Assembly (NCBI RefSeq): GCF_036059255.1
Contig: NZ_CP107947.1
Coordinates: 7,688,001-7,752,000, forward strand
Direction of reading: 5' to 3'
DNA: 64,000 nt
Source: Micromonospora sp. NBC_00389
Lineage (GTDB): Bacteria > Actinomycetota > Actinomycetes > Mycobacteriales > Micromonosporaceae
Shown here: positions 1 to 64,000 of the stretch, in pieces
How positions within the stretch are numbered: position 1 is the first letter of the stretch
How the letters are laid out: every line of letters starts with the position of its first letter
The notes under the pieces: model-generated
The model's input: only the letters and a program-made list of their open reading frames with translations
What the model was told of the DNA's origin: nothing
The model's database searches: none
Position numbers and translations under genes: made by a program

Positions 1-358
1 TGATGCCGGCATCGAGGGCGGTGAGCGCGGCGAGGCGGGTGCCCACGTACATGTCGTGCGGCGTGTATGCGGGCGCGACCCTGGCCAGCGTCGACATCAC
101 GTACTCCCCCAGGTCGGTCACGTCGGGGATGCTGCGACGCAACTGCGCCTGCCAGGCGTGCCGGTGGGTGTCGACGAATCCGGGGCTGACGATCCGCCCG
201 GCCGTGTTGATCACGGTGGCGCCCGCCGCTTCCGGATGCGACCGAAGGTCGGGGCCGACCGCGACGATCCGGTCCCCGCGTACCAGCACGTCACCTCGCT
301 CCAGGTCGCCGATTCGCGGGTCCATCGTGACGACCGTGCCTCCGGTGAACAACAGCAT
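1..358 (-). CDS. Amidohydrolase family protein, N-terminal part (runs off the window)
   Basis: The frame is open from an ATG at 358 to the window edge (119 codons seen), so the protein continues outside the window. It begins with the small beta-sandwich 'composite' domain typical of metal-dependent amidohydrolases (TGGTVVTMDP, then DVLVRGDRIVAVG), followed by the metal-binding signature GFVDTHRHAWQ, whose two His residues would bind the catalytic metal. The segment after it (QLRRSIPDV) resembles the cytosine deaminase / chlorohydrolase branch of the family. It lies 26 bases downstream of the Atu4866-domain gene on the same strand, so the two are probably co-transcribed. Substrate unknown; the family is certain, the branch is a guess. 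Confidence 0.85.
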   Translation of the reverse strand, partial: MLLFTGGTVVTMDPRIGDLERGDVLVRGDRIVAVGPDLRSHPEAAGATVINTAGRIVSPGFVDTHRHAWQAQLRRSIPDVTDLGEYVMSTLARVAPAYTPHDMYVGTRLAALTALDAGI

Positions 359-384
359 TGGGGTGTCTCCTTCGCTACGTGTGG

Positions 385-1113
385 TCACTGCTGGTGGAAC
401 ACGTATCCGGCGTGGTGCAGCACGCCGTCGGTGAACAGGCCATACGCCCAGAAGCCCAGGTCGTCGTGGTAGACGATCCGGTCGCCGTCGATCCAGAACG
501 ACCCCTGGTACGCGTGTGGCCGACCACCCCGTGTCTCGTCGTACCGGCCGTCGGCGGTGAGTTCCTGGTGCACGAAGCCGCTCTCATCGATCCACATGCC
601 GAGGTACGGGCTCTGCTCCGACCGCGGGCCGACGTCGGGCTCGATCGGGGCGGGCGTGAGCCGGCGGCCGTTGAAGAGCGCGATCTCACCGTCGACGACG
701 ATCGCGGCTGCCTGTTCCGGCCACCAGACGATCATCTCCAGGACGGACGCGCCCGAGGTCCGGTCGGCGACCACGGCGAAGGTGGCAGGGTTACCGGGCG
801 TGAGCGCGCCGACCCGGTCGGCGGGGCGGGCGCGCAGGCCGGCGACGGCGACACCGTCGATGACCGCCGGCACGATGGTCAGTCCGGTGCAGTCGACGAC
901 GATCGCGCCGTCGTCCTCGGCCGCAGTGTGCAGGCCCGGCCCGACTCCGACGATCACCTCGCCGTCGAGCAGCAGGTCGGCGGCAGAAAGGTCACCAATC
1001 GCCGGGTCGAGCGTGTGGATGGTGGCGTTGACGAACATCAGTGGGCGACGCCGGTCACCGGTATTCGCGGTGATCCTCGCCAGCACCGCCTCGTCGAGCA
1101 TCGGGATGCTCAC
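385..1113 (-). CDS. Atu4866-domain protein with amidohydrolase-like N-terminus
   Basis: About 242 residues. The start was set at the GTG at 1113 because an AGG-rich ribosome site (CGGAGG) lies 5-8 bases upstream; the longer ATG start at 1176 has none. The first ~140 residues look like the composite domain of an amidohydrolase (FVNATIHTLDP, then a 'VDCTGLTIVPAVIDG' segment) but the metal-binding HxH motif is replaced, so it should not be an active hydrolase. The C-terminal ~100 residues (from LGMWIDESGFVHQEL to GYVFHQQ) match the small Atu4866 domain, whose role is not known to me. It is upstream of the true amidohydrolase and divergent from an XRE regulator that probably controls both. Confidence 0.75.
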   Translation of the reverse strand: MSIPMLDEAVLARITANTGDRRRPLMFVNATIHTLDPAIGDLSAADLLLDGEVIVGVGPGLHTAAEDDGAIVVDCTGLTIVPAVIDGVAVAGLRARPADRVGALTPGNPATFAVVADRTSGASVLEMIVWWPEQAAAIVVDGEIALFNGRRLTPAPIEPDVGPRSEQSPYLGMWIDESGFVHQELTADGRYDETRGGRPHAYQGSFWIDGDRIVYHDDLGFWAYGLFTDGVLHHAGYVFHQQ

Positions 1114-1245
1114 GACGTACCTCCGAAAGGGGTTGGGGTTTGGTCCTCCCACCGTCGGACGTATCGGGGCCGGCAACCAGACCGGGCGTAACCGGGGTGC
1201 GGCGCACCCTGCCTGGTCGAAGCCAGCCTGGTTACCGTTGGTGGC

Positions 1246-2073
1246 ATGCCAACCACCGCGCTCGGGACGTTCCTCACCGCTCGGCGTGCCCGGCTCACGC
1301 CGGGCGACGTCGGCCTCGTGTCCAGCGGCGTCCGGCGGGTCGCGGGTCTGCGCCGCGAGGAGGTCGCGGTGCTGGCCGGGGTGAGCGTCGACTACTACAC
1401 CCGTCTGGAGCAGGGACGGGAGCGCAACCCGTCAGCTTCGGTGCTGGACGCCGTGGCCCGGGCGCTGGACCTCGGACCGGACGCCCGCGACCATCTCTTC
1501 CGACTGGCGGACATATCGCCCGGCAGCGCGCCGGGTCCCGCCCGGCCCCGGGTCGAGCAGAGCCTGCGGGAACTGCTCGACGCCTGGCCGGACACTCCGG
1601 CGATCGTCATCGACCGGCGGCTCGACCTGCTGGCCCGCAACGCGCTGGCGGATGCGTTCTACGCGGACTTCGCCGAGGCGGACAGCATCGTCCGGATGAC
1701 CTTCCTGGACCCGGCTGGCGGCACGTTCTTCGTCGACTGGCAGCGAGCCGCCGAGGCGTGCGTGGCGAACCTGCGCCTGGCCCTCGGCCACGACCCGCAC
1801 GACCGGCGGGTGCGGGAGCTGGTCCAGGAGGCGGGTGCGGCCAGCCCGGAGTTCCGCCGGCTGTGGGCGCGCAACGACGTGCAGGGCAAGACGCACGAGA
1901 CGAAGACGTTCCGGCACGGCGCGGTGGGCGAAATGACGCTGTCGTATCACACGTTCGACGTGCGGGGCGCTCCCGGCCAGCAGTTGATCGTGTACCGCGC
2001 GGAGCCGCGCAGCCGAAGCGCTGAGGCGCTTCGGCTGCTGGGCACGCTGGCCGCCAGCAACTGGCCCATGTGA
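1246..2073 (+). CDS. XRE-family regulator with MmyB-like ligand domain
   Basis: 275 residues. Residues ~10-70 form a helix-turn-helix (REEVAVLAGVSVDYYTRLEQGR is the recognition region), the typical opening of the large actinobacterial MmyB-like family; residues ~100-270 form the PAS-like ligand-binding domain (IVIDRRLDLLARNALA ... MTLSYHTFDVRG). Such proteins act as local transcription factors in the cytoplasm, often for a divergent oxidoreductase or hydrolase gene. Here the divergent gene starts at 1113, leaving a ~130-base shared promoter region. Ligand unknown. Confidence 0.9.
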   Translation: MPTTALGTFLTARRARLTPGDVGLVSSGVRRVAGLRREEVAVLAGVSVDYYTRLEQGRERNPSASVLDAVARALDLGPDARDHLFRLADISPGSAPGPARPRVEQSLRELLDAWPDTPAIVIDRRLDLLARNALADAFYADFAEADSIVRMTFLDPAGGTFFVDWQRAAEACVANLRLALGHDPHDRRVRELVQEAGAASPEFRRLWARNDVQGKTHETKTFRHGAVGEMTLSYHTFDVRGAPGQQLIVYRAEPRSRSAEALRLLGTLAASNWPM

Positions 2074-2114
2074 GGCTTTCCGTCAGGTCGCCGGCGAACT
2101 CCATCTGGATGCGG

Positions 2115-3047
2115 TCACTGGCGTACGTCCTGTTCCTGTCGCGGAAGGCGACGGATCACGTCTGTCGGTGCCGGCGGCCGGCTGTGTAGGCGGGTCAGAC
2201 CGACCCCGACGAGCACGACCACCATCCCGATGGCGATCCGGAGGCCGAAGTCCTCGTCGAGCACGATGACTCCCAACGCCACCGAGACCACCGGCAGCAG
2301 ATAGCCGACGGTCGCCGTGTTGGTGGCGCCCTCGGCGGCGATGTTCCGGTAGGTGAGGTGGAAGGTGGCTCCGGTGGCGACGACGCCCAGGATCACGACG
2401 GCGATCAGGGTCTTCGGCCCGATCTCGATCGACGTCAGACCGCCGGCCGGCAAGGTCACCGCGGTCAGGCCGGTCGCCGCGATGAGCTGCGCCGCGGACA
2501 GCGAGATGGTGGGGATGCCCTTGCCGACCAGGTTGCGGCCCATGTACGCGAAGCCGACGGCGTAGCTGGCCGCCGCGGCGACGATGGCGAGGGCGCCCCA
2601 GCCGATCGGCCCGGTCGTCTCCCACGGAGCGAAGATCAGCACGACCCCGGTGAACCCGAGGAGGAGCCCGCCCAGCCGGGCCGGCCGGAGTCCGCGCTCG
2701 GTTCCGATGACGACGCCGATCAGCAGCGACCACAGCGGGGTCGTCGCGTTCAGTGCGCCGGCCACCCCCGAGTCGATGGTCTGCTGGCCGATGCTGAACA
2801 TGGCGAACGGCAGTGCGTTGCAGAACAGGGCGGCCACGACGATGTGACCCCAGGTCCCCCGGCCCCGGGGCAACCGCCGGCCCGAGGCCAGGCATGCGAC
2901 CAGCAGAGCGGCCGATCCGAGTACGCAACGGCTGAGGGTGACCTGGACCGGAGTCAGCGAGTCCAGGGCCAACTCGATCCAGAGAAAGGTCGATCCCCAC
3001 AGCAGGGCGAGCACGCCCACCCGCGCCCACGCCCATGTCCTGCCCAC
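2115..3047 (-). CDS. EamA/DMT-superfamily transporter
   Basis: Ten hydrophobic segments in two EamA repeats (first begins VGVLALLWGSTFLWIELAL, second after GPIGWGALAIVAAAASYAVG). This is the drug/metabolite exporter superfamily (RhaT/YdcZ-like); these proteins sit in the cytoplasmic membrane and move small metabolites. The chosen GTG at 3047 places the start just before the first membrane segment and leaves a normal ~105-base intergenic region; an ATG at 3116 would add a poorly conserved 23-residue lead and squeeze that region. Divergent from the LysR gene, the usual arrangement for a LysR-controlled exporter. Substrate unknown. Confidence 0.85.
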   Translation of the reverse strand: MGRTWAWARVGVLALLWGSTFLWIELALDSLTPVQVTLSRCVLGSAALLVACLASGRRLPRGRGTWGHIVVAALFCNALPFAMFSIGQQTIDSGVAGALNATTPLWSLLIGVVIGTERGLRPARLGGLLLGFTGVVLIFAPWETTGPIGWGALAIVAAAASYAVGFAYMGRNLVGKGIPTISLSAAQLIAATGLTAVTLPAGGLTSIEIGPKTLIAVVILGVVATGATFHLTYRNIAAEGATNTATVGYLLPVVSVALGVIVLDEDFGLRIAIGMVVVLVGVGLTRLHSRPPAPTDVIRRLPRQEQDVRQ

Positions 3048-3128
3048 GACACCGTCACCCCTGATCTCCTTGATCGGCCCCCATGAACGGTGCCGCACCC
3101 CAACCCGTAAGGACAAGCAAAAGATTTT

Positions 3129-3148
3129 GCACTTAAGTTAAGTTGTGC
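3129..3148. promoter_or_regulatory. AT-rich imperfect palindrome upstream of the LysR gene
   Basis: GCAC and GTGC flank two TTAAGT-type half sites in the only AT-rich stretch of the LysR/EamA intergenic region. Position and form fit a LysR operator overlapping the promoter. Seen by eye; binding is inferred. Confidence 0.4.
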
Positions 3149-3151
3149 TAC

Positions 3152-4045
3152 ATGCTTGATGTGAGACGCATGCAGGTGCTGCGGGCGGTGGTCACCAGCG
3201 GGTCGGTGACCGCAGCGGCGGCGCACCTCGGCTACACCCCCTCCGCCGTCAGCCAGCAGGTGGCGGCCCTGGAAAAGGAGGCCGGGATCGCGCTACTCGA
3301 ACGGGTCGGCCGGGGTGTGCGGCCCACGGCGGCCGGTCAACTGCTCGTCGGGCACGCGGCCGTCATCAGCCAGCACGTGGCCCAAGCGGAGACCGCGCTG
3401 GCCGACCTGCGCTCGGGGCGGACGGGCCGGCTGACTGTCCGCTATTTCGCCTCGGTCGGCCCGACCCTGCTGGCACCCGCCCTCGCCCGACTCCGGCGCG
3501 AGCATCCGGGCGTGGCGACAGACCCCAAGCTCAGCGATCCGGATGATCCACTGCCGGAGGTGGAGCGGGGCAACGCCGACCTGGCCATTGTGGTCCGCCG
3601 ACCGAGCGACGAAATCCGCCAGGGCATCCGTGTGGTGCACCTGCTCGACGACGTGTATCAGGCTGTGTTGCCTGTCGGACACCCGCTCGCCGCACAACAG
3701 GTGATCGACCTGGCCGACCTCGCCGGCGAACCGTGGGTCGGTAGCGAACCGCCCGGCCCCTGCCTGGAGCCAATCACCGACGCCTGCGCCGCGGCAGGCT
3801 TCAGTCCGGATTTTGTCGCGAGGTCGGAGGACTACGCCACGGCCCAGGGATTCGTCGCAGCCGGCCTCGGAGTCAGCCTGATCCCCCGACTCGGGCTGGG
3901 CACCCGCCATCCCGGCGTCGCCACCCGCCCGGTCCGCCGTCCAGAGCCGATCAGGAGGATCTACGCTGCGGTCCGGGAGATCTCACTGGCCCAGCCGGCA
4001 CTGCGCGCGCTGATCGACGCCCTCCTGGACGCCACCAAGGAGTGA
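3152..4045 (+). CDS. LysR-family transcriptional regulator
   Basis: 297 residues from the ATG at 3152 (a TTG at 3143 would add three). Residues 1-60 are the LysR winged helix (MQVLRAVVTSGSVTAAAAH, then YTPSAVSQQVAALEKE); the rest is the two-lobed effector-binding domain. It probably activates or represses the divergent EamA exporter at 2115-3047 and itself, through the palindrome just upstream of its start. The inducer cannot be told from sequence. Confidence 0.92.
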   Translation: MLDVRRMQVLRAVVTSGSVTAAAAHLGYTPSAVSQQVAALEKEAGIALLERVGRGVRPTAAGQLLVGHAAVISQHVAQAETALADLRSGRTGRLTVRYFASVGPTLLAPALARLRREHPGVATDPKLSDPDDPLPEVERGNADLAIVVRRPSDEIRQGIRVVHLLDDVYQAVLPVGHPLAAQQVIDLADLAGEPWVGSEPPGPCLEPITDACAAAGFSPDFVARSEDYATAQGFVAAGLGVSLIPRLGLGTRHPGVATRPVRRPEPIRRIYAAVREISLAQPALRALIDALLDATKE

Positions 4046-4075
4046 CACGTGAGCGTCCCGGGTACCAGCCTGGTG

Positions 4076-5056
4076 CTATTCGCCCTTGGTCGGTGCGGGC
4101 GAGCGGCCGCGGTAGCCGATGGCGCCCTCGCCGACCCGCTGGTAGGTGCCGACGAATGCGTCGCCGGGGCCGGTGAACGCGACCGTCCCGGTGTTGCCGC
4201 GCTTGTCCCGCCAGCTCGCCCTGGCCAATGGCAACGAGTCGGCACCGATCGCGAAGGTGATCCCGTTCGAGCGGTACCAGCCGCCGCCCCATCCCTCCTC
4301 CGTGTGGTACCAGTGTTTCGCCATGCCGGCGTCGGGGTGATCGGCCCGCCACCGCCCGGTCAGCGAGCCGCGCAACTCGTGCGGCGACTCCGCACCAGCC
4401 GGCCGGCACCAGCCGTAGAAGCCGTCCAGTTCGGCGGTGAAGGTGACCGCGTACTCCGCGCCGGAAGCGTCTGCCCAGGCGAGGTGGTCGAGCAGGCTCT
4501 GCTCGCCGCGGTCCACGTACGCGATGACCGTCGGACCGGGCTGCCACGCGCCGCCCATGGCCTGCATGCGGGTCGAGTACCGGAGCACCGGTTCCTCGGC
4601 CTCGCGCTGGTCCATGGCCCGCGCGGACCGGCCCCGGTCGAACACGGCGTCGATGGTGATCCGGTTGAGCCAGAGCATGCTGCGGGCGTCAACGGCACTG
4701 GCCAGCCGGAGCTTGTTCGCGCCCGGCCGCAGCCGGCCAGCAGGTATGGCGAAGTCCATGTGCTGAAAGAGGTCTCCCCCGCCCGGGATGTGCCAGCCGT
4801 GCACCAGGCACCGATCGTTGACGGAGATGTCGAGCGGCGCGAACCCGACCGCACTGCCCAGCTTCGACACCAGCGCCACGATCCCCAGGGTGGCTTCCCC
4901 GTTGGCGTCCGCCGCCGGAACGTCGAACGTCATCTCCACGGAGCCGTCGGCGTCCAGCTTGAGATGTCCCCCGGCCTCGGTGCCGCGGTTGATGCTCAGG
5001 ACGGCATTCGCGGTCGACGCCGGTTTCTGGGCGAAAGTCACGTAGGTCGGCTGCAT
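4076..5056 (-). CDS. Conserved hypothetical protein, two beta-rich halves
   Basis: 326 residues, no signal peptide and no membrane segment. The N-terminal ~140 residues read like a beta-sandwich with carbohydrate-binding flavour (VLSINRGTEAGGHLKLDADG, VNDRCLVHGWHIPGGGD); the C-terminal half (ELDGFYGWCRPAGAE, ELRGSLTGRW, WYRSNGITFAIGA, FVGTYQRVGEG) reads like strands of a small barrel with many aromatic residues. I do not recognise a named family. It stands alone, convergent with the LysR gene (30 bases between stops). Cytoplasmic location is inferred. Confidence 0.7.
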   Translation of the reverse strand: MQPTYVTFAQKPASTANAVLSINRGTEAGGHLKLDADGSVEMTFDVPAADANGEATLGIVALVSKLGSAVGFAPLDISVNDRCLVHGWHIPGGGDLFQHMDFAIPAGRLRPGANKLRLASAVDARSMLWLNRITIDAVFDRGRSARAMDQREAEEPVLRYSTRMQAMGGAWQPGPTVIAYVDRGEQSLLDHLAWADASGAEYAVTFTAELDGFYGWCRPAGAESPHELRGSLTGRWRADHPDAGMAKHWYHTEEGWGGGWYRSNGITFAIGADSLPLARASWRDKRGNTGTVAFTGPGDAFVGTYQRVGEGAIGYRGRSPAPTKGE

Positions 5057-5228
5057 CGCGCGATGCTATCCGCCGGGCAAAAGGGCAGAGCCCGGCCTCG
5101 TCAGGGCAACCAGGCCGGTGCATGCTCGGCCGGTCAGCCCTCATCGTTGACCGTCGCCCGCTCACCTCTCGTGCCGGCTGGTAACCGTTCGACCCGATTG
5201 CTACTGGCCCGTCGATGGCCCGGGCGGC

Positions 5229-5459
5229 TCACCCCACCAGGTTCAGGACCCCCAGGACAATCGACAAAGCGATCGCGACCAGCGTGATGCCGGCGACGGC
5301 GCGCATGACTGTCCGGGTGGCTCGGCTGCCTCCGGTGCCCTCAGCAAGGCGGCCCATCATCTCCGTCCGCGCGTCGATGGAGTACGGGTTGGTGCTCGTA
5401 TCCACGTAGCTGCGCTTCAGCCAGTCGCGATCTGGATTCGGGGCCTGAGTCGTGCCCAT
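5229..5459 (-). CDS. Small single-span membrane protein
   Basis: 76 residues from the ATG at 5459, the start that gives a short acidic/polar N-terminus (PNPDRDWLKRSYVDTS) and one C-terminal hydrophobic helix (AVAGITLVAIALSIVLGVLNL). The longer upstream reading adds only a low-complexity lead. Function unknown. Divergent from the ArsR-type operon at 5624. Confidence 0.55.
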   Translation of the reverse strand: MGTTQAPNPDRDWLKRSYVDTSTNPYSIDARTEMMGRLAEGTGGSRATRTVMRAVAGITLVAIALSIVLGVLNLVG

Positions 5460-5584
5460 GCACCCAGTGTGGGCCGTGGCGCAGGGAGCAGGAAAGACTC
5501 CGAACGGAGCACGGATCTCGCACATGGGTCGGTGAGGTCTTGCGCCTCGCGCGTCGGTCCGCTTCGGAGTTGACGGACGCGCTT

Positions 5585-5612
5585 GCTCATGCCAATAATA
5601 GTTGGCATGAGC
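5585..5612. promoter_or_regulatory. Perfect 11-bp inverted repeat, likely ArsR operator
   Basis: GCTCATGCCAA, a 6-base AT-rich spacer (TAATAG), then TTGGCATGAGC, an exact inverted repeat. It ends 11 bases before the start codon of the ArsR-type gene and includes the only AT-rich bases nearby, where a -10 box would sit. This is the expected layout of an autoregulatory operator; binding is inferred. Confidence 0.7.
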
Positions 5613-5623
5613 CAAGGTGAGCT

Positions 5624-5965
5624 ATGGGAGAGCTGAGCGGCGATCGGCTGATCGAGGTCCTTGCCACTCTGGCCAGTCCGCACAGACTGCGTGTGCTCGC
5701 CGCACTGACCGGCGGACGCGCCTACGTCTCACAGCTCGCCCGCGATCTGGGCATCAGCCGCGCACTGCTGCAGGTGCACCTCAAAAAGTTGGAAAAGGCC
5801 GGGCTGGTCACCGCGCATCTGGAGTTGTCCGAGGACGGCAAGGCACTCAAGTACTACGAGGCCACGCCGTTCTCGCTGCACCTCACGCCCGACGTGGTGG
5901 CGGCTGCCGCCACGACCCTGAGCAACGCCGGAGACGGCGACGCCGTACCGAAAGGAAAAATCTAG
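5624..5965 (+). CDS. ArsR-type winged-helix regulator
   Basis: 113 residues. The core (VLATLASPHRLRVLAALT, YVSQLARDLGISRALLQVHLKKLEKAGLV) is a classic ArsR-like winged helix; no paired cysteine metal site is visible, so it may sense a small molecule or a protein rather than a metal. It is the first gene of a tight four-gene run: the next ATG follows its stop by zero bases, and later genes overlap by 4 bases. The palindrome just upstream suggests autoregulation of the operon. Confidence 0.85.
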   Translation: MGELSGDRLIEVLATLASPHRLRVLAALTGGRAYVSQLARDLGISRALLQVHLKKLEKAGLVTAHLELSEDGKALKYYEATPFSLHLTPDVVAAAATTLSNAGDGDAVPKGKI

Positions 5966-6190
5966 ATGGACGTCGGCTCGGTCTTCCTCGTCGTCATCGC
6001 CGCCCTGCTCATCTCGGTTGTCGGGTATGCGGGCGTCCGCAAGCGGGCTACGGTGTCGGCCGAACTGCAGCGGCAGTACGCCGAGCAGGCCGCCGAAACA
6101 CAGCGCCTGCTCACCGACGTGAGCGCGCAGCTGGCCGATCTGAACCGGCGCACCGCGGACATGCAACGCATCCTCAAGGACGCCGAATGA
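5966..6190 (+). CDS. Small membrane-anchored coiled-coil protein
   Basis: 74 residues: one N-terminal hydrophobic helix (VFLVVIAALLISVVGYAGV) and then a heptad-rich helix (ELQRQYAEQAAETQRLL). It starts at the base after the ArsR stop and overlaps the next gene by 4 bases (ATGA), so translation is coupled. No named family recognised. Its place between a regulator and a phosphotransferase suggests a membrane scaffold for the latter, which is inference. Confidence 0.7.
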   Translation: MDVGSVFLVVIAALLISVVGYAGVRKRATVSAELQRQYAEQAAETQRLLTDVSAQLADLNRRTADMQRILKDAE

Positions 6191-6777
6191 CCGCCCTCGG
6201 CCTCAGTCCGCCGGTCACGCTACTCAACGTTCCCAACGCCATCACCGCCGTACGAACGACCGGCTCCGTCGGGCTCGCCGTGGCAGCGCTGACCCACCGC
6301 AGCGCCCACCTGCTCGTCGCCGCGTACCTGATCTACTGGATCGGTGACATCCTCGACGGCGTCGCCGCCCGGGGGCTGGGACAGGAGACGCGCACCGGCG
6401 CGGTCTTCGACATCGTCGCGGACCGTGCCTGCACGTCGGCCTGTGCCGCCGCACTGGTCGTGCTGCGGCCCGCCACCGCCCTGCCGGTCGCGGTGTTCCT
6501 CGTCCAGTTCATGGTCATCGACCAGTTGCTGAGCCTGATGTTCCTGCGCTGGCCGCTGCTGAGCCCGAACTACTTCGCCTGCGTCGATCGGCGCATCTAC
6601 CGGTGGAACTGGTCTCCGCCGGCAAAGGCGCTGAACACCGCCGCGGTGGTGATCCTGGCGATCTTCGCGCCGATGGCCGCGGCCGTCACGTTCGCCCTCG
6701 GGGTCGCCGCGGTGAAGGTCGTCTCGTTGGTCTGCGCCGCCAAGTTGCCGGCGGGCCTGCCGCACACCCGGCCATGA
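6187..6777 (+). CDS. CDP-alcohol phosphatidyltransferase family protein
   Basis: 196 residues with several membrane helices. Residues 54-79 carry the full family signature D(x)2DG(x)2AR(x)8G(x)3D(x)3D, so the Mg-binding and catalytic aspartates are intact. The family transfers a phosphoalcohol from a CDP-linked donor, as in phosphatidylglycerol-phosphate or phosphatidylinositol-phosphate synthases. Which alcohol is used here is not evident. The start is fixed by the ATGA overlap with the preceding gene; its stop overlaps the next gene in the same way. Because its operon is led by an ArsR regulator, it is probably an inducible membrane-lipid modification rather than the housekeeping synthase. 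Confidence 0.88.
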   Translation: MTALGLSPPVTLLNVPNAITAVRTTGSVGLAVAALTHRSAHLLVAAYLIYWIGDILDGVAARGLGQETRTGAVFDIVADRACTSACAAALVVLRPATALPVAVFLVQFMVIDQLLSLMFLRWPLLSPNYFACVDRRIYRWNWSPPAKALNTAAVVILAIFAPMAAAVTFALGVAAVKVVSLVCAAKLPAGLPHTRP

Positions 6778-7274
6778 TCGCAGTCCTGGCGGCTGCGGCC
6801 GTCGGGCTCCTGTCGGCTTTCCTGCCGTTCACCCCGGCCGAGCCGTACCTGATCGCGGTCGTAGCGACGACCGGCACGCCGCCCGTGGCGCTCGGCGTAG
6901 CCGCCGCAGCCGGTCAGACTGCCGGCAAGGCCCTGATCTTCCTCGGTGCGCGCGGCGCGATCCGCTCGACTTGGCTACAACGCCGGCTCAGCAGACGCCC
7001 GTCCACCGCGCCGGAGCCACCAGGCCGACTGGGCGCGATGCTCGCGCGTCCGAAGGCGGTCGGTGCGCGACTCGTCGAGGTGATGGAACGCCCCCGCCAG
7101 GCGACCGGGGTGCTGCTGGTCAGCGCCGTCACCGGATTTCCACCGCTGCTGGCCGCCAGCGTCTACCTGGGCCGCACACCCATGCGCCCGGTCGTCTTCG
7201 CGGCGACGTGCCTGCTGGGCCGAGCGATCCGCTTCGCAACGATCGCGCTGGCCCCGCAGCTCGCCGACTACTAA
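6774..7274 (+). CDS. Small VTT/DedA-like membrane protein
   Basis: 166 residues, about four hydrophobic segments (IAVLAAAAVGLLSAFLPF; PYLIAVVATTG...VALGVAAAAGQ; GVLLVSAVTGFPPLLAAS; VFAATCLLGRAIRFATI). The 'TGFPPLL...GR' and re-entrant-like G-rich parts recall the VTT/SNARE-associated (DedA) proteins that flip or traffic lipids, but the fit is loose. It begins inside the stop codon of the phosphotransferase gene (ATGA) and ends the operon. A role in handling the product of the phosphotransferase is a reasonable guess. Confidence 0.7.
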   Translation: MIAVLAAAAVGLLSAFLPFTPAEPYLIAVVATTGTPPVALGVAAAAGQTAGKALIFLGARGAIRSTWLQRRLSRRPSTAPEPPGRLGAMLARPKAVGARLVEVMERPRQATGVLLVSAVTGFPPLLAASVYLGRTPMRPVVFAATCLLGRAIRFATIALAPQLADY

Positions 7275-7351
7275 ACGGTGGCCGCCGGCCCGGCATCGAC
7301 ATGGACACTGTCCCGGCACCGACACAACAGCTGGGGCAAGATCGGGTGCGC

Positions 7352-7636
7352 TCATCTGGCGCCAGCCGACTCCGGCGGATGGGGTCGTCGTCCCGGCACC
7401 GGCGGTGGAGGGAGGGCCACGCAGGCCCACCGGTCTGGTGATCGGCCACCGCGCCACGCCGACCAGACCTCAAGCGCCTCACGCACCAGGCTGACTTCAA
7501 GCAGGTAGTCAGACCGCTGGTTCTCATCGTCCACCACGGCCGCCGCGCGTGCCTCCGGGGTCCAGGGTCGGCCGGCGTAGATCGTCGCCTCATCGGGGAG
7601 CTGGTCTAGGCGCTCCACCAAGTCGATCAACCGCAT
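7352..7636 (-). CDS. Small hypothetical protein
   Basis: 94 residues from the ATG at 7636. The N-terminal ~65 residues are well formed (MRLIDLVERLDQLPDE, then WTPEARAAAVVDDENQR) and acidic; the last ~25 are a proline-rich tail. This looks like one of the small DUF proteins common in actinobacterial accessory regions. Isolated from its neighbours; no function assigned. Confidence 0.5.
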   Translation of the reverse strand: MRLIDLVERLDQLPDEATIYAGRPWTPEARAAAVVDDENQRSDYLLEVSLVREALEVWSAWRGGRSPDRWACVALPPPPVPGRRPHPPESAGAR

Positions 7637-7922
7637 ACTCACACCTTCAGTCTGGAAGGACGACGACCACTGGCCCGGATGCCCGAAACGCCTGCTCGTG
7701 GGCCGGGGACTGGTCACAGGTCGTGCCCGCTCGTGCTCATTCGGGGTACCGGCTACTGGCACGTGGCTGGCACGTCACCCTGATCCGGAAGAACGGACGG
7801 CGTGATCCCGGTAGCTGTTCACCTCGCGCTGTGGACGAGTCGCTGTTTCTGGTAGGGATAGCCGCTGCGCGTGCTGCTGGCTCTGACTGGGGTCAGGTGA
7901 CCCATGGATGCATGATGGGACG

Positions 7923-8354
7923 ATGGAGAGCCAGAACCTCAGCCGCGAGGATTACCAATCTGCCTTACGCGTAGGGGAAGTGCTGCGCGAACGGGGTTGG
8001 CGAAGGGCCTTCAGCCTTCCGCAGATGGTGGAAGGGTGGTCCGGACTGATCGAGGAAATCCGTGAAGGCTATGACTGGTGTACCGACGAGTACAGGAACG
8101 ACCTGGTCTGCCGCGAATGGCTTGATCAGGCGCTGCCCTTGCTCACCGAGCCCGTGCGGGCGAACTGGCAAGTCATTGTGGATCAACTGGACGAGAAGTT
8201 CCGCGAGGTAACCGTCGACGACGGTGCGGCCTTTTGGCCGTTCGGCGTGACTGACCCATGGTGGCTGCGGCGCCGGCCCAAGGTGCTGATCGGCGAACTT
8301 GCCCGCGACCTGGGCTGCAATGGAGGCGATGGGACCAGCGCCGCCGGTGGCTAG
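7923..8354 (+). CDS. Hypothetical protein, accessory-region orphan
   Basis: 143 residues from the ATG at 7923. Rich in Trp and acidic residues (GWRRAFSLPQMVEGWSGLIEEI, ...VTDPWWLRRRPKVLIGELARDLGC), soluble, probably all-helical. Codon third positions are visibly less GC-rich than in neighbouring genes, which suggests recent acquisition (by eye, not computed). The helical Trp-rich style resembles immunity-type proteins, but I cannot name a family. It stands alone between two genes of the opposite strand. Confidence 0.6.
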   Translation: MESQNLSREDYQSALRVGEVLRERGWRRAFSLPQMVEGWSGLIEEIREGYDWCTDEYRNDLVCREWLDQALPLLTEPVRANWQVIVDQLDEKFREVTVDDGAAFWPFGVTDPWWLRRRPKVLIGELARDLGCNGGDGTSAAGG

Positions 8355-8379
8355 CCGCCGTTTGAAAGGGCAGCCTCGG

Positions 8380-8946
8380 TCAGTCGGTGACCACGTGGCG
8401 CCGCCGGTAAAAGGCGTTGGCGGGCGGCAGGGCGAGCAGGACGAGGGCGACCAGCAGCGAGGGCGACGCCACGAACCCCGTAACGGTGGCTACGGGCTCA
8501 ACCCACGCGGGTATCAGCTGACCGGCGACCGCTTTGACGCTGTCCCACTCGGTCACCTCCGGGACCTCTCCTGAAGGGGCCGGGATGAGGGCCAGGGCCC
8601 GCCAGCACCCCGCCACCGCCAGCGTCACGCCGCCGATGATCCAGGTGACGATCCGGGTCCAGTTCCTGCCGACGAGGTTGACCAACGCCAGCAGCAGGAT
8701 GGCGAGTGCGACCAGCGACACGACCAGGCCGACGCCGATGAGGAACATCATCGGCAGGGCGGCGAACGTACTCGGCGCGCCTACCCGCTCGTGCGCCGTC
8801 ACGTACGCGTCCTGGTTGACCGCCTCCGCGGCCACCTGCCCCAGCCGTGCCAGGCCGCTCAGCGCTAGCAGCAGGCTGGACCCGACGACGACGAGGGTGG
8901 GCATTCGTCGCCGGGTCACCTCCGTCGTGGAATTCCCCGTAGTCAT
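8380..8946 (-). CDS. Hypothetical four-helix membrane protein
   Basis: 188 residues from the ATG at 8946. Hydrophobic segments: TLVVVGSSLLLALSGLA; MMFLIGVGLVVSLVALAILL; IVTWIIGGVTLAVAGCW; LLVALVLLALPPANAF. A ~45-residue loop lies outside or inside the membrane after the first. No family recognised. Its 5' end is 34 bases from the divergent integrase remnant. Confidence 0.65.
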   Translation of the reverse strand: MTTGNSTTEVTRRRMPTLVVVGSSLLLALSGLARLGQVAAEAVNQDAYVTAHERVGAPSTFAALPMMFLIGVGLVVSLVALAILLLALVNLVGRNWTRIVTWIIGGVTLAVAGCWRALALIPAPSGEVPEVTEWDSVKAVAGQLIPAWVEPVATVTGFVASPSLLVALVLLALPPANAFYRRRHVVTD

Positions 8947-8980
8947 GAGAACGGATGCTAGTGCGTGGCCCGTCGATTCC

Positions 8981-9625
8981 ATGAGAGCGGATCTCCTGGG
9001 CGAGCTGGCGGCGGCAGCAGAGCCGCATGGGCTGATCATCCGGGTGCTCGCCTACACGGGGCTTCGCTGCGGTGAGCTGGCGGCGCTGCGGGTGCGGCGC
9101 GTGGACCTGGTGAAGCGTCGGCCGCTGGTGGCGGAGTCGGTGACCGAGGTCAACGGTCGGGCGGTGTTCGATACGCCGAAGACGCATCAACGCCGGTCGG
9201 TGCCGCTCCCCCGGTGCCTGGTAGAGCCGATGTCCGCGCAGGTCGCCGGCCGCAATGGCGACGAGCTGGTGTTCACGTCCCCGGCTGGCGAGGTGTTGCG
9301 GAACAACAACTTCCGTCGCCGGGTCTTCGATCGGGCTGCGGAGTCGATCGGGCTCGCCAGCCTGACACCACACGAGCTGCGGCATACTGCGGCCAGTCTG
9401 GCGGTGGCTGAGGGCGCCAACGTGAAGGCGGTGCAGCGGATGCTCGGGCACGCCTCGGCGGCGATGACGCTGGACGTGTACGCGGACCTGTTCGAGGACG
9501 ACCTGGACCAGGTGGCGGACCGCCTCGACCGGGCGGCGGGTCGTGCTACTGCGGACTCAGTGCGGACTGAGGGCCTCGGTCCGGATCTTGATGCGGTTCG
9601 TCCGGGTCGTCGGCAGGATGGCTGA
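8981..9625 (+). pseudogene. Tyrosine recombinase remnant (catalytic domain only)
   Basis: The reading frame encodes about 214 residues that match the C-terminal catalytic domain of a phage-type integrase: first Arg in TGLRCGELAAL, Lys in PKTHQRR, HxxR in HELRHTAAS, then LGHASAAMTLDVY with the tyrosine nucleophile. The N-terminal SAM-like DNA-binding and arm-binding domains are missing; upstream sequence is taken by the divergent membrane-protein gene. Such truncation normally means a dead integrase left by an old mobile element. The catalytic residues are all intact, so residual activity cannot be ruled out. It lies at the edge of the accessory region that ends with the Wadjet operon. Confidence 0.8.
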
Positions 9626-10012
9626 CCAGGGATTTTGCTTGGTGGACCAGATGTGGCAGAACCCGAACCGCATTCACCCTGTTCAGGGCCCGATCGTGAC
9701 GCTAGCGGCCGTACGCCGACGCATGCCCTGACCGGTTTGGCTGGTCACCCGGCGCAGCGCCGTCAGACTGATCCGATCCGCGTACAGCATCGGCGCGGCG
9801 GCCCCGGTCACCTAACCACCACTCGTGGATCATGATGGCCTGGCGGTGACCGCCTGCCGTCGCTGCTCCGCCAACATCGGTGGTGCTGCCCTCGGTTCTC
9901 GCACCGCCACGGAGGGGTTTACGGCGCTTCGCTCCAGATATCCGATCATGGCCGGAATGCGTACCTGGCCTGTCGTTCGGCGAGGTCCGCATCGCAGGTG
10001 GCTCACGCATGT
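9626..10012. other. Non-coding stretch after the integrase remnant
   Basis: 387 bases between the integrase stop and the SnoaL-like gene. Short open frames on both strands are arginine-rich or end quickly and none shows a domain or ribosome site. I see no repeat, tRNA fragment or hairpin here. It may be decayed element DNA. Confidence 0.5.
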
Positions 10013-10402
10013 TCAGTGCTGAGCAGGTTCCCACCACACCAGGTTGGCGGCCACCTGAGCGACGGGCTCGATGATCTCCCACCCCTCGACGATCAGCCCG
10101 TCGCCGATCCGCCAGATGTCGACGACCGCGATCTCCGGTCCCGCGTCGGGAAGCCACCGCCGCGAGTACACCACGACGTGATCACCGTCGGCCAGCACCT
10201 GATGAATCTCGACCTGCATGCCGGCGAGCGGCACCAGCGCGGCGTCGACAGCGGCGAGCCACTCCGACTTGGTCGAGGTGGTCGTGCCCGGTCGGTGGTG
10301 GATGAAGTCGTCGCTGAGGAACGGTGCGAGCGCGTCGACGTCGCCGGTCTCGATCAGTCCTGCCAGCGCCCGTTGGACGATGCTCTTGTTCTCGGTGGTC
10401 AT
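10013..10402 (-). CDS. SnoaL-like / NTF2-fold polyketide-cyclase-type protein
   Basis: 129 residues from the ATG at 10402. Typical SnoaL-like order: helix (SIVQRALAGLIETGDVDALAPFLSDDFIHHRP), then strands (VEIHQVLADGDHVVVYSRRW; IAVVDIWRIGDGLIVEGWEII). Members are small cytoplasmic alpha+beta barrels acting as cyclases, isomerases or unknown enzymes; most in this subfamily have no known substrate. Divergent from an MmyB-like regulator with an 80-base gap, so it is probably that regulator's target. Confidence 0.85.
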   Translation of the reverse strand: MTTENKSIVQRALAGLIETGDVDALAPFLSDDFIHHRPGTTTSTKSEWLAAVDAALVPLAGMQVEIHQVLADGDHVVVYSRRWLPDAGPEIAVVDIWRIGDGLIVEGWEIIEPVAQVAANLVWWEPAQH

Positions 10403-10482
10403 GAACGCAGTGTTTCCGCGGCCGCTTCGGTTGTCGATGACATCGGACTTCATGGCGTCCGGCTCGACGATGAGTACGCTCC

Positions 10483-11250
10483 ATGATCGTGTACACGGTG
10501 GGGGAACTCCTGCGGCAGTGGCGTCAGCGCCGGGGGCTCAGCCAACTTGACCTCGCGATTGCCGCGGACGTCTCGGCTCGTCACGTCAGCCTGGTCGAGA
10601 CCGGCAAGTCCAGGCCGAGCGCCGATATGATCCTCCGGCTCGCGGAGCAGCTCCACGTGCCGCTGCGTGATCGCAACCGGCTCCTGCTCGCCGCCGGCTT
10701 CGCACCTCGGCACGATGAGCGTCCACTCGACGACGACGCACTGTCGGCGGCCTTCGACGCGGTCCGGCGGGTGCTTCGCGCGCACGAGCCGTACCCGGCG
10801 CTGGTATTCGATCGCCGGTGGAACATCGTGATGACCAATCGCGCCGTCGACCCGTTCTTCGCGCGGGTTGCGCCCGACCTGTTACGGCCGCCGGTCAACC
10901 TGGTGCGGCTGGGACTGGATCCGCGCGGGTTCGCGCCCATGGTCGTCAACCTGGCCGACGTGCGAGCGGTGTTCCGCAACCGGATCACGCGCCAGCTCGC
11001 CATCGCACCCGACCCCGAACTCACGGCGCTCTACGAAGAACTGCTCGCGCCCGAACCCGCGGGTCCGTCGAGCGAGCGGATCGAGTCAGACGTCGTGATC
11101 CCGATGATCCTTCGCATCGGCGGACGGGAGCTGCGGCTGTTCTCGACCATCACCACGTTCGGCACCCCGATGGACATCACGCTGGACGAGGTCGCGATCG
11201 AGTCCTACTACCCGGCGGACGCGGAGAGCGCCGCCTACTTCACGGAATAG
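10483..11250 (+). CDS. XRE-family regulator with MmyB-like ligand domain
   Basis: 255 residues. Helix-turn-helix at ~5-60 (LSQLDLAIAADVSARHVSLVE is the recognition region), followed by the MmyB-type sensor domain (PALVFDRRWNIVMTNRAV; TITTFGTPMDITLDEVAIE). It is a paralogue in architecture of the regulator at 1246. It faces the SnoaL-like gene and most likely controls it. The MmyB domain is thought to bind fatty-acid-like or other small ligands; none can be named here. Confidence 0.9.
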   Translation: MIVYTVGELLRQWRQRRGLSQLDLAIAADVSARHVSLVETGKSRPSADMILRLAEQLHVPLRDRNRLLLAAGFAPRHDERPLDDDALSAAFDAVRRVLRAHEPYPALVFDRRWNIVMTNRAVDPFFARVAPDLLRPPVNLVRLGLDPRGFAPMVVNLADVRAVFRNRITRQLAIAPDPELTALYEELLAPEPAGPSSERIESDVVIPMILRIGGRELRLFSTITTFGTPMDITLDEVAIESYYPADAESAAYFTE

Positions 11251-11507
11251 CGCACTGTCCTGCCGCAGATAAAAGCGCGGTGGTGACGGCCAGCCTGCTC
11301 ACGAGGCACTTACCCCAGCGGTTCGGGCACCGCTACATCCGGTTTTACGTTCCCCAACTCAGCGCTATTGGTGGGCCGGAGGTACCACTATGCGAACCCC
11401 GCCGTCACCATCGCCGGTGACCCGATGCCGCTACGTTTGCCCAGCCTACGGATGTCGAGCGATACCGCATGAACCTGACCCGGCTTGATCTTCATGACCA
11501 TGCGGAC

Positions 11508-12686
11508 TCAGCACCCCGGGGCAAGATCGCGAAGCAGGTCACCGAGCAACCGTTCCTCCATGACGGAGCGCCCGGCCTCCCGCATCGCCGTGGCCAGGTG
11601 CGGATCCCACGGCGTGTCCGCCGGGCTGCCGATCAGCGTCTTCCCCGACGCACCCGCGGCGAGGTAGTCGGAGGCAGCCATCCGCCAGCCGACGGCGGTT
11701 GGATAACGCGCGAGAGCGGCAGCCGTGAGGCGTACGCCGGTCCAGTCGAAGTCGTTGCGCCAGTGGATCCGCGTGCCGGGCCGGGCAGCCCGGAGGAATG
11801 CGTGGAGGGCGGCGGACGGCACACCTTCGGCACACACCAGCGGGTGCGACGGTCGCGCGGTAGCGGCCCGCAGCACAGCGGGGTTCTCGCAGACGAAGAT
11901 GTCGTCGCAGTCGAGGATCAAAGGGGTACGGCGAAGCTGGTGCAGAGTGACCCGGAACGGCACCCCGGCAGCCGCGGCGGACGTCAACCACTCACCCAGC
12001 ACGCCCCCGGTCGCCGGGACACCGAGGACCAGCACCTGGCTGGCCAGGTCGTCGGGGACCACTCCGACGAGTTCCCAGAGCGCCCGTTCTTGTTCCGCGT
12101 CGGAGGGTATGCGGACCCCGTGCCATTCGGCGACAGCGCGCAGCACGAGACCCCGGACGAACCCTTCGCTCAGCGACTTGGTGTCGCCGAGGATCCGCTC
12201 GGCGAAGGCGGGCAGGGGCTCGTCGGCTGCGGGCAGCGCGTCGAGCACCGTCACCACCTCGCCGAACGGCAGACCGCCGCGGACGATCCGGGTCAACGAA
12301 CCGTCCCGGCGCAGGCCGTCGAGCCATCCCTCGTGCCAGCCGGCGCCGGCGTACCGACCGTCGGCTGCGATCGACAGCACCGCGTCCCGCCCGACGGCTT
12401 CCCGGCTGCGTTCACCCGCCCGGTTGCGGATCGGGCCGAGCACCGCGGCGAGACCGTCGCCGTACGCGGCCCGCAGGTGCTCGTCGAGCTGCGCGAGCCG
12501 CACGGTGAGGCGACCCACGCCCACCGGGCGGTGTACGCCGGTGACGCCGATGACGACCAGGCGTTCGGCGTCGGTCGGCGCGCTCACCGACACCGCACCA
12601 TCGATGCTCCCGCCGGTGCGTTCGAGGCTGCGCCGGGCCGCACTGAGCAGTCGCCGCCATCCCGGATCGGCGAGCAGGTCAACCAT
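11508..12686 (-). CDS. jetD: Wadjet type II nuclease subunit JetD (DUF2399)
   Basis: 392 residues, last gene of the jet operon; its start overlaps the end of jetC by 8 bases. In Wadjet systems JetD is the Toprim-fold nuclease that cuts circular plasmid DNA after the SMC-like complex has extruded it. The C-terminal ~130 residues show the topoisomerase VI-A-like pattern: VCENPAVL near 265-272, EGVPSAAL near 287, and HWRNDFDWTGVR near 308-319 carrying the Asp pair expected to bind Mg. The ~200-residue N-terminal part matches the arm region of the TIGR02679 family. Length is normal for the family. Cytoplasmic, acts with JetABC. Confidence 0.92.
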   Translation of the reverse strand: MVDLLADPGWRRLLSAARRSLERTGGSIDGAVSVSAPTDAERLVVIGVTGVHRPVGVGRLTVRLAQLDEHLRAAYGDGLAAVLGPIRNRAGERSREAVGRDAVLSIAADGRYAGAGWHEGWLDGLRRDGSLTRIVRGGLPFGEVVTVLDALPAADEPLPAFAERILGDTKSLSEGFVRGLVLRAVAEWHGVRIPSDAEQERALWELVGVVPDDLASQVLVLGVPATGGVLGEWLTSAAAAGVPFRVTLHQLRRTPLILDCDDIFVCENPAVLRAATARPSHPLVCAEGVPSAALHAFLRAARPGTRIHWRNDFDWTGVRLTAAALARYPTAVGWRMAASDYLAAGASGKTLIGSPADTPWDPHLATAMREAGRSVMEERLLGDLLRDLAPGC

Positions 12687-15600
12687 TGGCGAGCGCTGGT
12701 GCCCGCCGGGTCTCCGGCGACCCGAGGGCTCGGGCGAGGGTGCCGTCGAAGTCGGCGGTATTCATCCCCCCGTCCCAGACGAGCAGCACCGTTGAGACGG
12801 TGTGGTCGACGGCGGAGTGGGACAGGTCGTAGTGCGCGGCCCCGGTCACGGCCGGATGGGTGGCCCAGAGGTCGTAGCCGGTCATGAACAGGTCCAGGTC
12901 GAACTGCTTGGCGAGCGACATCAGCTCACCGCGCCCGGTGTCGTCGACCCCCGCGAACGCCTCGTCGAGACCGAGCAGCCGGGGCGCGTCGGGTCGGGCG
13001 GAGCCGAAGAGCGCGTTCGCGGCGGCGAACAGCGGCAGGTGCAGCGACACCGACTGCTCTCCGCCGGAGAGCTGGCTGTGCCGGGCTCGGGTGAGCGGCT
13101 CAGTCGTGCCGCCGGGCCGATGCAGGGTGAAAGCGAACACCCGCCACTGCCGGTAGTCGAGCACGTCGGCCAGCAGCTCCCGGTACGGCTTCTCCGGTGC
13201 GACGGACCGCGCCGCCTTGATCCGGTGCGCGAAGTGCCGCCGTAGCGTGGTGAGCTGTGTCGGACCGAGCCGGGCGGGGTCCTTCTCCAGCAGCTTGCAG
13301 ACTTCGCGCTGTTCGGCGTCGAGGTCGTCGGCGAGCCGCCAGCCGACGCCGACGGTGAGCCCCGACGACATGCGCCGAGCTCGCATCTGGGTGTCCATGC
13401 CGTCGACGAGGTCACGGGCCTCGATGGTGCGGTGGTGGATCTGCCGGGCGAGCTGCCCCAGCAGTGCGTCCTCGAAGACCCGCTGTTCGGCGTCGGTGAG
13501 CAACTGTTCCTGGTCCCGGCGTTCCCGGGCGATCCGCTCCGCGAAATGGGCGACGGGGGTGAGACCCTGCTCGTCGGCGACGCGCACCACGATGACGCCG
13601 TCGTCGGTGTCCCACTCGGGACGATGATCCAGGCCAGCGGCGGGCAGTTGCGCCTGCAATTCGCCGAGCGCGGTGGTGAGCCGGGTGGCGCTCTGCTTGA
13701 GCGACGTCTCCGTCGGGTTCAGTTCGCGGGTGGCGGTGAGGATCGCCTCGTGCAGCTCGATCACTGCGGCGCCAAGCTCCTCGCTGTCCTCCGCGGGCCA
13801 GCGCAGGCCGGTCGGGCAGCGCATCAGCCCGAGCAGGTCGGCATGCGCGTACGGGCGCAACCGCTGCGCCTCGCGCCGGACCTCCCGCAGAGCGGCGGTG
13901 ACCGCCTCGACCCCGAGGTCCACGCGGGTCGTGGCACCGGCGCGCTCCTGCAACGCGGTGCTGTGCGCGGCTCGGGCGGCGTGCAGCGTCGCCTCGGCTG
14001 CCGCGATCTCGTCGGTCGTGCGACTGACATCGGCCAGCACCTGCTGCGCCTCGGCGCCGATCGCCTCGGTGAGGGTGCGCAACTCCTCGGCCTTCTCCCG
14101 GTGCCGGCCGTGTGCGGCGCGCGCCTCGGCGCGGGCCGCGTCGAGCCGTTCCTGGGACTCGCCGTGTCGTTCCTCCGCTTGGGCGGTGGCGCTGTCGGCT
14201 GCGTCGACGGCCCGGTAAGCGGCCTCGAGGCGGACCCCGAGGCGGTCGAAACGATCCACGGCGGCGCCTACGGCGTCGAGCCGGTCGACGGGGAGGCTGC
14301 GGGCGGCGATCACCCGACGCAGGGCGGTCCCGGCGGCGGACTGTTCGGCCACGGCGGCGTCCAGTCGGATGGCCGCCTCGGTCGCCGCCTCCTGGCGGAC
14401 CCGCAGGGTGGCTGCGGTGCGGTCGACGTCACGCAGGGCGGCATGCAGGCCGGTGACCGGCGGCAACGCGTTCGCCGCGGCGTTGACCTGCTCGATCACG
14501 GAGTGCAGTGCGGCCCGTTCAGCGGCGACGGCGGCGATGGCGGCGTCCAGGCCCGCGATGCGGCGGTCGCACTCGGCGATGCGGGCCGCCCGGCGAGCCG
14601 CCCGCGCCGTCGCACCGATGTACTCGCACCGGTCCTTGGCGAACCGGCCCACGCCGACGCCCTGCCCCCACCGACCCGACGGTGCGACACCGGCAAGCTC
14701 GTCGAGGGCGATGGAGGCCAGGACCGCCACGATCCGGTCCGCCGCGACCAGATCCTGTGCTTCCGGCGCCAGCACGTCGGCGAGGCTCGCGCCGGCGGCC
14801 GGCGGACCTGGCCGCAGGTAGGCGTCCTGCTCTCCGGCGGCCAGAGCGGCGAGCGTGTCGTCGCCGGACGGGTGCAGCCAGGCATCGAGCAGCCCGGCGG
14901 CGTGTAGGGCGGCCTCGATCCCGGCCGCGTCGGCGGCGGCGACACCGTCGGTGAACCGCACCAGCTGCCAGAGCGGGGCACCGGCCCGGCCCGTCCGAAG
15001 GGCCGGACGGGTCGGTGCCGACGGCGGCGCGTCATCGTGTTCCGCTGCGATGCTGTCGCGCTCGACGACCAGCGCGGAGCGGTCCGCCTCCAGCGCGGCG
15101 GATCGGGCGGTCAGGGTGGCGATCGTGTCACGCCGGGTGGCCACCGGGACGGCGACCGCGTCCGCGTACACCTCGCGTAGTGGCGGCCCGTCGACGGTCG
15201 CGGCCAGGGCATCGGGCAGCTCGGGCAGGTCCAGCTGGGTAAGCAGGTCGACGCGGTCGGCGGCCCATCGGCGTACCCCGTCGACGATCTGCTCGCGCGC
15301 GGCGTGCACCGCCTGCTCGGCGGCGACTTCGGCGGCGGTCGCGTCCTCGACCGCAGCCGCCGCCGAGCGGGCGGCCTCGGCGGCCCGGACGTGTTCGGCT
15401 TCGGCCTGGCCGAGCCGGTCGGCGTGCATCCGGACCGCCGTCACGTCGTCGCGTCGAGCGGCCGCCCGCGCGGACACCCGAGTGCCGAGGCCGTCGGCGG
15501 CGGCATCGCCGGTTGCCCAGTCGATACCTCCGGCCTCCGCGTCCCCGGCCAGCTCAGCGGCGAGACGGCCGACCTGCGCTCGCATGTCCCGGGCAACAAC

Positions 15601-16698
15601 CAGGTCGCGTTCCCAGTCGGAACGCCGACGCGCCGCGGTGCCGTCCTCCTGGGTGACCACGCTCTCGGCCCGCCGGAGGGCCGCGGACAGATCCTCGGTG
15701 TGGCGCTCCAGATCGGCGAGCTGCTCGTGGGACCGGTAGGCGACCGAACTCTTCAACGCGTCCAGGTGGGCGCGCAGCCGGCCGGGCTCCCCCTCGGCGG
15801 CGCGCAACCGCTCCTCTGCCGCGTCGGCCGCCGCGTCGGCTGCCGTCACGGCTGCCCGCGCCGTCTGGAGTCCCCGCGCGCGGTCGTCGGCGTCCGCGCG
15901 GCGCGCGCTGAGCGCGTCGGCGGCAGCGCGCGCGTGGGTACGCAGGTACGTCGCGTAGACGCCGAGGAACGCGGCGGTGGCGCCGTCCGCCGCGACCAGA
16001 CCTTCGAGGGTACGGGCGACCGCCTCCATGTCGTCGAAGGAGCGCGCGGCCTCCACCAGCAGGGTGTCCTCGATCGGCCGCAGCCCGCGTTGCAGCGTCC
16101 GGGACAACTCGACCGGGTTGAGGTCCTTCGCCAACTGCGGCTTGCGCAGCGTCAGTACGAGGTCGAGTAGCTGCTCGTAACGCGCCGGTCCCAAGCCGAA
16201 CAGGGCCGCGTCGACGAGGTGCCGATACTCTTCCGCCGAGTCGCGCACCGCCTCGGCGCCGAGCGCCTCGACGAGATCCTTACGGGCCAGCGGCCGGTCG
16301 TCGGCGTCCAGCAGGGACAACTCGACGCCGACGCGGCCCTCCGCGACGAAGTGCCAGCGCGCGACGCGGTCGTTGTGCTTGTGCGCACGCAGCCCGATTC
16401 CGATGGTCACGTGTCGCGTCCCGTCACCGAATTCCATCCACACGTACGCGTGCGCGGATTCCTGGCCACGGTAGAGCAGGTTGGACTTCATGGTGCGGTC
16501 CTCGCCCGCGAACGGGTTCAGCCGTCGCGGTTCGATCCGTCCGTCGAGAACGTACGGAAAGAGCACTTCGAGGGCCTTGGTCTTGCCGGATCCGTTGGGA
16601 CCGCGCAGCACGAGCCAGCCGTCGACGAAGAGGAACTCCTCGTCGCGGTAGTCCCAGAGGTTGATGATTCCAGCCCTAATGGGCGCGAAGCGTGACAC
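12679..16698 (-). CDS. jetC: Wadjet type II SMC-like ATPase JetC
   Basis: 1339 residues (TIGR02680-type). Walker A GPNGSGKT at residues 33-40, a long Ala/Arg/Glu-rich coiled coil with a central hinge-like globular part (~520-680), the ABC signature LSGGEQ near 1210 and Walker B LLGLDEAFAG near 1240. This is the motor that extrudes DNA loops and detects small circles. It starts 9 bases after jetB ends and overlaps jetD. No frameshift or stop interrupts the 4-kb frame, and all ATPase motifs are intact, so the system looks functional. Related to MukB/SbcC by fold. Confidence 0.95.
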   Translation of the reverse strand: MSRFAPIRAGIINLWDYRDEEFLFVDGWLVLRGPNGSGKTKALEVLFPYVLDGRIEPRRLNPFAGEDRTMKSNLLYRGQESAHAYVWMEFGDGTRHVTIGIGLRAHKHNDRVARWHFVAEGRVGVELSLLDADDRPLARKDLVEALGAEAVRDSAEEYRHLVDAALFGLGPARYEQLLDLVLTLRKPQLAKDLNPVELSRTLQRGLRPIEDTLLVEAARSFDDMEAVARTLEGLVAADGATAAFLGVYATYLRTHARAAADALSARRADADDRARGLQTARAAVTAADAAADAAEERLRAAEGEPGRLRAHLDALKSSVAYRSHEQLADLERHTEDLSAALRRAESVVTQEDGTAARRRSDWERDLVVARDMRAQVGRLAAELAGDAEAGGIDWATGDAAADGLGTRVSARAAARRDDVTAVRMHADRLGQAEAEHVRAAEAARSAAAAVEDATAAEVAAEQAVHAAREQIVDGVRRWAADRVDLLTQLDLPELPDALAATVDGPPLREVYADAVAVPVATRRDTIATLTARSAALEADRSALVVERDSIAAEHDDAPPSAPTRPALRTGRAGAPLWQLVRFTDGVAAADAAGIEAALHAAGLLDAWLHPSGDDTLAALAAGEQDAYLRPGPPAAGASLADVLAPEAQDLVAADRIVAVLASIALDELAGVAPSGRWGQGVGVGRFAKDRCEYIGATARAARRAARIAECDRRIAGLDAAIAAVAAERAALHSVIEQVNAAANALPPVTGLHAALRDVDRTAATLRVRQEAATEAAIRLDAAVAEQSAAGTALRRVIAARSLPVDRLDAVGAAVDRFDRLGVRLEAAYRAVDAADSATAQAEERHGESQERLDAARAEARAAHGRHREKAEELRTLTEAIGAEAQQVLADVSRTTDEIAAAEATLHAARAAHSTALQERAGATTRVDLGVEAVTAALREVRREAQRLRPYAHADLLGLMRCPTGLRWPAEDSEELGAAVIELHEAILTATRELNPTETSLKQSATRLTTALGELQAQLPAAGLDHRPEWDTDDGVIVVRVADEQGLTPVAHFAERIARERRDQEQLLTDAEQRVFEDALLGQLARQIHHRTIEARDLVDGMDTQMRARRMSSGLTVGVGWRLADDLDAEQREVCKLLEKDPARLGPTQLTTLRRHFAHRIKAARSVAPEKPYRELLADVLDYRQWRVFAFTLHRPGGTTEPLTRARHSQLSGGEQSVSLHLPLFAAANALFGSARPDAPRLLGLDEAFAGVDDTGRGELMSLAKQFDLDLFMTGYDLWATHPAVTGAAHYDLSHSAVDHTVSTVLLVWDGGMNTADFDGTLARALGSPETRRAPALANG

Positions 16699-16707
16699 GT
16701 GTCGTCC

Positions 16708-18057
16708 TTAGAACAGTGCTCGTTGACGGACTTGGGCGACGGTGTTGCGGTAGCGGCCCACCAGCGGGCGCACCAGCACCCCTCCGGGCACGCTGACGAC
16801 CGCGCCGAAACGGACGAGCAACGCCACCGCCTCGCTGCGCAGCCGCTCCGGGTCGGCGTGCCAGGTCGCACCGAACGCGGTCCCGTACCGATCGAGGATG
16901 TCGGCGACGGCGTCCGACAGGAAGCTGTGGGTGATGAACGGAAGACGGCTGTCGTCGTCACCGGCCTCGTCGTCACCGGCCTCGTCGTCACCGGCCTCGT
17001 CGTCGTGGGCCTCGGCCCCTTCGTCGATCCCGACCCGGGTGGCGCGGGGCAGACCGGCGTCGACCTGACCGACGAGGGCAGCCCGCGCCGCACCCGGGTC
17101 GGGCGCGGCCATCCGCCGGACCCGGCGCCCGTCCGGGTCTGCGGCCCGGTCGGCCATCGCCGTCGCGAGCAGCACCGCCGCTTGGGCCACCGACCCAGTG
17201 CCGGGGAACTGCTCCGCCGACAGCCGCACCGTGTCGACCAACAGCACACCCTCGGCACGCCGCTCGACCCGTAACCCGGTCAGCCGGTACAGGTCGGCCG
17301 GCAGCGCGGAACCGCGCAGGTGGTTGGCCACTTCGGTGGTCACGTCGGCGTAGTAGACGACGGGCCGGTCCGCGACGGCGCGGCGGGCAGCCTGCGCGGC
17401 GGCGCGGCGGTCGGCGTTGCCGCTGCGGCTCATCGAGCGTTCCAGCAGCGCCGCCACCGAATCGACGTGCTGGAGCACCCGCGGCGGCCGGAACAGGGCG
17501 AAAACCACATCACGGGCGATGTCGTACAGCGCCTCTCCGGCACCCGGGTCGCCGGCCCAGGACGCGCTGGATCCGTCGGCGAGGCGCAGCACACCACGCT
17601 CCTCCAGCCAACCGGCCGCATCGACCAGCGCCCGTCGATCCGGCCCGGCGTCCGGGTCGAAGCCCAGGCCGGTGATGCGGTTCGCGTCGCTGGCAACCGC
17701 ATCGGCCAACTCACCCAACGTCACCTGGATGCCGGCTCGACCCAGCGCCGCCAGGGCCAACGACAGGTACGCGTACCGCTGCCGGTCGAACGGGCGGCCG
17801 GTGCGGGTGACGGCCGGCCGATCGGGATCAAGGGCGTCGGCGGTACGGACGAGCCGTGCCGTTGCGCCGTGCAGCTCCAGCCGGTATCCGAATGCGTCGG
17901 CCAGGTCACGGCGCAGCTCGGCGGAGAACCGTCGGACCCGTGGCAACGCCCGCTCGTCCGGCCAGGATGACGTGATCAGCGGATGCCGCAGCAGCAGGCG
18001 GACCGCCCGCTGGTAGTCGGCCAACTCTAGGTCCGAGACCTTCGCGGCGAGCCTCAT
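16708..18057 (-). CDS. jetB: Wadjet type II kite-like subunit JetB (DUF2398)
   Basis: 449 residues (TIGR02678-type). N-terminal winged-helix part (ELADYQRAVRLLLRHPLI, FSAELRRDLADAFGYRLEL) and a C-terminal part ending VPGGVLVRPLVGRYRN. JetB is the KITE-type subunit that bridges the kleisin JetA and the JetC heads. Its ATG overlaps the jetA stop by 4 bases, so the two are translationally coupled. Odd feature: an acidic DDEAG repeat near residues 350-368, encoded by a 15-bp tandem repeat, which other JetB proteins I know do not show. Confidence 0.92.
   Translation of the reverse strand: MRLAAKVSDLELADYQRAVRLLLRHPLITSSWPDERALPRVRRFSAELRRDLADAFGYRLELHGATARLVRTADALDPDRPAVTRTGRPFDRQRYAYLSLALAALGRAGIQVTLGELADAVASDANRITGLGFDPDAGPDRRALVDAAGWLEERGVLRLADGSSASWAGDPGAGEALYDIARDVVFALFRPPRVLQHVDSVAALLERSMSRSGNADRRAAAQAARRAVADRPVVYYADVTTEVANHLRGSALPADLYRLTGLRVERRAEGVLLVDTVRLSAEQFPGTGSVAQAAVLLATAMADRAADPDGRRVRRMAAPDPGAARAALVGQVDAGLPRATRVGIDEGAEAHDDEAGDDEAGDDEAGDDDSRLPFITHSFLSDAVADILDRYGTAFGATWHADPERLRSEAVALLVRFGAVVSVPGGVLVRPLVGRYRNTVAQVRQRALF
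16953..17009. repeat. jetB: 15-bp tandem repeat inside jetB
   Basis: Three exact 15-base units (CGTCGTCACCGGCCT on the + strand) plus a degenerate fourth. Because the unit is a multiple of three it stays in frame and encodes DDEAG repeats in JetB. Likely to vary in number between strains. Confidence 0.85.
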
Positions 18058-19604
18058 GCCGCCGCCCTGGTGTGTGCCGCAGCCGTGACCGTGAGGGCAT
18101 ACCCGTCGAGATGCAACCGACCCGCCTTGGTGGACACGGTGGTGAACCGGCCCGGCGTCGGTGTCAACGTCAGGCGCACACCGAAGGCGGCAGCCGCGAG
18201 CCGGACATCGGCGCGACCCGCGGTACGCGCCGCCAGGGCGACGTCGAGCAGCCTCCGCAACACCGCCGCCTGCTCGTCGTCGAGAGCAACGCCGTCACCG
18301 GCATCGACTGAGGCGAGTGCCGCAGCCGCCTCGACGTGCCGGCGTTCGTCGGCGAGTTGGCGCTCGCGCAGGTGTTGCCGCGCCAGGTCGGATCGCTCCA
18401 TGCGGGCCGGTCGCCCGTTGCCCGCGCCGGGCGCCCGGCCGGACTGCACCAGGGTGCGCGACAGCTCGACAGCCGGGGCATCCCACCAGGACAGCCGGGT
18501 TGCGATCGCCTCCGGGTCGTCATGGGCGACCCCGACATGCCGCGGGCCGCCCAGCGAGAACACGGCATCGAACAGGGCATGCGCCGCCTCCTCCGACCCG
18601 ACGTCGGTGAACCAGGCGGCCAGATGCCGCAACTGCGACTCCCGGCTCACGCCACCGCGGCGCGCCTCGGTGACCCGGCGCAGCAGGGCGAGGACGTCAC
18701 CGATCGCCGCCATGGTGGCCCCGGCCAACCGGTCGGCTTCGCTCAGCGCGTCGATGCTCGGCGGAGCCAACCACGACCGCAACCCGACCCACCGGCGCCG
18801 CCAGTCCTCCAGCCGCTCGATCGGGGTGGCGAACAATCGCTCGTCGGCCGCGGCCGCCGCCTCGACGAGGCGATCGAGGCCGGTGGCCTCCACCTCGTGT
18901 ACGGCCTCACGCAGCCGTGGCGTGTACCGCTGAAGCTCGTCGTGAAAATCCCGCAGATGGGCGAGCAGAGTGTCCTTGTGCGCCAGGAAAACTTCGGGGC
19001 GCACATCGTGCGTGCGACCGAGGTCGCTGAGCATGTGGTAGAACCGGGCGGCCCGCTCCGCCACATCAGCCAAGGCCCGATCGAGGCGGTTCAGCTTGCG
19101 GTACACCTCCTCGGCATCGCCGGCGGAGTTCGCGGCGGCGAGAGCCTTGAGGTCGGCTAGCAGGTCCGCGAACACCAACCTGGACAGCGTGCTGTCATCG
19201 AGACCGGCCGCGAGGACGCTCTCCACGGCGCGGTGCGCGCGGTAGCCGGCCTCGGTGAACTGGTACACGGAGTGGCGGTTGCGGTATTCGGCGAGGGTGG
19301 TGGCGCGGGCGCCGTCCTGACCGCGGTCGAGCACACCCCAGTCGACCAGGGCATCCAGCAGGCGGGGCAGCTCCAGGTGGGTCGGGTCGGGGCAGTCCGG
19401 GTGCGTGGCTGCGAGGTCGGCGAGGGCCGTCGTCACGTCGGAGGTGTGCAGGACCACGTGGTAACTGGCGCGGGCGGCGTCGAACGCGCGCAGCACCCAC
19501 AGGTAGGCAAGGCGGTTCTCCGCGGTGACGTAGCCGAACAGCCTCATTCGGTCGTCGAGCCCGAAATCGTCGAGCCCGAACGATGGCGTGCCGGACTGCC
19601 CCAT
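18054..19604 (-). CDS. jetA: Wadjet type II kleisin subunit JetA (DUF2397)
   Basis: 516 residues from the ATG at 19604, chosen because GGGAGG lies just upstream and because the extra 50 residues of the longer frame (to 19754) are low-complexity. TIGR02677-type: N-terminal winged helix (MRLFGYVTAENRLAYLWVLRAF), then long helices (VAERAARFYHMLSDL), and a C-terminal Ala-rich domain. JetA is the kleisin that closes the JetC ring. First gene of the four-gene jetABCD operon; order A-B-C-D is the standard type II layout. Confidence 0.92.
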   Translation of the reverse strand: MGQSGTPSFGLDDFGLDDRMRLFGYVTAENRLAYLWVLRAFDAARASYHVVLHTSDVTTALADLAATHPDCPDPTHLELPRLLDALVDWGVLDRGQDGARATTLAEYRNRHSVYQFTEAGYRAHRAVESVLAAGLDDSTLSRLVFADLLADLKALAAANSAGDAEEVYRKLNRLDRALADVAERAARFYHMLSDLGRTHDVRPEVFLAHKDTLLAHLRDFHDELQRYTPRLREAVHEVEATGLDRLVEAAAAADERLFATPIERLEDWRRRWVGLRSWLAPPSIDALSEADRLAGATMAAIGDVLALLRRVTEARRGGVSRESQLRHLAAWFTDVGSEEAAHALFDAVFSLGGPRHVGVAHDDPEAIATRLSWWDAPAVELSRTLVQSGRAPGAGNGRPARMERSDLARQHLRERQLADERRHVEAAAALASVDAGDGVALDDEQAAVLRRLLDVALAARTAGRADVRLAAAAFGVRLTLTPTPGRFTTVSTKAGRLHLDGYALTVTAAAHTRAAA

Positions 19605-20137
19605 ACGACCTCCCTGCCCCTCGGAGGTTCCACCGTAGCGACTACGTCCGCCACGCTGCGCCCAGGCACGCCCACCGTGACTACCATGTGGTCGAACGTC
19701 GATGCATTCATGGCCTGGATTCGACTCGAATATCTTCGTCACGAATCGCACCACATCTACGACGCTTGATCGCTAGCTCACTTGCCGGCGTTTCCGTGGA
19801 CCCGCCCTGGCGAGGGGGCAGACCTGGTATGGAAGGCGATCCTGCCAGAGGCGGGCTGAGTTGGTCGCCTGAGCGAGCCGGTTTGCCGCGCGGCGCCCAA
19901 CTCCAGCCGGTGTACGTCCGAGCGCGTCCGCGCCCCCGTCTGGCCGCGGTCGCCCCCGTTCAGACTGATCGAGGTAAGGCACAGGCAGCCGCCGACGAGT
20001 GGCCCAGCCCCAACCGCGCACACGGGCTGGTCGGCCGGTGCCATTCCAAACAACGCCGGTTGTTCGAGCTCCGACATACCGGCCGTGACCTGCAACTTCG
20101 CGGGTCTTGAACCCTCCGTTTGGGGTATCCGTTTCGG
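19605..20137. other. Intergenic region upstream of jetA, probable jet promoter
   Basis: 533 bases between jetA and the CAU tRNA. The stretch at about 19690-19770 is less GC-rich than its surroundings and is the best place for the jet promoter on the - strand. Open frames across the region show no domain or ribosome site. No second copy of the tRNA 3' end, transposase or inverted repeat was seen. Confidence 0.45.
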
Positions 20138-20211
20138 TGGGGCGGGCGGGACTCGAACCCGCGACCGAGGGATTATGAGTCCCCTGCTCTAACCGGCTGA
20201 GCTACCGCCCC
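20138..20211 (-). tRNA. tRNA with anticodon CAU (Met, or Ile2 read after lysidine modification)
   Basis: 74 nt without encoded full CCA. Acceptor stem GGGGCGG/CCGCCCC (20205-20211 with 20139-20145), discriminator A, T stem GCGGG/CCCGC with loop TTCGAGT, D region AGCTCAGCCGGTTAGAGCA, anticodon loop CTCATAA. It is not the initiator form: the first pair is a normal G-C and the anticodon stem lacks three G-C pairs of the initiator type. The anticodon arm and variable loop (CTCGGTCGC) resemble E. coli ileX more than elongator Met, so Ile2 is possible; it would need tilS modification. Confidence 0.93.
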
Positions 20212-20351
20212 GACACCGCGCCGGATCTTATCCCGCCCGGCGGTCAGCGGCCAGCACCGAGCCGGCCGGTGCCCACGCCTCAACCGCACGATGGGCAACA
20301 GGAATATAACAGCGCGCTGCCGCCCATCCGGGACCGCCGGGCAGCGGCCGG

Positions 20352-21590
20352 TCACCCGGCGCGCAGCTCCGCCAGCACCGCTCCGGCGGTACGCCAGCCG
20401 CTGGCGAGAGCGCCCTGGATGGACGGGCTGTCCCGGTGGTCACCGGCCACGAACAGGCCCTCGCCCAGCGCCACCGGCTTGCGCAGCCGCCCCTGCGGTG
20501 GGAGCGCGGCGGGTAGCGCGTCCGGAACGGCCACGGTGGTGAGGTGCGTCCAGTCGGCGGTGGACCGGCCGTACAGGCGGGTCAACTCGGCCCGTACGGT
20601 CGGCTCGGGCGGGGCACTCGGGCCGACCACGGAGGTGGCCACCAGGTGCCGTCCGGTCGGCGCGTACGTCGGGGCGGCGTTGCTGAGCACCACGGTGTTG
20701 GTGACGATCTCCCGCCGGTCGCCGTCGACGAGCAGGATCGGTTCGGTCAGCGGTGGCTCGGGCGTGCTGTGGTAGTAGGTGGTGTAGCTGTGCATCCGTA
20801 CCGTCGCCAGGGTCGGCAGCAGCGCGGACGCGGCGGCCGGGTCGACGGCGACCACGACGGCCCGGCAGCGGATGTCGCCGGCCTGGGTGCGGACCCGGCG
20901 GGGTGCGACCTCGGTGACGGGGCTGTCCAGGTCGATCAGGTCGGCCGGCAGCGGATCGGCGACGGCACGGGGCAGTGCGGCCATCCCCTCGGCGGGCAGG
21001 CCGATCCGGCCGCGGGCGAAGGAGCGCAGCACCATCGCCAGCACGTGGCTGGAGGTGGCCAGCTCCCGGTCGATGAACACTCCCGACAGGAACGGCCGCA
21101 GCAGCTCCTCGATGATCGCGTCGGAGAGGCCGGCCCGGCGCAGCGCCGTCTCGGCGCTGGTCTCCGGCGCGGTGAGCAGCCGGGATGCGGGCAGGGTGGC
21201 GCAGCCGGCGGCGAGCGTGGCGAAGCGCACCCGGTCGAGCAGGGAGCCGATGCCGGCCAACGCGGTGCGCGGCACGCCGGTCGGTTCGCGCAGCGGGTTG
21301 ACCAGCCGCAGCAGGTTGTCGCCCTTGCGCACCAGCACCCCGGAGGTGAAGTACCCGAGGTTGAGCCGGTCGGTGTCCAGCAGCGTGCCGAGCCGGGGGT
21401 AGGCGGTGTTGAGCACCTGGAAGCCGCGGTCGATCAGGTAGCCGTCGACGACGTCGGTGGCGACCCGGCCGCCGAGTCGGCCGCCGGCCTCCAGCAGCCG
21501 CCAGGGCACGCCGGCGCGGTGCAGGCGGCGGGCGGTGGCGAGGCCGGCCAGACCGCCGCCGACGATGACGACGTCGGTCTCAGCCAGCAT
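20352..21590 (-). CDS. FAD-dependent amine-oxidase-like oxidoreductase
   Basis: 412 residues. Start at the ATG at 21590, which has GGGAGG 6 bases upstream; a start at 21608 is less likely. N-terminal dinucleotide-binding motif DVVIVGGGLAGLATARRL, then GGRLGGRVATDVVDGYLIDRGFQV (the flavin-containing amine oxidase / protoporphyrinogen-oxidase / carotene-desaturase style), and the C-terminal FAD motif LFVAGDHRDSPSIQGALASG. Cytoplasmic or membrane-associated flavoenzyme; substrate unknown. It overlaps the end of the MMPL gene by 11 bases, so the two form an operon and may make and export one compound. Confidence 0.88.
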   Translation of the reverse strand: MLAETDVVIVGGGLAGLATARRLHRAGVPWRLLEAGGRLGGRVATDVVDGYLIDRGFQVLNTAYPRLGTLLDTDRLNLGYFTSGVLVRKGDNLLRLVNPLREPTGVPRTALAGIGSLLDRVRFATLAAGCATLPASRLLTAPETSAETALRRAGLSDAIIEELLRPFLSGVFIDRELATSSHVLAMVLRSFARGRIGLPAEGMAALPRAVADPLPADLIDLDSPVTEVAPRRVRTQAGDIRCRAVVVAVDPAAASALLPTLATVRMHSYTTYYHSTPEPPLTEPILLVDGDRREIVTNTVVLSNAAPTYAPTGRHLVATSVVGPSAPPEPTVRAELTRLYGRSTADWTHLTTVAVPDALPAALPPQGRLRKPVALGEGLFVAGDHRDSPSIQGALASGWRTAGAVLAELRAG

Positions 21591-23709
21591 CGCGCGCCTC
21601 CCGCTCACCGTTGGCCCGGGACAACCGGCCCGGCCACCAGACCTTCGGCCCGATGTCGTACGCGAGCGCGGGCACCAGCAGCGACCGGACGATGATGGTG
21701 TCGATCAGCACCCCGACGGCGACCGCGGTGCCCAGCTCGACCAGTACCACCAGCGGCAGGACGGCCAGCGCGGAGAAGGTGGCGGCGAGCACGATGCCGG
21801 CGGAGGTGATCACCCCGCCGGTGACCGCGAGGCCGGCCAGCACCCCGGCCCGGGTGCCGCGTCTGACCGATTCCTCCCGCACCCGGCTCATCAGGAAGAT
21901 GTTGTAGTCGATGCCGAGGGCGACCAGGAAGACGAACGCGAAGAGCGGGAAGGACGTGTCCACCCCGGGGAAGTCGAAGGCGTAGCGGAACAGCAGCGCG
22001 CAGAGGCCGAGGGTGGCCGCGAAGCTGAGCAGCACGGTGGCGATCAGCAGCAGCGGGGCGAGGAGCGCGCGCAACAGCAGGGCCAGGATGACCGCGATGA
22101 CCACCAGCACCACCGGGATGATGACGCTCTGGTCGCGCTTGGCGGCGTCGGAGGTGTCCACGTTGATCGCGGTGAAGCCGCCGACCACCGCGTCCGCCCC
22201 GGGCACCTGGTGTACGGCCGCCCGCAGCTCGCGGATGGTCCGCTCGGCGCCGTCGCTGTCGGGCGGATCGGCCAGGGTCGCCTCCAGTTGGACCCGCCCG
22301 TCGACGACCTTCGGTGCGGCGGTCGGGTCGGGCGGCCCGGTCTGCTCGCTGGCGCTGACCGGGCGGACCGCGGCGACGCCGGGCACGCCCTGCGCCACCT
22401 GGGCCACCTGCCGGGCGGTCTGCTCGGTGGCGAAGATGGTGGCCGGGCTGCCGGTGCCGGCCGGGTAGTGCCGGGAGATCACCTCCTGGCCGTCCACCGA
22501 GTCGGTGCGCTGGGTGAACAGGTCGGACTGGCCGAGGGTGGTGGCGCCGAGCTGGGTGAGGCCGAGCGTGAGGAGGGCCAGTACGGCGGCGGTGATCAGC
22601 CAGACCGGTCGGGCGTGCCGTGCGACGAAGCCGGCGATCCGGCTCCAGATGCCGTGCTCGGCCCGCGGGTCGGCCTGGTCGGCCCGGGGCCGCCGGGGCC
22701 AGAACGCCCATCGGCCGCCGAGCACCAGCAACGCGGGCAGGAAGGTGAGCATCACCAGCAGGGTGGCGGCGATGCCGATGGCGGCGACCGGGCCGAGCGC
22801 CCGGTTGGAGTTGAGGCTGGACAGCAGCAGGCAGAGCAGGCTGACGATGACCGTTCCGCCGGAGGCGATGATGGCCGGCGCGGCGCCCTTCCACGCCGTA
22901 CGCATGGCCTCCCAAGGGTGGTCGTGCCGGTGCAACTCCTCCCGGTAGCGGGCGATCAGCAGCAGCGCGTAGTCGGTGCCGGCGCCGAAGACCAGCACGG
23001 TGAGGATGCCCTGGGCCTGCCCGTTGAGCTTGACCACGTCGGCGTCGGCGAGCAGGTAGACGAAGACCGAGGCCAGCGCGTACGACATGCCGGCGGCCAG
23101 CAGCGGGAAGATCCAGAGCACCGGGCTGCGATAGACGATCAGCAGGATGATCAGCACCACGACCAGGGTGACCAGCAGCAGTGGCCCGTCGATGGCGGAG
23201 AACACCTCGATCAGGTCGGCGAGCAGGCCGGCCGGTCCGGCGACGTCCACGGTGAGCCCGTCCCGGTCACCACCGGTGATGTCGCGCAGCCGCTCGACGA
23301 CGGTTTCGATCTCCTCGCCCGCGGCGTCGTCCACCGGCACGACGACCTGGAGTGCCTGGCCGTCCTCGCTGGGGATCGGTGGGGACAGCGGGGTGACCAC
23401 GCCGGGCACCTGGGCGAAGAGGGCGGCGTCGGCGCTCACCCGCTGCCGGTCCGCGTCGGTGATGCCGGAGGTCCGCTCGTACACGACCAGCGCCGGGACG
23501 GTCTGCCGGTCGACGAACTCGCCGCCGAGGTCCTGGGCGCGGGTCGCCTCGGCGTCGGTGGGCAGGAAGGCGGCGTTGTCGTTGGTGGCGACCTCGCTGA
23601 GGCGCCCGGAGTACGGCCCGGCCACGCCGCCGATCACCAGCCAGGCCAGCACGACCGCCACCGCGATCAGCGTGACCCGACCGAAGCCCCCTCGTCCGGA
23701 CATCCGCAC
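21580..23709 (-). CDS. MMPL/RND-family membrane transporter
   Basis: 709 residues with the MMPL plan: one helix (VTLIAVAVVLAWLVIGGVAG), a ~150-residue periplasmic-side domain (NDNAAFLPTDAEATRAQDLG), a five-helix block containing GAGTDYALLLIARYREEL, a second soluble domain and a second helix block containing ALGIDYNIFLMSRVREE. The two D-Y pairs in the membrane (GTDYA, GIDYN) are the proton-relay signature. Likely exports a lipid or hydrophobic metabolite using the proton gradient. Co-transcribed with the downstream flavin oxidoreductase. Confidence 0.92.
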   Translation of the reverse strand: MRMSGRGGFGRVTLIAVAVVLAWLVIGGVAGPYSGRLSEVATNDNAAFLPTDAEATRAQDLGGEFVDRQTVPALVVYERTSGITDADRQRVSADAALFAQVPGVVTPLSPPIPSEDGQALQVVVPVDDAAGEEIETVVERLRDITGGDRDGLTVDVAGPAGLLADLIEVFSAIDGPLLLVTLVVVLIILLIVYRSPVLWIFPLLAAGMSYALASVFVYLLADADVVKLNGQAQGILTVLVFGAGTDYALLLIARYREELHRHDHPWEAMRTAWKGAAPAIIASGGTVIVSLLCLLLSSLNSNRALGPVAAIGIAATLLVMLTFLPALLVLGGRWAFWPRRPRADQADPRAEHGIWSRIAGFVARHARPVWLITAAVLALLTLGLTQLGATTLGQSDLFTQRTDSVDGQEVISRHYPAGTGSPATIFATEQTARQVAQVAQGVPGVAAVRPVSASEQTGPPDPTAAPKVVDGRVQLEATLADPPDSDGAERTIRELRAAVHQVPGADAVVGGFTAINVDTSDAAKRDQSVIIPVVLVVIAVILALLLRALLAPLLLIATVLLSFAATLGLCALLFRYAFDFPGVDTSFPLFAFVFLVALGIDYNIFLMSRVREESVRRGTRAGVLAGLAVTGGVITSAGIVLAATFSALAVLPLVVLVELGTAVAVGVLIDTIIVRSLLVPALAYDIGPKVWWPGRLSRANGEREARDAG

Positions 23710-23856
23710 CCATCCAAGAATCGACGCATCAATCGACGCAGCGGGATTCTAGGTCGACATCGACCATCCTGCCGGGCGAAACCGTCACAGGAGGGCGAAA
23801 CCGGACCGAACAGGGACCCGCCGTGCCGGCGGGAGCGCTGAGTACGAACACGAAGA

Positions 23857-23883
23857 CGCCCGTCGGCGTACTGCCGACGGGCG
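23857..23883 (-). terminator. Hairpin downstream of tRNA-Asn
   Basis: Perfect 11-bp stem CGCCCGTCGGC / GCCGACGGGCG with a 5-base loop, 13 bases past the tRNA 3' end, followed on the - strand by TCTTCGTGTTCG. Fits a transcription terminator for the tRNA. Confidence 0.75.
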
Positions 23884-23896
23884 CTGAGTGGAGAAG

Positions 23897-23969
23897 CTCC
23901 CCCGATTGGACTCGAACCAATAACCTGCCGGTTAACAGCCGGCTGCTCTGCCAATTGAGCTACAGGGGA
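23897..23969 (-). tRNA. tRNA-Asn (anticodon GUU)
   Basis: 73 nt. Acceptor TCCCCTG/CGGGGGA (one T-G pair), D arm AGCTCAATTGGCAGAGCA, anticodon loop CTGTTAA with anticodon GTT, T arm ATTGG-TTCGAGT-CCAAT, discriminator G. CCA is not encoded. Confidence 0.97.
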
Positions 23970-24262
23970 CCGAACACCGCCCGACCCCGGATCTCTCCGA
24001 CGCCGTGCGACGGGACAAGAGTACAGGACATCCCCCGGTGGTGGGCCAGCGGGTTCCGCCCCCGCCCACCCCTGATCAAGGCGTCCAGGTCAGCGTCGCG
24101 AGCCATCGACAATTCGGGTAAATCGTCATCCCGGCACAAGCAGGCTTGAGCGGAGAGCAGGATGGGTAGTTAGCTGCGGACAGAGGACGCAGGCGCGAAT
24201 TCGTCGCTCCCGACGGGGCAACTCGCTGGGGCGACAGCGCGTCAGGTACGGAAGGAGCCGCC

Positions 24263-24685
24263 ATGCGCGGAAAGATCATGTTCCTTGGCGGGCTGGCTGC
24301 GGGATTCGTCCTGGGCGCTCGTGCCGGCCGGGAGAAGTACGAAGAGCTCGTGGTCCAGGGCCGCAAGGTGCTCGACCACCCGACCGTCCAGGAGGCGGCC
24401 GGGGTCGCGCAGGCCCAGGCCAACCGGCTCTACAGCGAGGGCAAGGACAAGCTCGGCCAGACGAAGCTGGGCGAGAAGCTGGGCACGGGCAACGGCAGCA
24501 CCGGCAAGCAGGAGCTGACCGCCGCCGACGACGCGTTCGCCGGCACGCCCGCCACCGTGGGCGCCAAGGCGGGCTCCGGCTCGTCGGGCACCAGCAGCAC
24601 GGTCGGCACGACCTCCGGGTCGCCGTCGGCCACCACCCCCCGCACGAAGCCGTCCGGCTCGGGCACCAACGCCAGCACGCTCTGA
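24263..24685 (+). CDS. Small YtxH-like protein with Ser/Thr/Gly-rich tail
   Basis: 140 residues. ATG preceded by GGAAGGAG. N-terminal hydrophobic helix with the motif MFLGGLAAGFVLGARAGREKYEEL, the usual opening of actinobacterial YtxH-like proteins, then an amphipathic helical part (NRLYSEGKDKLGQTKLGEKL) and a disordered Ser/Thr/Gly/Pro-rich tail of about 60 residues. Membrane-anchored, possibly stress- or envelope-related; no activity known. Followed by a strong hairpin terminator; monocistronic. Confidence 0.8.
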   Translation: MRGKIMFLGGLAAGFVLGARAGREKYEELVVQGRKVLDHPTVQEAAGVAQAQANRLYSEGKDKLGQTKLGEKLGTGNGSTGKQELTAADDAFAGTPATVGAKAGSGSSGTSSTVGTTSGSPSATTPRTKPSGSGTNASTL

Positions 24686-24700
24686 CCACCGCACGTCAAC

Positions 24701-24728
24701 GGGCCGGTCGCCGCAGGGCGACCGGCCC
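24701..24728 (+). terminator. Strong hairpin terminator
   Basis: Perfect 12-bp stem GGGCCGGTCGCC / GGCGACCGGCCC with a 4-base loop, 15 bases after the stop of the YtxH-like gene. No T run follows, as is common in high-GC actinobacteria. It also lies between convergent genes, so it may serve both. Confidence 0.85.
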
Positions 24729-24770
24729 GTGGTCTGTCCGGGTGCGGGTGACCGCCTACCCGGGGAGCGG

Positions 24771-25778
24771 TCAGTCCTTGCTGCTGAACGCCGCGTCGAA
24801 GGCGGCCGTCGGGGCGTCGAAGGCGAGCCGACGGACGAACTGCAACGCCTCCGGGGCACCGACCAGTCGGTCCATCCCGGCGTCTTCCCACTCGATGGAG
24901 ATCGGGCCGGTGTAGCCGATCGCGTTCAACGCCCGGAAGCAGTCCTCCCAGGGCACGTCGCCGTGCCCGGTGGAGACGAAGTCCCAGCCGCGGCGCAGGT
25001 CCGCCCAGGGCAGGTGGGAGGCGAGTCGGCCACGCCGGCCGTCCCCCGTGCGCACCTTGGCGTCCTTGCAGTCGACGTGGTAGATCCGGTCGGCGAAGTC
25101 GAAGATGAAGTTCACCGGGTCCAGCTCCTGCCAGACGAAGTGCGACGGGTCCCAGTTCAGCCCGAACGCGGGCCGGTTGCCGATCGCCTCCAGGGCCCGC
25201 TTGGTCGTCCAGTAGTCGTACGCGATCTCGCTGGGGTGCACCTCGTGCGCGAACCGCACCCCCACCTCGTCGAACACGTCGAGGATCGGGTTCCACCGGT
25301 CGGCGAAGTCCTGGTAGCCGCGCTCGATCATCGACGGCGGCACCGGCGGGAACATCGCCAGGGTGTGCCAGATCGACGAGCCGGTGAAGCCGACGACCGT
25401 CTTCACCCCGAGCTTCGCCGCCGCTCGCGCGGTGTCCTTGATTTCCTCGGCGGCCCGCTGGCGGACCCCCTCGGGCTCCCCGTCGCCCCAGATCCGGCCG
25501 GGCAGGATGTCCTGGTGCCGCTCGTCGATCGGGTGGTCGCAGACCGCCTGACCGACCAGGTGGTTGGAGATCGCGAAGACCTCAAGGTTGTGCTTGGCAA
25601 GGGTCTCCCGCTTGCGCTCGACGTACGAGTCGTCGGCGAGCGCCTTGTCGACCTCGAAGTGGTCGCCCCAGCAGGCGATCTCCAGACCGTTGTAGCCCCA
25701 CTCGGAGGCGAGCCGGCAGACCTCCTCGAACGGCAGGTCGGCCCACTGGCCGGTGAAGAGCGTGATGGGTCGCGCCAT
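24771..25778 (-). CDS. Sugar phosphate isomerase/epimerase (xylose-isomerase-like TIM barrel)
   Basis: 335 residues from the ATG at 25778 (AGGGGAGAAGG upstream). AP-endonuclease-2 type TIM barrel: [34 protein letters not shown] at the start, [38 protein letters not shown] and GPISIEWED supply the Glu/Asp/His metal ligands in the expected order. The family includes IolE, IolI and many 3-keto- or inositol-processing isomerases. Two secreted sugar enzymes (27-32 kb) and an ABC sugar system (41-48 kb) with a Gfo/Idh/MocA dehydrogenase are close by, so a role in the same pathway is likely. Exact substrate unknown. Confidence 0.88.
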
Positions 25779-26106
25779 TGTCCTTCTCCCCTGTTGTGAT
25801 GGGGATTCCATGTGCGGACCGGGGCGAGGATGACCGGTCAGACCGGTACGCGGCAGCGGGACGGAACACCGGTGGATGCGGAACGCACCTGGGCCCGGCG
25901 GGTTGCGCCTCCCACCGGGTCACCGGCCACCGTCACGGTCGCCGCCCCCACCCTATTTCCGCCGCCCCCATCGCGAAAGCCCACCGCCCGGGGTAGTTCG
26001 GGCGGGTTCCGGCGGACGCGCCGCGTCGCGGTGATGCTCGTCGATCCGGGTCAGGACCAGCGCGGGCCGCGCCGGACCGGCGGGCGGCTGCGGCGCCACC
26101 GGTTCA
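25779..26106. other. Non-coding region between kinase remnant and isomerase
   Basis: 328 bases, C-rich on the + strand. It should hold the promoter of the isomerase gene, but I see no clear -10/-35 pair, palindrome or ORF with a domain. A response-regulator gene would be expected just after a histidine kinase here and is absent. Confidence 0.4.
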
Positions 26107-26610
26107 TCACTCCGCTACCTCTTCGGGCGCGGGCAGGACCGCACGGACGGTGAAGCCGCCGCCGGGGCGCGGGCCGGCGGAGAAGGTGCCGCCGATCCGC
26201 TCGGCGCGCCTGCGAATACCGAGCAGGCCGCGGCCGGGTTCGGAGGTGTCACCGCCCACCGGTCCGGGTCCGGCGCCGTCGTCGCGTACCTCGATGGTGA
26301 TGCCCTTGGCGTCGTAGCGCAGCCGGACCGCTACCGGCCCGCCCGGGGCGTGCCGGCGCGCGTTGGTCAGCGCCTCCTCGATGATCCGGTACGCCGCCAC
26401 GTCGACCGCGTCGGGGAGCGGCCGGGGCGGCCCGGCCAGAGTCCAGCGCACCGGCTGACCTGCAGCGAAACCCTCCACCAGCGCGTCGAGGCGGTTCAGG
26501 CTGGGTGCCGGCCCGCCTGACTCGTCGGGCTCCTCAGCCCGGCGCAGCGCTCCGCGCAGCCGGTGCCCCTGCACCCGCGCCATCCGGCGCCACCGCGCGA
26601 AACGCCCCAT
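26107..26610 (-). pseudogene. Histidine kinase remnant (HATPase domain only)
   Basis: From the ATG at 26610 the frame encodes ~167 residues: a short helix (QGHRLRGALRRAEE), a linker, then a complete NarL/DesK-type HATPase domain with N box VAAYRIIEEALTNARRHAPG, G1 VRDDGAGPGP and G2 GRGLLGIRRRAERIGGTFSAG. The sensor, membrane segments and the HisKA_3 helix with the phospho-accepting His are missing. The frame stays open upstream only through a 24-bp tandem repeat, which is not kinase sequence. No response regulator follows. I read it as a decapitated kinase; a stand-alone anti-sigma-like ATPase is less likely. Confidence 0.7.
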
Positions 26611-26647
26611 GCCGGTCAAGGTACGGCAGCCGGTTGTGAGCCGGCCC

Positions 26648-26849
26648 GCGGAGTCCGTGGCCGCGCCCGGCGCGGAGTCCGTGGCCGCGCCCGGCGCGGA
26701 GTCCGTGGCCGCGCCCGGCGCGGAGTCCGTGGCCGCGCCCGGCGCGGAGTCCGTGGCCGCGCCCGGCGCGGAGTCCGTGGCCGCGCCCGGCGCGGAGTCC
26801 GTGGCCGCGCCCGGCGCGGAGTCCGTGGCCGCGCCCGGCGCGGAGTCCG
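26648..26849. repeat. 24-bp tandem repeat, eight units plus a partial ninth
   Basis: Units begin GCGGAGTCCGTGGCCG and recur every 24 bases from 26648 with no visible mismatch, ending in a ninth unit that diverges after 10 bases. No spacers, so not a CRISPR. Because 24 is divisible by three it is open in several frames on both strands, which creates long false ORFs. It directly abuts the 5' end of the truncated kinase. Confidence 0.95.
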
Positions 26850-26928
26850 CCGGCCCGACCCTCGGGGATCGCCGGTCAGGTTCGCCGGTCGCGGCTCGCC
26901 GGTCGGGTGACCACCCCCGCAGCGGCAC

Positions 26929-26976
26929 GAGCGCGATACCTCAGGGGCATATTGATGCCTCAGAGGTATCGCGCTC
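26929..26976. repeat. 48-bp near-perfect palindrome (22-bp arms)
   Basis: Arms GAGCGCGATACCTC... and ...GAGGTATCGCGCTC pair over 22 bp with two mismatches around a 4-base loop ATTG (26951-26954). The arm end GGTATCGCGCTC occurs a third time at 27015-27026. It is AT-richer in its centre than the surrounding DNA. It may be a bidirectional terminator or a dispersed repeat of the genome. Confidence 0.85.
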
Positions 26977-27036
26977 ACGGCCGAGACCGACCGGCCGGGC
27001 GGGACACGCCCGGCGGTATCGCGCTCGCGGCGGTGA

Positions 27037-27071
27037 CCGGCCCGCCGGGCGGGGCACGCCCGGCGGGCCGG
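27037..27071 (-). terminator. Hairpin terminator after the ThuA-domain gene
   Basis: Perfect 14-bp stem CCGGCCCGCCGGGC / GCCCGGCGGGCCGG, 7-base loop, 27 bases beyond the stop codon of the gene at 27098-29215. Stem stability alone makes it a convincing terminator. Confidence 0.8.
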
Positions 27072-27097
27072 ATCAGCGGGGTCGGATCAGCGAGGGA

Positions 27098-29215
27098 TCA
27101 GGGCAGGGTCCACTTCTGGTTGGCCGCGCCGTTGCAGGTCCAGAGGTGCACGATCGTGCTGTCCGCGGAGTTGTTTCCGGAGACGTCGAGGCACTTGGCC
27201 GACGACGCGTTGCGCAGGCTGCCATCGGCCTGGGCGGCCCAGTTCTGCGCGCCGGTGCCGTTGCAGGTCCAGAGCTGGATCTTGGTGCCGTCGGCGGTGC
27301 CGCTGCCGGACACGTCGAGGCACTTGCCCAACGCCTTGATCGTCGAGTTCGGCGTCACCGTCCAGGTCTGCGCCGTACTGCCGTTGCAGGTGTAGATCTG
27401 GATCTGGGTGCCGTCGGCGGTGCCGCCGGAACGCACGTCCAGACACTTGCCGCCCAGGCCCTTGATCGGGCCGACCCCGGGGGTGCCGCCACCGCCGCCC
27501 CTGACCAGGGTGAAGTCGTCCACGTCGAAGAGCCCCGTGCCACTACCGGTGAAGGTGAGGTAGAGGCTCTGGGCGCCGGACGGGACGCCGGACAGTGCGG
27601 TGGTGACGTTCGCGAAGGTGGTCCAGCTGCCGGTGTTCGGCACCGCGACCGAGCCGAGCACCGGACCGGTGGCCGAGCCGGTACGCACCTGGATGGTGCC
27701 GCCCGCGCCGCCGGAGACGACCCGGGACGTGAACGAGGTGACGCCGGTCAGGTTCACACCGTTGTACGCGGACCAGTCGCCCGGGTCGATGTAGCCGATG
27801 GTCTGGCCGCCGTTGGCGCCCGCCTTGGTGAACGGGGTGACCCCGTTGGCCGAGCTGAACGCCTCGGCCTGGATGGTGGTGTTCCCGGTCGGCGGTGGCG
27901 TGGTGCCCAACTCCTTGATCCGGATGTTGCGGAACGAGGCGTCGTCGCCGGTGCCGTGGTTCTGGATGCCGATGTGGCCGGCCAGCGAACGGACCGGGTT
28001 GGTGTTGGTGAAATCGTTGATCTTCACGCCGTTGAGGAAGATCTGCAGCCGCTCGCCCTCGACCAGCAGCTCGTAGGTGTTCCACTCCCCCGCCGCGTTG
28101 AGCGCCGCGTCACGGGCCGCGATGTCCGCGGACTTGAAGGTGTAGACCGACCCGGTGGTGCGGTCGGCCGCGTCGGTGGCGTCGATCTGGATCTCGTAGC
28201 CGTTGTCCACTGCCGACCACGGGTCACTGGACGGTGGGAAGCCGATGAACACGCCCGAGTTGTCGTCGCCGGCCAGCTTCCAGTCCAGCTTCAGCGAGTA
28301 GTTGGTGAACTGCTTGGCGTTGTACCAGAGCATCCCCATGCCACCCACCGAGGTGAGGGTGGCGTCGGAGTTGGTGAAGTTGCCCGGGCCGGCCTGCGAC
28401 CAGCCGCTGGTCGAGCCGTTGTAGAGCGGGGTGTAGCCGGTCTCGGGCCGGCAGTCGGCCTTGCTCCGACCGGCCGCGTACCGGATGCCGCCGAGCAGGT
28501 GTGCCCGGAACGCGGGCTCCGCGTACGACGACTGGGTGTGCCCGCCGCCGGTGTAGAAGGACCGGCCACCGTTGTAGCTCTTGCACCAGGAGTGCGGGTG
28601 GTCGGCGCCCATCCCGCCACCGGAGTACGACGACTCGTCCAGGGTGGCCAGCACGTGGGCGGTGGACCGGGCGTTGGTCCGGTAGTTGTACCACTCGTCG
28701 GTGCGGGTCCAGGTCTGCGGCAGGTGCGCGGTGGCCGCGTGCCCCCGGTCCTCCACCTTGACGTTGGCCTGCTGGATGGCCGGGTGCGAGGCGAACCACG
28801 CGCCGACCAGGTTGCCGTAGAACGGCCAGTCGTACTCGGTGTCGGCGGCGGCGTGCACACCCACGTACCCGCGACCCGATCCGATGTACGACTCGAAGAC
28901 GGTCTGCTGGCTGGCGTTGAGCACGTCGCCGGTGGTGTTGAGGAAGACCACCGCCTCGTACTGGTTGAGGTTGGCGGTGGTGAACGCCGCGGCGTCCTCA
29001 GTGGCGGTGACGGTGAAGTTGTTCGCCGCGCCCAGGTCCCGGATGGTCTGGATGCCGACCGGGATCGCGTCGTGGCGGAAGCCGGCGGTCTTGGAGAAGA
29101 CCAGCACGTCGTAGGGGGCGTCGGCGGCGCTGGCCGGGGCGGCCGGGGTGGTACAGGCGATGACGGCGAGGACGACGGTGGCCGCGCCGAGGACGGGTCG
29201 CAGGAGTCTGCGCAT
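27098..29215 (-). CDS. Secreted ThuA + DUF1080 + CBM + ricin-lectin protein
   Basis: 705 residues. Signal peptide ~1-30 (RRLLRPVLGAATVVLAVIAC...ASA). Domains: ThuA-like (~35-250; YDVLVFSKTAGFRHDAIPVG, YVGVHAAADTEYDW), DUF1080 / 3-keto-disaccharide hydrolase-type (~258-437; FTPLYNGS-like start TPLYNGSTSGWSQ, GVFIGFPPSSDPW, YEIQIDATDAADR), a CBM6-like beta domain (~445-575) and a C-terminal ricin-B lectin (~580-705) with three QxW-type repeats (QTWTV, QNWAA, QKWTL). Extracellular, probably acting on a bound polysaccharide or oxidised sugar. Its lectin is nearly identical to that of the upstream gene, with which it may share an operon, although a hairpin separates them. Confidence 0.9.
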   Translation of the reverse strand: MRRLLRPVLGAATVVLAVIACTTPAAPASAADAPYDVLVFSKTAGFRHDAIPVGIQTIRDLGAANNFTVTATEDAAAFTTANLNQYEAVVFLNTTGDVLNASQQTVFESYIGSGRGYVGVHAAADTEYDWPFYGNLVGAWFASHPAIQQANVKVEDRGHAATAHLPQTWTRTDEWYNYRTNARSTAHVLATLDESSYSGGGMGADHPHSWCKSYNGGRSFYTGGGHTQSSYAEPAFRAHLLGGIRYAAGRSKADCRPETGYTPLYNGSTSGWSQAGPGNFTNSDATLTSVGGMGMLWYNAKQFTNYSLKLDWKLAGDDNSGVFIGFPPSSDPWSAVDNGYEIQIDATDAADRTTGSVYTFKSADIAARDAALNAAGEWNTYELLVEGERLQIFLNGVKINDFTNTNPVRSLAGHIGIQNHGTGDDASFRNIRIKELGTTPPPTGNTTIQAEAFSSANGVTPFTKAGANGGQTIGYIDPGDWSAYNGVNLTGVTSFTSRVVSGGAGGTIQVRTGSATGPVLGSVAVPNTGSWTTFANVTTALSGVPSGAQSLYLTFTGSGTGLFDVDDFTLVRGGGGGTPGVGPIKGLGGKCLDVRSGGTADGTQIQIYTCNGSTAQTWTVTPNSTIKALGKCLDVSGSGTADGTKIQLWTCNGTGAQNWAAQADGSLRNASSAKCLDVSGNNSADSTIVHLWTCNGAANQKWTLP

Positions 29216-29235
29216 GTCGCTCTCCTAAGAACGGT

Positions 29236-29283
29236 TAGGAGGGGTCCCTTGCACCACACTAGGCGTTGACAAGGGGCCCCTCC
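29236..29283 (-). terminator. Hairpin between the two secreted-protein genes
   Basis: Arms AGGAGGGGTCCCTTG (29236-29250) and CAAGGGGCCCCTCCT (29269-29283) pair over 15 bp with one mismatch, loop 18 bases. It starts just past the stop of the dehydrogenase gene and may end or attenuate its transcript. The AAGGGGCCCCT motif looks like a hairpin that recurs in Micromonosporaceae intergenic regions (from memory, unverified). Confidence 0.7.
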
Positions 29284-29290
29284 TGTCAAC

Positions 29291-32164
29291 TCAGGGCAGG
29301 GTCCACTTCTGGTTCGCGGCGGCGGTGCAGGTCCAGAGGTGCACGGCGGTGCTGTCCGCCGAGTTGTTTCCGGAGACGTCGAGGCACTTGCCGGACTGCG
29401 TGTTGCGCACCGTGCCGTCGGCCTGCGCGGCCCAGTTCTGCGCACCGGTCCCGTTGCAGGTCCAGAGCTGGATCTTGGTGCCGTCGGCCGAACCGCCGCC
29501 CGAGACGTCGAGGCACTTGCCCAATGCCTTGATCGTCGAGTTCGGCGTGACCGTCCAGGTCTGCGCCGTACTGCCGTTGCAGGTGTAGATCTGGATCTGG
29601 GTGCCGTCGGCGGTGGCGCCGGAGCGCACGTCCAGGCACTTGCCGGCCAGGCCCTTGATCGGACCGGCCCCGCCGGCGGGCGGTGCCCCGGTGGTGAAGG
29701 TGAACGCGTCCACGTCATAGAGCGCGCCGGTGCCCGACCCGGCGAACGTCAGGTAGAGCGTGGTGGTGCCGGTCGGCGGGTTGGTGATCGCCCCCGTCAC
29801 CGTGGTGAAGGTTTCCCAGCCCCCGGTGACCGGGACGGTGGCCGAGCCGAGCACCGTGCCGGTGGCCGAGCCGGCCCGGACCTGGAGTGTGCCGCCGGCA
29901 CCCGCCGAGGAGACCCGGGCGCTGAACGAGGTCACGTTGCCAAGCCGGTACGGCTGGAACGCGATCCAGTCGCCGTTGTTGATGTCGCCGACGGTCTTGC
30001 CGCCCTCGGCCGGGGTCTTGCTGAACACGTTGATGCCGGACGAGGTGCCGAAGAACTCGGCCTGCCGGTGCCGCGGCGGCAGCGTGTGCTGGGTGTGCGT
30101 GGTCAGCCCGCCGGCGTCGGTGTACTCGGCGTCGAAGATGGCGAAGATGTTCGCCGCGTCGTCGTGCTCACCGTCGACCGGGATGGTGATCGTGCCGGAG
30201 CAGCCGGTCTTGGAGGTGATCTGGTGCCCGTGCTGGTCGTGCCCGAGCACGTAGGTCATCTTGACCTTCGTGCAGTCGATCGTGCCGTCCTCCGGGTCGG
30301 TGACCGTGATGCTGAACGGCACCGTGTCGCCGAAGCTGAACAGTTGCCCGTTGCCGGGGCTGTTGATGGTCACCGTGGGCGCGGTGTTGCCGACGTTGAT
30401 CACCACGCTGGCGCTGCCGGTGGCGCCCTGCGGGTCCCGCACGGTCAGCGTCGCGGTGTAGGTGCCGTTGGTGGTGTACGTCTTCGACGGGTTGGCCGCC
30501 GTGGAGGTGGTGCCGTCACCGAAGTTCCACGAGTACGTCAGCGCGCCGCCCTCGGGGTCGGACGAGCCGGCCGAGGAGAACGTCACCGCCAGCGGTGCGG
30601 CACCGGAGGTCCTGTTCGCGCTGGCCGTGGCGTTGGGCGCCCGGTTGCCGCCCCCGACGTAATCGAAGCGGTAGAGCGCGGAGTTGGCGTCACCGTTGAA
30701 GTAGCCGGTGCCGTAGTCGAGCACGTAGTACGCCCCGTCCGGGCCGAACGCCGAGTCCATCACCTGCTTGCCGACCCAGGGGAAGGCGTCGATGGTGCCG
30801 CGGGAGCCGTCGGCGTTGACGTGGATCGGCTTGATCCAGCCGCGGCCGAACTCGCTGGCGAAGAACTGCCCGTCGAACGACTGCGGGAACTTCGTCGTCG
30901 AGGTCGACGAGGCGTTGTACCGGTAGACCGGGCCGCCCATCGGCGACTCGGAGCCGCCGCCGAACTCTGGCGGGGTGCCGGCGTCGCCGGCGTACCGGAT
31001 CCAGGCCGGCTTGGCCGCCGGCAGGGTGCCCAGCCCGGTGTTGCGGAACGAGTTGTTGGTCGGCCCGCCGGTGCAGTTGTACTTCGCCCCGCCGGTGTTG
31101 GCCGCGAAGTCCCACTCGTTGTACGTCTCGGTGCTGGTGTTGGTGCCGGTGCAGTACGGCCAGCCGTAGTTGCCCGCCGCGTCGACCCGGTTGAACTCCA
31201 CCTGGCCGGACGGCCCGCGGGTGGCGCTGGTGGTGCCGGCGTCCGGCCCGTAGTCACCGACGTAGACGACGCCGGTGGCCTTGTCCACGCTGATCCGGAA
31301 CGGGTTGCGGAAGCCCATCGCGTAGATCTCCGACCGGGTCCTGGCCGTGCCGGGCGCGAACAGGTTGCCCGCCGGGATGGAGTACGTGCCGTTGGCGTTC
31401 ACCTTGATCCGCAGGATCTTGCCGCGCAGGTCGTTGGTGTTGCCGGCGCTGCGCTGCGCGTCGTACGCCGGGTTGCGGTTGGTCCGCTCGTCGATCGGGG
31501 AGTAGCCGGCCGAGTCGAACGGGTTGCTGTCGTCGCCGGTGGAGAGGTAGAGGTTGCCGGCGGCGTCGAAGTCGATGTCCCCGCCGACGTGGCAGCACAT
31601 CCCGCGATCGGCCGGCACGTCGAGCACGTCGACCTTGCTGGCCTGGTTGATCGTGAAGTCGGCGTTGAGGGTGAACCGGGAGAGCCGGTTGACGCCCTGC
31701 CAGGCCGAGAAGTCGGTGCCGGTGGCCGGCGCGTCGCCGGCGGGCGTGGCGAGCGGCGGGGCGTAGTAGAGGAAGATCTGCCGGTTGCTGGCGAAGTTCG
31801 GGTCGACCCCGACGCCCTGCAGCCCCTCCTCGTCGTGGTTGTAGACCGGCAGGGTGCCGATCACGGCGGTGGTGCCGTTGGCGTCGGTGCGGCGCAGTGT
31901 GCCGTTGCGGGCGGTGTGCAGGACCGAGCGGTCCGGCAGCACGGCCAGCGACATCGGTTCGCCCATCTCGGCCACGCCGCGGGCGAGCTCGACCTGCTGG
32001 AAGTCGGTGGCGTTGATCGGGTGCGCCTGGGTGGGGGTGGGGCCGCCGAGCGCGGCCGGGCCGGCGCCGAGTGCGACCGTGCCGGCCGCGGCCACCAGCA
32101 GCAGGGCCGATCCGGCGGAGAACCATCGTCGGGATCGGTGGGTGGGAGCATCCTTCATGGACAT
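29291..32164 (-). CDS. Secreted PQQ-type sugar dehydrogenase with PKD, CBM and ricin-lectin domains
   Basis: 957 residues. N-terminal twin-Arg-like signal (HRSRRWFSAGSALLLVAAAG). Residues ~50-500 are a GSDH-type beta-propeller (GEPMSLAVLPDRSVLHTAR, EGLQGVGVDPNFASNRQIFLYY, CCHVGGDIDFDAAGNLYLSTGDDS, GFRNPFRISVDKATG, YGWPYC). Then a PKD domain (~505-585; YSWNFGDGT), a second Ig-like domain (~590-690), a CBM6-like domain and a C-terminal ricin-B lectin. This family oxidises sugars outside the cell; substrate and electron acceptor unknown. Start could also be the ATG at 32158. Confidence 0.9.
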   Translation of the reverse strand: MSMKDAPTHRSRRWFSAGSALLLVAAAGTVALGAGPAALGGPTPTQAHPINATDFQQVELARGVAEMGEPMSLAVLPDRSVLHTARNGTLRRTDANGTTAVIGTLPVYNHDEEGLQGVGVDPNFASNRQIFLYYAPPLATPAGDAPATGTDFSAWQGVNRLSRFTLNADFTINQASKVDVLDVPADRGMCCHVGGDIDFDAAGNLYLSTGDDSNPFDSAGYSPIDERTNRNPAYDAQRSAGNTNDLRGKILRIKVNANGTYSIPAGNLFAPGTARTRSEIYAMGFRNPFRISVDKATGVVYVGDYGPDAGTTSATRGPSGQVEFNRVDAAGNYGWPYCTGTNTSTETYNEWDFAANTGGAKYNCTGGPTNNSFRNTGLGTLPAAKPAWIRYAGDAGTPPEFGGGSESPMGGPVYRYNASSTSTTKFPQSFDGQFFASEFGRGWIKPIHVNADGSRGTIDAFPWVGKQVMDSAFGPDGAYYVLDYGTGYFNGDANSALYRFDYVGGGNRAPNATASANRTSGAAPLAVTFSSAGSSDPEGGALTYSWNFGDGTTSTAANPSKTYTTNGTYTATLTVRDPQGATGSASVVINVGNTAPTVTINSPGNGQLFSFGDTVPFSITVTDPEDGTIDCTKVKMTYVLGHDQHGHQITSKTGCSGTITIPVDGEHDDAANIFAIFDAEYTDAGGLTTHTQHTLPPRHRQAEFFGTSSGINVFSKTPAEGGKTVGDINNGDWIAFQPYRLGNVTSFSARVSSAGAGGTLQVRAGSATGTVLGSATVPVTGGWETFTTVTGAITNPPTGTTTLYLTFAGSGTGALYDVDAFTFTTGAPPAGGAGPIKGLAGKCLDVRSGATADGTQIQIYTCNGSTAQTWTVTPNSTIKALGKCLDVSGGGSADGTKIQLWTCNGTGAQNWAAQADGTVRNTQSGKCLDVSGNNSADSTAVHLWTCTAAANQKWTLP

Positions 32165-32303
32165 CGTTGTGCTGTCCCTTCCTGACGAATGACTGCCAGG
32201 CCGGGCGCGCGCCGTCGCGCCGGATGCCGTAGCGGTGGTGGGGTGGGGTCGATGGGTTACCGCGCCGCCGGTTCACCTCGACGAAACATTGTCGTGTTGG
32301 CCA

Positions 32304-32325
32304 CGACACTAAGTTACGAGTGTCG
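32304..32325. promoter_or_regulatory. Inverted repeat upstream of the sugar dehydrogenase gene
   Basis: CGACACT and AGTGTCG, exact 7-bp arms around AAGTTACG, in an AT-richer patch 140 bases upstream of the start. The half site (G)TGTCG also occurs in a palindrome upstream of the ROK gene (47801-47813). A shared operator is possible but unproven. Confidence 0.45.
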
Positions 32326-32451
32326 ATGTGTCTATACCTTCCGGCGAACCGGCGTGAACTTTCGTCGATTCGGCTGAAAGTCACCAGGCAGCGCCGTTCC
32401 CCAAAGACGGCGGACGATGTCCGGGGGGCGAGGCCGACGAACGCCGGCGAA

Positions 32452-33519
32452 TCAGGCGCGGCGGTCGATCGCCTGTGCGGCCAGCGCGACCAGCGCGGCG
32501 CGGGCCTCGTCGGCCACCGTCGCGGTCTCCAGCGCGACCAGCGCGGCCTCGGTACGGACCCGGATCATCTGCTCGATCCGTTCCCGGGCGCCGGTCGCCT
32601 CGATGATCCCGCGCAGCTCCGCCGCGCCGTCAGCGTCCAGCGCTGGATTGCCGAACAGCTCCCGCAGCCTGGCGGTCTGCGGCCGGTCGGCGGCGCTACG
32701 GGCCAGTGCCATCATCACCGTCGGCTTGCCCTCGCGCAGGTCGTCCAGGACGGACTTGCCGGTGACCGCCGGGTCACCGAAGACGCCCAGCACGTCGTCG
32801 CGGAGTTGAAACGCGTCACCCAGCGGGTCACCGAACTCGCCCAGCGCGGCGATCAGCTCCGGCCCCGCGCCGGCCAGGGCCGCGCCGATCTGCAACGGCC
32901 GGGTCACCGTGTACCGGGCCGCCTTCATCCGGATCACGGTCAGCGCGCTGGCCACCGAGCCGTCGCCCACCCCGGAGACCAGGTCCAGGTACTCCCCCGC
33001 GATCACCTCGGTACGCATCAGCGCGAACATCCCGTACCCCCGGTGCACCTGCTCGGTGCTCAGGCCGCACTCGTGGAACATCTGGTCCGACCAGGCCGCG
33101 CAGAGATCCCCGCAGAGCAGCGCGGTGTTGCGTCCGTACGCCTCGGGGTCGCCACGCCACGACGAGCGGGCGTGCAGGTCGGCGAAGAGCCGGTGCACGG
33201 ACGGCTCACCCCGGCGGCGGTCGCTGCCGTCCAGGATGTCGTCGTGGATCAGCGCGAACGCGTGGAACAGCTCCAGTGCCGCCGCGGCCACGACGATCGG
33301 GGTGCCGTCGGCCGCCCCGGCACCGCGCCAGCCCCAGTAGCAGAAGAGCGGTCGCAGCCGCTTGCCGCCGGCCAGCACGAACCGGTACAGCGCGGTGAAC
33401 ACGCCGCGCGGCGCGCCGTCCGGCCAGTCCGGGCCCTGCCGGTCGAGGAAACCGGCCAACTCCGCGTCGAAGCGAGCCCGCAGCCCGCTGGCGTCGGTGG
33501 GCGCGACGGTGACCGTCAT
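32452..33519 (-). CDS. Polyprenyl diphosphate synthase (GGPP-type)
   Basis: 355 residues from the ATG at 33519, which overlaps the stop of the preceding gene by 4 bases. Trans-isoprenyl synthase motifs are intact: GGKRLRP, first Asp-rich motif HDDILDGSD, FQLRDDVLGVFGD as second Asp-rich region, and KPTVMMALA. It condenses isopentenyl diphosphate onto an allylic diphosphate; the small residues before the first Asp motif suggest a C20 or longer product. As the last gene of an operon that also encodes a UbiA prenyltransferase, it very probably makes the prenyl donor for it. Confidence 0.93.
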   Translation of the reverse strand: MTVTVAPTDASGLRARFDAELAGFLDRQGPDWPDGAPRGVFTALYRFVLAGGKRLRPLFCYWGWRGAGAADGTPIVVAAAALELFHAFALIHDDILDGSDRRRGEPSVHRLFADLHARSSWRGDPEAYGRNTALLCGDLCAAWSDQMFHECGLSTEQVHRGYGMFALMRTEVIAGEYLDLVSGVGDGSVASALTVIRMKAARYTVTRPLQIGAALAGAGPELIAALGEFGDPLGDAFQLRDDVLGVFGDPAVTGKSVLDDLREGKPTVMMALARSAADRPQTARLRELFGNPALDADGAAELRGIIEATGARERIEQMIRVRTEAALVALETATVADEARAALVALAAQAIDRRA

Positions 33520-34940
33520 GACCCCTCCCCCGGCCGGCCCGCCTCCGCGCCGCCCCCGGAGGTCAGCCCGGCCAGCTCCAGCAGCAGTGCCTTGACCTCG
33601 GTGGCGGCGATCCGCTCCCGGGCGGCGGTCGGGTCGGAGCAGAGCAGCACCGGAGCGTCCGCCGGGTCGGTCGGCAGTCGCCCGTGCGAGCCGCGTACCG
33701 CCCGCGCCCCGGCGTCCAGGCCGACCGCGCTCATCAGGTAGCGCATGCCCAGCTTCTTGCGGGCCAGCGCCACCCCGGCGCGACGCTTGGCCGCACCTGG
33801 CGCGGCCGGATCGAAGAACAGCTCGGCCGGGTCGTAACCCGGCTTCCGATGGATCTCCACCAGCCGGGCGAAGTCCGGTGCGCGGGCGTCGTCCAGCCAG
33901 TAGTAGTAGGTGAACCACGCGTCCGGCTCGGCCACCAGCACCAGCTCCCCGGCGCGTGGATGATCCAGCCCGTGCGCGGCCTTGCCCTCGGCGTCGAGCA
34001 CCTCGGCCACGCCGGGCAGCCCGGCGCAGAGCTTCGCCACCGCCGGCACGTCGGCCGGGTCCCGGACGTAGACGTGCGCGACCTGGTGGTCGGCGACCGC
34101 GAACGCCCGGGACGTCCACGGGTCGAGGTACTCCATGCCGGCCTGGGTGTGCACCCGCAGCAGCCCCTCGGCGCGCAGCAGCCGGTTGACGTCCACCGGC
34201 CGGGACACGTCGGTGATGCCGTACTCCGAGAGCACCACCACCGTGGCGTCGCGGGCCCGGGCGGCGTCCAGCAGCGGCCCGAGCACCGTGTCCAACTCGG
34301 CCGCCGCGGCCGCGGCCTGGGCCGAGGACGGGCCGTACCGTTGCAGGTCGTAGTCCAGGTGCGGGACGTAGACCAGGGTCAGGTCGGGCGACACGTCGGC
34401 CAGGATCTGTTCAGCCGCCTGGCAGATCCACCGTGACGAGGGCAGCCCGGCCGTCGGCCCCCAGTAGGTGAACAGCGGGAAGGTGCCCAGCCGCCCGGTG
34501 AGCGCGTCGTGCAGCTCCGGCGGGTCGGTGTAGCAGTCCGGCTCCTTGCGGCCGTCGGCGTAGTAGACCGGTCGCGGGGTGACCGTCCAGTCGACGTCCG
34601 CGCCCATGGCGTACCACCAGCAGACGTTGGCGACGGTGTAGCCGGGCTCGGCCCGACGGGCCGCCTGCCAGAGCTTCTCCCCGCCGACCAGCGCGTTGTG
34701 CTGCCGCCACAGCAGCACCTCACCCAGCTCCCGGAAATACCACCCGTTGCCGACGATCCCGTGCCCGCTCGGCGGCTCGCCGGTGAGGAAGGTGGACTGC
34801 ACCGAGCAGGTCACCGCGGGCAGCACGGTGCCCAGCTCGGCCCGGAAGCCGCCGTCGGCGACCCCCCGCAGCCGAGGCATGTGCGCCAGCAGTCGCGGGG
34901 TCAGCCCGACCACATCGAGCACCACCAGTCGCCGGCTCAT
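33516..34940 (-). CDS. EboF-like phosphodiesterase / nucleotide pyrophosphatase
   Basis: 474 residues, alkaline-phosphatase superfamily. N-terminal metal strand RRLVVLDVVGLTP, nucleophile region LPAVTCSVQSTFLTGEPPSGHG with Thr, HGIVGNGWY, metal region YVPHLDYDLQRYGP, then VVLSEYGITDV and ADHQVAHVYVRDP. In generic NPPs the SEYG position is S-D-H-G, so one metal ligand pair is altered. No signal peptide, so it acts in the cytoplasm. It overlaps both neighbours by 4 bases. Position and family fit the sixth gene of ebo clusters. Confidence 0.8.
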   Translation of the reverse strand: MSRRLVVLDVVGLTPRLLAHMPRLRGVADGGFRAELGTVLPAVTCSVQSTFLTGEPPSGHGIVGNGWYFRELGEVLLWRQHNALVGGEKLWQAARRAEPGYTVANVCWWYAMGADVDWTVTPRPVYYADGRKEPDCYTDPPELHDALTGRLGTFPLFTYWGPTAGLPSSRWICQAAEQILADVSPDLTLVYVPHLDYDLQRYGPSSAQAAAAAAELDTVLGPLLDAARARDATVVVLSEYGITDVSRPVDVNRLLRAEGLLRVHTQAGMEYLDPWTSRAFAVADHQVAHVYVRDPADVPAVAKLCAGLPGVAEVLDAEGKAAHGLDHPRAGELVLVAEPDAWFTYYYWLDDARAPDFARLVEIHRKPGYDPAELFFDPAAPGAAKRRAGVALARKKLGMRYLMSAVGLDAGARAVRGSHGRLPTDPADAPVLLCSDPTAARERIAATEVKALLLELAGLTSGGGAEAGRPGEGS

Positions 34941-36142
34941 CGCGGCACCGCCGCGCAGGGCGTCGTGGTCAGCTCCGGGGTCAGGCCCAGGCCGACCAGC
35001 TCGGCGCGAGCGAAGGCCAGCTCGGCGGCGATGCCGGCGGCCAGCTCCGCGTCGGTGCCCGGCCGCCGTGCGGCCGGCAGCACCCCCCAGGTGTACGTCT
35101 CCACGTCGAGGTGGTCACAGCCGGCCGCCGGCCCGGCGTAGAGCGCGGCCAGCGCGGCGCGCAGCACCGGCAGGGTGGAGCCGACCGGCTCCTCGGGTGG
35201 GGCGTGCAGGGGCACGTGGTAGTGCACCCGCCACGGGCCGGGCAGCGCCGCGTCGAGCGCCGCGTCCAGGTCGTCGGCCGCGTACGCCGGGTCGGCCGGG
35301 TCGACCCCGCCCGCGCAGCCGGCGCTCCGGGTCTGGTGCAGGAAGCGCGGCTCCACCCAGCGGCGCAGCGCGTCGGCGCCGCCGGCCGGGTCGGCCGCCT
35401 CGACGGCGGCGGAGACCTGGACCTTGACCACCGGCAGGCCGGCCGTCCGCAGCCGGTCCAGCGCCGCGCCGGGCTCCTCCCACGCACAGGCCAGGTGGGC
35501 GAGGTCGAGGCAGATGCCCAACCGCTCAGTGTCCATACCGGACAGTAGCGTGGCGGCCTGGCCGGTGCTCTCCACCACACAGCCAGGCTCCGGCTCGAAG
35601 CCGACCCGCACCTGCCGGCCGGTGTCCCGCTGCACCGCGGCCAGGCCGGCGGCGAGCTGGTCCAGCCGACGTCGGGCGGCATCGGCCTGGTCGGCGCCCC
35701 AGGGCTGCCGCCAGGCCAGCGGCAGGGTGGAGATCGAGCCCCGGGCGGCGTCGTCGGGTAGCAGGTCGGCGAGCACCCGGGCCAGATCCAGGGTGTACGT
35801 CAACCGCTGCTCGGTGGTCCAGTCGGGGCGGTAGACGTCGTGCTTGACCACCGGCGCCTGGAAGGCCGCGTACGGGAAGCCGTTGAGGGTCACCACCTCC
35901 AGCCCGCGCGCATCCAGCTCGGCGCGCAGCCGGCGGCGCAGCGCCGGGTCGGCGGCCAGCTCGGCGGCGACCGGTGCGGCCAGCCACAGGCCGAGGCCGA
36001 GCAGGTCGGAGCCGAGCGCCGCGCGTACCGGCACGGCGTAGGTGTCCAGTTGAGCGAGGATGCCGGCGAACTCCTCGGCGGGGTGCACGTTGGTGCAGTA
36101 GCCGAGGTGGACGGTCTCGCCGCCGGCATGCCGCAGCCGCAT
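34937..36142 (-). CDS. eboE: Metabolite traffic protein EboE (xylose-isomerase-like TIM barrel)
   Basis: 401 residues. Opening VHLGYCTNVHPAEEFAGILAQL and the segment VTLNGFPYAAFQAPVVKHDVYRPDW are typical of EboE; metal ligands in VGFEPEPGCVVES, GICLDLAHLACAW and VHYHVPLHAP. Active-site architecture is that of a TIM-barrel isomerase, but no reaction is known for EboE; in cyanobacteria and algae-associated bacteria ebo genes are linked to export or trafficking of secondary metabolites. Its ATG shares one base with the stop of eboB (TGATG). Confidence 0.88.
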   Translation of the reverse strand: MRLRHAGGETVHLGYCTNVHPAEEFAGILAQLDTYAVPVRAALGSDLLGLGLWLAAPVAAELAADPALRRRLRAELDARGLEVVTLNGFPYAAFQAPVVKHDVYRPDWTTEQRLTYTLDLARVLADLLPDDAARGSISTLPLAWRQPWGADQADAARRRLDQLAAGLAAVQRDTGRQVRVGFEPEPGCVVESTGQAATLLSGMDTERLGICLDLAHLACAWEEPGAALDRLRTAGLPVVKVQVSAAVEAADPAGGADALRRWVEPRFLHQTRSAGCAGGVDPADPAYAADDLDAALDAALPGPWRVHYHVPLHAPPEEPVGSTLPVLRAALAALYAGPAAGCDHLDVETYTWGVLPAARRPGTDAELAAGIAAELAFARAELVGLGLTPELTTTPCAAVPR

Positions 36143-36999
36143 CAGCTACCACCGCGCAGGATCGAGTTGCCGGTCTGCGGGTCCACGGCGGCGGCGGAGT
36201 CCAGGTCGCTCAGGTCGAGCCGGCCGGACTGCCCGTAGAACTCCACCGGGTTGCGCCACAGCACCCGGTCGACGTCGTCGTCGGTGAACCCGGCCAGCAG
36301 CATCGCCTCGCCGGTGGCCCGGGTCAGCAGCGGGTCGGAGCGCCCCCAGTCGGCGGCCGAGTTGACCAGCATCCGCTCGGTCCCGTACTCCCGCAGCAAC
36401 TCCACCATGCGGGGCGGGGACATCTTGGTGTCCGGATAGATGGAGAAGCCCAGCCAGCAGCCGGTGTCCCGGACCAGCTTGACGGTCACCTCGTTGAGGT
36501 GGTCGACCACCACCCGGCCCGGCTCGATGCCGGACTCGTTGACCACGGCGAGGGTGCGCTCGACGCCCCGCGCCTTGTCCCGGTGCGGGGTGTGCACCAG
36601 CGCCGGCAGGTCGTGCGCCACGGCCAGCGCGAGCTGCGCGGCGAACGCCTCGTCCTCCTCCGGGGTCATCGAGTCGTACCCGATCTCGCCGACCGCGACC
36701 ACCGCGTCCTTGTCCAGGTAGCGGGGCAGCAGGTCGAGCACCGGCCGGCAGCGCGGGTCGTTGGCCTCCTTGGGGTTCAGCGCCACCGTGGCGTGGTGCC
36801 GTACCCCGAACTGCCCGGCCCGGAACGGCTCCCAACCGATCAGCGAGTCGAAGTAGTCGGCGAACGAGGCGGCGCTGGTGCGCGGCTGGCCCAGCCAGAA
36901 CGACGGCTCCACCACGGCCCGGACCCCGGCGGCGGCCATCCGTTCGTAGTCGTCCGTGGTGCGTGAGGTCATGTGGATGTGCGGGTCGAAGATGCGCAT
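36142..36999 (-). CDS. eboB: TatD-like metal-dependent hydrolase EboB
   Basis: 285 residues from the ATG at 36999 (the longer frame upstream lies inside eboA). MRIFDPHIHMTSRT gives the HxH metal site; GEIGYDSMTPEEDEAF, LVHTPHRDKARG, VVVDHLNE and LVNSAADWGRSDP supply Glu, His, His and Asp in the TatD/amidohydrolase order. Predicted soluble hydrolase. Coupled to eboA upstream (TGATG overlap) and eboE downstream. Substrate unknown. Confidence 0.88.
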   Translation of the reverse strand: MRIFDPHIHMTSRTTDDYERMAAAGVRAVVEPSFWLGQPRTSAASFADYFDSLIGWEPFRAGQFGVRHHATVALNPKEANDPRCRPVLDLLPRYLDKDAVVAVGEIGYDSMTPEEDEAFAAQLALAVAHDLPALVHTPHRDKARGVERTLAVVNESGIEPGRVVVDHLNEVTVKLVRDTGCWLGFSIYPDTKMSPPRMVELLREYGTERMLVNSAADWGRSDPLLTRATGEAMLLAGFTDDDVDRVLWRNPVEFYGQSGRLDLSDLDSAAAVDPQTGNSILRGGS

Positions 37000-37637
37000 C
37001 ACGCCTCCGTGGGGGTGGGCCGGTCGACGGTGCCGGTCCCGCCGCTGTGCGCGGTGAGCCGGTCGAGCAGGGCGGTGGCGTCGGCGGGCAGCTCCCGGCC
37101 GGCGGCGTGCCGCTCGGCGGCCAGCGCGGCCAGCATCGCGGCCAACTCCCCGTCGGCGCGGGTGTCGAGATCGGCCACCACGGCCAGCGGCACGCCGGAG
37201 AACACGCACTTGAGCACCGCCTGCCGCCAGGCCGCCGGATCGAGGTGCCGCGCGTACGGGCCGAGCGCGGCGGCGACCAGCCGGGTGTCGTTGGTCCGGA
37301 TCGCGTCGTGCAGCAGCGGCACCCCGGCGGCGCCGATCGGCAGCAGCGGCAGGGCGCGCAGCACGGCCCGCCGTTCGGCGGCGTCGCCGTTCCGGTAGAG
37401 GGTGTCGGCGTACTCGCCGTGCTCGGCGGGCAGGGCGGTGAGCAGCAGCACCCGGGCCGCGTCGTCGGCGGTCCAGCCGGGGACGTCGGGCAGCGCGGCC
37501 CGGCCGCAGCGCCGGCCGGCGGCCGGGAACAACCGGGTGATCGCGGTGGGCTCGGCCCCGACCCGGCGCAGCGCCGTGTCCAGCCAGTCAGGGTCGGGTA
37601 CGCCCCGCAGCGCGGCCCGTAGTGAATCCGGTGTCAT
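36999..37637 (-). CDS. eboA: EboA-domain protein
   Basis: 212 residues from the ATG at 37637, preceded by GGAGGAG. All-helical; the diagnostic stretch is YRNGDAAERRAVLRALPLL, then AIRTNDTRLVAAALGPYA, AWRQAVLKCVFSGVPL and ADLDTRADGELAAMLA, which is the EboA signature as I know it. No enzymatic function is established. It is the marker gene of the ebo cluster. The gap to the preceding isomerase is 57 bases, the longest inside this operon, so an internal ribosome site or weak promoter may exist there. Confidence 0.88.
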   Translation of the reverse strand: MTPDSLRAALRGVPDPDWLDTALRRVGAEPTAITRLFPAAGRRCGRAALPDVPGWTADDAARVLLLTALPAEHGEYADTLYRNGDAAERRAVLRALPLLPIGAAGVPLLHDAIRTNDTRLVAAALGPYARHLDPAAWRQAVLKCVFSGVPLAVVADLDTRADGELAAMLAALAAERHAAGRELPADATALLDRLTAHSGGTGTVDRPTPTEA

Positions 37638-37694
37638 CCCGTCTCCTCCCTCGTGCTGCTCCGCAGGTGCCCCACGCACACCCTCCGTGCTGCT

Positions 37695-38669
37695 TCAACC
37701 CATACGACGGCCACTGCCCGGATAGGCGACCATGGCTGCCGCGTCCGCTGACGCAGAGCGGAGGGTGCCGGCGGGCACCTCGTCCTCGGTGCGGCCGCCC
37801 GTCGCGGCGGCGCGCAGGAACTCGATCGACCGGGCGGCCACGGCGGGCGCGGCGTGCGAGTCCCGGGGCAGCTCGACGGCGACCAGCCCGCGGTAACCGG
37901 CCTGGGCCAGGGCCGCCAGCACCGGCGGGAAGTCGATCTCGCCGGTGCCGAACTCCAGGTGCTCGTGCACCCCCCGGCGCATGTCGTCGATCTGCACGTT
38001 GACCAGGTGCCCGGCCACCTCGGCGACGCACTGCGGCACAGGCCACGGCTCCAGGCAGCGGCAGTGCCCGATGTCGAGGGTGATGCCGAAGCGGGCCGGG
38101 GCGCCCAGCGCCGCGCGCAGCCGACGCCAGCCGGCGATGTCCTCGACCAGCATCCCCGGCTCCGGTTCGAAACCGAGGGTGACGTCGGCGGCGTCGGCGG
38201 CGTCGACGACGGCGGCGCAGCCGGACACCAGCCGGTCCCAGGCGGTCTGTGCCGGCACCGGATCGGGGCGGACGCCAGCCCAGAAGGAGACCGCCTCCGC
38301 GCCGAGGTCGGCGCCGATCCGGACGGCTCGGCGCAGGAACTCGATCCGCCGGGTCGGGTCGTCGTGCAGCAGCGTCGGGGCGTGCTTGTGCCACGGGTCG
38401 AGCAGGTAGCGGGCTCCGGTCTCGATCACCACCGCGAGGCCCAGCGCGCTCAGCCGCCGGCTGACGGCGGCCGTCCGGCGGGTGAGGCCGGGCGCGAACG
38501 GGTCGAGGTGGTCGTGGTCCAGGGTCAGCGCCACCCCGACGTACCCGAGGTCGGCGATGACGGCCAGCGCGTCGTCGAGCCGGTGGTTGGCGAAGCCGTT
38601 GGTCCCGTAGCCGAGGCGCAGCGTCGAGGCGTCGGCCGGTGGCCCGGGGCGGGGCTGCGGGGCGGTCAT
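37695..38669 (-). CDS. Sugar phosphate isomerase/epimerase in the ebo-like operon
   Basis: 324 residues. TIM barrel related to EboE in its opening (LRLGYGTNGFANHRLDDALAVI) but otherwise a standard AP-endonuclease-2 isomerase: LDHDHLDPF, LGFEPEPGMLVED, GITLDIGHCRCLE, VNVQIDDMRRGVHEHLEFG, LVAVELPRDSH. Such enzymes isomerise or epimerise sugars, keto-sugars or cyclitols. It overlaps the UbiA gene by 4 bases. Two different isomerase-like barrels in one operon suggest successive modifications of one ring or sugar. Confidence 0.85.
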   Translation of the reverse strand: MTAPQPRPGPPADASTLRLGYGTNGFANHRLDDALAVIADLGYVGVALTLDHDHLDPFAPGLTRRTAAVSRRLSALGLAVVIETGARYLLDPWHKHAPTLLHDDPTRRIEFLRRAVRIGADLGAEAVSFWAGVRPDPVPAQTAWDRLVSGCAAVVDAADAADVTLGFEPEPGMLVEDIAGWRRLRAALGAPARFGITLDIGHCRCLEPWPVPQCVAEVAGHLVNVQIDDMRRGVHEHLEFGTGEIDFPPVLAALAQAGYRGLVAVELPRDSHAAPAVAARSIEFLRAAATGGRTEDEVPAGTLRSASADAAAMVAYPGSGRRMG

Positions 38670-39598
38670 GTCGGGGAGACCTTCCGGGCCAGCCGCCGGC
38701 CCAGCGGCGCCGCGGCCGCGACGGCCAGCCCGAGCAGGCCAGCGCCTCCGCGCGCGGTGAGCGCTCCCTGCAGGGCGGGCAGTCCGGTGATCCCGGCGCC
38801 GACCGCGGCGCGTACCCGGCCGGCCGACGGGTCGCGGACCACCTGGGCCTGGGCCGCGCCATAGCGGGCGGCGTACCAGCCGGCGAGCACCGCGGGGAGC
38901 GCGGCGGCGAACCGGACCGGCAAGGCAGGGCGGTCATCAGCAGCGGACGGGCCGTCGGTCGGGGTCGGCTCGGCGCGCCGGGCCGCGGCGCCGGGTGCCG
39001 CGACCGCGGCGCTGGCGGCGACCAGGGCCGTGCCGGCCAGCGTGCGCAGCGGCAGGGCGGCGTCGGCGCCGGTGACCTCCCGGCGGGACAGTGCGGTGAC
39101 CGTCCAGGTGTGCGCGGCGACGGTCACCGCCGCTGGCAGCGCCCGGGTCAGCCGACCGCCGGACGCGCCGAGCAGCACGTCCAACCCGCGACAGGCGGCC
39201 ATCACAGCCGGCCCGGCGGCGGTGTTCTTGGCCAGCAGGTCGTACCCCCAGATGGTGGCCGCCAGCGGCACGGCGAGCGCGGCGGCGCGGCGACCGCCCA
39301 CGGCGGCGGCCAGGCCCACCCCGGCGGCCGTGAGGCCGGCGGCGAGCCCGACCGCGGCGACCGGGGCGACCCGACCGCTGGGGATGGGCCGCTCGGGCCG
39401 CTCGACGGCGTCCAGCCGCCGGTCGGCCCAGTCGTTGGCGGCCATGCCGGCCCAGTAGAGCAACACCGAGGCACCGGCCAGGGCGGGGGTACGCCGGCTC
39501 AGCGCGCCGGCCGCCGCGGCGCCGGCGACCACGTCCCCGGGCACCGAGAGCGCGGCCGGCGCCCGGACCAGCTCGGCGAGGTCAGCCAACGTGGTCAT
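38666..39598 (-). CDS. eboC: UbiA-family prenyltransferase EboC
   Basis: 310 residues from the ATG at 39598. About eight membrane helices. First Asp-rich motif NDWADRRLD followed by ERPERPIPSG, and the second YDLLAKNT region, place it in the UbiA superfamily (SCO7050-/EboC-like). UbiA enzymes attach a prenyl chain from a diphosphate to an aromatic or polyol acceptor at the membrane. The prenyl donor is likely made by the synthase at 32452-33519, the acceptor by the Ino1-like enzyme upstream. Overlaps both neighbours. Confidence 0.88.
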   Translation of the reverse strand: MTTLADLAELVRAPAALSVPGDVVAGAAAAGALSRRTPALAGASVLLYWAGMAANDWADRRLDAVERPERPIPSGRVAPVAAVGLAAGLTAAGVGLAAAVGGRRAAALAVPLAATIWGYDLLAKNTAAGPAVMAACRGLDVLLGASGGRLTRALPAAVTVAAHTWTVTALSRREVTGADAALPLRTLAGTALVAASAAVAAPGAAARRAEPTPTDGPSAADDRPALPVRFAAALPAVLAGWYAARYGAAQAQVVRDPSAGRVRAAVGAGITGLPALQGALTARGGAGLLGLAVAAAAPLGRRLARKVSPT

Positions 39599-40748
39599 GG
39601 GCACCGTCCCGGCCGGCGTGCAGCCGCTCGGTGAAGTCGACCAGCCGGGCCCACTGCTCGGCCAGCGAGTGGGTGGGCATGCCGAGCGGGTCCTTGAAGA
39701 AGAAGCCCAGCTCGGCCAGCGGCCCGACGTGACCGGCGGCGTGCGCGGCGGCGGTGAGCCGGGCCAGGTCGAGCACCAGGGGCGCGGCCAGCGCGGAGTC
39801 GCAGCCGTGCCAGGTGAACTCCATCCGCATCCCGGTGCCGAGGAAACCGGCGAAGGTGATCAGATCCCAGGCGGTCTTGAAGTCGCCCAGCTCCTCGACG
39901 TACTCGATCCGGGTGCCGCCCTGCGGCACGTAGCCCAGCGTCTCGCCGAGCACCCGCTGCTTGCTCTGCACCTTGGCCGCGTTGGCGGCCGGGTCGGCGA
40001 GGGTGGCGCCGTCACCGCCGCCAAGCAGGTTGACCCCGGACCAGGACCGCACGGCCAGGTTGCGCATCGCGAACATCGGCGCGAGCACCGACTTGACCAG
40101 GGTCTCGCCGGTCTTGCCATCGTGCCCGGCGTACGGCAGTCGGGCCTGTTCGGCCAGCGCGGTCAGCGCCGGCAGCCGCAGCCCGGTGGACGGGGTGAAG
40201 TCGACGTACGGGCAGCCGGCCAGCAGCGCCGCGTACCCGTACAGGGAGCTGGGAGGCAGCACCTCGTCCGGGCCGGTGAGAGCGGCGCGCAGCGCGTCCG
40301 GGTCGGCGTGCCCGGGGTGCGGTCGGGGGGCCGGTTCGGTGGCGGAGACGTTGACCACCACCACCCGGTCCAGCCCGTGCCGCTCGCGGAAGGCGGTGAG
40401 ATCGCGGACCACGGCGGCGGCCCGGTCGGCCTGGGTGGCGCCGGCCGGTGCCGGACGCAGCTCCTGCTCGACGGCTGCCAACTCGTCGGGGAGCGCGGCG
40501 ACCAGCCGCCCGGGGATGACACCGGTGTCGGCCAACGCCTCGGCCCGCTTGCACAGCGGAGTGGTGGCCAGGTCGTGACCGCCGAAGACCAGATCGGCGA
40601 AGGACGGCAGGGCGGGGCCGCGCAGCTCCGGCAGCTCGGTGACGCAGCCGGTCGGCCCGGCCAGGCCGGCCCGCAACGCGAGCCCTCCGACGATGCTGGT
40701 GGTCGCGACGGAACCGCGCGCTCCTACCAGCCAGACACCCGTTCGCAT
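39582..40748 (-). CDS. Inositol-3-phosphate synthase-like protein
   Basis: 388 residues. N-terminal Rossmann opening VWLVGARGSVATTSIVGGL; DRVVVVNVSATEP; YVDFTPSTGLRLPAL; the catalytic-domain signature GHDGKTGETLVKSVLAP with its lysine; LGYVPQGGTRIEYVEELGDFKTAWD; EFTWHGCDSALAAPLVLDL. This matches the short bacterial Ino1 family that cyclises a sugar phosphate with NAD. First gene of the eight-gene operon. In classical ebo clusters this slot is held by a dehydroquinate-synthase-like cyclase (EboD), so here a different cyclase fold may supply the ring. The organism probably has a separate housekeeping ino1. Confidence 0.88.
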   Translation of the reverse strand: MRTGVWLVGARGSVATTSIVGGLALRAGLAGPTGCVTELPELRGPALPSFADLVFGGHDLATTPLCKRAEALADTGVIPGRLVAALPDELAAVEQELRPAPAGATQADRAAAVVRDLTAFRERHGLDRVVVVNVSATEPAPRPHPGHADPDALRAALTGPDEVLPPSSLYGYAALLAGCPYVDFTPSTGLRLPALTALAEQARLPYAGHDGKTGETLVKSVLAPMFAMRNLAVRSWSGVNLLGGGDGATLADPAANAAKVQSKQRVLGETLGYVPQGGTRIEYVEELGDFKTAWDLITFAGFLGTGMRMEFTWHGCDSALAAPLVLDLARLTAAAHAAGHVGPLAELGFFFKDPLGMPTHSLAEQWARLVDFTERLHAGRDGAHDHVG

Positions 40749-40783
40749 GGTGCTCCTTCCCGTTCAGGAGGAACCGTCGGTGC

Positions 40784-40824
40784 AGTTAAATATAGGAATA
40801 TCAGAATATTCTTCGGAAAGATAC
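40784..40824 (-). promoter_or_regulatory. AT-rich promoter/operator of the ebo-like operon
   Basis: A sharp AT-rich island in otherwise >70% GC DNA, 36-76 bases upstream of the first start codon. It contains GAATAT-CAGA-ATATTC (40796-40811) as an exact inverted repeat and TATATTTAA-like sequence on the - strand suited to a -10 element. Likely the operon promoter with an overlapping repressor site. Confidence 0.65.
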
Positions 40825-40830
40825 GGCCTG

Positions 40831-41372
40831 GGTGGATGGGCCCCGTCCGCCCGCGCCCCGCACCGGGACGGCACCGGGTTCCGACGTCGGCGTCGGCGGC
40901 GACGACACCGGACCGGTTCCCGGTACGGAGGCGGGCAGACGGGGTTGGTAGGCAGGGTCGGTCGGCGTCTCGACCCTGCCTCCCCCGCATCCGGCCGACC
41001 GGGGCGTTGGCCCGCCCCGGCCGGACGTCTCAGGCCGCCGTGCCCAACGGACCACCAACCGGAGTGCGGCACGCCGAACGTCGGCGGACGGAAGCGGTAC
41101 GGGTGGAGGCAGCGGCGGGCGGTTCCATGGGGTCCTCCGGATCGCTGGGGGTGGTGGCGGTCCTCCGGTGCGGCCGGGGAATCCCGGTCCGGTCGCACCG
41201 GACGACCGTCCTGCTCGTGCGCCACCGGGCCGTACGGCCCGGCTGCACGCCCTCCGGTGCCGACCTCGTCCCGACCGCGGGGCGCAAACCGCGGCCGGTC
41301 CCTCGCCGGTCGGCTCCGGAAAGCCGGTCGGGCGATGGCGGCGCGAGCACCGCCATCGCGGATGAACATGGG
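40831..41372. other. Long non-coding region upstream of the ebo-like operon
   Basis: 542 bases of very GC-rich sequence between the promoter island and the dehydrogenase gene. Open frames on both strands are Arg/Pro/Gly-rich without a domain or ribosome site. I found no clear hairpin pair or repeat. Its length is unusual next to the tightly packed genes on either side. Confidence 0.45.
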
Positions 41373-42599
41373 TCAGACGGCCGCCACGGCCAGCGCCGGT
41401 TCCACCTCGGTCCAGGAGGAGCCGATCTCCGCCGAACGGGTCACCGCGTCCAGCACGAGCTGGACCTGCAACCCGTCGGCGAACGACGGAGCCGGGTCGA
41501 CCCCGGTGGCGATCGCCTCGATGAAGTCGCGCATCTGGTGGGTGAAGGAGTGCTCGTAGCCGATGATGTGGCCGGGTGGCCACCACGCCGACATGTACGG
41601 GTGCTCGCCCTCGGTCACCAGGATGCGGCTGAAACCCTGTTCCACGCTGGGCCGGGAGGCGTCGTAGAACTCCAGCTCGTTGAGGCGTTCCAGGTCGAAG
41701 ACCACGCTGCCGAGCGAGCCGTTGATCTCGACTCGCAGGCCGTTCTTGCGGCCGGTGGCGAACCGGGTCGCCTCGTACGTGGCCAGGGCGCCACCGTCCA
41801 GCCGGGCCACGAAGACCGCGGCGTCGTCGACGGTGACCGGCCCGGTGGCCGCGCCGGTGCCGTCGACCGGACCGCCGCCGTCCACCGTGGCCGCCAAGCC
41901 GCTCGACCCGGCCGGCAACGGTCGTTCCTTGACGAAGGTCTCGGTGACCGCGCTGACGCCGGTGATCCGCTGGCCGGTGACGAACTGGGTCAGGTCGATG
42001 ATGTGCGCACCGATGTCACCCAGCGCGCCGGAGCCCGCCCTGTCCTTCTGCAACCGCCAGACCAGCGGGAACTGCGGGTCCACGATCCAGTCCTGCAGGT
42101 ACGTCGCCCGGACGTGCCGGATCACCCCGAGTCGTCCGTCGGCGACCAACTGGCGCATCATCGTGACCGCGGGAACCCGGCGGTAGTTGAACCCGCACAT
42201 CGACCGCACCCCGGCGGCCCGGGCGGTCTCCGCCGCAGCGGTCATCGCCCGCGCCTCGGCCACCGTGTTGGCCAACGGCTTCTCGCACAGCACGTGCTTG
42301 CCGGCGGCCAACGCGGCGAGGGCGATCTCGGCGTGGCTGTCGCCCGGTGTGCAGATGTCGACCACGTCGATGTCGTCCCGGTTGATCAGGTCACGCCAGT
42401 CCGTCGTGTACGCGTCCCAGCCGAGCCGGTCGGCGGCGTCGGCCACCTTCGCGGTGTCCCGGCCGCAGATCAGCGCCATTCGGGCCCGCGCCGGCAGGTC
42501 GTACACGCGGTTCACGGTGCGCCACGCCTGTGAGTGCGCGGCGCCCATGAACGCGTAGCCGACCATGCCGACCCGCAGTTCTTTGTCTGTCGTGGACAA
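41373..42599 (-). CDS. Gfo/Idh/MocA-family oxidoreductase
   Basis: 408 residues. Rossmann part GMVGYAFMGAAHSQAWRTV, then VDICTPGDSHAEIALAALAAGKHVLCEKPLANTV with the conserved EKP lysine, and SGALGDIGAHIIDLTQF with the D/H catalytic pair. These enzymes oxidise or reduce sugars and cyclitols (inositol 2-dehydrogenase, glucose-fructose oxidoreductase and 3-keto-sugar forming members). Last gene of the ROK/ABC operon, 20 bases after the binding-protein stop. Together with the isomerase at 24.8 kb and the DUF1080 protein it would fit a keto-sugar route. Confidence 0.92.
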   Translation of the reverse strand: MSTTDKELRVGMVGYAFMGAAHSQAWRTVNRVYDLPARARMALICGRDTAKVADAADRLGWDAYTTDWRDLINRDDIDVVDICTPGDSHAEIALAALAAGKHVLCEKPLANTVAEARAMTAAAETARAAGVRSMCGFNYRRVPAVTMMRQLVADGRLGVIRHVRATYLQDWIVDPQFPLVWRLQKDRAGSGALGDIGAHIIDLTQFVTGQRITGVSAVTETFVKERPLPAGSSGLAATVDGGGPVDGTGAATGPVTVDDAAVFVARLDGGALATYEATRFATGRKNGLRVEINGSLGSVVFDLERLNELEFYDASRPSVEQGFSRILVTEGEHPYMSAWWPPGHIIGYEHSFTHQMRDFIEAIATGVDPAPSFADGLQVQLVLDAVTRSAEIGSSWTEVEPALAVAAV

Positions 42600-42619
42600 G
42601 GTGGGTCTCCCCCCGTGTG

Positions 42620-43672
42620 TCAGAACCCGAGCTTCTCGTAGCTGCCCGCGTTCTCCTTGGTGATCGTCTCGGAGGCGAGGGTCACTTCCTTGGGCACCTG
42701 CAGCTCCGTGAGGTCCCCGAGGCCCCGGCCCTGGGCGACGAGCCGGGCGAGCGAGATCGCCGAGGAGGCCATCGACGGGTTGTAGGTGACCGTGGCCTTG
42801 AGCACGCTGTTGTCGGCCTTGATCGCGTCGATCGCGAGCTTCGAGCCGGCGCCGCCGACCATGAAGAACTCCTTGCGGCCAGCCTGGTTGATGGCGGCGA
42901 GCACGCCGATGCCCTGGTCGTCGTCGTGGTTCCAGATGGCATCGATCTTGGGCAGCGCCTGGAGCAGCTGGGCCGCCTCGCGCTGGCCGCTGTCGGAGGT
43001 GAACTCGGCCGAACGGCGGTTGGACACCTTGAACCCGTACGTCGCCAGGGCCGCCGTGAAGCCGGCGCTGCGCTCGACGGTCAGCGGGATCTCCAGACCG
43101 GCGATCTCGCCGATGACCGGGTTGGTGACGCCCTTGTCCTTGAGCTGCCTGCCGATGAAGTGGCCGGCCGAGACGCCCATTCCGTAGTTGTCACCCTTGA
43201 TGACCAGCCGCGAGGCCAGCGCGTCGGGGAAGACCCGGTCGAGGTTGACGATCGGGATGCCCGCCTGCATCGCCTGGAGGGCAACGGCGTTGACCTCCTT
43301 GCCGTCGTGCGGCAGCACGACGATGATGTCCGGCTTCTGGGCGATCAGCGTGCCGAGCGTGGAGCGCTGGGCCTCGGAGGTCGTCCCACCGTCGACCTCC
43401 TTCAGCTCCACATCGGAGTACGCGGCAGCCTGGGCCTTGGCGTTGGCGTGGATCGCGCCCATCCAGCCGTGGTCGGCCGCGGGGGCGGAGAACCCGATGA
43501 CGACCTTCTTGCCCGGGGCGTTGTTGCCGGCGCCGTCTCCGGCGGCCTTGGTCTGGGTGCTGGCGGCCGGGGTGTCGTTGCTTGTGCATGCTGTGAGCAG
43601 GGTGGCGGCGCCGACGGCGGCCCCGCCGAACAGCAACCGACGGCGCGACAGGTCGCGACTGTGCTGGGTCAT
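42620..43672 (-). CDS. Sugar ABC transporter substrate-binding lipoprotein
   Basis: 350 residues from the ATG at 43672 (AGGAGGTCGTC upstream). Signal peptide with RRRLLFGGA and lipobox LLTAC, so a membrane-anchored lipoprotein. Type I periplasmic-binding fold of the ribose/xylose/inositol group: VVIGFSAPAADHGWMGAIH, KPDIIVVLPHDGKEV, GIPIVNLDR, IDAIWNHDDDQGIG. It delivers a monosaccharide or cyclitol to the permease encoded next upstream. The HGWM motif resembles binding proteins next to Gfo/Idh enzymes; the ligand is not identified. Confidence 0.92.
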   Translation of the reverse strand: MTQHSRDLSRRRLLFGGAAVGAATLLTACTSNDTPAASTQTKAAGDGAGNNAPGKKVVIGFSAPAADHGWMGAIHANAKAQAAAYSDVELKEVDGGTTSEAQRSTLGTLIAQKPDIIVVLPHDGKEVNAVALQAMQAGIPIVNLDRVFPDALASRLVIKGDNYGMGVSAGHFIGRQLKDKGVTNPVIGEIAGLEIPLTVERSAGFTAALATYGFKVSNRRSAEFTSDSGQREAAQLLQALPKIDAIWNHDDDQGIGVLAAINQAGRKEFFMVGGAGSKLAIDAIKADNSVLKATVTYNPSMASSAISLARLVAQGRGLGDLTELQVPKEVTLASETITKENAGSYEKLGF

Positions 43673-43767
43673 GACGACCTCCTGGGAGCGGGTTTGAGTG
43701 GTGAGGGTGTGCGAGGTCCGGCCACTGTCGAATATCTCGACGTCGCCAGGGACAACGGTGCGGTGCG

Positions 43768-44886
43768 TCAGGTTGCGGTGGTGACCCTGTTCCGCGCGAG
43801 GAGCCGAGTGAAGGACTTGAACTGGAACTGCTGGACCAAGACGGCGGCGACGATAATGCCGCCCTTGACCATGTTCTGCGCCTCGATGGAGAGGCCGTTG
43901 ATGGCGAAGAGGTTGGTGATCGTGGCGAAGATGATGACGCCGAGCAGCGAGCCGACGATCGTGCCCCGGCCACCGCTGAGCAGTGTTCCGCCGATGATCG
44001 CGGCGGCGATCGCGTCCAGCTCGTAGAGGTTGGCCATCGCCGCCTGGGCCGAGGTGGCCTGGGAGGTGAGCATGATGGCGGCGATGCCGCAGCAGAGGCC
44101 GGACAGCGCGTAGAGCAGCATGGTGTGCCGGCGGACGTTGATGCCGGCCAGCCGCGCGGCCTCCGGGTTGCCACCGACGGCGATGGTCCGCCGACCGAAG
44201 GTCGTCCGGTTGAGCAGGATCCACCCGGCCAGGACGACCGCGCCGAGGATGTAGACGAGGATCGGGATCCCGAGCACCTTGCGGGCCGCGATGTCGTTGA
44301 TGAAGGTGCTGCTCGACACCTGGGTCTGCTTGTTGGAGATCGACGCGGCGAGCCCGCGGGCGGCCACCAGCATCGCCAGCGTCGCGATGAACGGCACCAG
44401 CCGCCCGTACGAGATGAGCACGCCGTTGACCAGACCCACGCAGATGCCGACCACGATCGCGGCGAAGATCATGCCGCCGGCGCCGTAGCTCTGGGTGGCC
44501 ACCGTGGTGCACCAGACCCCGGCCAACGCGACGATCGCACCGACCGAGAGGTCGATCCCCCCACCGATGATCACGAACGTCATGCCCACAGTGACCACGC
44601 CGACGACGGAGGCCAGTTGCAGGATGGCCAGGATGTTGTTCCAGACCCAGGTGGGGTCGTCGTAGAGATCAGGCTTGGTGATCGCCCCCACCACGATGAG
44701 CGCGGCCAGCACCCCGATCAGACCGAGGTTGCGCTTGGCGCCGTCGCCGCCGTCGCCCCGCCACCAGGAGAGCCGGTTTCCGGTCGAGGCCGCCCGGTCG
44801 CCGGCCGCCGCCGTCTCGGCTGGGGACTGCGCCGGCACGTGCGGGCGCTCCGGTGTCGCGGTGGGAGTGGGAGTCGCGTCGCTCAT
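43768..44886 (-). CDS. Sugar ABC transporter permease (RbsC-like)
   Basis: 372 residues with about ten helices, BPD_transp_2 family. GGIDLSVGAIVALAGVW, the INGVLISYGRLVPFIATL-like region and SGLCCGIAAIMLTSQ are typical of ribose-type permeases. A ~60-residue Pro/Thr-rich cytoplasmic lead precedes the first helix. Its start overlaps the ATPase stop by 4 bases. Forms the channel of the importer with the two-domain ATPase and the lipoprotein. Confidence 0.93.
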   Translation of the reverse strand: MSDATPTPTATPERPHVPAQSPAETAAAGDRAASTGNRLSWWRGDGGDGAKRNLGLIGVLAALIVVGAITKPDLYDDPTWVWNNILAILQLASVVGVVTVGMTFVIIGGGIDLSVGAIVALAGVWCTTVATQSYGAGGMIFAAIVVGICVGLVNGVLISYGRLVPFIATLAMLVAARGLAASISNKQTQVSSSTFINDIAARKVLGIPILVYILGAVVLAGWILLNRTTFGRRTIAVGGNPEAARLAGINVRRHTMLLYALSGLCCGIAAIMLTSQATSAQAAMANLYELDAIAAAIIGGTLLSGGRGTIVGSLLGVIIFATITNLFAINGLSIEAQNMVKGGIIVAAVLVQQFQFKSFTRLLARNRVTTAT

Positions 44887-46490
44887 GCCGGTGCGCCTTC
44901 CATCAGGGACCCCGCCATCACGAGGTCGAGCACGGTGTTCTCGTCGAGTTCGCCGGCGGGGGCCTCGCGGATGACCCGCCCCTCCCGCATCACCAGCACC
45001 CGGTCGGCCAGGCCGAGCACCTCGGGCACCTCACTGGAGACCAGCAGCACCCCGACACCGCGAGCGGCCAGCCCGCGGATGACCTGGTACAGCTCGGCCC
45101 GGGCGCCGATGTCCACGCCCCGGGTCGGCTCGTCCAGCAGCAGCAGTTTGGTGTCGCCGAGCAGCCAGCGCCCGACCACCACCTTCTGCTGGTTGCCGCC
45201 GGAGAGGGTGCGTACCGGCCGGCGGACGTCACGCGGTCGCAGCTCCAGGCTCTCGGCGATCCGGTCCGCCTCGGCCTGCTCCGCGCCGGCGTTGGTGAAG
45301 CCGAGCCGGGCGTACCGGCCGAAGGTGGCCAGCGTGACGTTGCGGTAGATCGGCTCGCCGAGCAGCAGCGCCTGGCTCTTCCGCTCCTCCGGCGCCATGC
45401 CCATCCCAGCCCGGACCGCCGCGCCCACGCTGCCGGCCCGCAACGCCTTGCCGGCCATCCGGACCGTGCCGGCCTCGGCCCGCCGCGCGCCGTAGATGGT
45501 CTCCAGCAGCTCGGAGCGGCCGGAGCCGACCAGCCCGGCGATGCCCACGATCTCGCCGGCCCGGACGCTGAGTGACACGTCGGCGAACTCGCCCGGCCGG
45601 GTCAGCCCGTCGACCTGGAGCAACTCCACCCCGGCCGGGTCGTCCGCCGGGCGCTCGGGGAAGACGTACTCGATACTCCGGCCGGTCATCCGGCTGACCA
45701 GGTCGCGGGTGGGGGTGTCCCGAGCCGGCAGGTTCGCCGCGGTGGTCCGGCCGTCCTTGAGGACGGTGACCCGGTCGCCGATCTCGCGGATCTCCTCCAG
45801 CCGGTGGGAGATGTAGATGACGGCGATTCCCTGGGCGGTCAGCTCCCGGATGATCCGGAACAGGTTGCCCACCTCGTCGTGGGCCAGCACGGCGCTCGGC
45901 TCGTCCATGATGATCAGTCGTGCCTCGTGCGACAGCGCGCGGGCCATGCTGACGATCTGCTTGCCGGCCGCCGGCAGCGCCCGGACCATCCGGCCCGGTG
46001 GGATCTCGGCGTGGCCGAGCCGGCCGAGGATCTGCCGGGTCCGCCGGGCCATGTGCCCACGGCGGACGAAGCCCAGCCGGCGCGGCTCGTGGCCGAGGAA
46101 GGCGTTCTCCCCCACCGACAGGTCGTCGACCAGGTCCAGTTCCTGATAGATGGTGGCGATGCCGGCGCGCATGGCGGCCTGCGGGTTGGCGAAATTGACC
46201 GGCTCGCCCCGCCACTCGACCTGGCCGGAATCCGGGTGGTGCACCCCGGCCAGCACCTTGATCAGGGTGGACTTGCCGGCGCCGTTCTGCCCGAGCAGGC
46301 AGTGCACCTCGCCGGCGCGCACCTCCAGCTGCACGCCGTCGAGGGCGCGTACCCCGGGGAAGGTCTTGACCAGGTCGGTGAGGCGCAGGACCACCTCGCC
46401 AGCGACGGTGTCGGCGGGGGCTTCGACCAGCGGCGCCTCGGCGGCGGCGTCCGCCGGACCGGTGGCGACGTTCTCTTCGGGCTGGGCCAC
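44883..46490 (-). CDS. Sugar ABC transporter ATPase, two nucleotide-binding domains (RbsA-like)
   Basis: 535 residues from the GTG at 46490, chosen because AGGAGG lies 5 bases upstream; longer frames start inside the ROK gene. Two ABC domains: the first is complete (GQNGAGKSTL, Q-loop YQELDLVDDLS, LIIMDEPSAVL); the second has the degenerate Walker A of this family (GLVGSGRSELLE) with LSGGNQQKVVVGRWL and LLLLDEPTRGVDIGA. This is the normal RbsA/MglA/XylG plan. Acts on the cytoplasmic face with the permease. Confidence 0.93.
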   Translation of the reverse strand: MAQPEENVATGPADAAAEAPLVEAPADTVAGEVVLRLTDLVKTFPGVRALDGVQLEVRAGEVHCLLGQNGAGKSTLIKVLAGVHHPDSGQVEWRGEPVNFANPQAAMRAGIATIYQELDLVDDLSVGENAFLGHEPRRLGFVRRGHMARRTRQILGRLGHAEIPPGRMVRALPAAGKQIVSMARALSHEARLIIMDEPSAVLAHDEVGNLFRIIRELTAQGIAVIYISHRLEEIREIGDRVTVLKDGRTTAANLPARDTPTRDLVSRMTGRSIEYVFPERPADDPAGVELLQVDGLTRPGEFADVSLSVRAGEIVGIAGLVGSGRSELLETIYGARRAEAGTVRMAGKALRAGSVGAAVRAGMGMAPEERKSQALLLGEPIYRNVTLATFGRYARLGFTNAGAEQAEADRIAESLELRPRDVRRPVRTLSGGNQQKVVVGRWLLGDTKLLLLDEPTRGVDIGARAELYQVIRGLAARGVGVLLVSSEVPEVLGLADRVLVMREGRVIREAPAGELDENTVLDLVMAGSLMEGAPA

Positions 46491-46569
46491 GGTCTCCTCC
46501 TCGCTCACGACGGTTGTTCGGTTGGCGATTGCGGGCTCGCGGGCGTCGTCCCGGTCTGCGACTGCGGGT

Positions 46570-47748
46570 TCACGACGCCTCGCCGAAGGCGACGTCACTG
46601 GCGAGCACGGCCGCGCCGGCGACGCCGGCACGGCCACCAAGCTCGGACAGCACGACGGGCAGGTTGCCGGTGGCCAGCGGCAGCGACCGGCGGTAGACGA
46701 CGCTGCGGATCTCGGCGAGCAGGATGTGCCCGAGCTGGGCGAGCCCGCCGCCGATCACGATCATCGACGGGTTGGTGAAGCTGACCAGGCCGGCGAGCAC
46801 CCCGCCGACCCGCCGTCCGCCGTCGCGGATCAGCTGGATGCAGGTCACGTCCCCCTCGACGGCGCCCTCGGCGACGTCCAGCGCGGTGACCACACCGCGC
46901 AGGGCCATCCGCTCGGCCAGCGCCGGCGACACCCCGCTGCGGGCGGCGGCGATGGCGTCCTTGGCCAGTGCGGCACCGCTGAACAGTGCCTCCAGGCAGC
47001 CGACGTTGCCGCAGGAACACATCGGACCGTGCGAGTCGACCTGGATGTGGCCGATGTCCCCGGCGCAGCCGTCGGTGCCCCGGTAGACCTCGCCGGTGAG
47101 GTAGATGCCGCACCCTATTCCGGTGCCGATCTTCACGAAGAGGAAGTCGTCCACCGAGTGGGCGACCCCGCCGTGGCGCTCGCCGATCGCCATGATGTTG
47201 ACGTCGTTGTCGACGACCGCGGGGCAGCCGTGCTCCCGGCTGAGCAGCTCGCGCACCGGGAACCGGTCCCAGCCGGGCATGATCGGCGGCGAGACCGGGA
47301 CGCCGTCGCGGAAGCTGACCGGGCCGGGCACCCCGATGCCCACCGCGTCCAGCCGCTCGTACGCGCCGTCGACCCGGGCCTTGTGCAGCAGCTCGTTGAC
47401 CCGTTGCAGGGTCACCTTCGGTCCGTTGCGGATGTCGGCCGGTTCGGCGTAGTGGGCCACCGGTTCGAGTCGGCCGTTGACCACCTCGACGTCCATCGAG
47501 CTGGCGCCCAGGTCGACGGCCGCGAACCGCAGCTTCGGGTTCAGCTCGACCAGAGTGGAGCGGCGCCCGCCCCGGGACGCGGCGAGCCCGGCCTCGGCGA
47601 CGTAACCCAGAGCGACCAGTCGGTCCAGCTCGGCCAACAGGCGCGGGCGTGGCATCTGGAGCCGGTCACCCAGCTCTGCCCGGGACACGGCCCCCTCGTC
47701 GCGGAGTAACCGCAACAGCCGGACGTGCAGGGGGTCGACGGTCCGCAC
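46570..47748 (-). CDS. ROK-family transcriptional regulator
   Basis: 392 residues from the GTG at 47748. Winged helix (~5-60: AVSRAELGDRLQMPRPRLLAELDRL) joined to a ROK domain: FAAVDLGASSMDVEVV (phosphate loop), VGIGVPGPV, AVVDNDVN, FVKIGTGIGCGIYL, and the zinc site GHIQVDSHGPMCSCGNVGCLEAL with the CxCGxxGC cysteines. Such regulators repress sugar operons and release DNA on binding a sugar or cyclitol. First gene of the operon, 80 bases before the ATPase, so likely autoregulated through palindromes upstream of its start. Confidence 0.93.
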   Translation of the reverse strand: MRTVDPLHVRLLRLLRDEGAVSRAELGDRLQMPRPRLLAELDRLVALGYVAEAGLAASRGGRRSTLVELNPKLRFAAVDLGASSMDVEVVNGRLEPVAHYAEPADIRNGPKVTLQRVNELLHKARVDGAYERLDAVGIGVPGPVSFRDGVPVSPPIMPGWDRFPVRELLSREHGCPAVVDNDVNIMAIGERHGGVAHSVDDFLFVKIGTGIGCGIYLTGEVYRGTDGCAGDIGHIQVDSHGPMCSCGNVGCLEALFSGAALAKDAIAAARSGVSPALAERMALRGVVTALDVAEGAVEGDVTCIQLIRDGGRRVGGVLAGLVSFTNPSMIVIGGGLAQLGHILLAEIRSVVYRRSLPLATGNLPVVLSELGGRAGVAGAAVLASDVAFGEAS

Positions 47749-47776
47749 CGGGACTCACCTCTTCATCGGACTCGTT

Positions 47777-47813
47777 CACATCGGCGCAATGCCGATGTGT
47801 TGTGTCCGACACA
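47777..47813. promoter_or_regulatory. Two palindromes upstream of the ROK gene
   Basis: CACATCGGC-GCAAT-GCCGATGTG (47777-47799) is an exact 9-bp inverted repeat, and TGTGTC-C-GACACA (47801-47813) an exact 6-bp one, back to back 29-65 bases before the start codon. Good candidates for ROK operators; binding is inferred. Confidence 0.6.
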
Positions 47814-47864
47814 GTAGGAGCGTTCCGTACCGCGTGTCCAGAGCTTCAACCATTCTGATCCCAA

Positions 47865-47886
47865 CTTTTGTCCGAAAGAACAAAAG
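47865..47886. promoter_or_regulatory. AT-rich inverted repeat in the ROK promoter region
   Basis: CTTTTGT and ACAAAAG, exact 7-bp arms around CCGAAAGA, in an AT-rich patch (about 47850-47910) about 120 bases upstream of the ROK start. ROK operators often have A/T-rich arms of this TTTTGT type. This is the most promoter-like sequence in the intergenic region. Confidence 0.6.
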
Positions 47887-47958
47887 CTACTAGTTGATCA
47901 AGAAAAGGATCACCTGCCGCCCGCATCCGCTCTCCGGCTGTACCGCCGCAGGACACGA

Positions 47959-47996
47959 GACCGCCCCGCCAGCCGTTCTCCGGTGGCGGGGCGGTC
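47959..47996 (-). terminator. Hairpin terminator after the YihY-family gene
   Basis: 13-bp perfect stem GACCGCCCCGCCA / TGGCGGGGCGGTC with a 12-base loop, 11 bases past the stop codon at 48007. Confidence 0.85.
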
Positions 47997-48006
47997 GGAC
48001 CGTCGG

Positions 48007-49032
48007 TCAGCGGCGGCCGGCGGCGTTCCGCTTCTTCCTGAGCTTGCGGTCGTCGCGCAACTCGACGTACGGCTCGTCGTCGACCGGGTGGCCGGCCGAG
48101 ATGGCCCGGCCGCGCTCCAGCTCTGCGTCGAACTCGGCGCCCAACAGGATCGCGATGTTGCTCAGCCAGAGCCAGACCAAGAAGATGATCACCCCGGCCA
48201 GCGCCCCGTACGTCTTGTTGTACGAGCCGAAGTTGCTCACATAGAAGGCGAACAGGCCGGAGATCACCAGCCAGATCACCACGGCCAGCACGCCACCCGG
48301 GCTGACCCAGCGGAACCCGCCGTGCCGCGCGTTCGGCGAAGCCCAGTAGAGGATCGCGAACATCAGGCTGACCAGGATCAGCAGCACCGGCCACTTCGCG
48401 ATGTTCCAGACCGTGACCGCCGTCTCGCCCAACCCGACCGCGTTCCCGACCAGTTCTGCGAGGCGGCCGGTGAAGACCACGATCACCGCACAGGCCAGCA
48501 GCAGCACGCCGATCACCGCCGTGACGCCGACCCGGATCGGCAGCGTCTTCCAGATCGGTCGCCCCTCCGGCACGTCATAGATGGTGTTGGAGGCGCGCAT
48601 GAACGCGGCGATGTACCCGGAGGCGGACCAGAACGCGGCCAGCAGACCGATGATCGCCGCGATGCTGGCCAGCCCGCCGTTCTGCTGGGCCTGGTTGATC
48701 GCGTCCGTGATGATCTGCTGGATGTTCCCCTCCGGCACCGCCTGGTTGACGGTGTCCTTGACGCCCTCGGTGGCGCCGTCGCCGAGCAGGCCGAGCAGGG
48801 AGATCAGCACCAGCACCCCGGGGAAGATGGACAACACCCCGTAGTAGGTCAGCGCCGCGGCCCAGTCGGTCAGGCTGTCGTCCTGGAACTCTGTGACCGT
48901 CCGGCGCAGAGCCGCCTTCCAGCCGCTGCCGGGCAGGTCGGTGGGGCTGTCCGGCCCGGCGTCGGGACCGACCGGCGCGCTGGCGGAGTCACGCTCACGC
49001 CCGCGGTCGGCGGATGACTCGTCGGAGGCCAT
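48007..49032 (-). CDS. YihY/virulence-factor BrkB family membrane protein
   Basis: 341 residues, six helices. Family signature DWAAALTYYGVLSIFPGVLVL at the first helix, AFWSASGYIAAFMRASNTIYD, and the last block SYNKTYGALAGVIIFLVWLWLSNIAILLGAEFDAEL. A disordered acidic lead (~35 residues) and a basic tail face the cytoplasm. Function in actinobacteria is not settled (a possible transporter or lipid-related protein). Single gene with its own terminator. Confidence 0.93.
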   Translation of the reverse strand: MASDESSADRGRERDSASAPVGPDAGPDSPTDLPGSGWKAALRRTVTEFQDDSLTDWAAALTYYGVLSIFPGVLVLISLLGLLGDGATEGVKDTVNQAVPEGNIQQIITDAINQAQQNGGLASIAAIIGLLAAFWSASGYIAAFMRASNTIYDVPEGRPIWKTLPIRVGVTAVIGVLLLACAVIVVFTGRLAELVGNAVGLGETAVTVWNIAKWPVLLILVSLMFAILYWASPNARHGGFRWVSPGGVLAVVIWLVISGLFAFYVSNFGSYNKTYGALAGVIIFLVWLWLSNIAILLGAEFDAELERGRAISAGHPVDDEPYVELRDDRKLRKKRNAAGRR

Positions 49033-49095
49033 TGCCCCTCCTCACTGTCGGCGATGTTGCCTCCGACATGCCCCGCAGGAGGCGCCGGGTAACCC

Positions 49096-49905
49096 CTACT
49101 TGTAGAGCAACCTGCCCATCCGGCGCGAGGCGACCAGCAGGCCGAGCGCCATCATCGCCAGCAGGTAGAGCACGTCGAGCAGCCAGGACCAACCGCTGCC
49201 ACCCAACGCGAGACCACGGATCAGGTGCACCGACCGGTAGAGCGGGGTGACCTCGATCAGCCAGTGCAGCAGGGTCGGATAGGCCTGCGCCGGCACGAAC
49301 GTGCCGGAGAAGAGGAAGAGGGTGAACTGGGCGGACCCCATCAGGTCGAAATCCTGCCAGCTACGCATGAAGGTGGAGAGCGCCATGCCGAGCGCGCCGA
49401 ACGCGAACCCGACCAGCACGGCGGCCGGGAGAGCGGTCAGCGCCCGGGGGACGGTGGTCAGGCCCAGCGCGATCATCACCCCGAGGAACGCTGCCGAGTA
49501 GGCGCTGCCGCGCAGCATCGCCCAGCCCAACTCGCCGACGGCGATCTCGAACGGCCGTACCGGGGTGGCGATCATCCCGTCGTACAGCTTCATGTACTTC
49601 ATCTTGCCGAAGAAATTGAAAGTCGTCTCCGCGAGCGCCCCGGTCATCGCCGAGGAGGCGAGCATCGCCGGGGCCACGAACTCGGCGTACGAGACCAGCC
49701 GCCCATCGGGCAGCGGCAGGTCGCCGACCAGCGTCCCGACGCCCACCCCGATCGAGAACAGATAGAGCAGTGGCTCCACGAAGCCGGAGAGCAGCAGCAA
49801 CCAGTAGACGGACTTCAGGGCCGCGACGTTGCGCTCGACCACCGACGCCGAACGCCGGGACGCGGCGGAGACGTCGACCAGCCGAGGCAGGATCAGCGTG
49901 ACCAC
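49096..49905 (-). CDS. ABC-2 type exporter permease
   Basis: 269 residues, six helices in the DrrB-like ABC2_membrane arrangement: YWLLLLSGFVEPLLYLFSIG first, VAPAMLASSAMTGALAETTFN, and FTLFLFSGTFVPAQAYPTLL. It follows the second permease by 10 bases and works with the ATPase encoded at 51593-52525 as an asymmetric exporter (two different permeases, one ATPase). Substrate unknown. Confidence 0.9.
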   Translation of the reverse strand: MVTLILPRLVDVSAASRRSASVVERNVAALKSVYWLLLLSGFVEPLLYLFSIGVGVGTLVGDLPLPDGRLVSYAEFVAPAMLASSAMTGALAETTFNFFGKMKYMKLYDGMIATPVRPFEIAVGELGWAMLRGSAYSAAFLGVMIALGLTTVPRALTALPAAVLVGFAFGALGMALSTFMRSWQDFDLMGSAQFTLFLFSGTFVPAQAYPTLLHWLIEVTPLYRSVHLIRGLALGGSGWSWLLDVLYLLAMMALGLLVASRRMGRLLYK

Positions 49906-49915
49906 GACATTCTCC

Positions 49916-50731
49916 CTAGACGACGAGCTTGCGACGGAACGCGCGCAGCGCCAGCAACCAGCCGCCGAGGGCCCAGGCCGCCAGGTAGAGCAGGTGCCCG
50001 GCGATCGACCACTGTGGTGCGACGCCGAGCGTGGCCGCGCGGCAGAGGTCGACGGCGTGCCAGAGCGGTGTCAGGTACGCCAGCCAGCGCAGCGCCTCGG
50101 GCAGCGACTCGACCGGGAAGAACACCCCGGCGAAGAGCGTCATCGGGATGACCGCGAACCGGAACAGCATCGCCAGCCAACTGTCGCTGGACACCGACGC
50201 GGTGTACGCGAATGTCGGCGCGGCCATGGCCAGCCCGAGCAGTGCCACCACCGGCAGGGTGGCCACCGCCCAGGGCGACCGCAGCGCCCCGAACAGCCCG
50301 GTGACCAGCAGGAACGCCGCGATCGTGGTGAGCACCCGGAACAGCACGAAGGCCAGGTGCCCGGCCACGATGTCGCCCACCCGCAGCGGCGACGCGCTCT
50401 GCGCGAAGTATGTCTTGACCCACTGGAAGTTGCTGAACACCGGCCACGTCGAGTCGCCGACGGTCACCTGGAGGGCGGTCGAGGCGATCAGCCCGGGGAC
50501 CAGCCAGTCGAGGTAACGCACGCCGCCGACGCCCTGGTCGATGTAGGCGCCGACGCCCACCCCGAAGCCGAGCACCGTCAACACCGGCAGCAGGAACGAG
50601 GAGAACACCCCGGCCCGCCAGGTGCGTCGTAACCCCACCAGGTAGTGCTCGAACACGGCGTACGCCGGGACCCAGGGGAAACCCGGCCGAGCCCGCTCGC
50701 GCGCCGATCCCGCCACGCTCACCACGACCAC
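49916..50731 (-). CDS. ABC-2 type exporter permease, partner
   Basis: 271 residues. Same fold as its downstream neighbour: VFSSFLLPVLTVLGFGVGVGA first, VPGLIASTALQVTVGDSTW, and LFRFAVIPMTLFAGVFFPVESLPEALRWLAYLTPLWHAVDL. Several in-frame GTG codons near the 5' end make the exact start uncertain by up to six codons. Probably heterodimerises with the product of 49096-49905. Confidence 0.9.
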   Translation of the reverse strand: MVVVSVAGSARERARPGFPWVPAYAVFEHYLVGLRRTWRAGVFSSFLLPVLTVLGFGVGVGAYIDQGVGGVRYLDWLVPGLIASTALQVTVGDSTWPVFSNFQWVKTYFAQSASPLRVGDIVAGHLAFVLFRVLTTIAAFLLVTGLFGALRSPWAVATLPVVALLGLAMAAPTFAYTASVSSDSWLAMLFRFAVIPMTLFAGVFFPVESLPEALRWLAYLTPLWHAVDLCRAATLGVAPQWSIAGHLLYLAAWALGGWLLALRAFRRKLVV

Positions 50732-50936
50732 CCCCGCCCCACCGTGCCTGCCACCACGACCTTCCTACCCCCGGGGTACGACAGGCCGCCGGTCACCCTA
50801 CGGCGACCTCCCCTGACCTGTCCCCCCGTTTCCGCCGGCGCCGCCAAGCACGATGGGGCGCGTCTCGCACCCACCGTCGGACAGGTGCGAGCCGGCGGCG
50901 GGGCGGGTGCACGCCGAGGCGGGTGCGGCGGCGGGA

Positions 50937-51479
50937 TCAGCCGCGCCGGGGGGCGCGGACCAGCGCCTGTACGGCGTAGCCGAGCAGCAGCACCCCCGCG
51001 CCGGTGCCGACCACCACACCGGCCGACACCGCCGAGGCGAGCGCGACGACGAGCCCCGCCGCCGCCAGCACGCACATCGCGATGCCGAGTGGCCGGAGCA
51101 GCGGGTCTCGCAACAGCGGGGCGAGCGGGAAGAAGTGCAGCCCGACCACCGCACAGACCAGCACCGGGATGTACTCGGACCAGCCGGCGGCGGCCAGCAG
51201 GACGGCGCCCACCCCGGCGGCGGCGAACTCTACGACGACGATGAGCACGTACCGCCGGTTGGTCGCCCGGTCCCCCGCTCCGCCGGCGGCGCCCCGGGGG
51301 CGGCCCGACACCACGCCGCCCACCACGGCCGTGATCATGGAGGCCACGCTGCCCACCACCAGCAGTGCGCGCCACGGCTGCTCCGCCGCCGGCACGCTGA
51401 ACCAGACTGTGGCGAAGAAGCCCAGGTAGAGGGCGGTCAACCCGGCCTGATGCCGGCTGTTGGTCGGCAGGTTGGACAT
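50937..51479 (-). CDS. Hypothetical multi-helix membrane protein in the exporter locus
   Basis: 180 residues from the ATG at 51479. Six hydrophobic segments (ALYLGFFATVWFSVPAA; LLVVGSVASMITAVVGG; YVLIVVVEFAAAGVGAVLLAAAG; YIPVLVCAVVGLHFFPLA; LGIAMCVLAAAGLVVAL; VVVGTGAGVLLLGYAVQAL). No named family recognised. It sits between the ATPase and the permeases of the exporter; accessory role possible but the 113- and 205-base gaps argue against tight coupling. Confidence 0.75.
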   Translation of the reverse strand: MSNLPTNSRHQAGLTALYLGFFATVWFSVPAAEQPWRALLVVGSVASMITAVVGGVVSGRPRGAAGGAGDRATNRRYVLIVVVEFAAAGVGAVLLAAAGWSEYIPVLVCAVVGLHFFPLAPLLRDPLLRPLGIAMCVLAAAGLVVALASAVSAGVVVGTGAGVLLLGYAVQALVRAPRRG

Positions 51480-51592
51480 GAAACCCCCATGGTCTGCTGC
51501 CGGTCGGGCGGACGCGCTCACCGGGCTGCCGATGCTACGCAAGATCACAACGCGCCACTGACCCGACCGGCGGGCTCGGGCGCGGGCGCGGG

Positions 51593-52525
<933 letters not shown>

Positions 52526-52653
52526 CGCCCGACCCTAGCGGCCAGGTCCGACAGCTCTCCAGGCAAATTCGACGCCGGTCGAGGCGGCGGCGCCGACACC
52601 CGACCTGCCCGCGGCGAAACGCCCGTCGATGCCCCACCTGATAGTCGATCGAC

Positions 52654-55014
52654 GTGTATCGTCCCCTCGTGTCGCCCACCCGTTCGCCCGACGGTTCGCC
52701 ACCACCCGCACAACCAGCCGACTCCCCCACCAGCGAGCCCGATCCAGGCACCGGCGGTGCACCACCCCGGCAGGCTGCGCCAGCCGAGACCAAGGCCATG
52801 GCTGCGCCAGCCGGGGCCGAGACCGTCGCTGCGCCAGCCGGGCCCGAGGCCGCCGTGGCCGACCCGCCCGGCAACACCGACCAGGCCGGGCGCATCGACG
52901 GCGACGATGCGCGCACCGACCCCGAGCGGACGACGCGCGACCTGGCCGCCCAGTTCGAGGACGAGAAGCCGGGCCGGGTGTTGTCCGGGCCGGCCGGCCT
53001 GCTCCTCACCGCGGCGGCGCTGGCGGCCAGCGGGTTGGCCCTCTGGCAGGTGTTCCGCCCGCTGGCGCAGGGCAGCAAGTACTACTTGATCATCTTCCTG
53101 GCGCTCGTACTGCCGCTGGTCTTTCTGGCCTACCCGGCCGACCTGCGGCTGCGGACCCGGCTGCTGGCCTGGCGGCGTCGCACCAGCCGGCCGGTCGACC
53201 CGGGCCTGCCGCGTCCGGCCCCGACGCGACCCACCGCGGTGGACTGGGCCCTGGTCGCGCTGGCAGTGGCCGGCTGCCTCTACCCCGTGCTGCCGATCTG
53301 GATCGGTACGGGTGGCGGCGGCTACAACGCCTTCCTCGACCGGCAGGGCCTGCTCGTGCCGCTGGACCTGGTGATGGGCACCCTCCTGCTGCTCCTGCTG
53401 CTGGAGGCGTGCCGGCGGACCACCGGGTGGATCCTGCCCGCGGTCTGCCTGCTGTTCCTCGGCTACGGCTACTACGGCGGGCTGTTGCCGCAGTCCTGGC
53501 CGGTCGCCCACTCCGGGCTCGACTTCAGCCAACTGGTCGACGCGTTCTACAACTCCGACAGCGGCTTCTACGGCACCCCGCTGGACGTGGCCGCCTCGTA
53601 CATCGTGCTGTTCACCATCTACGGCGCGGTGCTGGAGCTGTCCGGTGCCGGGCGGTTCTTCGTCGAGCTGTCGGCGGCCGCGTTCCGCCGCTCGCGCACC
53701 GCCGCCGGGCGGACCGCGGTGGCCTCCGGATTCCTGCTCGGCACCGTCTCCGGCTCCGGTGCCGCGACGACGGTGAGCATCGGCGCGGTCACCTGGCCAC
53801 TGCTGCGTCGCGCCGGCTATCCCCCGGAGCGGGCCGGCGGCATGCTGGCGGCGGCCGGGGTGGGCGCGATCCTCTCCCCACCAACCCTGGGAGCGGCGGC
53901 GTTCATCATCGCCGAGTACCTGGGCGTCTCGTACCTGCAGGTGCTCGGCTGGGCCACCGTGCCGACGGTGCTCTACTACCTCGGCATCCTGCTCGCCGTG
54001 GAGATCGACGCACGGCGCTCCGGCGTACGCCCGGTGGTGATCGACGTCGCCTCGCCGTGGCGCCTACTGGGCCGGTTCGGCTACCACTTCGCCTCGCTGA
54101 TCGCCATCATCGTGCTCCTCGCCGTCGGCGTGTCCGCGACGAGAGCGGTCGTCTTCGCCACCCTCCTGGCGGCTGCGCTCTCCTTCCTGGACCGTACGCA
54201 CCGGCTCACCCCGGGCCGGCTGATGGCCGCGCTCGTCACCGGCGTACGCGGCGTGCTCGCGGTGACCGCCGTCTGCGCCGCCGCCGGCATCATCACGGCG
54301 ACCACGACGAAGACCGGCCTCGGGCCGCAGGCGGCGGCGCTGCTGGTCGGCGGGGCGAAGGCGGTCACCTCGGACCCGACCCTCGTGCTGGTGCTCACCG
54401 CGCTGCTCGCGGCCGTCGCCCTCACTCTGCTGGGCCTGGCCGTGCCGGTCACCGCCTCGTTCGTGATCGGTTGGGTGATCGTCGGCCCGGCACTGCTCGA
54501 CCTGGGCGTGACGGCACCGGCCGCCGCGATGTTCGTCTTCTACTTCGCGGTCCTGTCCGAGGTGTCCCCACCGACCGCGCTCGCGGCGGTGGCCGCCGCC
54601 GCGGTCACCGGCGGTCGGCTGGTGCCGACCATGTGGCAGACCCTGCGCTACGCGCTGCCGGCCTACCTGACCCCGATCGCCTTCGTGATCACGCCGGCCG
54701 GGCTCGGCCTGCTCGGCATCGGCGGCGTGCAGCGGATCGTCTTCGCCGGCCTGGTCACCGCGCTCAGCGTGGCCGTGCTCGCCGTCGCCGCCGGTGGATG
54801 GCTGCCCGGCGTTGGTCCCGCCGGCGCCCCGGAGCGTGTGCTCGGTGCACTCGCCGGCGTGACGCTGCTCTGGCTCGAACCCGTACCGGTCACGGTCGGC
54901 GCCGCGCTGGCCGCCGTCGCGGTGGCGGGAGTGTTCGTACGACGCGGATCCGCCGGCCGGGCCGGCGGGCGGCCAGCCGGTTCACCAGCGAACCTCCGGG
55001 AGGAGAAACTGTGA
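52654..55014 (+). CDS. TRAP transporter fused permease (TAXI type)
   Basis: 786 residues. A disordered Pro/Ala-rich lead (~1-95, with imperfect AAPAG repeats) precedes the 4TM (DctQ-like) and 12TM (DctM-like) parts fused in one chain, as in TAXI-TRAP systems: GFLLGTVSGSGAATTVSIGAV, GGMLAAAGVGAILSPPTLGAAAFIIAEYL, VPVTASFVIGWVIVGPALLDL and VSPPTALAAVAAAAVTGG. Sodium- or proton-driven uptake of organic acids. Divergent from the exporter ATPase. The lead is longer than usual for the family. Confidence 0.93.
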   Translation: MYRPLVSPTRSPDGSPPPAQPADSPTSEPDPGTGGAPPRQAAPAETKAMAAPAGAETVAAPAGPEAAVADPPGNTDQAGRIDGDDARTDPERTTRDLAAQFEDEKPGRVLSGPAGLLLTAAALAASGLALWQVFRPLAQGSKYYLIIFLALVLPLVFLAYPADLRLRTRLLAWRRRTSRPVDPGLPRPAPTRPTAVDWALVALAVAGCLYPVLPIWIGTGGGGYNAFLDRQGLLVPLDLVMGTLLLLLLLEACRRTTGWILPAVCLLFLGYGYYGGLLPQSWPVAHSGLDFSQLVDAFYNSDSGFYGTPLDVAASYIVLFTIYGAVLELSGAGRFFVELSAAAFRRSRTAAGRTAVASGFLLGTVSGSGAATTVSIGAVTWPLLRRAGYPPERAGGMLAAAGVGAILSPPTLGAAAFIIAEYLGVSYLQVLGWATVPTVLYYLGILLAVEIDARRSGVRPVVIDVASPWRLLGRFGYHFASLIAIIVLLAVGVSATRAVVFATLLAAALSFLDRTHRLTPGRLMAALVTGVRGVLAVTAVCAAAGIITATTTKTGLGPQAAALLVGGAKAVTSDPTLVLVLTALLAAVALTLLGLAVPVTASFVIGWVIVGPALLDLGVTAPAAAMFVFYFAVLSEVSPPTALAAVAAAAVTGGRLVPTMWQTLRYALPAYLTPIAFVITPAGLGLLGIGGVQRIVFAGLVTALSVAVLAVAAGGWLPGVGPAGAPERVLGALAGVTLLWLEPVPVTVGAALAAVAVAGVFVRRGSAGRAGGRPAGSPANLREEKL

Positions 55015-56030
55015 GACGAATCGATGTACGGCTCGTGGCGGGTCTGAGCGTGGTCGCCCTCGTCGCGGTCGGAGCCACGGGTTGCGGGGGCCAGCAGGGC
55101 GGTGCCGCCAAGGACGACGCGGCCAGCGAGGTCACCTGTGAGGTGACCCGGGAGACCCGCGTCGGCATCGCCACCGGCAATGCGACCGGCGTCTACTACG
55201 TGGTCGGCAACGCCCTCGCCGGGCAACTGTCCGGAGCGACCGGTGGCAAGCTCACCGGCACGGCCGCGGAGACCGGCGCCTCGGTGCAGAACGTCGAGCA
55301 GTTGGTCAGCGGCCAGTACGACGTGGCGTTCTCCCTCTTCGACACGGCGGTCAACGCGGTTCAGGGCAAGGGCAGCTTCACCGCGCCGCAGCCGGTCGAG
55401 GCGCTCGCACGCATCTACGACAACTACACCCAGGTCGTGGTCCGCAATGACGCCGGGATCAACTCGGTGGCCGACATGCGGGGCAAACGGATCTCCACCG
55501 GTTCGCCGAAGTCGGGCACCGAGGTGATCGCCAACCGGCTGCTGGAGGCCGCCGGCCTCGACCCGGCCAAGGACATTCGGGCGCAGCGGCTCGACCTGAC
55601 CAAGACAGTCGAGGGGATCAAGGACGGCAGCATCGACGGCTTCTTCTGGTCCGGCGGCCTGCCCACCGGAGGCCTGACCGACCTGTTCACCACCGCCGGC
55701 GACCGGGTGAAGTTCATCGACATCGCGCCCCTGCTGCCAAAGATGACCGAGTTGAGCCCCGCCTACCAGGCCGGGACGATCGGCCGGGACGCGTACCGGA
55801 CGGCGGCGGACACCCCGACGATCGTCGTGCCGAACGTGCTGCTGGTCCGCAAGGACCTGGACGCCAACGTCGCCTGTGCGATCACCCGGACGGTCTTCGA
55901 CAAGCGGGACACCCTGGCCCAGGCGAACCCTGCGGCCAAGGGCATCTCCCTGGAGACCGCCCGGAAGACCGAGCCGGTTCCGCTGCACCGTGGTGCCGCG
56001 AAGGCGCTGGAGGATCTCGGCGCCAACTGA
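55011..56030 (+). CDS. TAXI-family TRAP solute-binding lipoprotein
   Basis: 339 residues from the GTG at 55011, which overlaps the permease stop (GTGA) and has GGGAGGAG 7 bases upstream. Signal peptide with VGATGC lipobox. TAXI features: VGIATGNATGVYYVVGNALAGQL, TGASVQNVEQLVSGQYDVAFSLFDTA, MRGKRISTGSPKSGTEVIANRLLEAAGL, DGFFWSGGLPTGGLTDLF. It captures the substrate and hands it to the fused permease; substrates of this group include glutamate and other carboxylates, none assignable here. Confidence 0.94.
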   Translation: MRRIDVRLVAGLSVVALVAVGATGCGGQQGGAAKDDAASEVTCEVTRETRVGIATGNATGVYYVVGNALAGQLSGATGGKLTGTAAETGASVQNVEQLVSGQYDVAFSLFDTAVNAVQGKGSFTAPQPVEALARIYDNYTQVVVRNDAGINSVADMRGKRISTGSPKSGTEVIANRLLEAAGLDPAKDIRAQRLDLTKTVEGIKDGSIDGFFWSGGLPTGGLTDLFTTAGDRVKFIDIAPLLPKMTELSPAYQAGTIGRDAYRTAADTPTIVVPNVLLVRKDLDANVACAITRTVFDKRDTLAQANPAAKGISLETARKTEPVPLHRGAAKALEDLGAN

Positions 56031-56071
56031 CCCGGCCAGCGGGCCGGGTCGTCGCCGGGCCGGGCGGCCGG

Positions 56072-56608
56072 CTACCCGTCGACCGGTGCGGTGGCGGCCC
56101 GGGCCGCGGTGACCAGGCGGTCGGTCTCGGCGAGCAGGTCCTCCTCGTCCGGCGGGGTGCCGGGGTCGAGGCGGACCGTCCAGGTCAGACCGTCCACCCC
56201 GGCCGCGCGCCGGGCCGCGACCCGGGCCCCGCCACCGGGCACCGGGTGGTGTTCGGTGTACGCGACCGAGCGGGTCACCCGGGCCCGCACCTGGTGCGGC
56301 AGCTCGCCCGGGTCGAGCAGCAGGTACGACTCGGCCGGGCAGTCGGTGACCACCGTGTAACCGTCGCGTTCGACGAGGGTCTCGGCGGGCGTGACGGTCA
56401 GCTCGCGGCCGGACCAGACGGCCTTGAGGATGTCGTGCCAGCCGAGCCGGTGCCCCCGACCGGGCAGCCACAGACCGAGGTTGGTGGCCACCACCACCCC
56501 GTCGCCCTCGCCGTTGCCCGCCGCCGCCCAGGCCAGCACCCGTTCGTCGGCGGCGAGCGGCGGCCGGTCGGCCGGCGGGAGCTTCGGCTTGCGGCTGAAC
56601 AGTCCCAT
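56072..56608 (-). CDS. Conserved hypothetical protein downstream of dnaG
   Basis: 178 residues, soluble. Starts MGLFSRKPKLPPADRPPLAADERVLAWA; central VVATNLGLWLPGRGHRLGWHDILKAVW looks like a PH-like or GRAM-like beta domain; acidic C-terminus. Begins on the base immediately after the dnaG stop codon, so it is co-transcribed. The position after dnaG is, from memory, conserved in related actinomycetes. No function known. Confidence 0.8.
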   Translation of the reverse strand: MGLFSRKPKLPPADRPPLAADERVLAWAAAGNGEGDGVVVATNLGLWLPGRGHRLGWHDILKAVWSGRELTVTPAETLVERDGYTVVTDCPAESYLLLDPGELPHQVRARVTRSVAYTEHHPVPGGGARVAARRAAGVDGLTWTVRLDPGTPPDEEDLLAETDRLVTAARAATAPVDG

Positions 56609-58489
56609 CTAGAGCCCTCCTGCGGCCTGCTCGCGCAGCGCCCTGGCGTGCTGCTCTAGTGACAGCAGCTCGCCGAAGGCGGCGAAGTACTCGTCCTTGT
56701 TGTTGACCGGGTTGATCCGCTGGATCCGCGACTTGAGGTCCCGGATCCGGGCCGTCACCGACCCGAACTGCACCCGGGCCATCGTGATCGACACGTAGCG
56801 CGGGTCCGGTTCACCGTCGATCCGTAGCGGCTCCACCGCCAGCTCGCCGACCAGCGCCGCTGACGCCAGGTCGTCGCAGGCGTCGCGGACCAACTCGATC
56901 CAGACGGCGCCCCCGGTCGCCGACACGGCCCCGCCGGCCGCCGCGATGGCCGCGCGTACCGCGACGTGCACCGGGTGCCGGTACTCCGTGGCCTCGACGG
57001 CGTCGAACATCGGCCCGGCCAGCACGGGCTGCTGCAGGGCGAGCTTCAACGCTTCCCGCTCGACCATCGACTGCGGGCTGTCCAGCGCCGGCTCGGGGCG
57101 GGTCGGCGCGGGCCGGCCGGCGGGGGCGGCGTCCCGGGCACCGGGCGGCGGGGCGTTGGCGGCGGCGAGCACCGCCCGCTGCACCGGCTCGATCTCCATC
57201 CCGAGGTCCATGGCGAGCTTGCGGACGTACTCCGGGCGCTTCTCCCGGTCCTTGAGTTGCGCGACCAGCGGCGCGGCCCGGCGCATCGCCTCGACCCGGC
57301 CGTCGACGGTGTCCAGGTCGTACCGGCTGATCACGTGCCGCAGCGCGAAGTCGACCAATGGCTCGCGCCGGGCCACCAGGTCGCGCACCGCCAGGTCACC
57401 CTTGGCCAGCCGCAGCTCGCACGGGTCCATGTTGTCGGGGCTGACGGCGATGAACGTCCGGCCCACGAAGCGCTGGTCGTCGGAGAAGGCGCGCAGCGCC
57501 GCCTTCTGCCCGGCGGCGTCCCCGTCGAAGGTGAAGATGATCTCCCCGGCCACCGAGTCGGTGTCCAACAACAACCGGCGCAGCACCCCGATGTGGTCGG
57601 CGCCGAACGCCGTGCCGCAGGTCGCCACCGCCGTGGTCACCCCGGCCAGGTGGCAGGCCATCACGTCGGTGTAGCCCTCGACGATCACCGCCCGGCCCTG
57701 CTTGGCGATCTCCCGCTTGGCCTGGTCGATGCCGTAGAGCACGTGCGACTTCTTGTAGATCGGCGTCTCGGGGGTGTTCAGGTACTTCGGGCCGTCATCG
57801 TCCTCGAAGAGCTTGCGGGCGCCGAAACCGATCACGTCGCCGGCGAGGTCGCGGATCGGCCAGAGCAGCCGCCGGCGGAACCGGTCGATCAGCGTGCCAG
57901 AGCGGGACTCCCGAGACAGCCCGGCGGTGACCAGCTCCTGATGGGTGAAACCCTGCTGGCGCAGGTGCTTGGTGAGCAGGTCCCAGCCCTCCGGCGCGAA
58001 GCCGCAGCCGTAGCGCTCGGCGGCGGCCCGGTCGAAGCCACGTTGGGCCAGGAACTCCCGTGCCCGGCGGGCACCGGCGGTGCTGAGCTGAGCCTGGTAG
58101 AACTCGACGGCGGCGGCGTGCGCGGCAACCAGGCGCTGGCGCTGGCCCTGCTGGGGTCGGGGGCGCGGGGCGCCCTTGTCGTCCTCCAGGTAGCGCAGCT
58201 GGATGCCGGCGCGGCCGGCCAGCCGCTCGACGGACTCGATGAAGCTGAGGTGCTCGGCGTCCATCAGGAACTTGATCGCGTCGCCACCGGCCCCGCAGCC
58301 GAAGCAGTACCAGACGTTGCGGGCCGGGGAGACGTTGAAGGACGGGCTCTTCTCGTCGTGGAACGGGCACAGGCCCTTGAGGTTGCCGCCGCCGGCGGAC
58401 TTCAGGGTGACCGTCTCGGAGATCACGTCCCCGATCGAGGTGCGTTCCCGGACCAGTGCGATGTCCTCGTCCCGGATTCGCCCAGCCAT
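56609..58489 (-). CDS. dnaG: DNA primase DnaG
   Basis: 626 residues from the ATG at 58489. CHC2 zinc ribbon at 41-65 (CPFHDEKSPSF ... YCFGCGAGGD), catalytic Toprim core with VIVEGYTDVMACHLAG and FTFDGDAAGQKA, and a C-terminal DnaB-binding helicase-interaction domain (SMVEREALKLALQQP). Makes RNA primers for replication. Length and domains are normal for actinobacteria. Divergent from ltrA-like; followed without gap by a conserved hypothetical gene. Confidence 0.97.
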   Translation of the reverse strand: MAGRIRDEDIALVRERTSIGDVISETVTLKSAGGGNLKGLCPFHDEKSPSFNVSPARNVWYCFGCGAGGDAIKFLMDAEHLSFIESVERLAGRAGIQLRYLEDDKGAPRPRPQQGQRQRLVAAHAAAVEFYQAQLSTAGARRAREFLAQRGFDRAAAERYGCGFAPEGWDLLTKHLRQQGFTHQELVTAGLSRESRSGTLIDRFRRRLLWPIRDLAGDVIGFGARKLFEDDDGPKYLNTPETPIYKKSHVLYGIDQAKREIAKQGRAVIVEGYTDVMACHLAGVTTAVATCGTAFGADHIGVLRRLLLDTDSVAGEIIFTFDGDAAGQKAALRAFSDDQRFVGRTFIAVSPDNMDPCELRLAKGDLAVRDLVARREPLVDFALRHVISRYDLDTVDGRVEAMRRAAPLVAQLKDREKRPEYVRKLAMDLGMEIEPVQRAVLAAANAPPPGARDAAPAGRPAPTRPEPALDSPQSMVEREALKLALQQPVLAGPMFDAVEATEYRHPVHVAVRAAIAAAGGAVSATGGAVWIELVRDACDDLASAALVGELAVEPLRIDGEPDPRYVSITMARVQFGSVTARIRDLKSRIQRINPVNNKDEYFAAFGELLSLEQHARALREQAAGGL

Positions 58490-58625
58490 GCGCCACCCCC
58501 TCGGCGTACATCCTGCCCTGCCGGACCGGCGGCACGCCGGCCGGGGCACGCCGGATGTGGCGGCCACCGCTGCCGGCTCGACGGTTCCCGCCCGGGAGCC
58601 GGACCCGCGCGGGGGCCATGACCAG

Positions 58626-59834
58626 ATGCGGAGGGTACGGACCGTCGGCGCCCGCTTGCCGGGATGGTTGTCCGGTCGGCTGGGCGTACGCGGGCCGGCA
58701 CCGCTGGAGGACGAGGCCGGGCACCGCCACGCCACCTGGCTGGAGCTCTTCCTCGACATCATCTTCGTGTACGCGCTGGCGGCGGTGGTGGCCCGGCTGG
58801 GCACCGACTCGACCCCGTCGGTGGGTGGCATACTTGCCGTGAGCGGGCTCTTCGTGGTGGTCCAGTGGGCCTGGATGGGTCAGGTCTACTACGACACCCG
58901 GTTCGACCCGGACGATCTGCCGCACCGGCTGCTGGTGCTGGTCGCGCTGGTCGGCGCCGGCACGATGACACTCGGCGTGGACGAGGTGCCGGAGAGCGCG
59001 CTGCTGCCGGTCGGGTACCTGATCGTCCGGGGCGTGCTGCTCCTGCTCTACCTGCGGGCCCGGCCGGCCAGCCCGATCGCCCGCACGGTGATCTCGGTCT
59101 ACCTGGTCGGCTTCGGGCTGGGCTGGCTGATCTGGCTGGTCTCGCTGGCCGTGCCGATCGCGCTGCGCCCGGCGCTGTGGGTCGTCGCGATGGCCATCGA
59201 GCTGGCCACGCCCTGGGTCGGCCGACGCCGGCTCGAGCAGTGGCCGGTGGACAACCGGCACCTGCCGGAACGGATCGGCCAGTTCACCATCATCGTGCTG
59301 GGCAGCGCGCTGGCCAACCTGCTCTTCGCGGTGCCGGACCACCCCCGGCCGCACATGATCCTCACCGCCGGGTTGGCCTTCGTGGTGCCGGCCGCCGTCT
59401 GGTGGGTCTACACCACCTTCGTCACCACCAACCTGTCGACGACCCGCCTGCGTGCCGGGCAGGCGTACACCTATCTGCACATCCCGCTCAGCGGTGCGCT
59501 GCTGCTGCTCGGCTGGTCGCTCGGGCAGGCGGTACGGCTGGTCGACAGCGGCGCGAGCCGGCTGCCGCTGGAGCTGCGGCTGCTGTTGGCTGCCTCGGTG
59601 GTGGTCTGGGTGCTGTGTGGGCTGGGCCTGTTCACGCTCGCTACCCGGCCGAGCGCCTCCCGGCTGGCGATCACCGCCTACGCGGTGATTTCGGTCAGCC
59701 TGATCGGCGCGACGGTACGCGAGGCCCGGCTGCTGTTGCTGCTGCTCGCCCCGGCGATCGTCGGGTACGCCGTGCTGCTCAACCGGCGACTCACCGCGGT
59801 CCGTGAGGAATGGGACCGGCAGACCGAGGGCTGA
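58626..59834 (+). CDS. Low-temperature-requirement A (LtrA) family membrane protein
   Basis: 402 residues from the ATG at 58626. LtrA opening HATWLELFLDIIFVYALAAVVARL, then about ten further helices, ending in a short basic tail. Family role is poorly defined (named from a Listeria cold-sensitive mutant). Divergent from dnaG with a 136-base gap, convergent with the siderophore-interacting protein gene (7 bases between stops). Confidence 0.9.
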   Translation: MRRVRTVGARLPGWLSGRLGVRGPAPLEDEAGHRHATWLELFLDIIFVYALAAVVARLGTDSTPSVGGILAVSGLFVVVQWAWMGQVYYDTRFDPDDLPHRLLVLVALVGAGTMTLGVDEVPESALLPVGYLIVRGVLLLLYLRARPASPIARTVISVYLVGFGLGWLIWLVSLAVPIALRPALWVVAMAIELATPWVGRRRLEQWPVDNRHLPERIGQFTIIVLGSALANLLFAVPDHPRPHMILTAGLAFVVPAAVWWVYTTFVTTNLSTTRLRAGQAYTYLHIPLSGALLLLGWSLGQAVRLVDSGASRLPLELRLLLAASVVVWVLCGLGLFTLATRPSASRLAITAYAVISVSLIGATVREARLLLLLLAPAIVGYAVLLNRRLTAVREEWDRQTEG

Positions 59835-59841
59835 ACCGCGC

Positions 59842-60672
59842 TCAGGCAGCGGTGGGCTCCTCGGCCGCCACCTCCCGGTTCCAGTCGGCCTTGGCCGAGC
59901 GCCAGCCCTCGTCGTCCATGCCGCGCCGCCAGTAGCCGGAGATGGAGAGCCGATCGGCGGGTACGCCCCGCTCGGCGCGCAGCAGCCGGCGCAGTTCCCG
60001 GACGAAGGTCGCCTCGCCGTGGACGAAGGCGTGCACCTGGCCCGGCGGGAACTCCAGATCCCGCACCGCCGCCACCAGCGCGGCACCCACCGGGCGCTCG
60101 CCGCGGTGCAGCCAGGTGAGCTGGACCGCGCCCGGGCTGAGCAGCTTCTGCTCCTCCGCCGGGTCGGCGATCTCCACGAAGACATGGGCCGGGGCGCCCA
60201 GCGGCAGCCGTTCCAGGGCGGCGCCGATCGCCGGCAGGGCGCTCTCGTCGCCGACCAGCAGGTGCCAGTCCGCGTCCGGGCTCGGGGCGTACGCCCCGCC
60301 GGGTCCGACGAAGTGCACCGGGTCGCCCGGGCGCAGCGCGGCGGCCCACGGGCCGGCCAGCCCCTCGTCGCCGTGGTGCACCACGTCGACGGTCAGCTCC
60401 TCGGCCAGCGGGTCCCACTGCCGCACGGTGTACGCGCGCAGCCGGGGCCACTGCTCGCGGGGCAGGTCACGGCGGATCTCGGCGAGGTCCAGCGGCTGCG
60501 GGTACGCGACGCCGGGCTGCGGGAAGACCAGCTTGATGTAGTGGTCGCTGAACTCGCCCACCGGCAGGCCGGCCAGCTCGTCCCCGCCGAGGACGAGCCG
60601 GATCAGATGCGGGGTGGGTCGCTCGGTGCGCAGCACTCGGACCGAGGTGACGTTCCTGGGGCGTTCCGTCAT
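59842..60672 (-). CDS. Siderophore-interacting protein (ferric-siderophore reductase)
   Basis: 276 residues. FAD-binding part with LRAYTVRQWDP (the R-x-Y-S/T motif) and VDVVHHGDEGLAGPWAAAL; NAD(P)H-binding-type part HLLVGDESALPAIGAALERL and VHAFVHGEATFVRELRRLLR, ending SISGYWRRGMDDEGWR. Family members reduce Fe(III)-siderophores in the cytoplasm to release iron. An iron box lies 5 bases upstream of the start codon, so expression is expected to rise when iron is scarce (IdeR/DmdR control). Confidence 0.95.
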   Translation of the reverse strand: MTERPRNVTSVRVLRTERPTPHLIRLVLGGDELAGLPVGEFSDHYIKLVFPQPGVAYPQPLDLAEIRRDLPREQWPRLRAYTVRQWDPLAEELTVDVVHHGDEGLAGPWAAALRPGDPVHFVGPGGAYAPSPDADWHLLVGDESALPAIGAALERLPLGAPAHVFVEIADPAEEQKLLSPGAVQLTWLHRGERPVGAALVAAVRDLEFPPGQVHAFVHGEATFVRELRRLLRAERGVPADRLSISGYWRRGMDDEGWRSAKADWNREVAAEEPTAA

Positions 60673-60676
60673 ACCA

Positions 60677-60692
60677 CTTAGGCTAGCCTAAG
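60677..60692. promoter_or_regulatory. Iron box (IdeR/DmdR-type operator)
   Basis: CTTAGGCTAGCCTAAG, an exact 16-bp palindrome that matches the TTAGG..CCTAA core of actinobacterial iron boxes. It overlaps the dgt stop codon (60688-60690) and ends 5 bases before the siderophore-protein start codon, so the transcript of the latter must be leaderless-like or start within dgt. Confidence 0.88.
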
Positions 60693-61956
60693 CTGCGCCG
60701 CCCCCGGACGGCGGTGCTCCATCTCCCACCAGGCGGGTGTGCCAGGTCACCGCCGCCGGGTCGGTGAGTGAGGCGACCTGATCGATCACCACCCGCAGCC
60801 GGGCAGCGTCGTTCGGGGCGGCCCGCCACAGCGGGGCGAAGATCGGGTCGAGCCCGTCCGGCGCCCGCCGGACCAGCGCGCCCACCAGCTCGGCCAGCAT
60901 CGCCCGCTGCCGTTCGTAGCGGCCCCGGAAGCCGGAGCGACGCATCACGTAGCGCAGCGCGATGCCCTTGAGCAGGGCGCACTGGGCCCGGACCAGCCGC
61001 GGCACCACCAGGTCGGCGGCGTAGCGGCGATGCGGGCCGGCGCCGAACCGCTCCTCCGTGGCGGCCACCGCCGCGGAGACGAACCGGCCGGTCAACCCGC
61101 TGGTGGTGGCCTTCAGCGCGGCCTGGGCGCGGTGGCTGCCGTCGTACCCGACGAGGGGGGCCAGCAGGGGGTCGGCCAGCAACTCGACCAGCACCTCGGC
61201 CAGGTCACCCGGGGACTCCCCGGAGTAGGTGGCGGCCACGTCGGTGCAGAGCGCCGCCCGCTCGTCGGCATCGTCGAGCAGCGGGCGCAGCGTGACGTAC
61301 CCGCCGTGGATGCCGTCCTCCACGTCGTGCACGGAGTACGCGACGTCGTCTGCCCAGTCCATCACCTGCGCCTCCAGGCAGCGCCGGTCGCCGGGCGCGC
61401 CGGCCCGGATCCAGCCGAAGACGGCCGCGTCGTCGGCGTACACCCCGAACTTGCGCTGCCCGGGGCGGCGCAGCCAGGGGTACTTGCCGATCGCGTCGAG
61501 CGAGGCACGGGTCAGGTTCAGCCCGGCGGACGAGCCGTCCGGGAGGAGCACCTTCGCCTCCAGCCGGGTCAGCACCCGCAGCGTCTGGGCGTTGCCCTCG
61601 AAGCCGCCGCAGGCCGTGGCGAGCAGGTCCAGCGCCTCCTCGCCGTTGTGCCCGAACGGCGGGTGCCCGAGGTCGTGCGCGAGCCCGGCGACGTCCACCA
61701 CGTCCGGGTCGCAGCCCAGCCGGGCACCCATCTCGCGGGCGATCTGGGCGACCTCCAGCGAGTGGGTCAGCCGGGTGCGCAGGAAGTCGTCGGTGCCGGC
61801 GGTGTGCACCTGGGTCTTGGTGGCCAGCCGGCGGAACGCCGCTGAGTGCAGCACCCGGGCACGGTCCCGCTCGTACGGCGACCGGCGGTGGCCGGTGTCC
61901 TTGGGCGGCTCCTCGACCAGCCGGGCGTCCGCCGCGACGGACGGCGGTGCGGTCAA
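60688..61956 (-). CDS. dgt: Deoxyguanosinetriphosphate triphosphohydrolase
   Basis: 422 residues. HD-domain signature: TRLTHSLEVAQIAREMG, GLAHDLGHPPFGHNGEEAL and VMDWADDVAYSVHDVEDG supply the His and Asp metal ligands; the opening RRSPYERDRARVLHSAAFRRLATKTQV is typical of dNTPase-type dgt. Converts dGTP (or other dNTPs) to deoxynucleoside plus triphosphate. Normal length. Its 3' end carries the promoter/operator of the next gene. Confidence 0.95.
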   Translation of the reverse strand: MTAPPSVAADARLVEEPPKDTGHRRSPYERDRARVLHSAAFRRLATKTQVHTAGTDDFLRTRLTHSLEVAQIAREMGARLGCDPDVVDVAGLAHDLGHPPFGHNGEEALDLLATACGGFEGNAQTLRVLTRLEAKVLLPDGSSAGLNLTRASLDAIGKYPWLRRPGQRKFGVYADDAAVFGWIRAGAPGDRRCLEAQVMDWADDVAYSVHDVEDGIHGGYVTLRPLLDDADERAALCTDVAATYSGESPGDLAEVLVELLADPLLAPLVGYDGSHRAQAALKATTSGLTGRFVSAAVAATEERFGAGPHRRYAADLVVPRLVRAQCALLKGIALRYVMRRSGFRGRYERQRAMLAELVGALVRRAPDGLDPIFAPLWRAAPNDAARLRVVIDQVASLTDPAAVTWHTRLVGDGAPPSGGGAA

Positions 61957-61963
61957 CCGGTCA

Positions 61964-62109
61964 CCGGCTCACTCCTCGCGCTCGCGAAGCCACATCTTGC
62001 TCGCGACTGCGGGGCTCGCAAACCCGGCTCACTCCTCGCGCTCGCGACGCCACATCTTGCTCGCGACTGCGGGGCTCGCAAACCCGGCTCACTCCTCGCG
62101 CTCGCGAAG
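61964..62109. repeat. 60-bp tandem repeat, about 2.4 units
   Basis: Unit starts CGGCTCACTCCTCGCGCTCG and recurs exactly every 60 bases (61966, 62026, 62086), with one base differing between copies (GAAGC / GACGC). The third, partial unit is the 3' end of the VOC gene, so the array consists of copies of that gene's last codons and stop plus ~40 downstream bases. It fills the gap between dgt and the VOC gene. Confidence 0.92.
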
Positions 62110-62442
62110 CACGCAGAACTCGTTGCCCTCCGGGTCGGCCAACACCGTCCAGTCCACCTGGCCCTGGCCGATGTCGACGTGCCGGGCGCCCATGTCGACG
62201 AGCCGTTCGACCTCGGCCTCCTGGTCGGCCGGGCGAAGGTCGAGGTGCAGCCGGTTCTTGCGTTCCTTGCCGTCGGCCACCGGCAGGAAGACCAGGCCGG
62301 GGAGCTTGTCGACGGACTGGCGGATCTCCACCTCGTCCGGCTTCTCAGTGATGATCTGGTAGCCGAGGGCTTCGGCCCACCAGCGGGCCAGTCGGGCCGG
62401 ATCGCGGGCGTCGACGGTGAGGCTCTCCCAGACGCTGGTCAT
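62089..62442 (-). CDS. VOC-family (glyoxalase-like) protein
   Basis: 117 residues from the ATG at 62442. Vicinal-oxygen-chelate fold: SLTVDARDPARLARWWAEALGYQI, VFLPVADGKERKNRLHLDLRPAD, and GQVDWTVLADPEGNEFCVL with the terminal Glu metal ligand. These small actinobacterial members have unknown substrates. The last residues (LREREE) and stop fall inside the 60-bp tandem repeat. Confidence 0.9.
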   Translation of the reverse strand: MTSVWESLTVDARDPARLARWWAEALGYQIITEKPDEVEIRQSVDKLPGLVFLPVADGKERKNRLHLDLRPADQEAEVERLVDMGARHVDIGQGQVDWTVLADPEGNEFCVLREREE

Positions 62443-62693
62443 GCAGTCACCCTTCCCCCTCGACGGCGTGCGCAATCGGCGGTGTGCGAAGGAGCCAAGA
62501 TTACGCCGGTCGGGGCCGCCCGGCCCGCCCGCGACGCCTCGTCCGCAGGCCCACAACCGCCGATTGGCCGGGAGTTGTCAACCGATTGCCGAGGGTTACG
62601 GGCTCGCGAGCGGAGGTCGCTACCGGTAGCGTTCCCAGCGCGGAACGTGACCAACCGATCGACACGCAGAGCCTGACCGGTAAGGGGACGCTC

Positions 62694-63194
62694 GTGGACG
62701 CAGACACCGTGGTGGGAACGGAGCTACGCGGGTTGCGTCGGCGCCGTCCCGAGGTCGCCGGGGCCGTCCTGGCCGGCACCGACGGGCTGCTCATCTCCAG
62801 TGACCTGCCCAGCACCGACGCCACCCACCTCGCCGCGCTCGCCGCGGCCAGCTTCGGGCTCGGCCACCGGATGGCCGACACGGCCCAGCAGGGCGAGTTC
62901 CGGGAGTCGGTGGTGCGGACCACCGCCGGCTGCGTGGTGACCTACCCGGCCGGGCGCAACGCCCTGCTGACCCTGGTCACCGTCGCGGCCGCGGAGGACC
63001 TGGAGGCGCTGCACGAGGAGGCACGGGCGGTGGCCCATCGGGCCGGCTCAGTGCTGGACATCCGCGGCGGCGGGATCGGCAACACCGCCATGCCCGACGC
63101 GCACGCCCCGCTGGCCGTGCGTACCCCGATGGCCACCCTGCCGGCGCAGTTGCACCGCTCGGCCCGACCCACCTGGCGGCGCCCGCCGATCTGA
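62694..63194 (+). CDS. Roadblock/LC7-domain protein
   Basis: 166 residues from the GTG at 62694 (AGGGGA upstream). Roadblock/LC7 core: EVAGAVLAGTDGLLISSDLPSTDATHLAALAAASFGLG and SVVRTTAGCVVTYPAGRNALLTLVTVAAAEDLE. Such proteins are MglB-like partners or regulators of small Ras-like GTPases, usually in cvn conservons; here no GTPase or histidine kinase gene is adjacent. The C-terminal ~40 residues are Pro/Ala-rich and probably disordered. Confidence 0.88.
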   Translation: MDADTVVGTELRGLRRRRPEVAGAVLAGTDGLLISSDLPSTDATHLAALAAASFGLGHRMADTAQQGEFRESVVRTTAGCVVTYPAGRNALLTLVTVAAAEDLEALHEEARAVAHRAGSVLDIRGGGIGNTAMPDAHAPLAVRTPMATLPAQLHRSARPTWRRPPI

Positions 63195-63244
63195 TCGCTG
63201 GTGCCGGCGGTGGCCCGGGAGCCCGGTCCACCGCCGGCCCTGCG

Positions 63245-64000
63245 TCAGCGGCTGTCCGACCCGCCGGTCTCCACCGCCGCCCGACCGGCCTCCAGCCGGG
63301 CCACCGGCACCCGGAACGGCGAGCAGGAGACGTAGTCCAGACCGACCTCGTGGAAGAAGTGCACCGAGTCGGGGTCGCCGCCGTGCTCGCCGCAGACACC
63401 GAGCTTCAGCCCGGGCCGGGCGGCCCGGCCCTCCTCGGCGGCGATCCGCACCAGCCGGCCCACGCCGTCGCGGTCGATCGACTCGAACGGCGAGATGCCG
63501 AAGATGCCCAACTCCAGATAGCGCCAGAAGAACGCGCCCTCGACGTCGTCGCGGGAGAAGCCCCAGCCCATCTGGGTCAGGTCGTTGGTGCCGAAGGAGA
63601 AGAACTCCGCCGCCTCGGCGATCTGACCGGCGGTCAGCGCCGCCCGGGGCACCTCGATCATGGTGCCGATCAGCACCTCGACCCCGCTGTCCCCGACCAC
63701 CTCGGCGATGATCTTCTCGGCCTCGGCGCGGACCGTCTCCAGCTCCTGCACGGCGCCGACCAGCGGCACCATGATCTCCGGCTTGGCTGTCCCGCCGCCA
63801 CGGGCGCAGGTGACAGCCGCCTCGGCGATGGCCCGGACCTGCATCGCGAACAGGCCGGGGATGACCAGGCCGAGGCGGACGCCCCGCAGCCCGAGCATCG
63901 GGTTCTCCTCGTGCATCCGCCGGACGGCGGCGAGCAGCGCCTCCTCCTTGGCCACGTCCTCGCCGCGCTCCTGGGCGACCGCGACGTTGACCGCGAGCTG
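63245..64000 (-). CDS. ppdK: Pyruvate, phosphate dikinase, C-terminal part (runs off the window)
   Basis: About 251 codons seen, open to the window edge, stop at 63245. PEP-utilising C-terminal TIM barrel: ENPMLGLRGVRLGLVIPGLFAMQVRAI, PEIMVPLVGAVQELE, GTMIEVPRAALTAGQIAEAAEFFSFGTNDLTQMGWGFSRDD and GVCGEHGGDPDSVHFFHEVGLDYVSCSPFRVPVARL with the catalytic Cys. The last motif is diagnostic of PPDK rather than PpsA. Interconverts PEP with pyruvate using ATP and phosphate. Confidence 0.95.
   Translation of the reverse strand, partial: QLAVNVAVAQERGEDVAKEEALLAAVRRMHEENPMLGLRGVRLGLVIPGLFAMQVRAIAEAAVTCARGGGTAKPEIMVPLVGAVQELETVRAEAEKIIAEVVGDSGVEVLIGTMIEVPRAALTAGQIAEAAEFFSFGTNDLTQMGWGFSRDDVEGAFFWRYLELGIFGISPFESIDRDGVGRLVRIAAEEGRAARPGLKLGVCGEHGGDPDSVHFFHEVGLDYVSCSPFRVPVARLEAGRAAVETGGSDSR

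Follow-up and report, generated by a model that had tools for sequence, protein, structure and literature searches.

The ebo operon was named in 2016 and, in its classical form (eboA-F), is known from eustigmatophyte plastids, Bacteroidetes and Cyanobacteria, with EboD, a DHQS-like sugar-phosphate cyclase, among its proteins. To our knowledge, a prenyl-cyclitol has not been described as the product of any ebo operon. As a hypothesis, a prenylated cyclitol has already appeared in print for the EboD-type operon (PMC6282210, section 7; PMC5133447, in excerpt). The EboC of Nostoc is reported to have a complete predicted active site (PMC6282210, section 7), and in Actinobacteria an EboA fused to a xylose-isomerase-like domain has been noted (PMC5133447, in excerpt). 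The EDB cluster of Pseudomonas fluorescens NZI7, which includes a complete ebo cluster (PMC6282210, section 8), gives indoles in E. coli according to an excerpt of a review (PMC9655573), which counts against a prenylated cyclitol; the EDB cluster is of the EboD type, unlike the one described here. Like the operon described here, the BE-40644 pathway of Actinoplanes combines a cyclitol-forming cyclase with a UbiA-superfamily prenyltransferase, but there the former is a sugar-phosphate cyclase (EEVS) and the latter is not EboC (PMC5133447, in excerpt). In S. coelicolor, the genes of the CDA cluster (SCO3210-SCO3249) include SCO3242, a putative transferase, and SCO3243, a myo-inositol phosphate synthase (PMC3610822, in excerpt). 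No description of an Ino1-type ebo was found in the literature searched, which included only a minority of subscription papers.

The window, that is the whole stretch of 64,000 nucleotides analysed here, belongs to the Micromonospora-like chromosome of a soil bacterium and carries on its minus strand, from 40748 to 32452, eight tightly packed ORFs: INO, EboC, TIM, EboA, EboB, EboE, EboF and PPS. With the classical operon it shares a clustered EboA, EboB, EboC-like protein, EboE and EboF, but it has no EboD and shows, instead, an Ino1-type protein and an extra TIM barrel. The sequence-only reading had described eight genes on one strand with tight overlaps and one 57-base gap, and the ORF coordinates bear this out: the gap separates TIM from EboA, the EboC/TIM, EboE/EboF and EboF/PPS overlaps are of 4 bases each, and the EboA/EboB and EboB/EboE ones of 1 base; the 17 bases given for INO/EboC hold if the latter starts from an ATG two codons inside and become 23 with the GTG start. 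The last 76 bases of the range first described (40749-40824) are upstream DNA. A palindrome located 5' of INO, GAATATTC, was dropped as a conserved upstream element because it was found in only 1 of 68 upstream regions.

INO (39582..40748, minus strand, 388 aa) occupies the EboD slot and is predicted to be an archaeal-type Ino1 (myo-inositol-1-phosphate synthase fold), as both the NAD-binding and the catalytic domain, with the active-site Asn and Lys, are present (PF07994, 163 bits, cut-off 25; PF01658, 101 bits, cut-off 27); no NCBIfam model matched it at E 0.001. The nearest solved structure is the Ino1 of Archaeoglobus fulgidus (1u1i, 234 bits), which is alike in the catalytic Asn and Lys positions and for which we know of no report of an ebo-like operon context; the five-membered-cyclitol-phosphate synthase 6k96 is also a relative. 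N240, K259, K263, K291 and K352 are invariant across all 102 aligned rows, 86 of which are actinobacterial cluster rows, and N240, K263 and K352 coincide with positions mutated in aligned PDB entries; K259 and K291 we take to be active-site positions as well, and the roles of all five residues are likewise assumed. Among 93 cluster rows, however, three positions close to the active site are variable: D289 (to E in 20), D295 (to N in 3) and, freely, H209.

To see how far this arrangement extends, we used 91 actinobacterial EboB-EboE-EboF loci, excluding the window's own; several come from the same genus, so that the counts are not independent. Five EboE-only loci (L179, L207, L210, L221, L222), a truncated EboE paralogue that had been included deliberately (L223) and L172, which has EboA, EboB, EboE and INO but no EboF, were left out. 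Genes were counted with HMMs that we constructed from loci of both ebo types, haloarchaea included. Ino1 was found in 84/91 loci (83 at 100 bits) and TIM in 89/91 (85 at 100 bits), whereas the EboD model matched none of the 91; the 7 loci that this model does detect are those from which it was built and, thus, are no independent control. Single EboD queries in phmmer still picked up the window genome's own DHQ synthase (116 bits), and the DHQS matches of this genome lie far from the window. The order INO-EboC-TIM-EboA-EboB-EboE-EboF is common to 78 loci. The cluster is, therefore, not the oddity of one strain.

Among the seven loci lacking INO, three end at a contig boundary (L166, L196, L197), two belong to genomes owning a second cluster with INO (L111 with L108, and L159 with L169), and L121 looks decayed, with an internal TGA in EboC, no TIM and EboE in pieces; L191 is the true exception. 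Similarly, INO was present in 67 of 80 named loci, and in the other 13 the first cluster gene is at most 350 bases from the locus edge. TIM was missing at 100 bits, despite sufficient room, in L147, L149, L167 and L191, so neither gene is absolutely required.

Plasmid records gave the same picture. EboE was accompanied by Ino1 in 28 of 31 actinobacterial records, none of which had a close EboD among the best 40 of 115 EboD-like matches (ranks 17 to 40 being at 33-39% identity); EboD was found in 15 of 16 non-actinobacterial ones, the sixteenth, from Gemmatirosa, having Ino1. Within the same best 40 of 115, the two cyclases were mutually exclusive (29 INO only, 15 EboD only, 3 neither, 0 both; Fisher 1e-9, on records that are not independent). 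A Gloeothece EboD-like record (49%) gave no EboE match. From the survey counts and this pattern we conclude that Ino1 and TIM fill the EboD slot in the actinobacterial ebo, as had been suggested for Ino1 from the window only; the ring-forming enzyme of Actinobacteria thus appears to differ from that of most other bacteria examined. If two unrelated ring-forming enzymes do occupy one slot, a cyclitol ring is most likely part of the product common to both; this gives independent support for a ring-containing product, and what was a guess based on EboD becomes a prediction that can be tested.

Actinobacteria require inositol, and their housekeeping enzyme has the Ino1 fold, so that INO might simply supply ordinary phosphatidylinositol or mycothiol, its position in the operon being fortuitous. 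We rejected this explanation, which we regard as extremely improbable, because INO forms a clade separate from the two other Ino1-family genes located elsewhere in the genome and recurs in the operon, in 84/91 loci against a chance expectation of about 0.7% per locus estimated from the copy number in the window genome. A protein search with INO returned nearly only Micromonospora and relatives among the best 120 of 7952 matches.

TIM (37695..38669, minus strand, 324 aa) is a xylose-isomerase-like barrel (PF01261, 123 bits, cut-off 31.1), whose structure model (pLDDT 89.8) resembles sugar 3-epimerases, UlaE among them (3cqj, E 1.5e-14). Its family gave no match in the 7 EboD-type loci examined, but accompanies an INO relative in Gemmatirosa, in three haloarchaea and in a separate YcaO cluster; in the protein search, the best 120 of 6222 matches were nearly only Micromonospora and relatives. 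TIM thus travels with Ino1 as a second co-inherited gene, a point absent from the sequence-only reading. On three haloarchaeal plasmids Ino1, two related TIMs, UbiA, TatD and a phosphodiesterase occur together, while EboA and EboE were not detectable on them; as the HMMs included haloarchaea, this similarity rests on BLAST identities and record annotation. The co-inherited TIM and the haloarchaeal gene set delimit a smaller core for reconstitution.

For the trees we took alternate survey loci and added L123, L124, L129, 7 EboD-type, 3 haloarchaeal and 1 Gemmatirosa locus. No clean split into Ino1-type and EboD-type clades was found, the EboD-type loci being split off in 0 of 4 trees, and Gemmatirosa changed its place from tree to tree: for EboC it grouped with actinobacteria (0.993), for EboF (0.899) and EboE (0.897, next to Mycetohabitans) it joined EboD-type loci, and for EboB its partner was Deinococcus. 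These mixed placements and the missing split suggest that the switch between EboD and Ino1 was probably not a single event.

EboA (36999..37637, minus strand, 212 aa) is a helical-repeat protein with no Pfam match, whose model (pLDDT 94.7) has its best PDB match at E 0.41; EboE (34937..36142, minus strand, 401 aa) is a second TIM barrel (PF01261, 41.9 bits, cut-off 31.1). The assignment of both to their families stands, as they exceed the curated cut-offs of EboA_domain (NF035938, 158.7 bits against 50) and TIM_EboE (NF035939, 409 against 250), EboA remaining below that of the full-length EboA_family (NF035937, 77.6 against 320). The TatD-like metal-dependent hydrolase EboB (36142..36999, minus strand, 285 aa; PF01026, 49.5 bits, cut-off 27) co-occurs with the alkaline-phosphatase-like phosphodiesterase EboF (33516..34940, minus strand, 474 aa; PF01663, 216 bits, cut-off 23), and each is 50% identical to its counterpart in Ketogulonicigenium.

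EboC (38666..39604 with the GTG start, alternative ATG at 39598; minus strand, 312 aa) is a UbiA-superfamily prenyltransferase (PF01040, 58 bits, cut-off 34.2) of the SCO3242 type, scoring 373 bits with SCO3242_trans (NF045897, cut-off 260) and 120 bits with the classical prenyl_rel_EboC (NF035940, cut-off 250). The remaining operon genes are presumably also present at the SCO3242/SCO3243 locus of S. coelicolor. The first Asp-rich motif, NDxxDxxxD, is present in the 17 printed alignment rows, and a second was not evident by eye in these rows, which cover both ebo types. The EboC of Maribacter (UbiA-297), which belongs to the EboC family and, like ours, has a conserved ebo context, farnesylates quinolines in vitro, and aromatic quinolines, with no cyclitols among them, are the described substrates of assayed EboC relatives (PMC9235831, in excerpt); prenyl transfer was observed for UbiA-297, a flavobacterial EboC, whereas ours is under the EboC cut-off.

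PPS (32452..33519, minus strand, 355 aa; PF00348, 154 bits, cut-off 27) is one of four polyprenyl diphosphate synthase genes in the genome, its nearest solved structures being a GGPP synthase (3lk5, 254 bits) and a (2E,6E)-farnesyl diphosphate synthase (8f8f, 251 bits). It comes next after EboF in 58/62 Micromonospora, 2/2 Verrucosispora, 3/3 Asanoa and 2/2 Plantactinospora loci and in one unclassified Micromonosporaceae locus, so that its pairing with Ino1 is not confined to one strain; by contrast, it was found in 0/10 loci of Nonomuraea, Sphaerisporangium, Actinacidiphila, Catellatospora, Planosporangium and Dactylosporangium, which rules it out as part of the general ebo system. The dedicated prenyl-donor enzyme proposed earlier holds, thus, mainly for Micromonospora and close genera. 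L145, L146 and L220 also have PPS genes directly 3' of EboF, and those scanned (L145 and L220) belong to other subfamilies: PPS is a lineage-specific add-on, with separate recruitments elsewhere.

The explanation that we favour, and consider fairly probable, is that this actinobacterial form, with Ino1 and TIM replacing EboD, makes a membrane-anchored prenylated cyclitol. From the gene content and its conservation we infer, for reactions, their order and product alike, that INO would convert glucose 6-phosphate to an inositol phosphate, EboF would remove or exchange the phosphate, TIM and EboE would isomerise or epimerise a keto intermediate, and EboC would transfer a short prenyl chain (C15-C20, here from PPS) onto the cyclitol in the membrane; EboB might act in trimming and EboA as a scaffold, and the product would serve an exported partner. 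In its favour are the conservation of INO in place of EboD and the in vitro prenyl transfer by the Maribacter EboC. Against it stand the aromatic acceptors of the assayed EboC relatives, the variable positions near the INO active site, the loci with room for INO or TIM that lack them, and the second Asp-rich motif not evident in EboC, although the Nostoc EboC is reported to have a complete predicted site; nor was an inosose-forming dehydrogenase found among the core operon genes. The Ino1 form would begin at glucose 6-phosphate and is found in genetically tractable Streptomyces.

A recurrent neighbour, GSDH (29291..32164, minus strand, 957 aa), is glucose/sorbosone-dehydrogenase-like (PF07995, 116 bits) with PKD, CBM6 (PF03422) and ricin-type lectin (PF00652) domains, and is probably exported, its N-terminus resembling a signal peptide by eye. 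It is nearby in 45/91 loci and near EboE in 8/11 genomes against 0.28 expected; since the link was noticed first in window and survey, and the window genome is among the 11, its P value is descriptive. Its recurrence, and the plastocyanin-like domain borne by the Natronococcus GSDH, would fit a route in which the ring loses water and becomes aromatic ahead of the EboC step, so that the operon yields a prenylated aromatic or a quinol, instead of a cyclitol lipid, as a redox-active membrane molecule for exported oxidoreductases. We know of no ebo redox phenotype, GSDH is missing from the stretch examined in about half of the survey loci, and the TIM model is closest to epimerases rather than dehydratases, a hydratase (8ro4) standing at rank 45. 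Even with the quinolines accepted by EboC relatives (PMC9235831, in excerpt) and the precedent of BE-40644, which is farnesylated and derived from a cyclitol (PMC5133447, in excerpt), it appears to us distinctly unlikely. Somewhat more doubtful is a broader proposal, in which both ebo types would make a new isoprenoid cofactor, a prenylated cyclitol or derived quinol, as membrane partner of exported oxidoreductases (GSDH-like, ScyE-like, multicopper oxidases), two unrelated cyclases, EboD and Ino1 with TIM, having been recruited for its ring, and the pathway being present in haloarchaea, too, without EboA and EboE.

On Streptomyces plasmids the cluster adjoins polyketide-type genes (L129), a condensation-domain protein (L124), or ScyD/ScyE-family and multicopper oxidase genes (L123, L132). 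Such neighbours would fit ebo as an export machine for a cytoplasmic intermediate, any cyclitol lipid being just its carrier, but six of the seven core genes resemble metabolic enzymes and none resembles a transporter, and we consider this unlikely.

Upstream of INO, a Gfo/Idh/MocA oxidoreductase (41373..42599, minus strand; PF01408, 93 bits) is a recurrent neighbour, under the cut-offs of the levoglucosan-dehydrogenase (372 bits against 650) and IolG (129 against 355) models. Beyond it, sugar ABC transporter genes and a ROK-type gene (42620..47748, minus strand), whose link to ebo is uncertain, comprise a binding protein, a permease (43768-44886), an ATPase (44883-46640) and the ROK-type gene (46570-47748); their NCBIfam matches, to transporters of the ribose/arabinose type and to ROK kinases or regulators, are all below cut-off. 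The ebo genes could, in principle, be the processing arm of a sugar-uptake and modification system, with TIM, EboE, Gfo/Idh, the transporter and GSDH acting on an external saccharide. This is very unlikely, as it leaves EboC and PPS unexplained and the binding protein occurs in just 9/91 loci, most having no transporter in the stretch examined; in its favour are the predicted similarity of TIM to sugar 3-epimerases, the 7/91 loci with same-strand Gfo/Idh and binding protein together, and L191, where a Gfo/Idh gene stands at the INO position.

Family searches bore out the gene assignments of the sequence-only reading for the eight ORFs at 40748-32452 on the minus strand, which overlap their neighbours by 1 to 23 bases, apart from a single 57-base gap, in a genome of 7.87 Mb assembled as a single contig (window at C1:7688001-7752000). 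The order is INO (an Ino1-type protein), EboC (UbiA prenyltransferase), TIM (a xylose-isomerase-like barrel), EboA, EboB (TatD-like), EboE, EboF (phosphodiesterase) and PPS (polyprenyl diphosphate synthase). EboA and EboE were both above the curated cut-offs of their family models, and the nearest named relatives of EboE are from Micromonospora. EboC scored 373 on the SCO3242 prenyltransferase model (cut-off 260) and 120, below the cut-off of 250, on the classical EboC model. NCBI already names the SCO3242 family; therefore, parts of the system are recognised by annotators.

Across a sample of the phylum, 18 of 396 genomes have EboA. SCO3242-type EboC passed its cut-off in 17 of 392, each of which also has EboA, with the two genes at neighbouring coordinates; G279 is the one EboA genome left without such an EboC. 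In the class sample, 88 of 374 genomes have an EboE that scores above the cut-off. The cluster survey took 18 loci from the phylum sample and 80 from the class sample, 98 in all and none longer than 20 kb. They were searched with HMMs made from both ebo types, and the 91 with EboE, EboB and EboF all on one strand were kept; the seven excluded were five EboE-only loci, L223 (a truncated paralogue, deliberately added) and L172, which is without EboF. The sequence-only reading had proposed that an Ino1-type enzyme takes the slot of the classical cyclase EboD, and this was supported: at 30 bits or more, INO was matched in 84 of the 91 loci versus 0 for EboD, with EboC in 89, TIM in 89 and EboA in 91 (at 100 bits: 83, 0, 87, 85 and 87, respectively). 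The order from INO to EboF was kept in 78 of the 91. Similarly, INO was present in 67 of 80 named loci found via EboE (62 from Micromonospora), and in the remaining 13 the sequence stops just upstream of the remaining genes.

Seven of the 91 survey loci are missing INO. In L166, L196 and L197 the contig ends before or about the expected INO position, while the genomes of L111 and L159 hold a second, INO-bearing cluster (L108 and L169, respectively). L121 looks like a decayed cluster, with an internal TGA in EboC, a fragmented EboE, and INO and TIM missing. L191, in which a Gfo/Idh gene occupies the expected INO position, is a real exception. EboE was also seen without other cluster genes in the actinobacterial loci L179, L207, L210, L221 and L222; L210 and L222, the two EboE-only loci included in the EboE tree, group among EboD-type sequences. 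A solitary EboE lies by type II polyketide genes in Streptomyces sp. NBC_01244 (L128, 9989-11167), with other ebo genes absent from the stretch examined, and truncated EboE relatives in genomes of family f90 (e.g., G673:C40:148851-149516) match model positions 1-242 only, below cut-off.

The two cyclases were also compared on plasmids, in 47 records with EboE (31 actinobacterial, 16 others). INO was on 28 of the 31 actinobacterial records, none of which was among the close EboD records (best 40 of 115 EboD matches); by the same best 40 of 115, an EboD relative of at least 43% identity was on 15 of the 16 others, and no record carried both INO and EboD. The sixteenth, from Gemmatirosa (Gemmatimonadota), has INO and TIM. 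Fisher's test on the INO versus EboD records gave 1e-9, many of the Streptomyces records being near-identical. The family of the window TIM had no match in seven EboD-type loci examined closely, and Ketogulonicigenium has a different TIM, without a BLAST match to that of the window. INO and TIM thus go together as a pair. Ferritin-like (PF12902) genes were seen upstream of EboD-type clusters in Aureibacter (L130, 3835-5103) and Mycetohabitans (L127, 5999-7081).

The closest solved structure to INO is the archaeal Ino1 of Archaeoglobus. Among 11 positions checked in 93 aligned cluster sequences (86 actinobacterial and seven from Gemmatirosa, haloarchaea and YcaO clusters), eight (N240, K259, K263, K291, K352, D210, K212 and D317) were identical in all 93, and the first five are also shared by both further Ino1-family proteins that the genome encodes. 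The other three positions vary, with E in place of D289 in 20 sequences, N in place of D295 in 3, and seven different residues at H209. The ring size of the INO product is not certain, since 6k96, a member of the same fold, is a synthase of a five-membered cyclitol phosphate. In the INO tree, the actinobacterial cluster forms, Gemmatirosa and the YcaO forms make a clade (support 0.991), with the haloarchaeal forms next and the two paralogues of the genome, on long branches, as sole outgroup.

The haloarchaeal forms come from plasmids of Halocatena, Halobaculum and Natronococcus, which cluster genes for TatD, two TIMs, UbiA, INO and phosphodiesterase, with identities to the window of 44-46% (INO), 42-48% (EboB), 39-44% (EboF), 33-40% (EboC) and 28-32% (TIM). 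EboA and EboE were not found by HMMs in 21 kb of each of the three plasmids, and the Halocatena proteins scanned reached at most 27 bits on the curated EboE model (cut-off 250). One annotated Halomarina INO gene lies outside any such cluster, and a second record from Halomarina is unannotated. Haloferax volcanii HVO_B0213 is discussed as an Ino1 relative with regard to inositol lipid headgroups in the part of PMC8305020 consulted. Roseomonas and Hymenobacter have a different, YcaO-containing cluster, in which an INO relative is accompanied by a TIM sharing 48-51% identity with that of the window. On plasmids of both genera (L139, 8977-18289; L141, 8818-17519), comparable gene sets encode Ino1, a YcaO-like protein, Gfo/Idh, a TIM isomerase and a PIG-L deacetylase, and look like a separate pathway that begins with a cyclitol phosphate.

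The model of TIM is a sugar-epimerase-like barrel (pLDDT 89.8) with UlaE as best structural match, and its invariant Glu, Asp and His residues are of the metal-binding kind. A further xylose-isomerase-like barrel, some 7 kb beyond the downstream end of the operon (24771-25811, minus strand), matches the IolE model weakly (43 bits, cut-off 290). EboC keeps NDxxDxxxD, and no clear second Asp-rich motif was seen in either ebo type by eye in the alignment. EboA was modelled as an all-helical repeat (pLDDT 94.7), without significant match among solved structures; this predicted fold is in keeping with the scaffold idea (PMC6282210, section 7, as far as consulted).

The nearest relatives of PPS are GGPP and FPP synthases, and a Phe stands five residues before its first Asp-rich motif; by the rule that links Phe at this position to C15-C20 products, its sequence suggests a chain of that length. 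PPS had been read as a dedicated enzyme added to the cluster, which fits the genus of the window but not the system in general. Among the 80 named loci, it is found no more than 600 bases beyond EboF in Micromonospora (58 of 62), Verrucosispora (2/2), Asanoa (3/3), Plantactinospora (2/2) and a single unclassified member of the Micromonosporaceae, but in none of the 10 others; in L061, one of the four Micromonospora loci without it, the sequence ends 747 bases after EboF. Dactylosporangium, Catellatospora and Planosporangium, all without PPS, are in the family of Micromonospora, and thus PPS is not even family-wide. In the survey, PPS directly follows EboF in L112 and L204, of the same genus as the window, and, as other sequences, in L145, L146 and L220; it is on the opposite strand, 53 bases off, in L117, and about 8 kb upstream in L119, L148 and L168. 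Prenyl-donor genes have thus joined the cluster on more than one occasion but do not belong to its core. The top model for the PPS of L145 (6861-8231) is the family 2 encapsulin cargo polyprenyl transferase (386 bits, below the cut-off of 450).

We think that the operon makes a prenylated cyclitol, each chemical step of which we infer. The strongest argument is convergence, since in nearly all examined full-cluster loci without EboD another cyclase stands in. A prenylated cyclitol was already proposed for the EboD form, in the parts consulted of PMC5133447 and PMC6282210 (section 7), and the Ino1 convergence strengthens this proposal. No description of the Ino1 form was found in the consulted parts of the literature searched, including PMC9235831.

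A glucose/sorbosone-dehydrogenase-like gene (GSDH) begins 287 bases after PPS (29291-32164). GSDH was within about 11 kb of EboE in 8 of 11 genomes (those of a PF07995 sample also with EboE above cut-off, including that of the window), versus 0.28 expected by copy number, in a test made after the pattern had been noticed. By HMM, it was in 45 of the 91 survey loci within the stretch examined (38 on the same strand), and in 62 of 74 named loci, mostly Micromonospora, with more than 4.5 kb beyond EboF. ScyD/ScyE-family genes are near 3 of the 91 loci and in two Streptomyces plasmids, and a same-strand Gfo/Idh gene is near 14, in 7 together with a transporter's binding protein. All these links to ebo are associations only. 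A GSDH-like protein with a plastocyanin-like domain (L137, 14574-17237) adjoins the haloarchaeal Ino1 cluster of Natronococcus.
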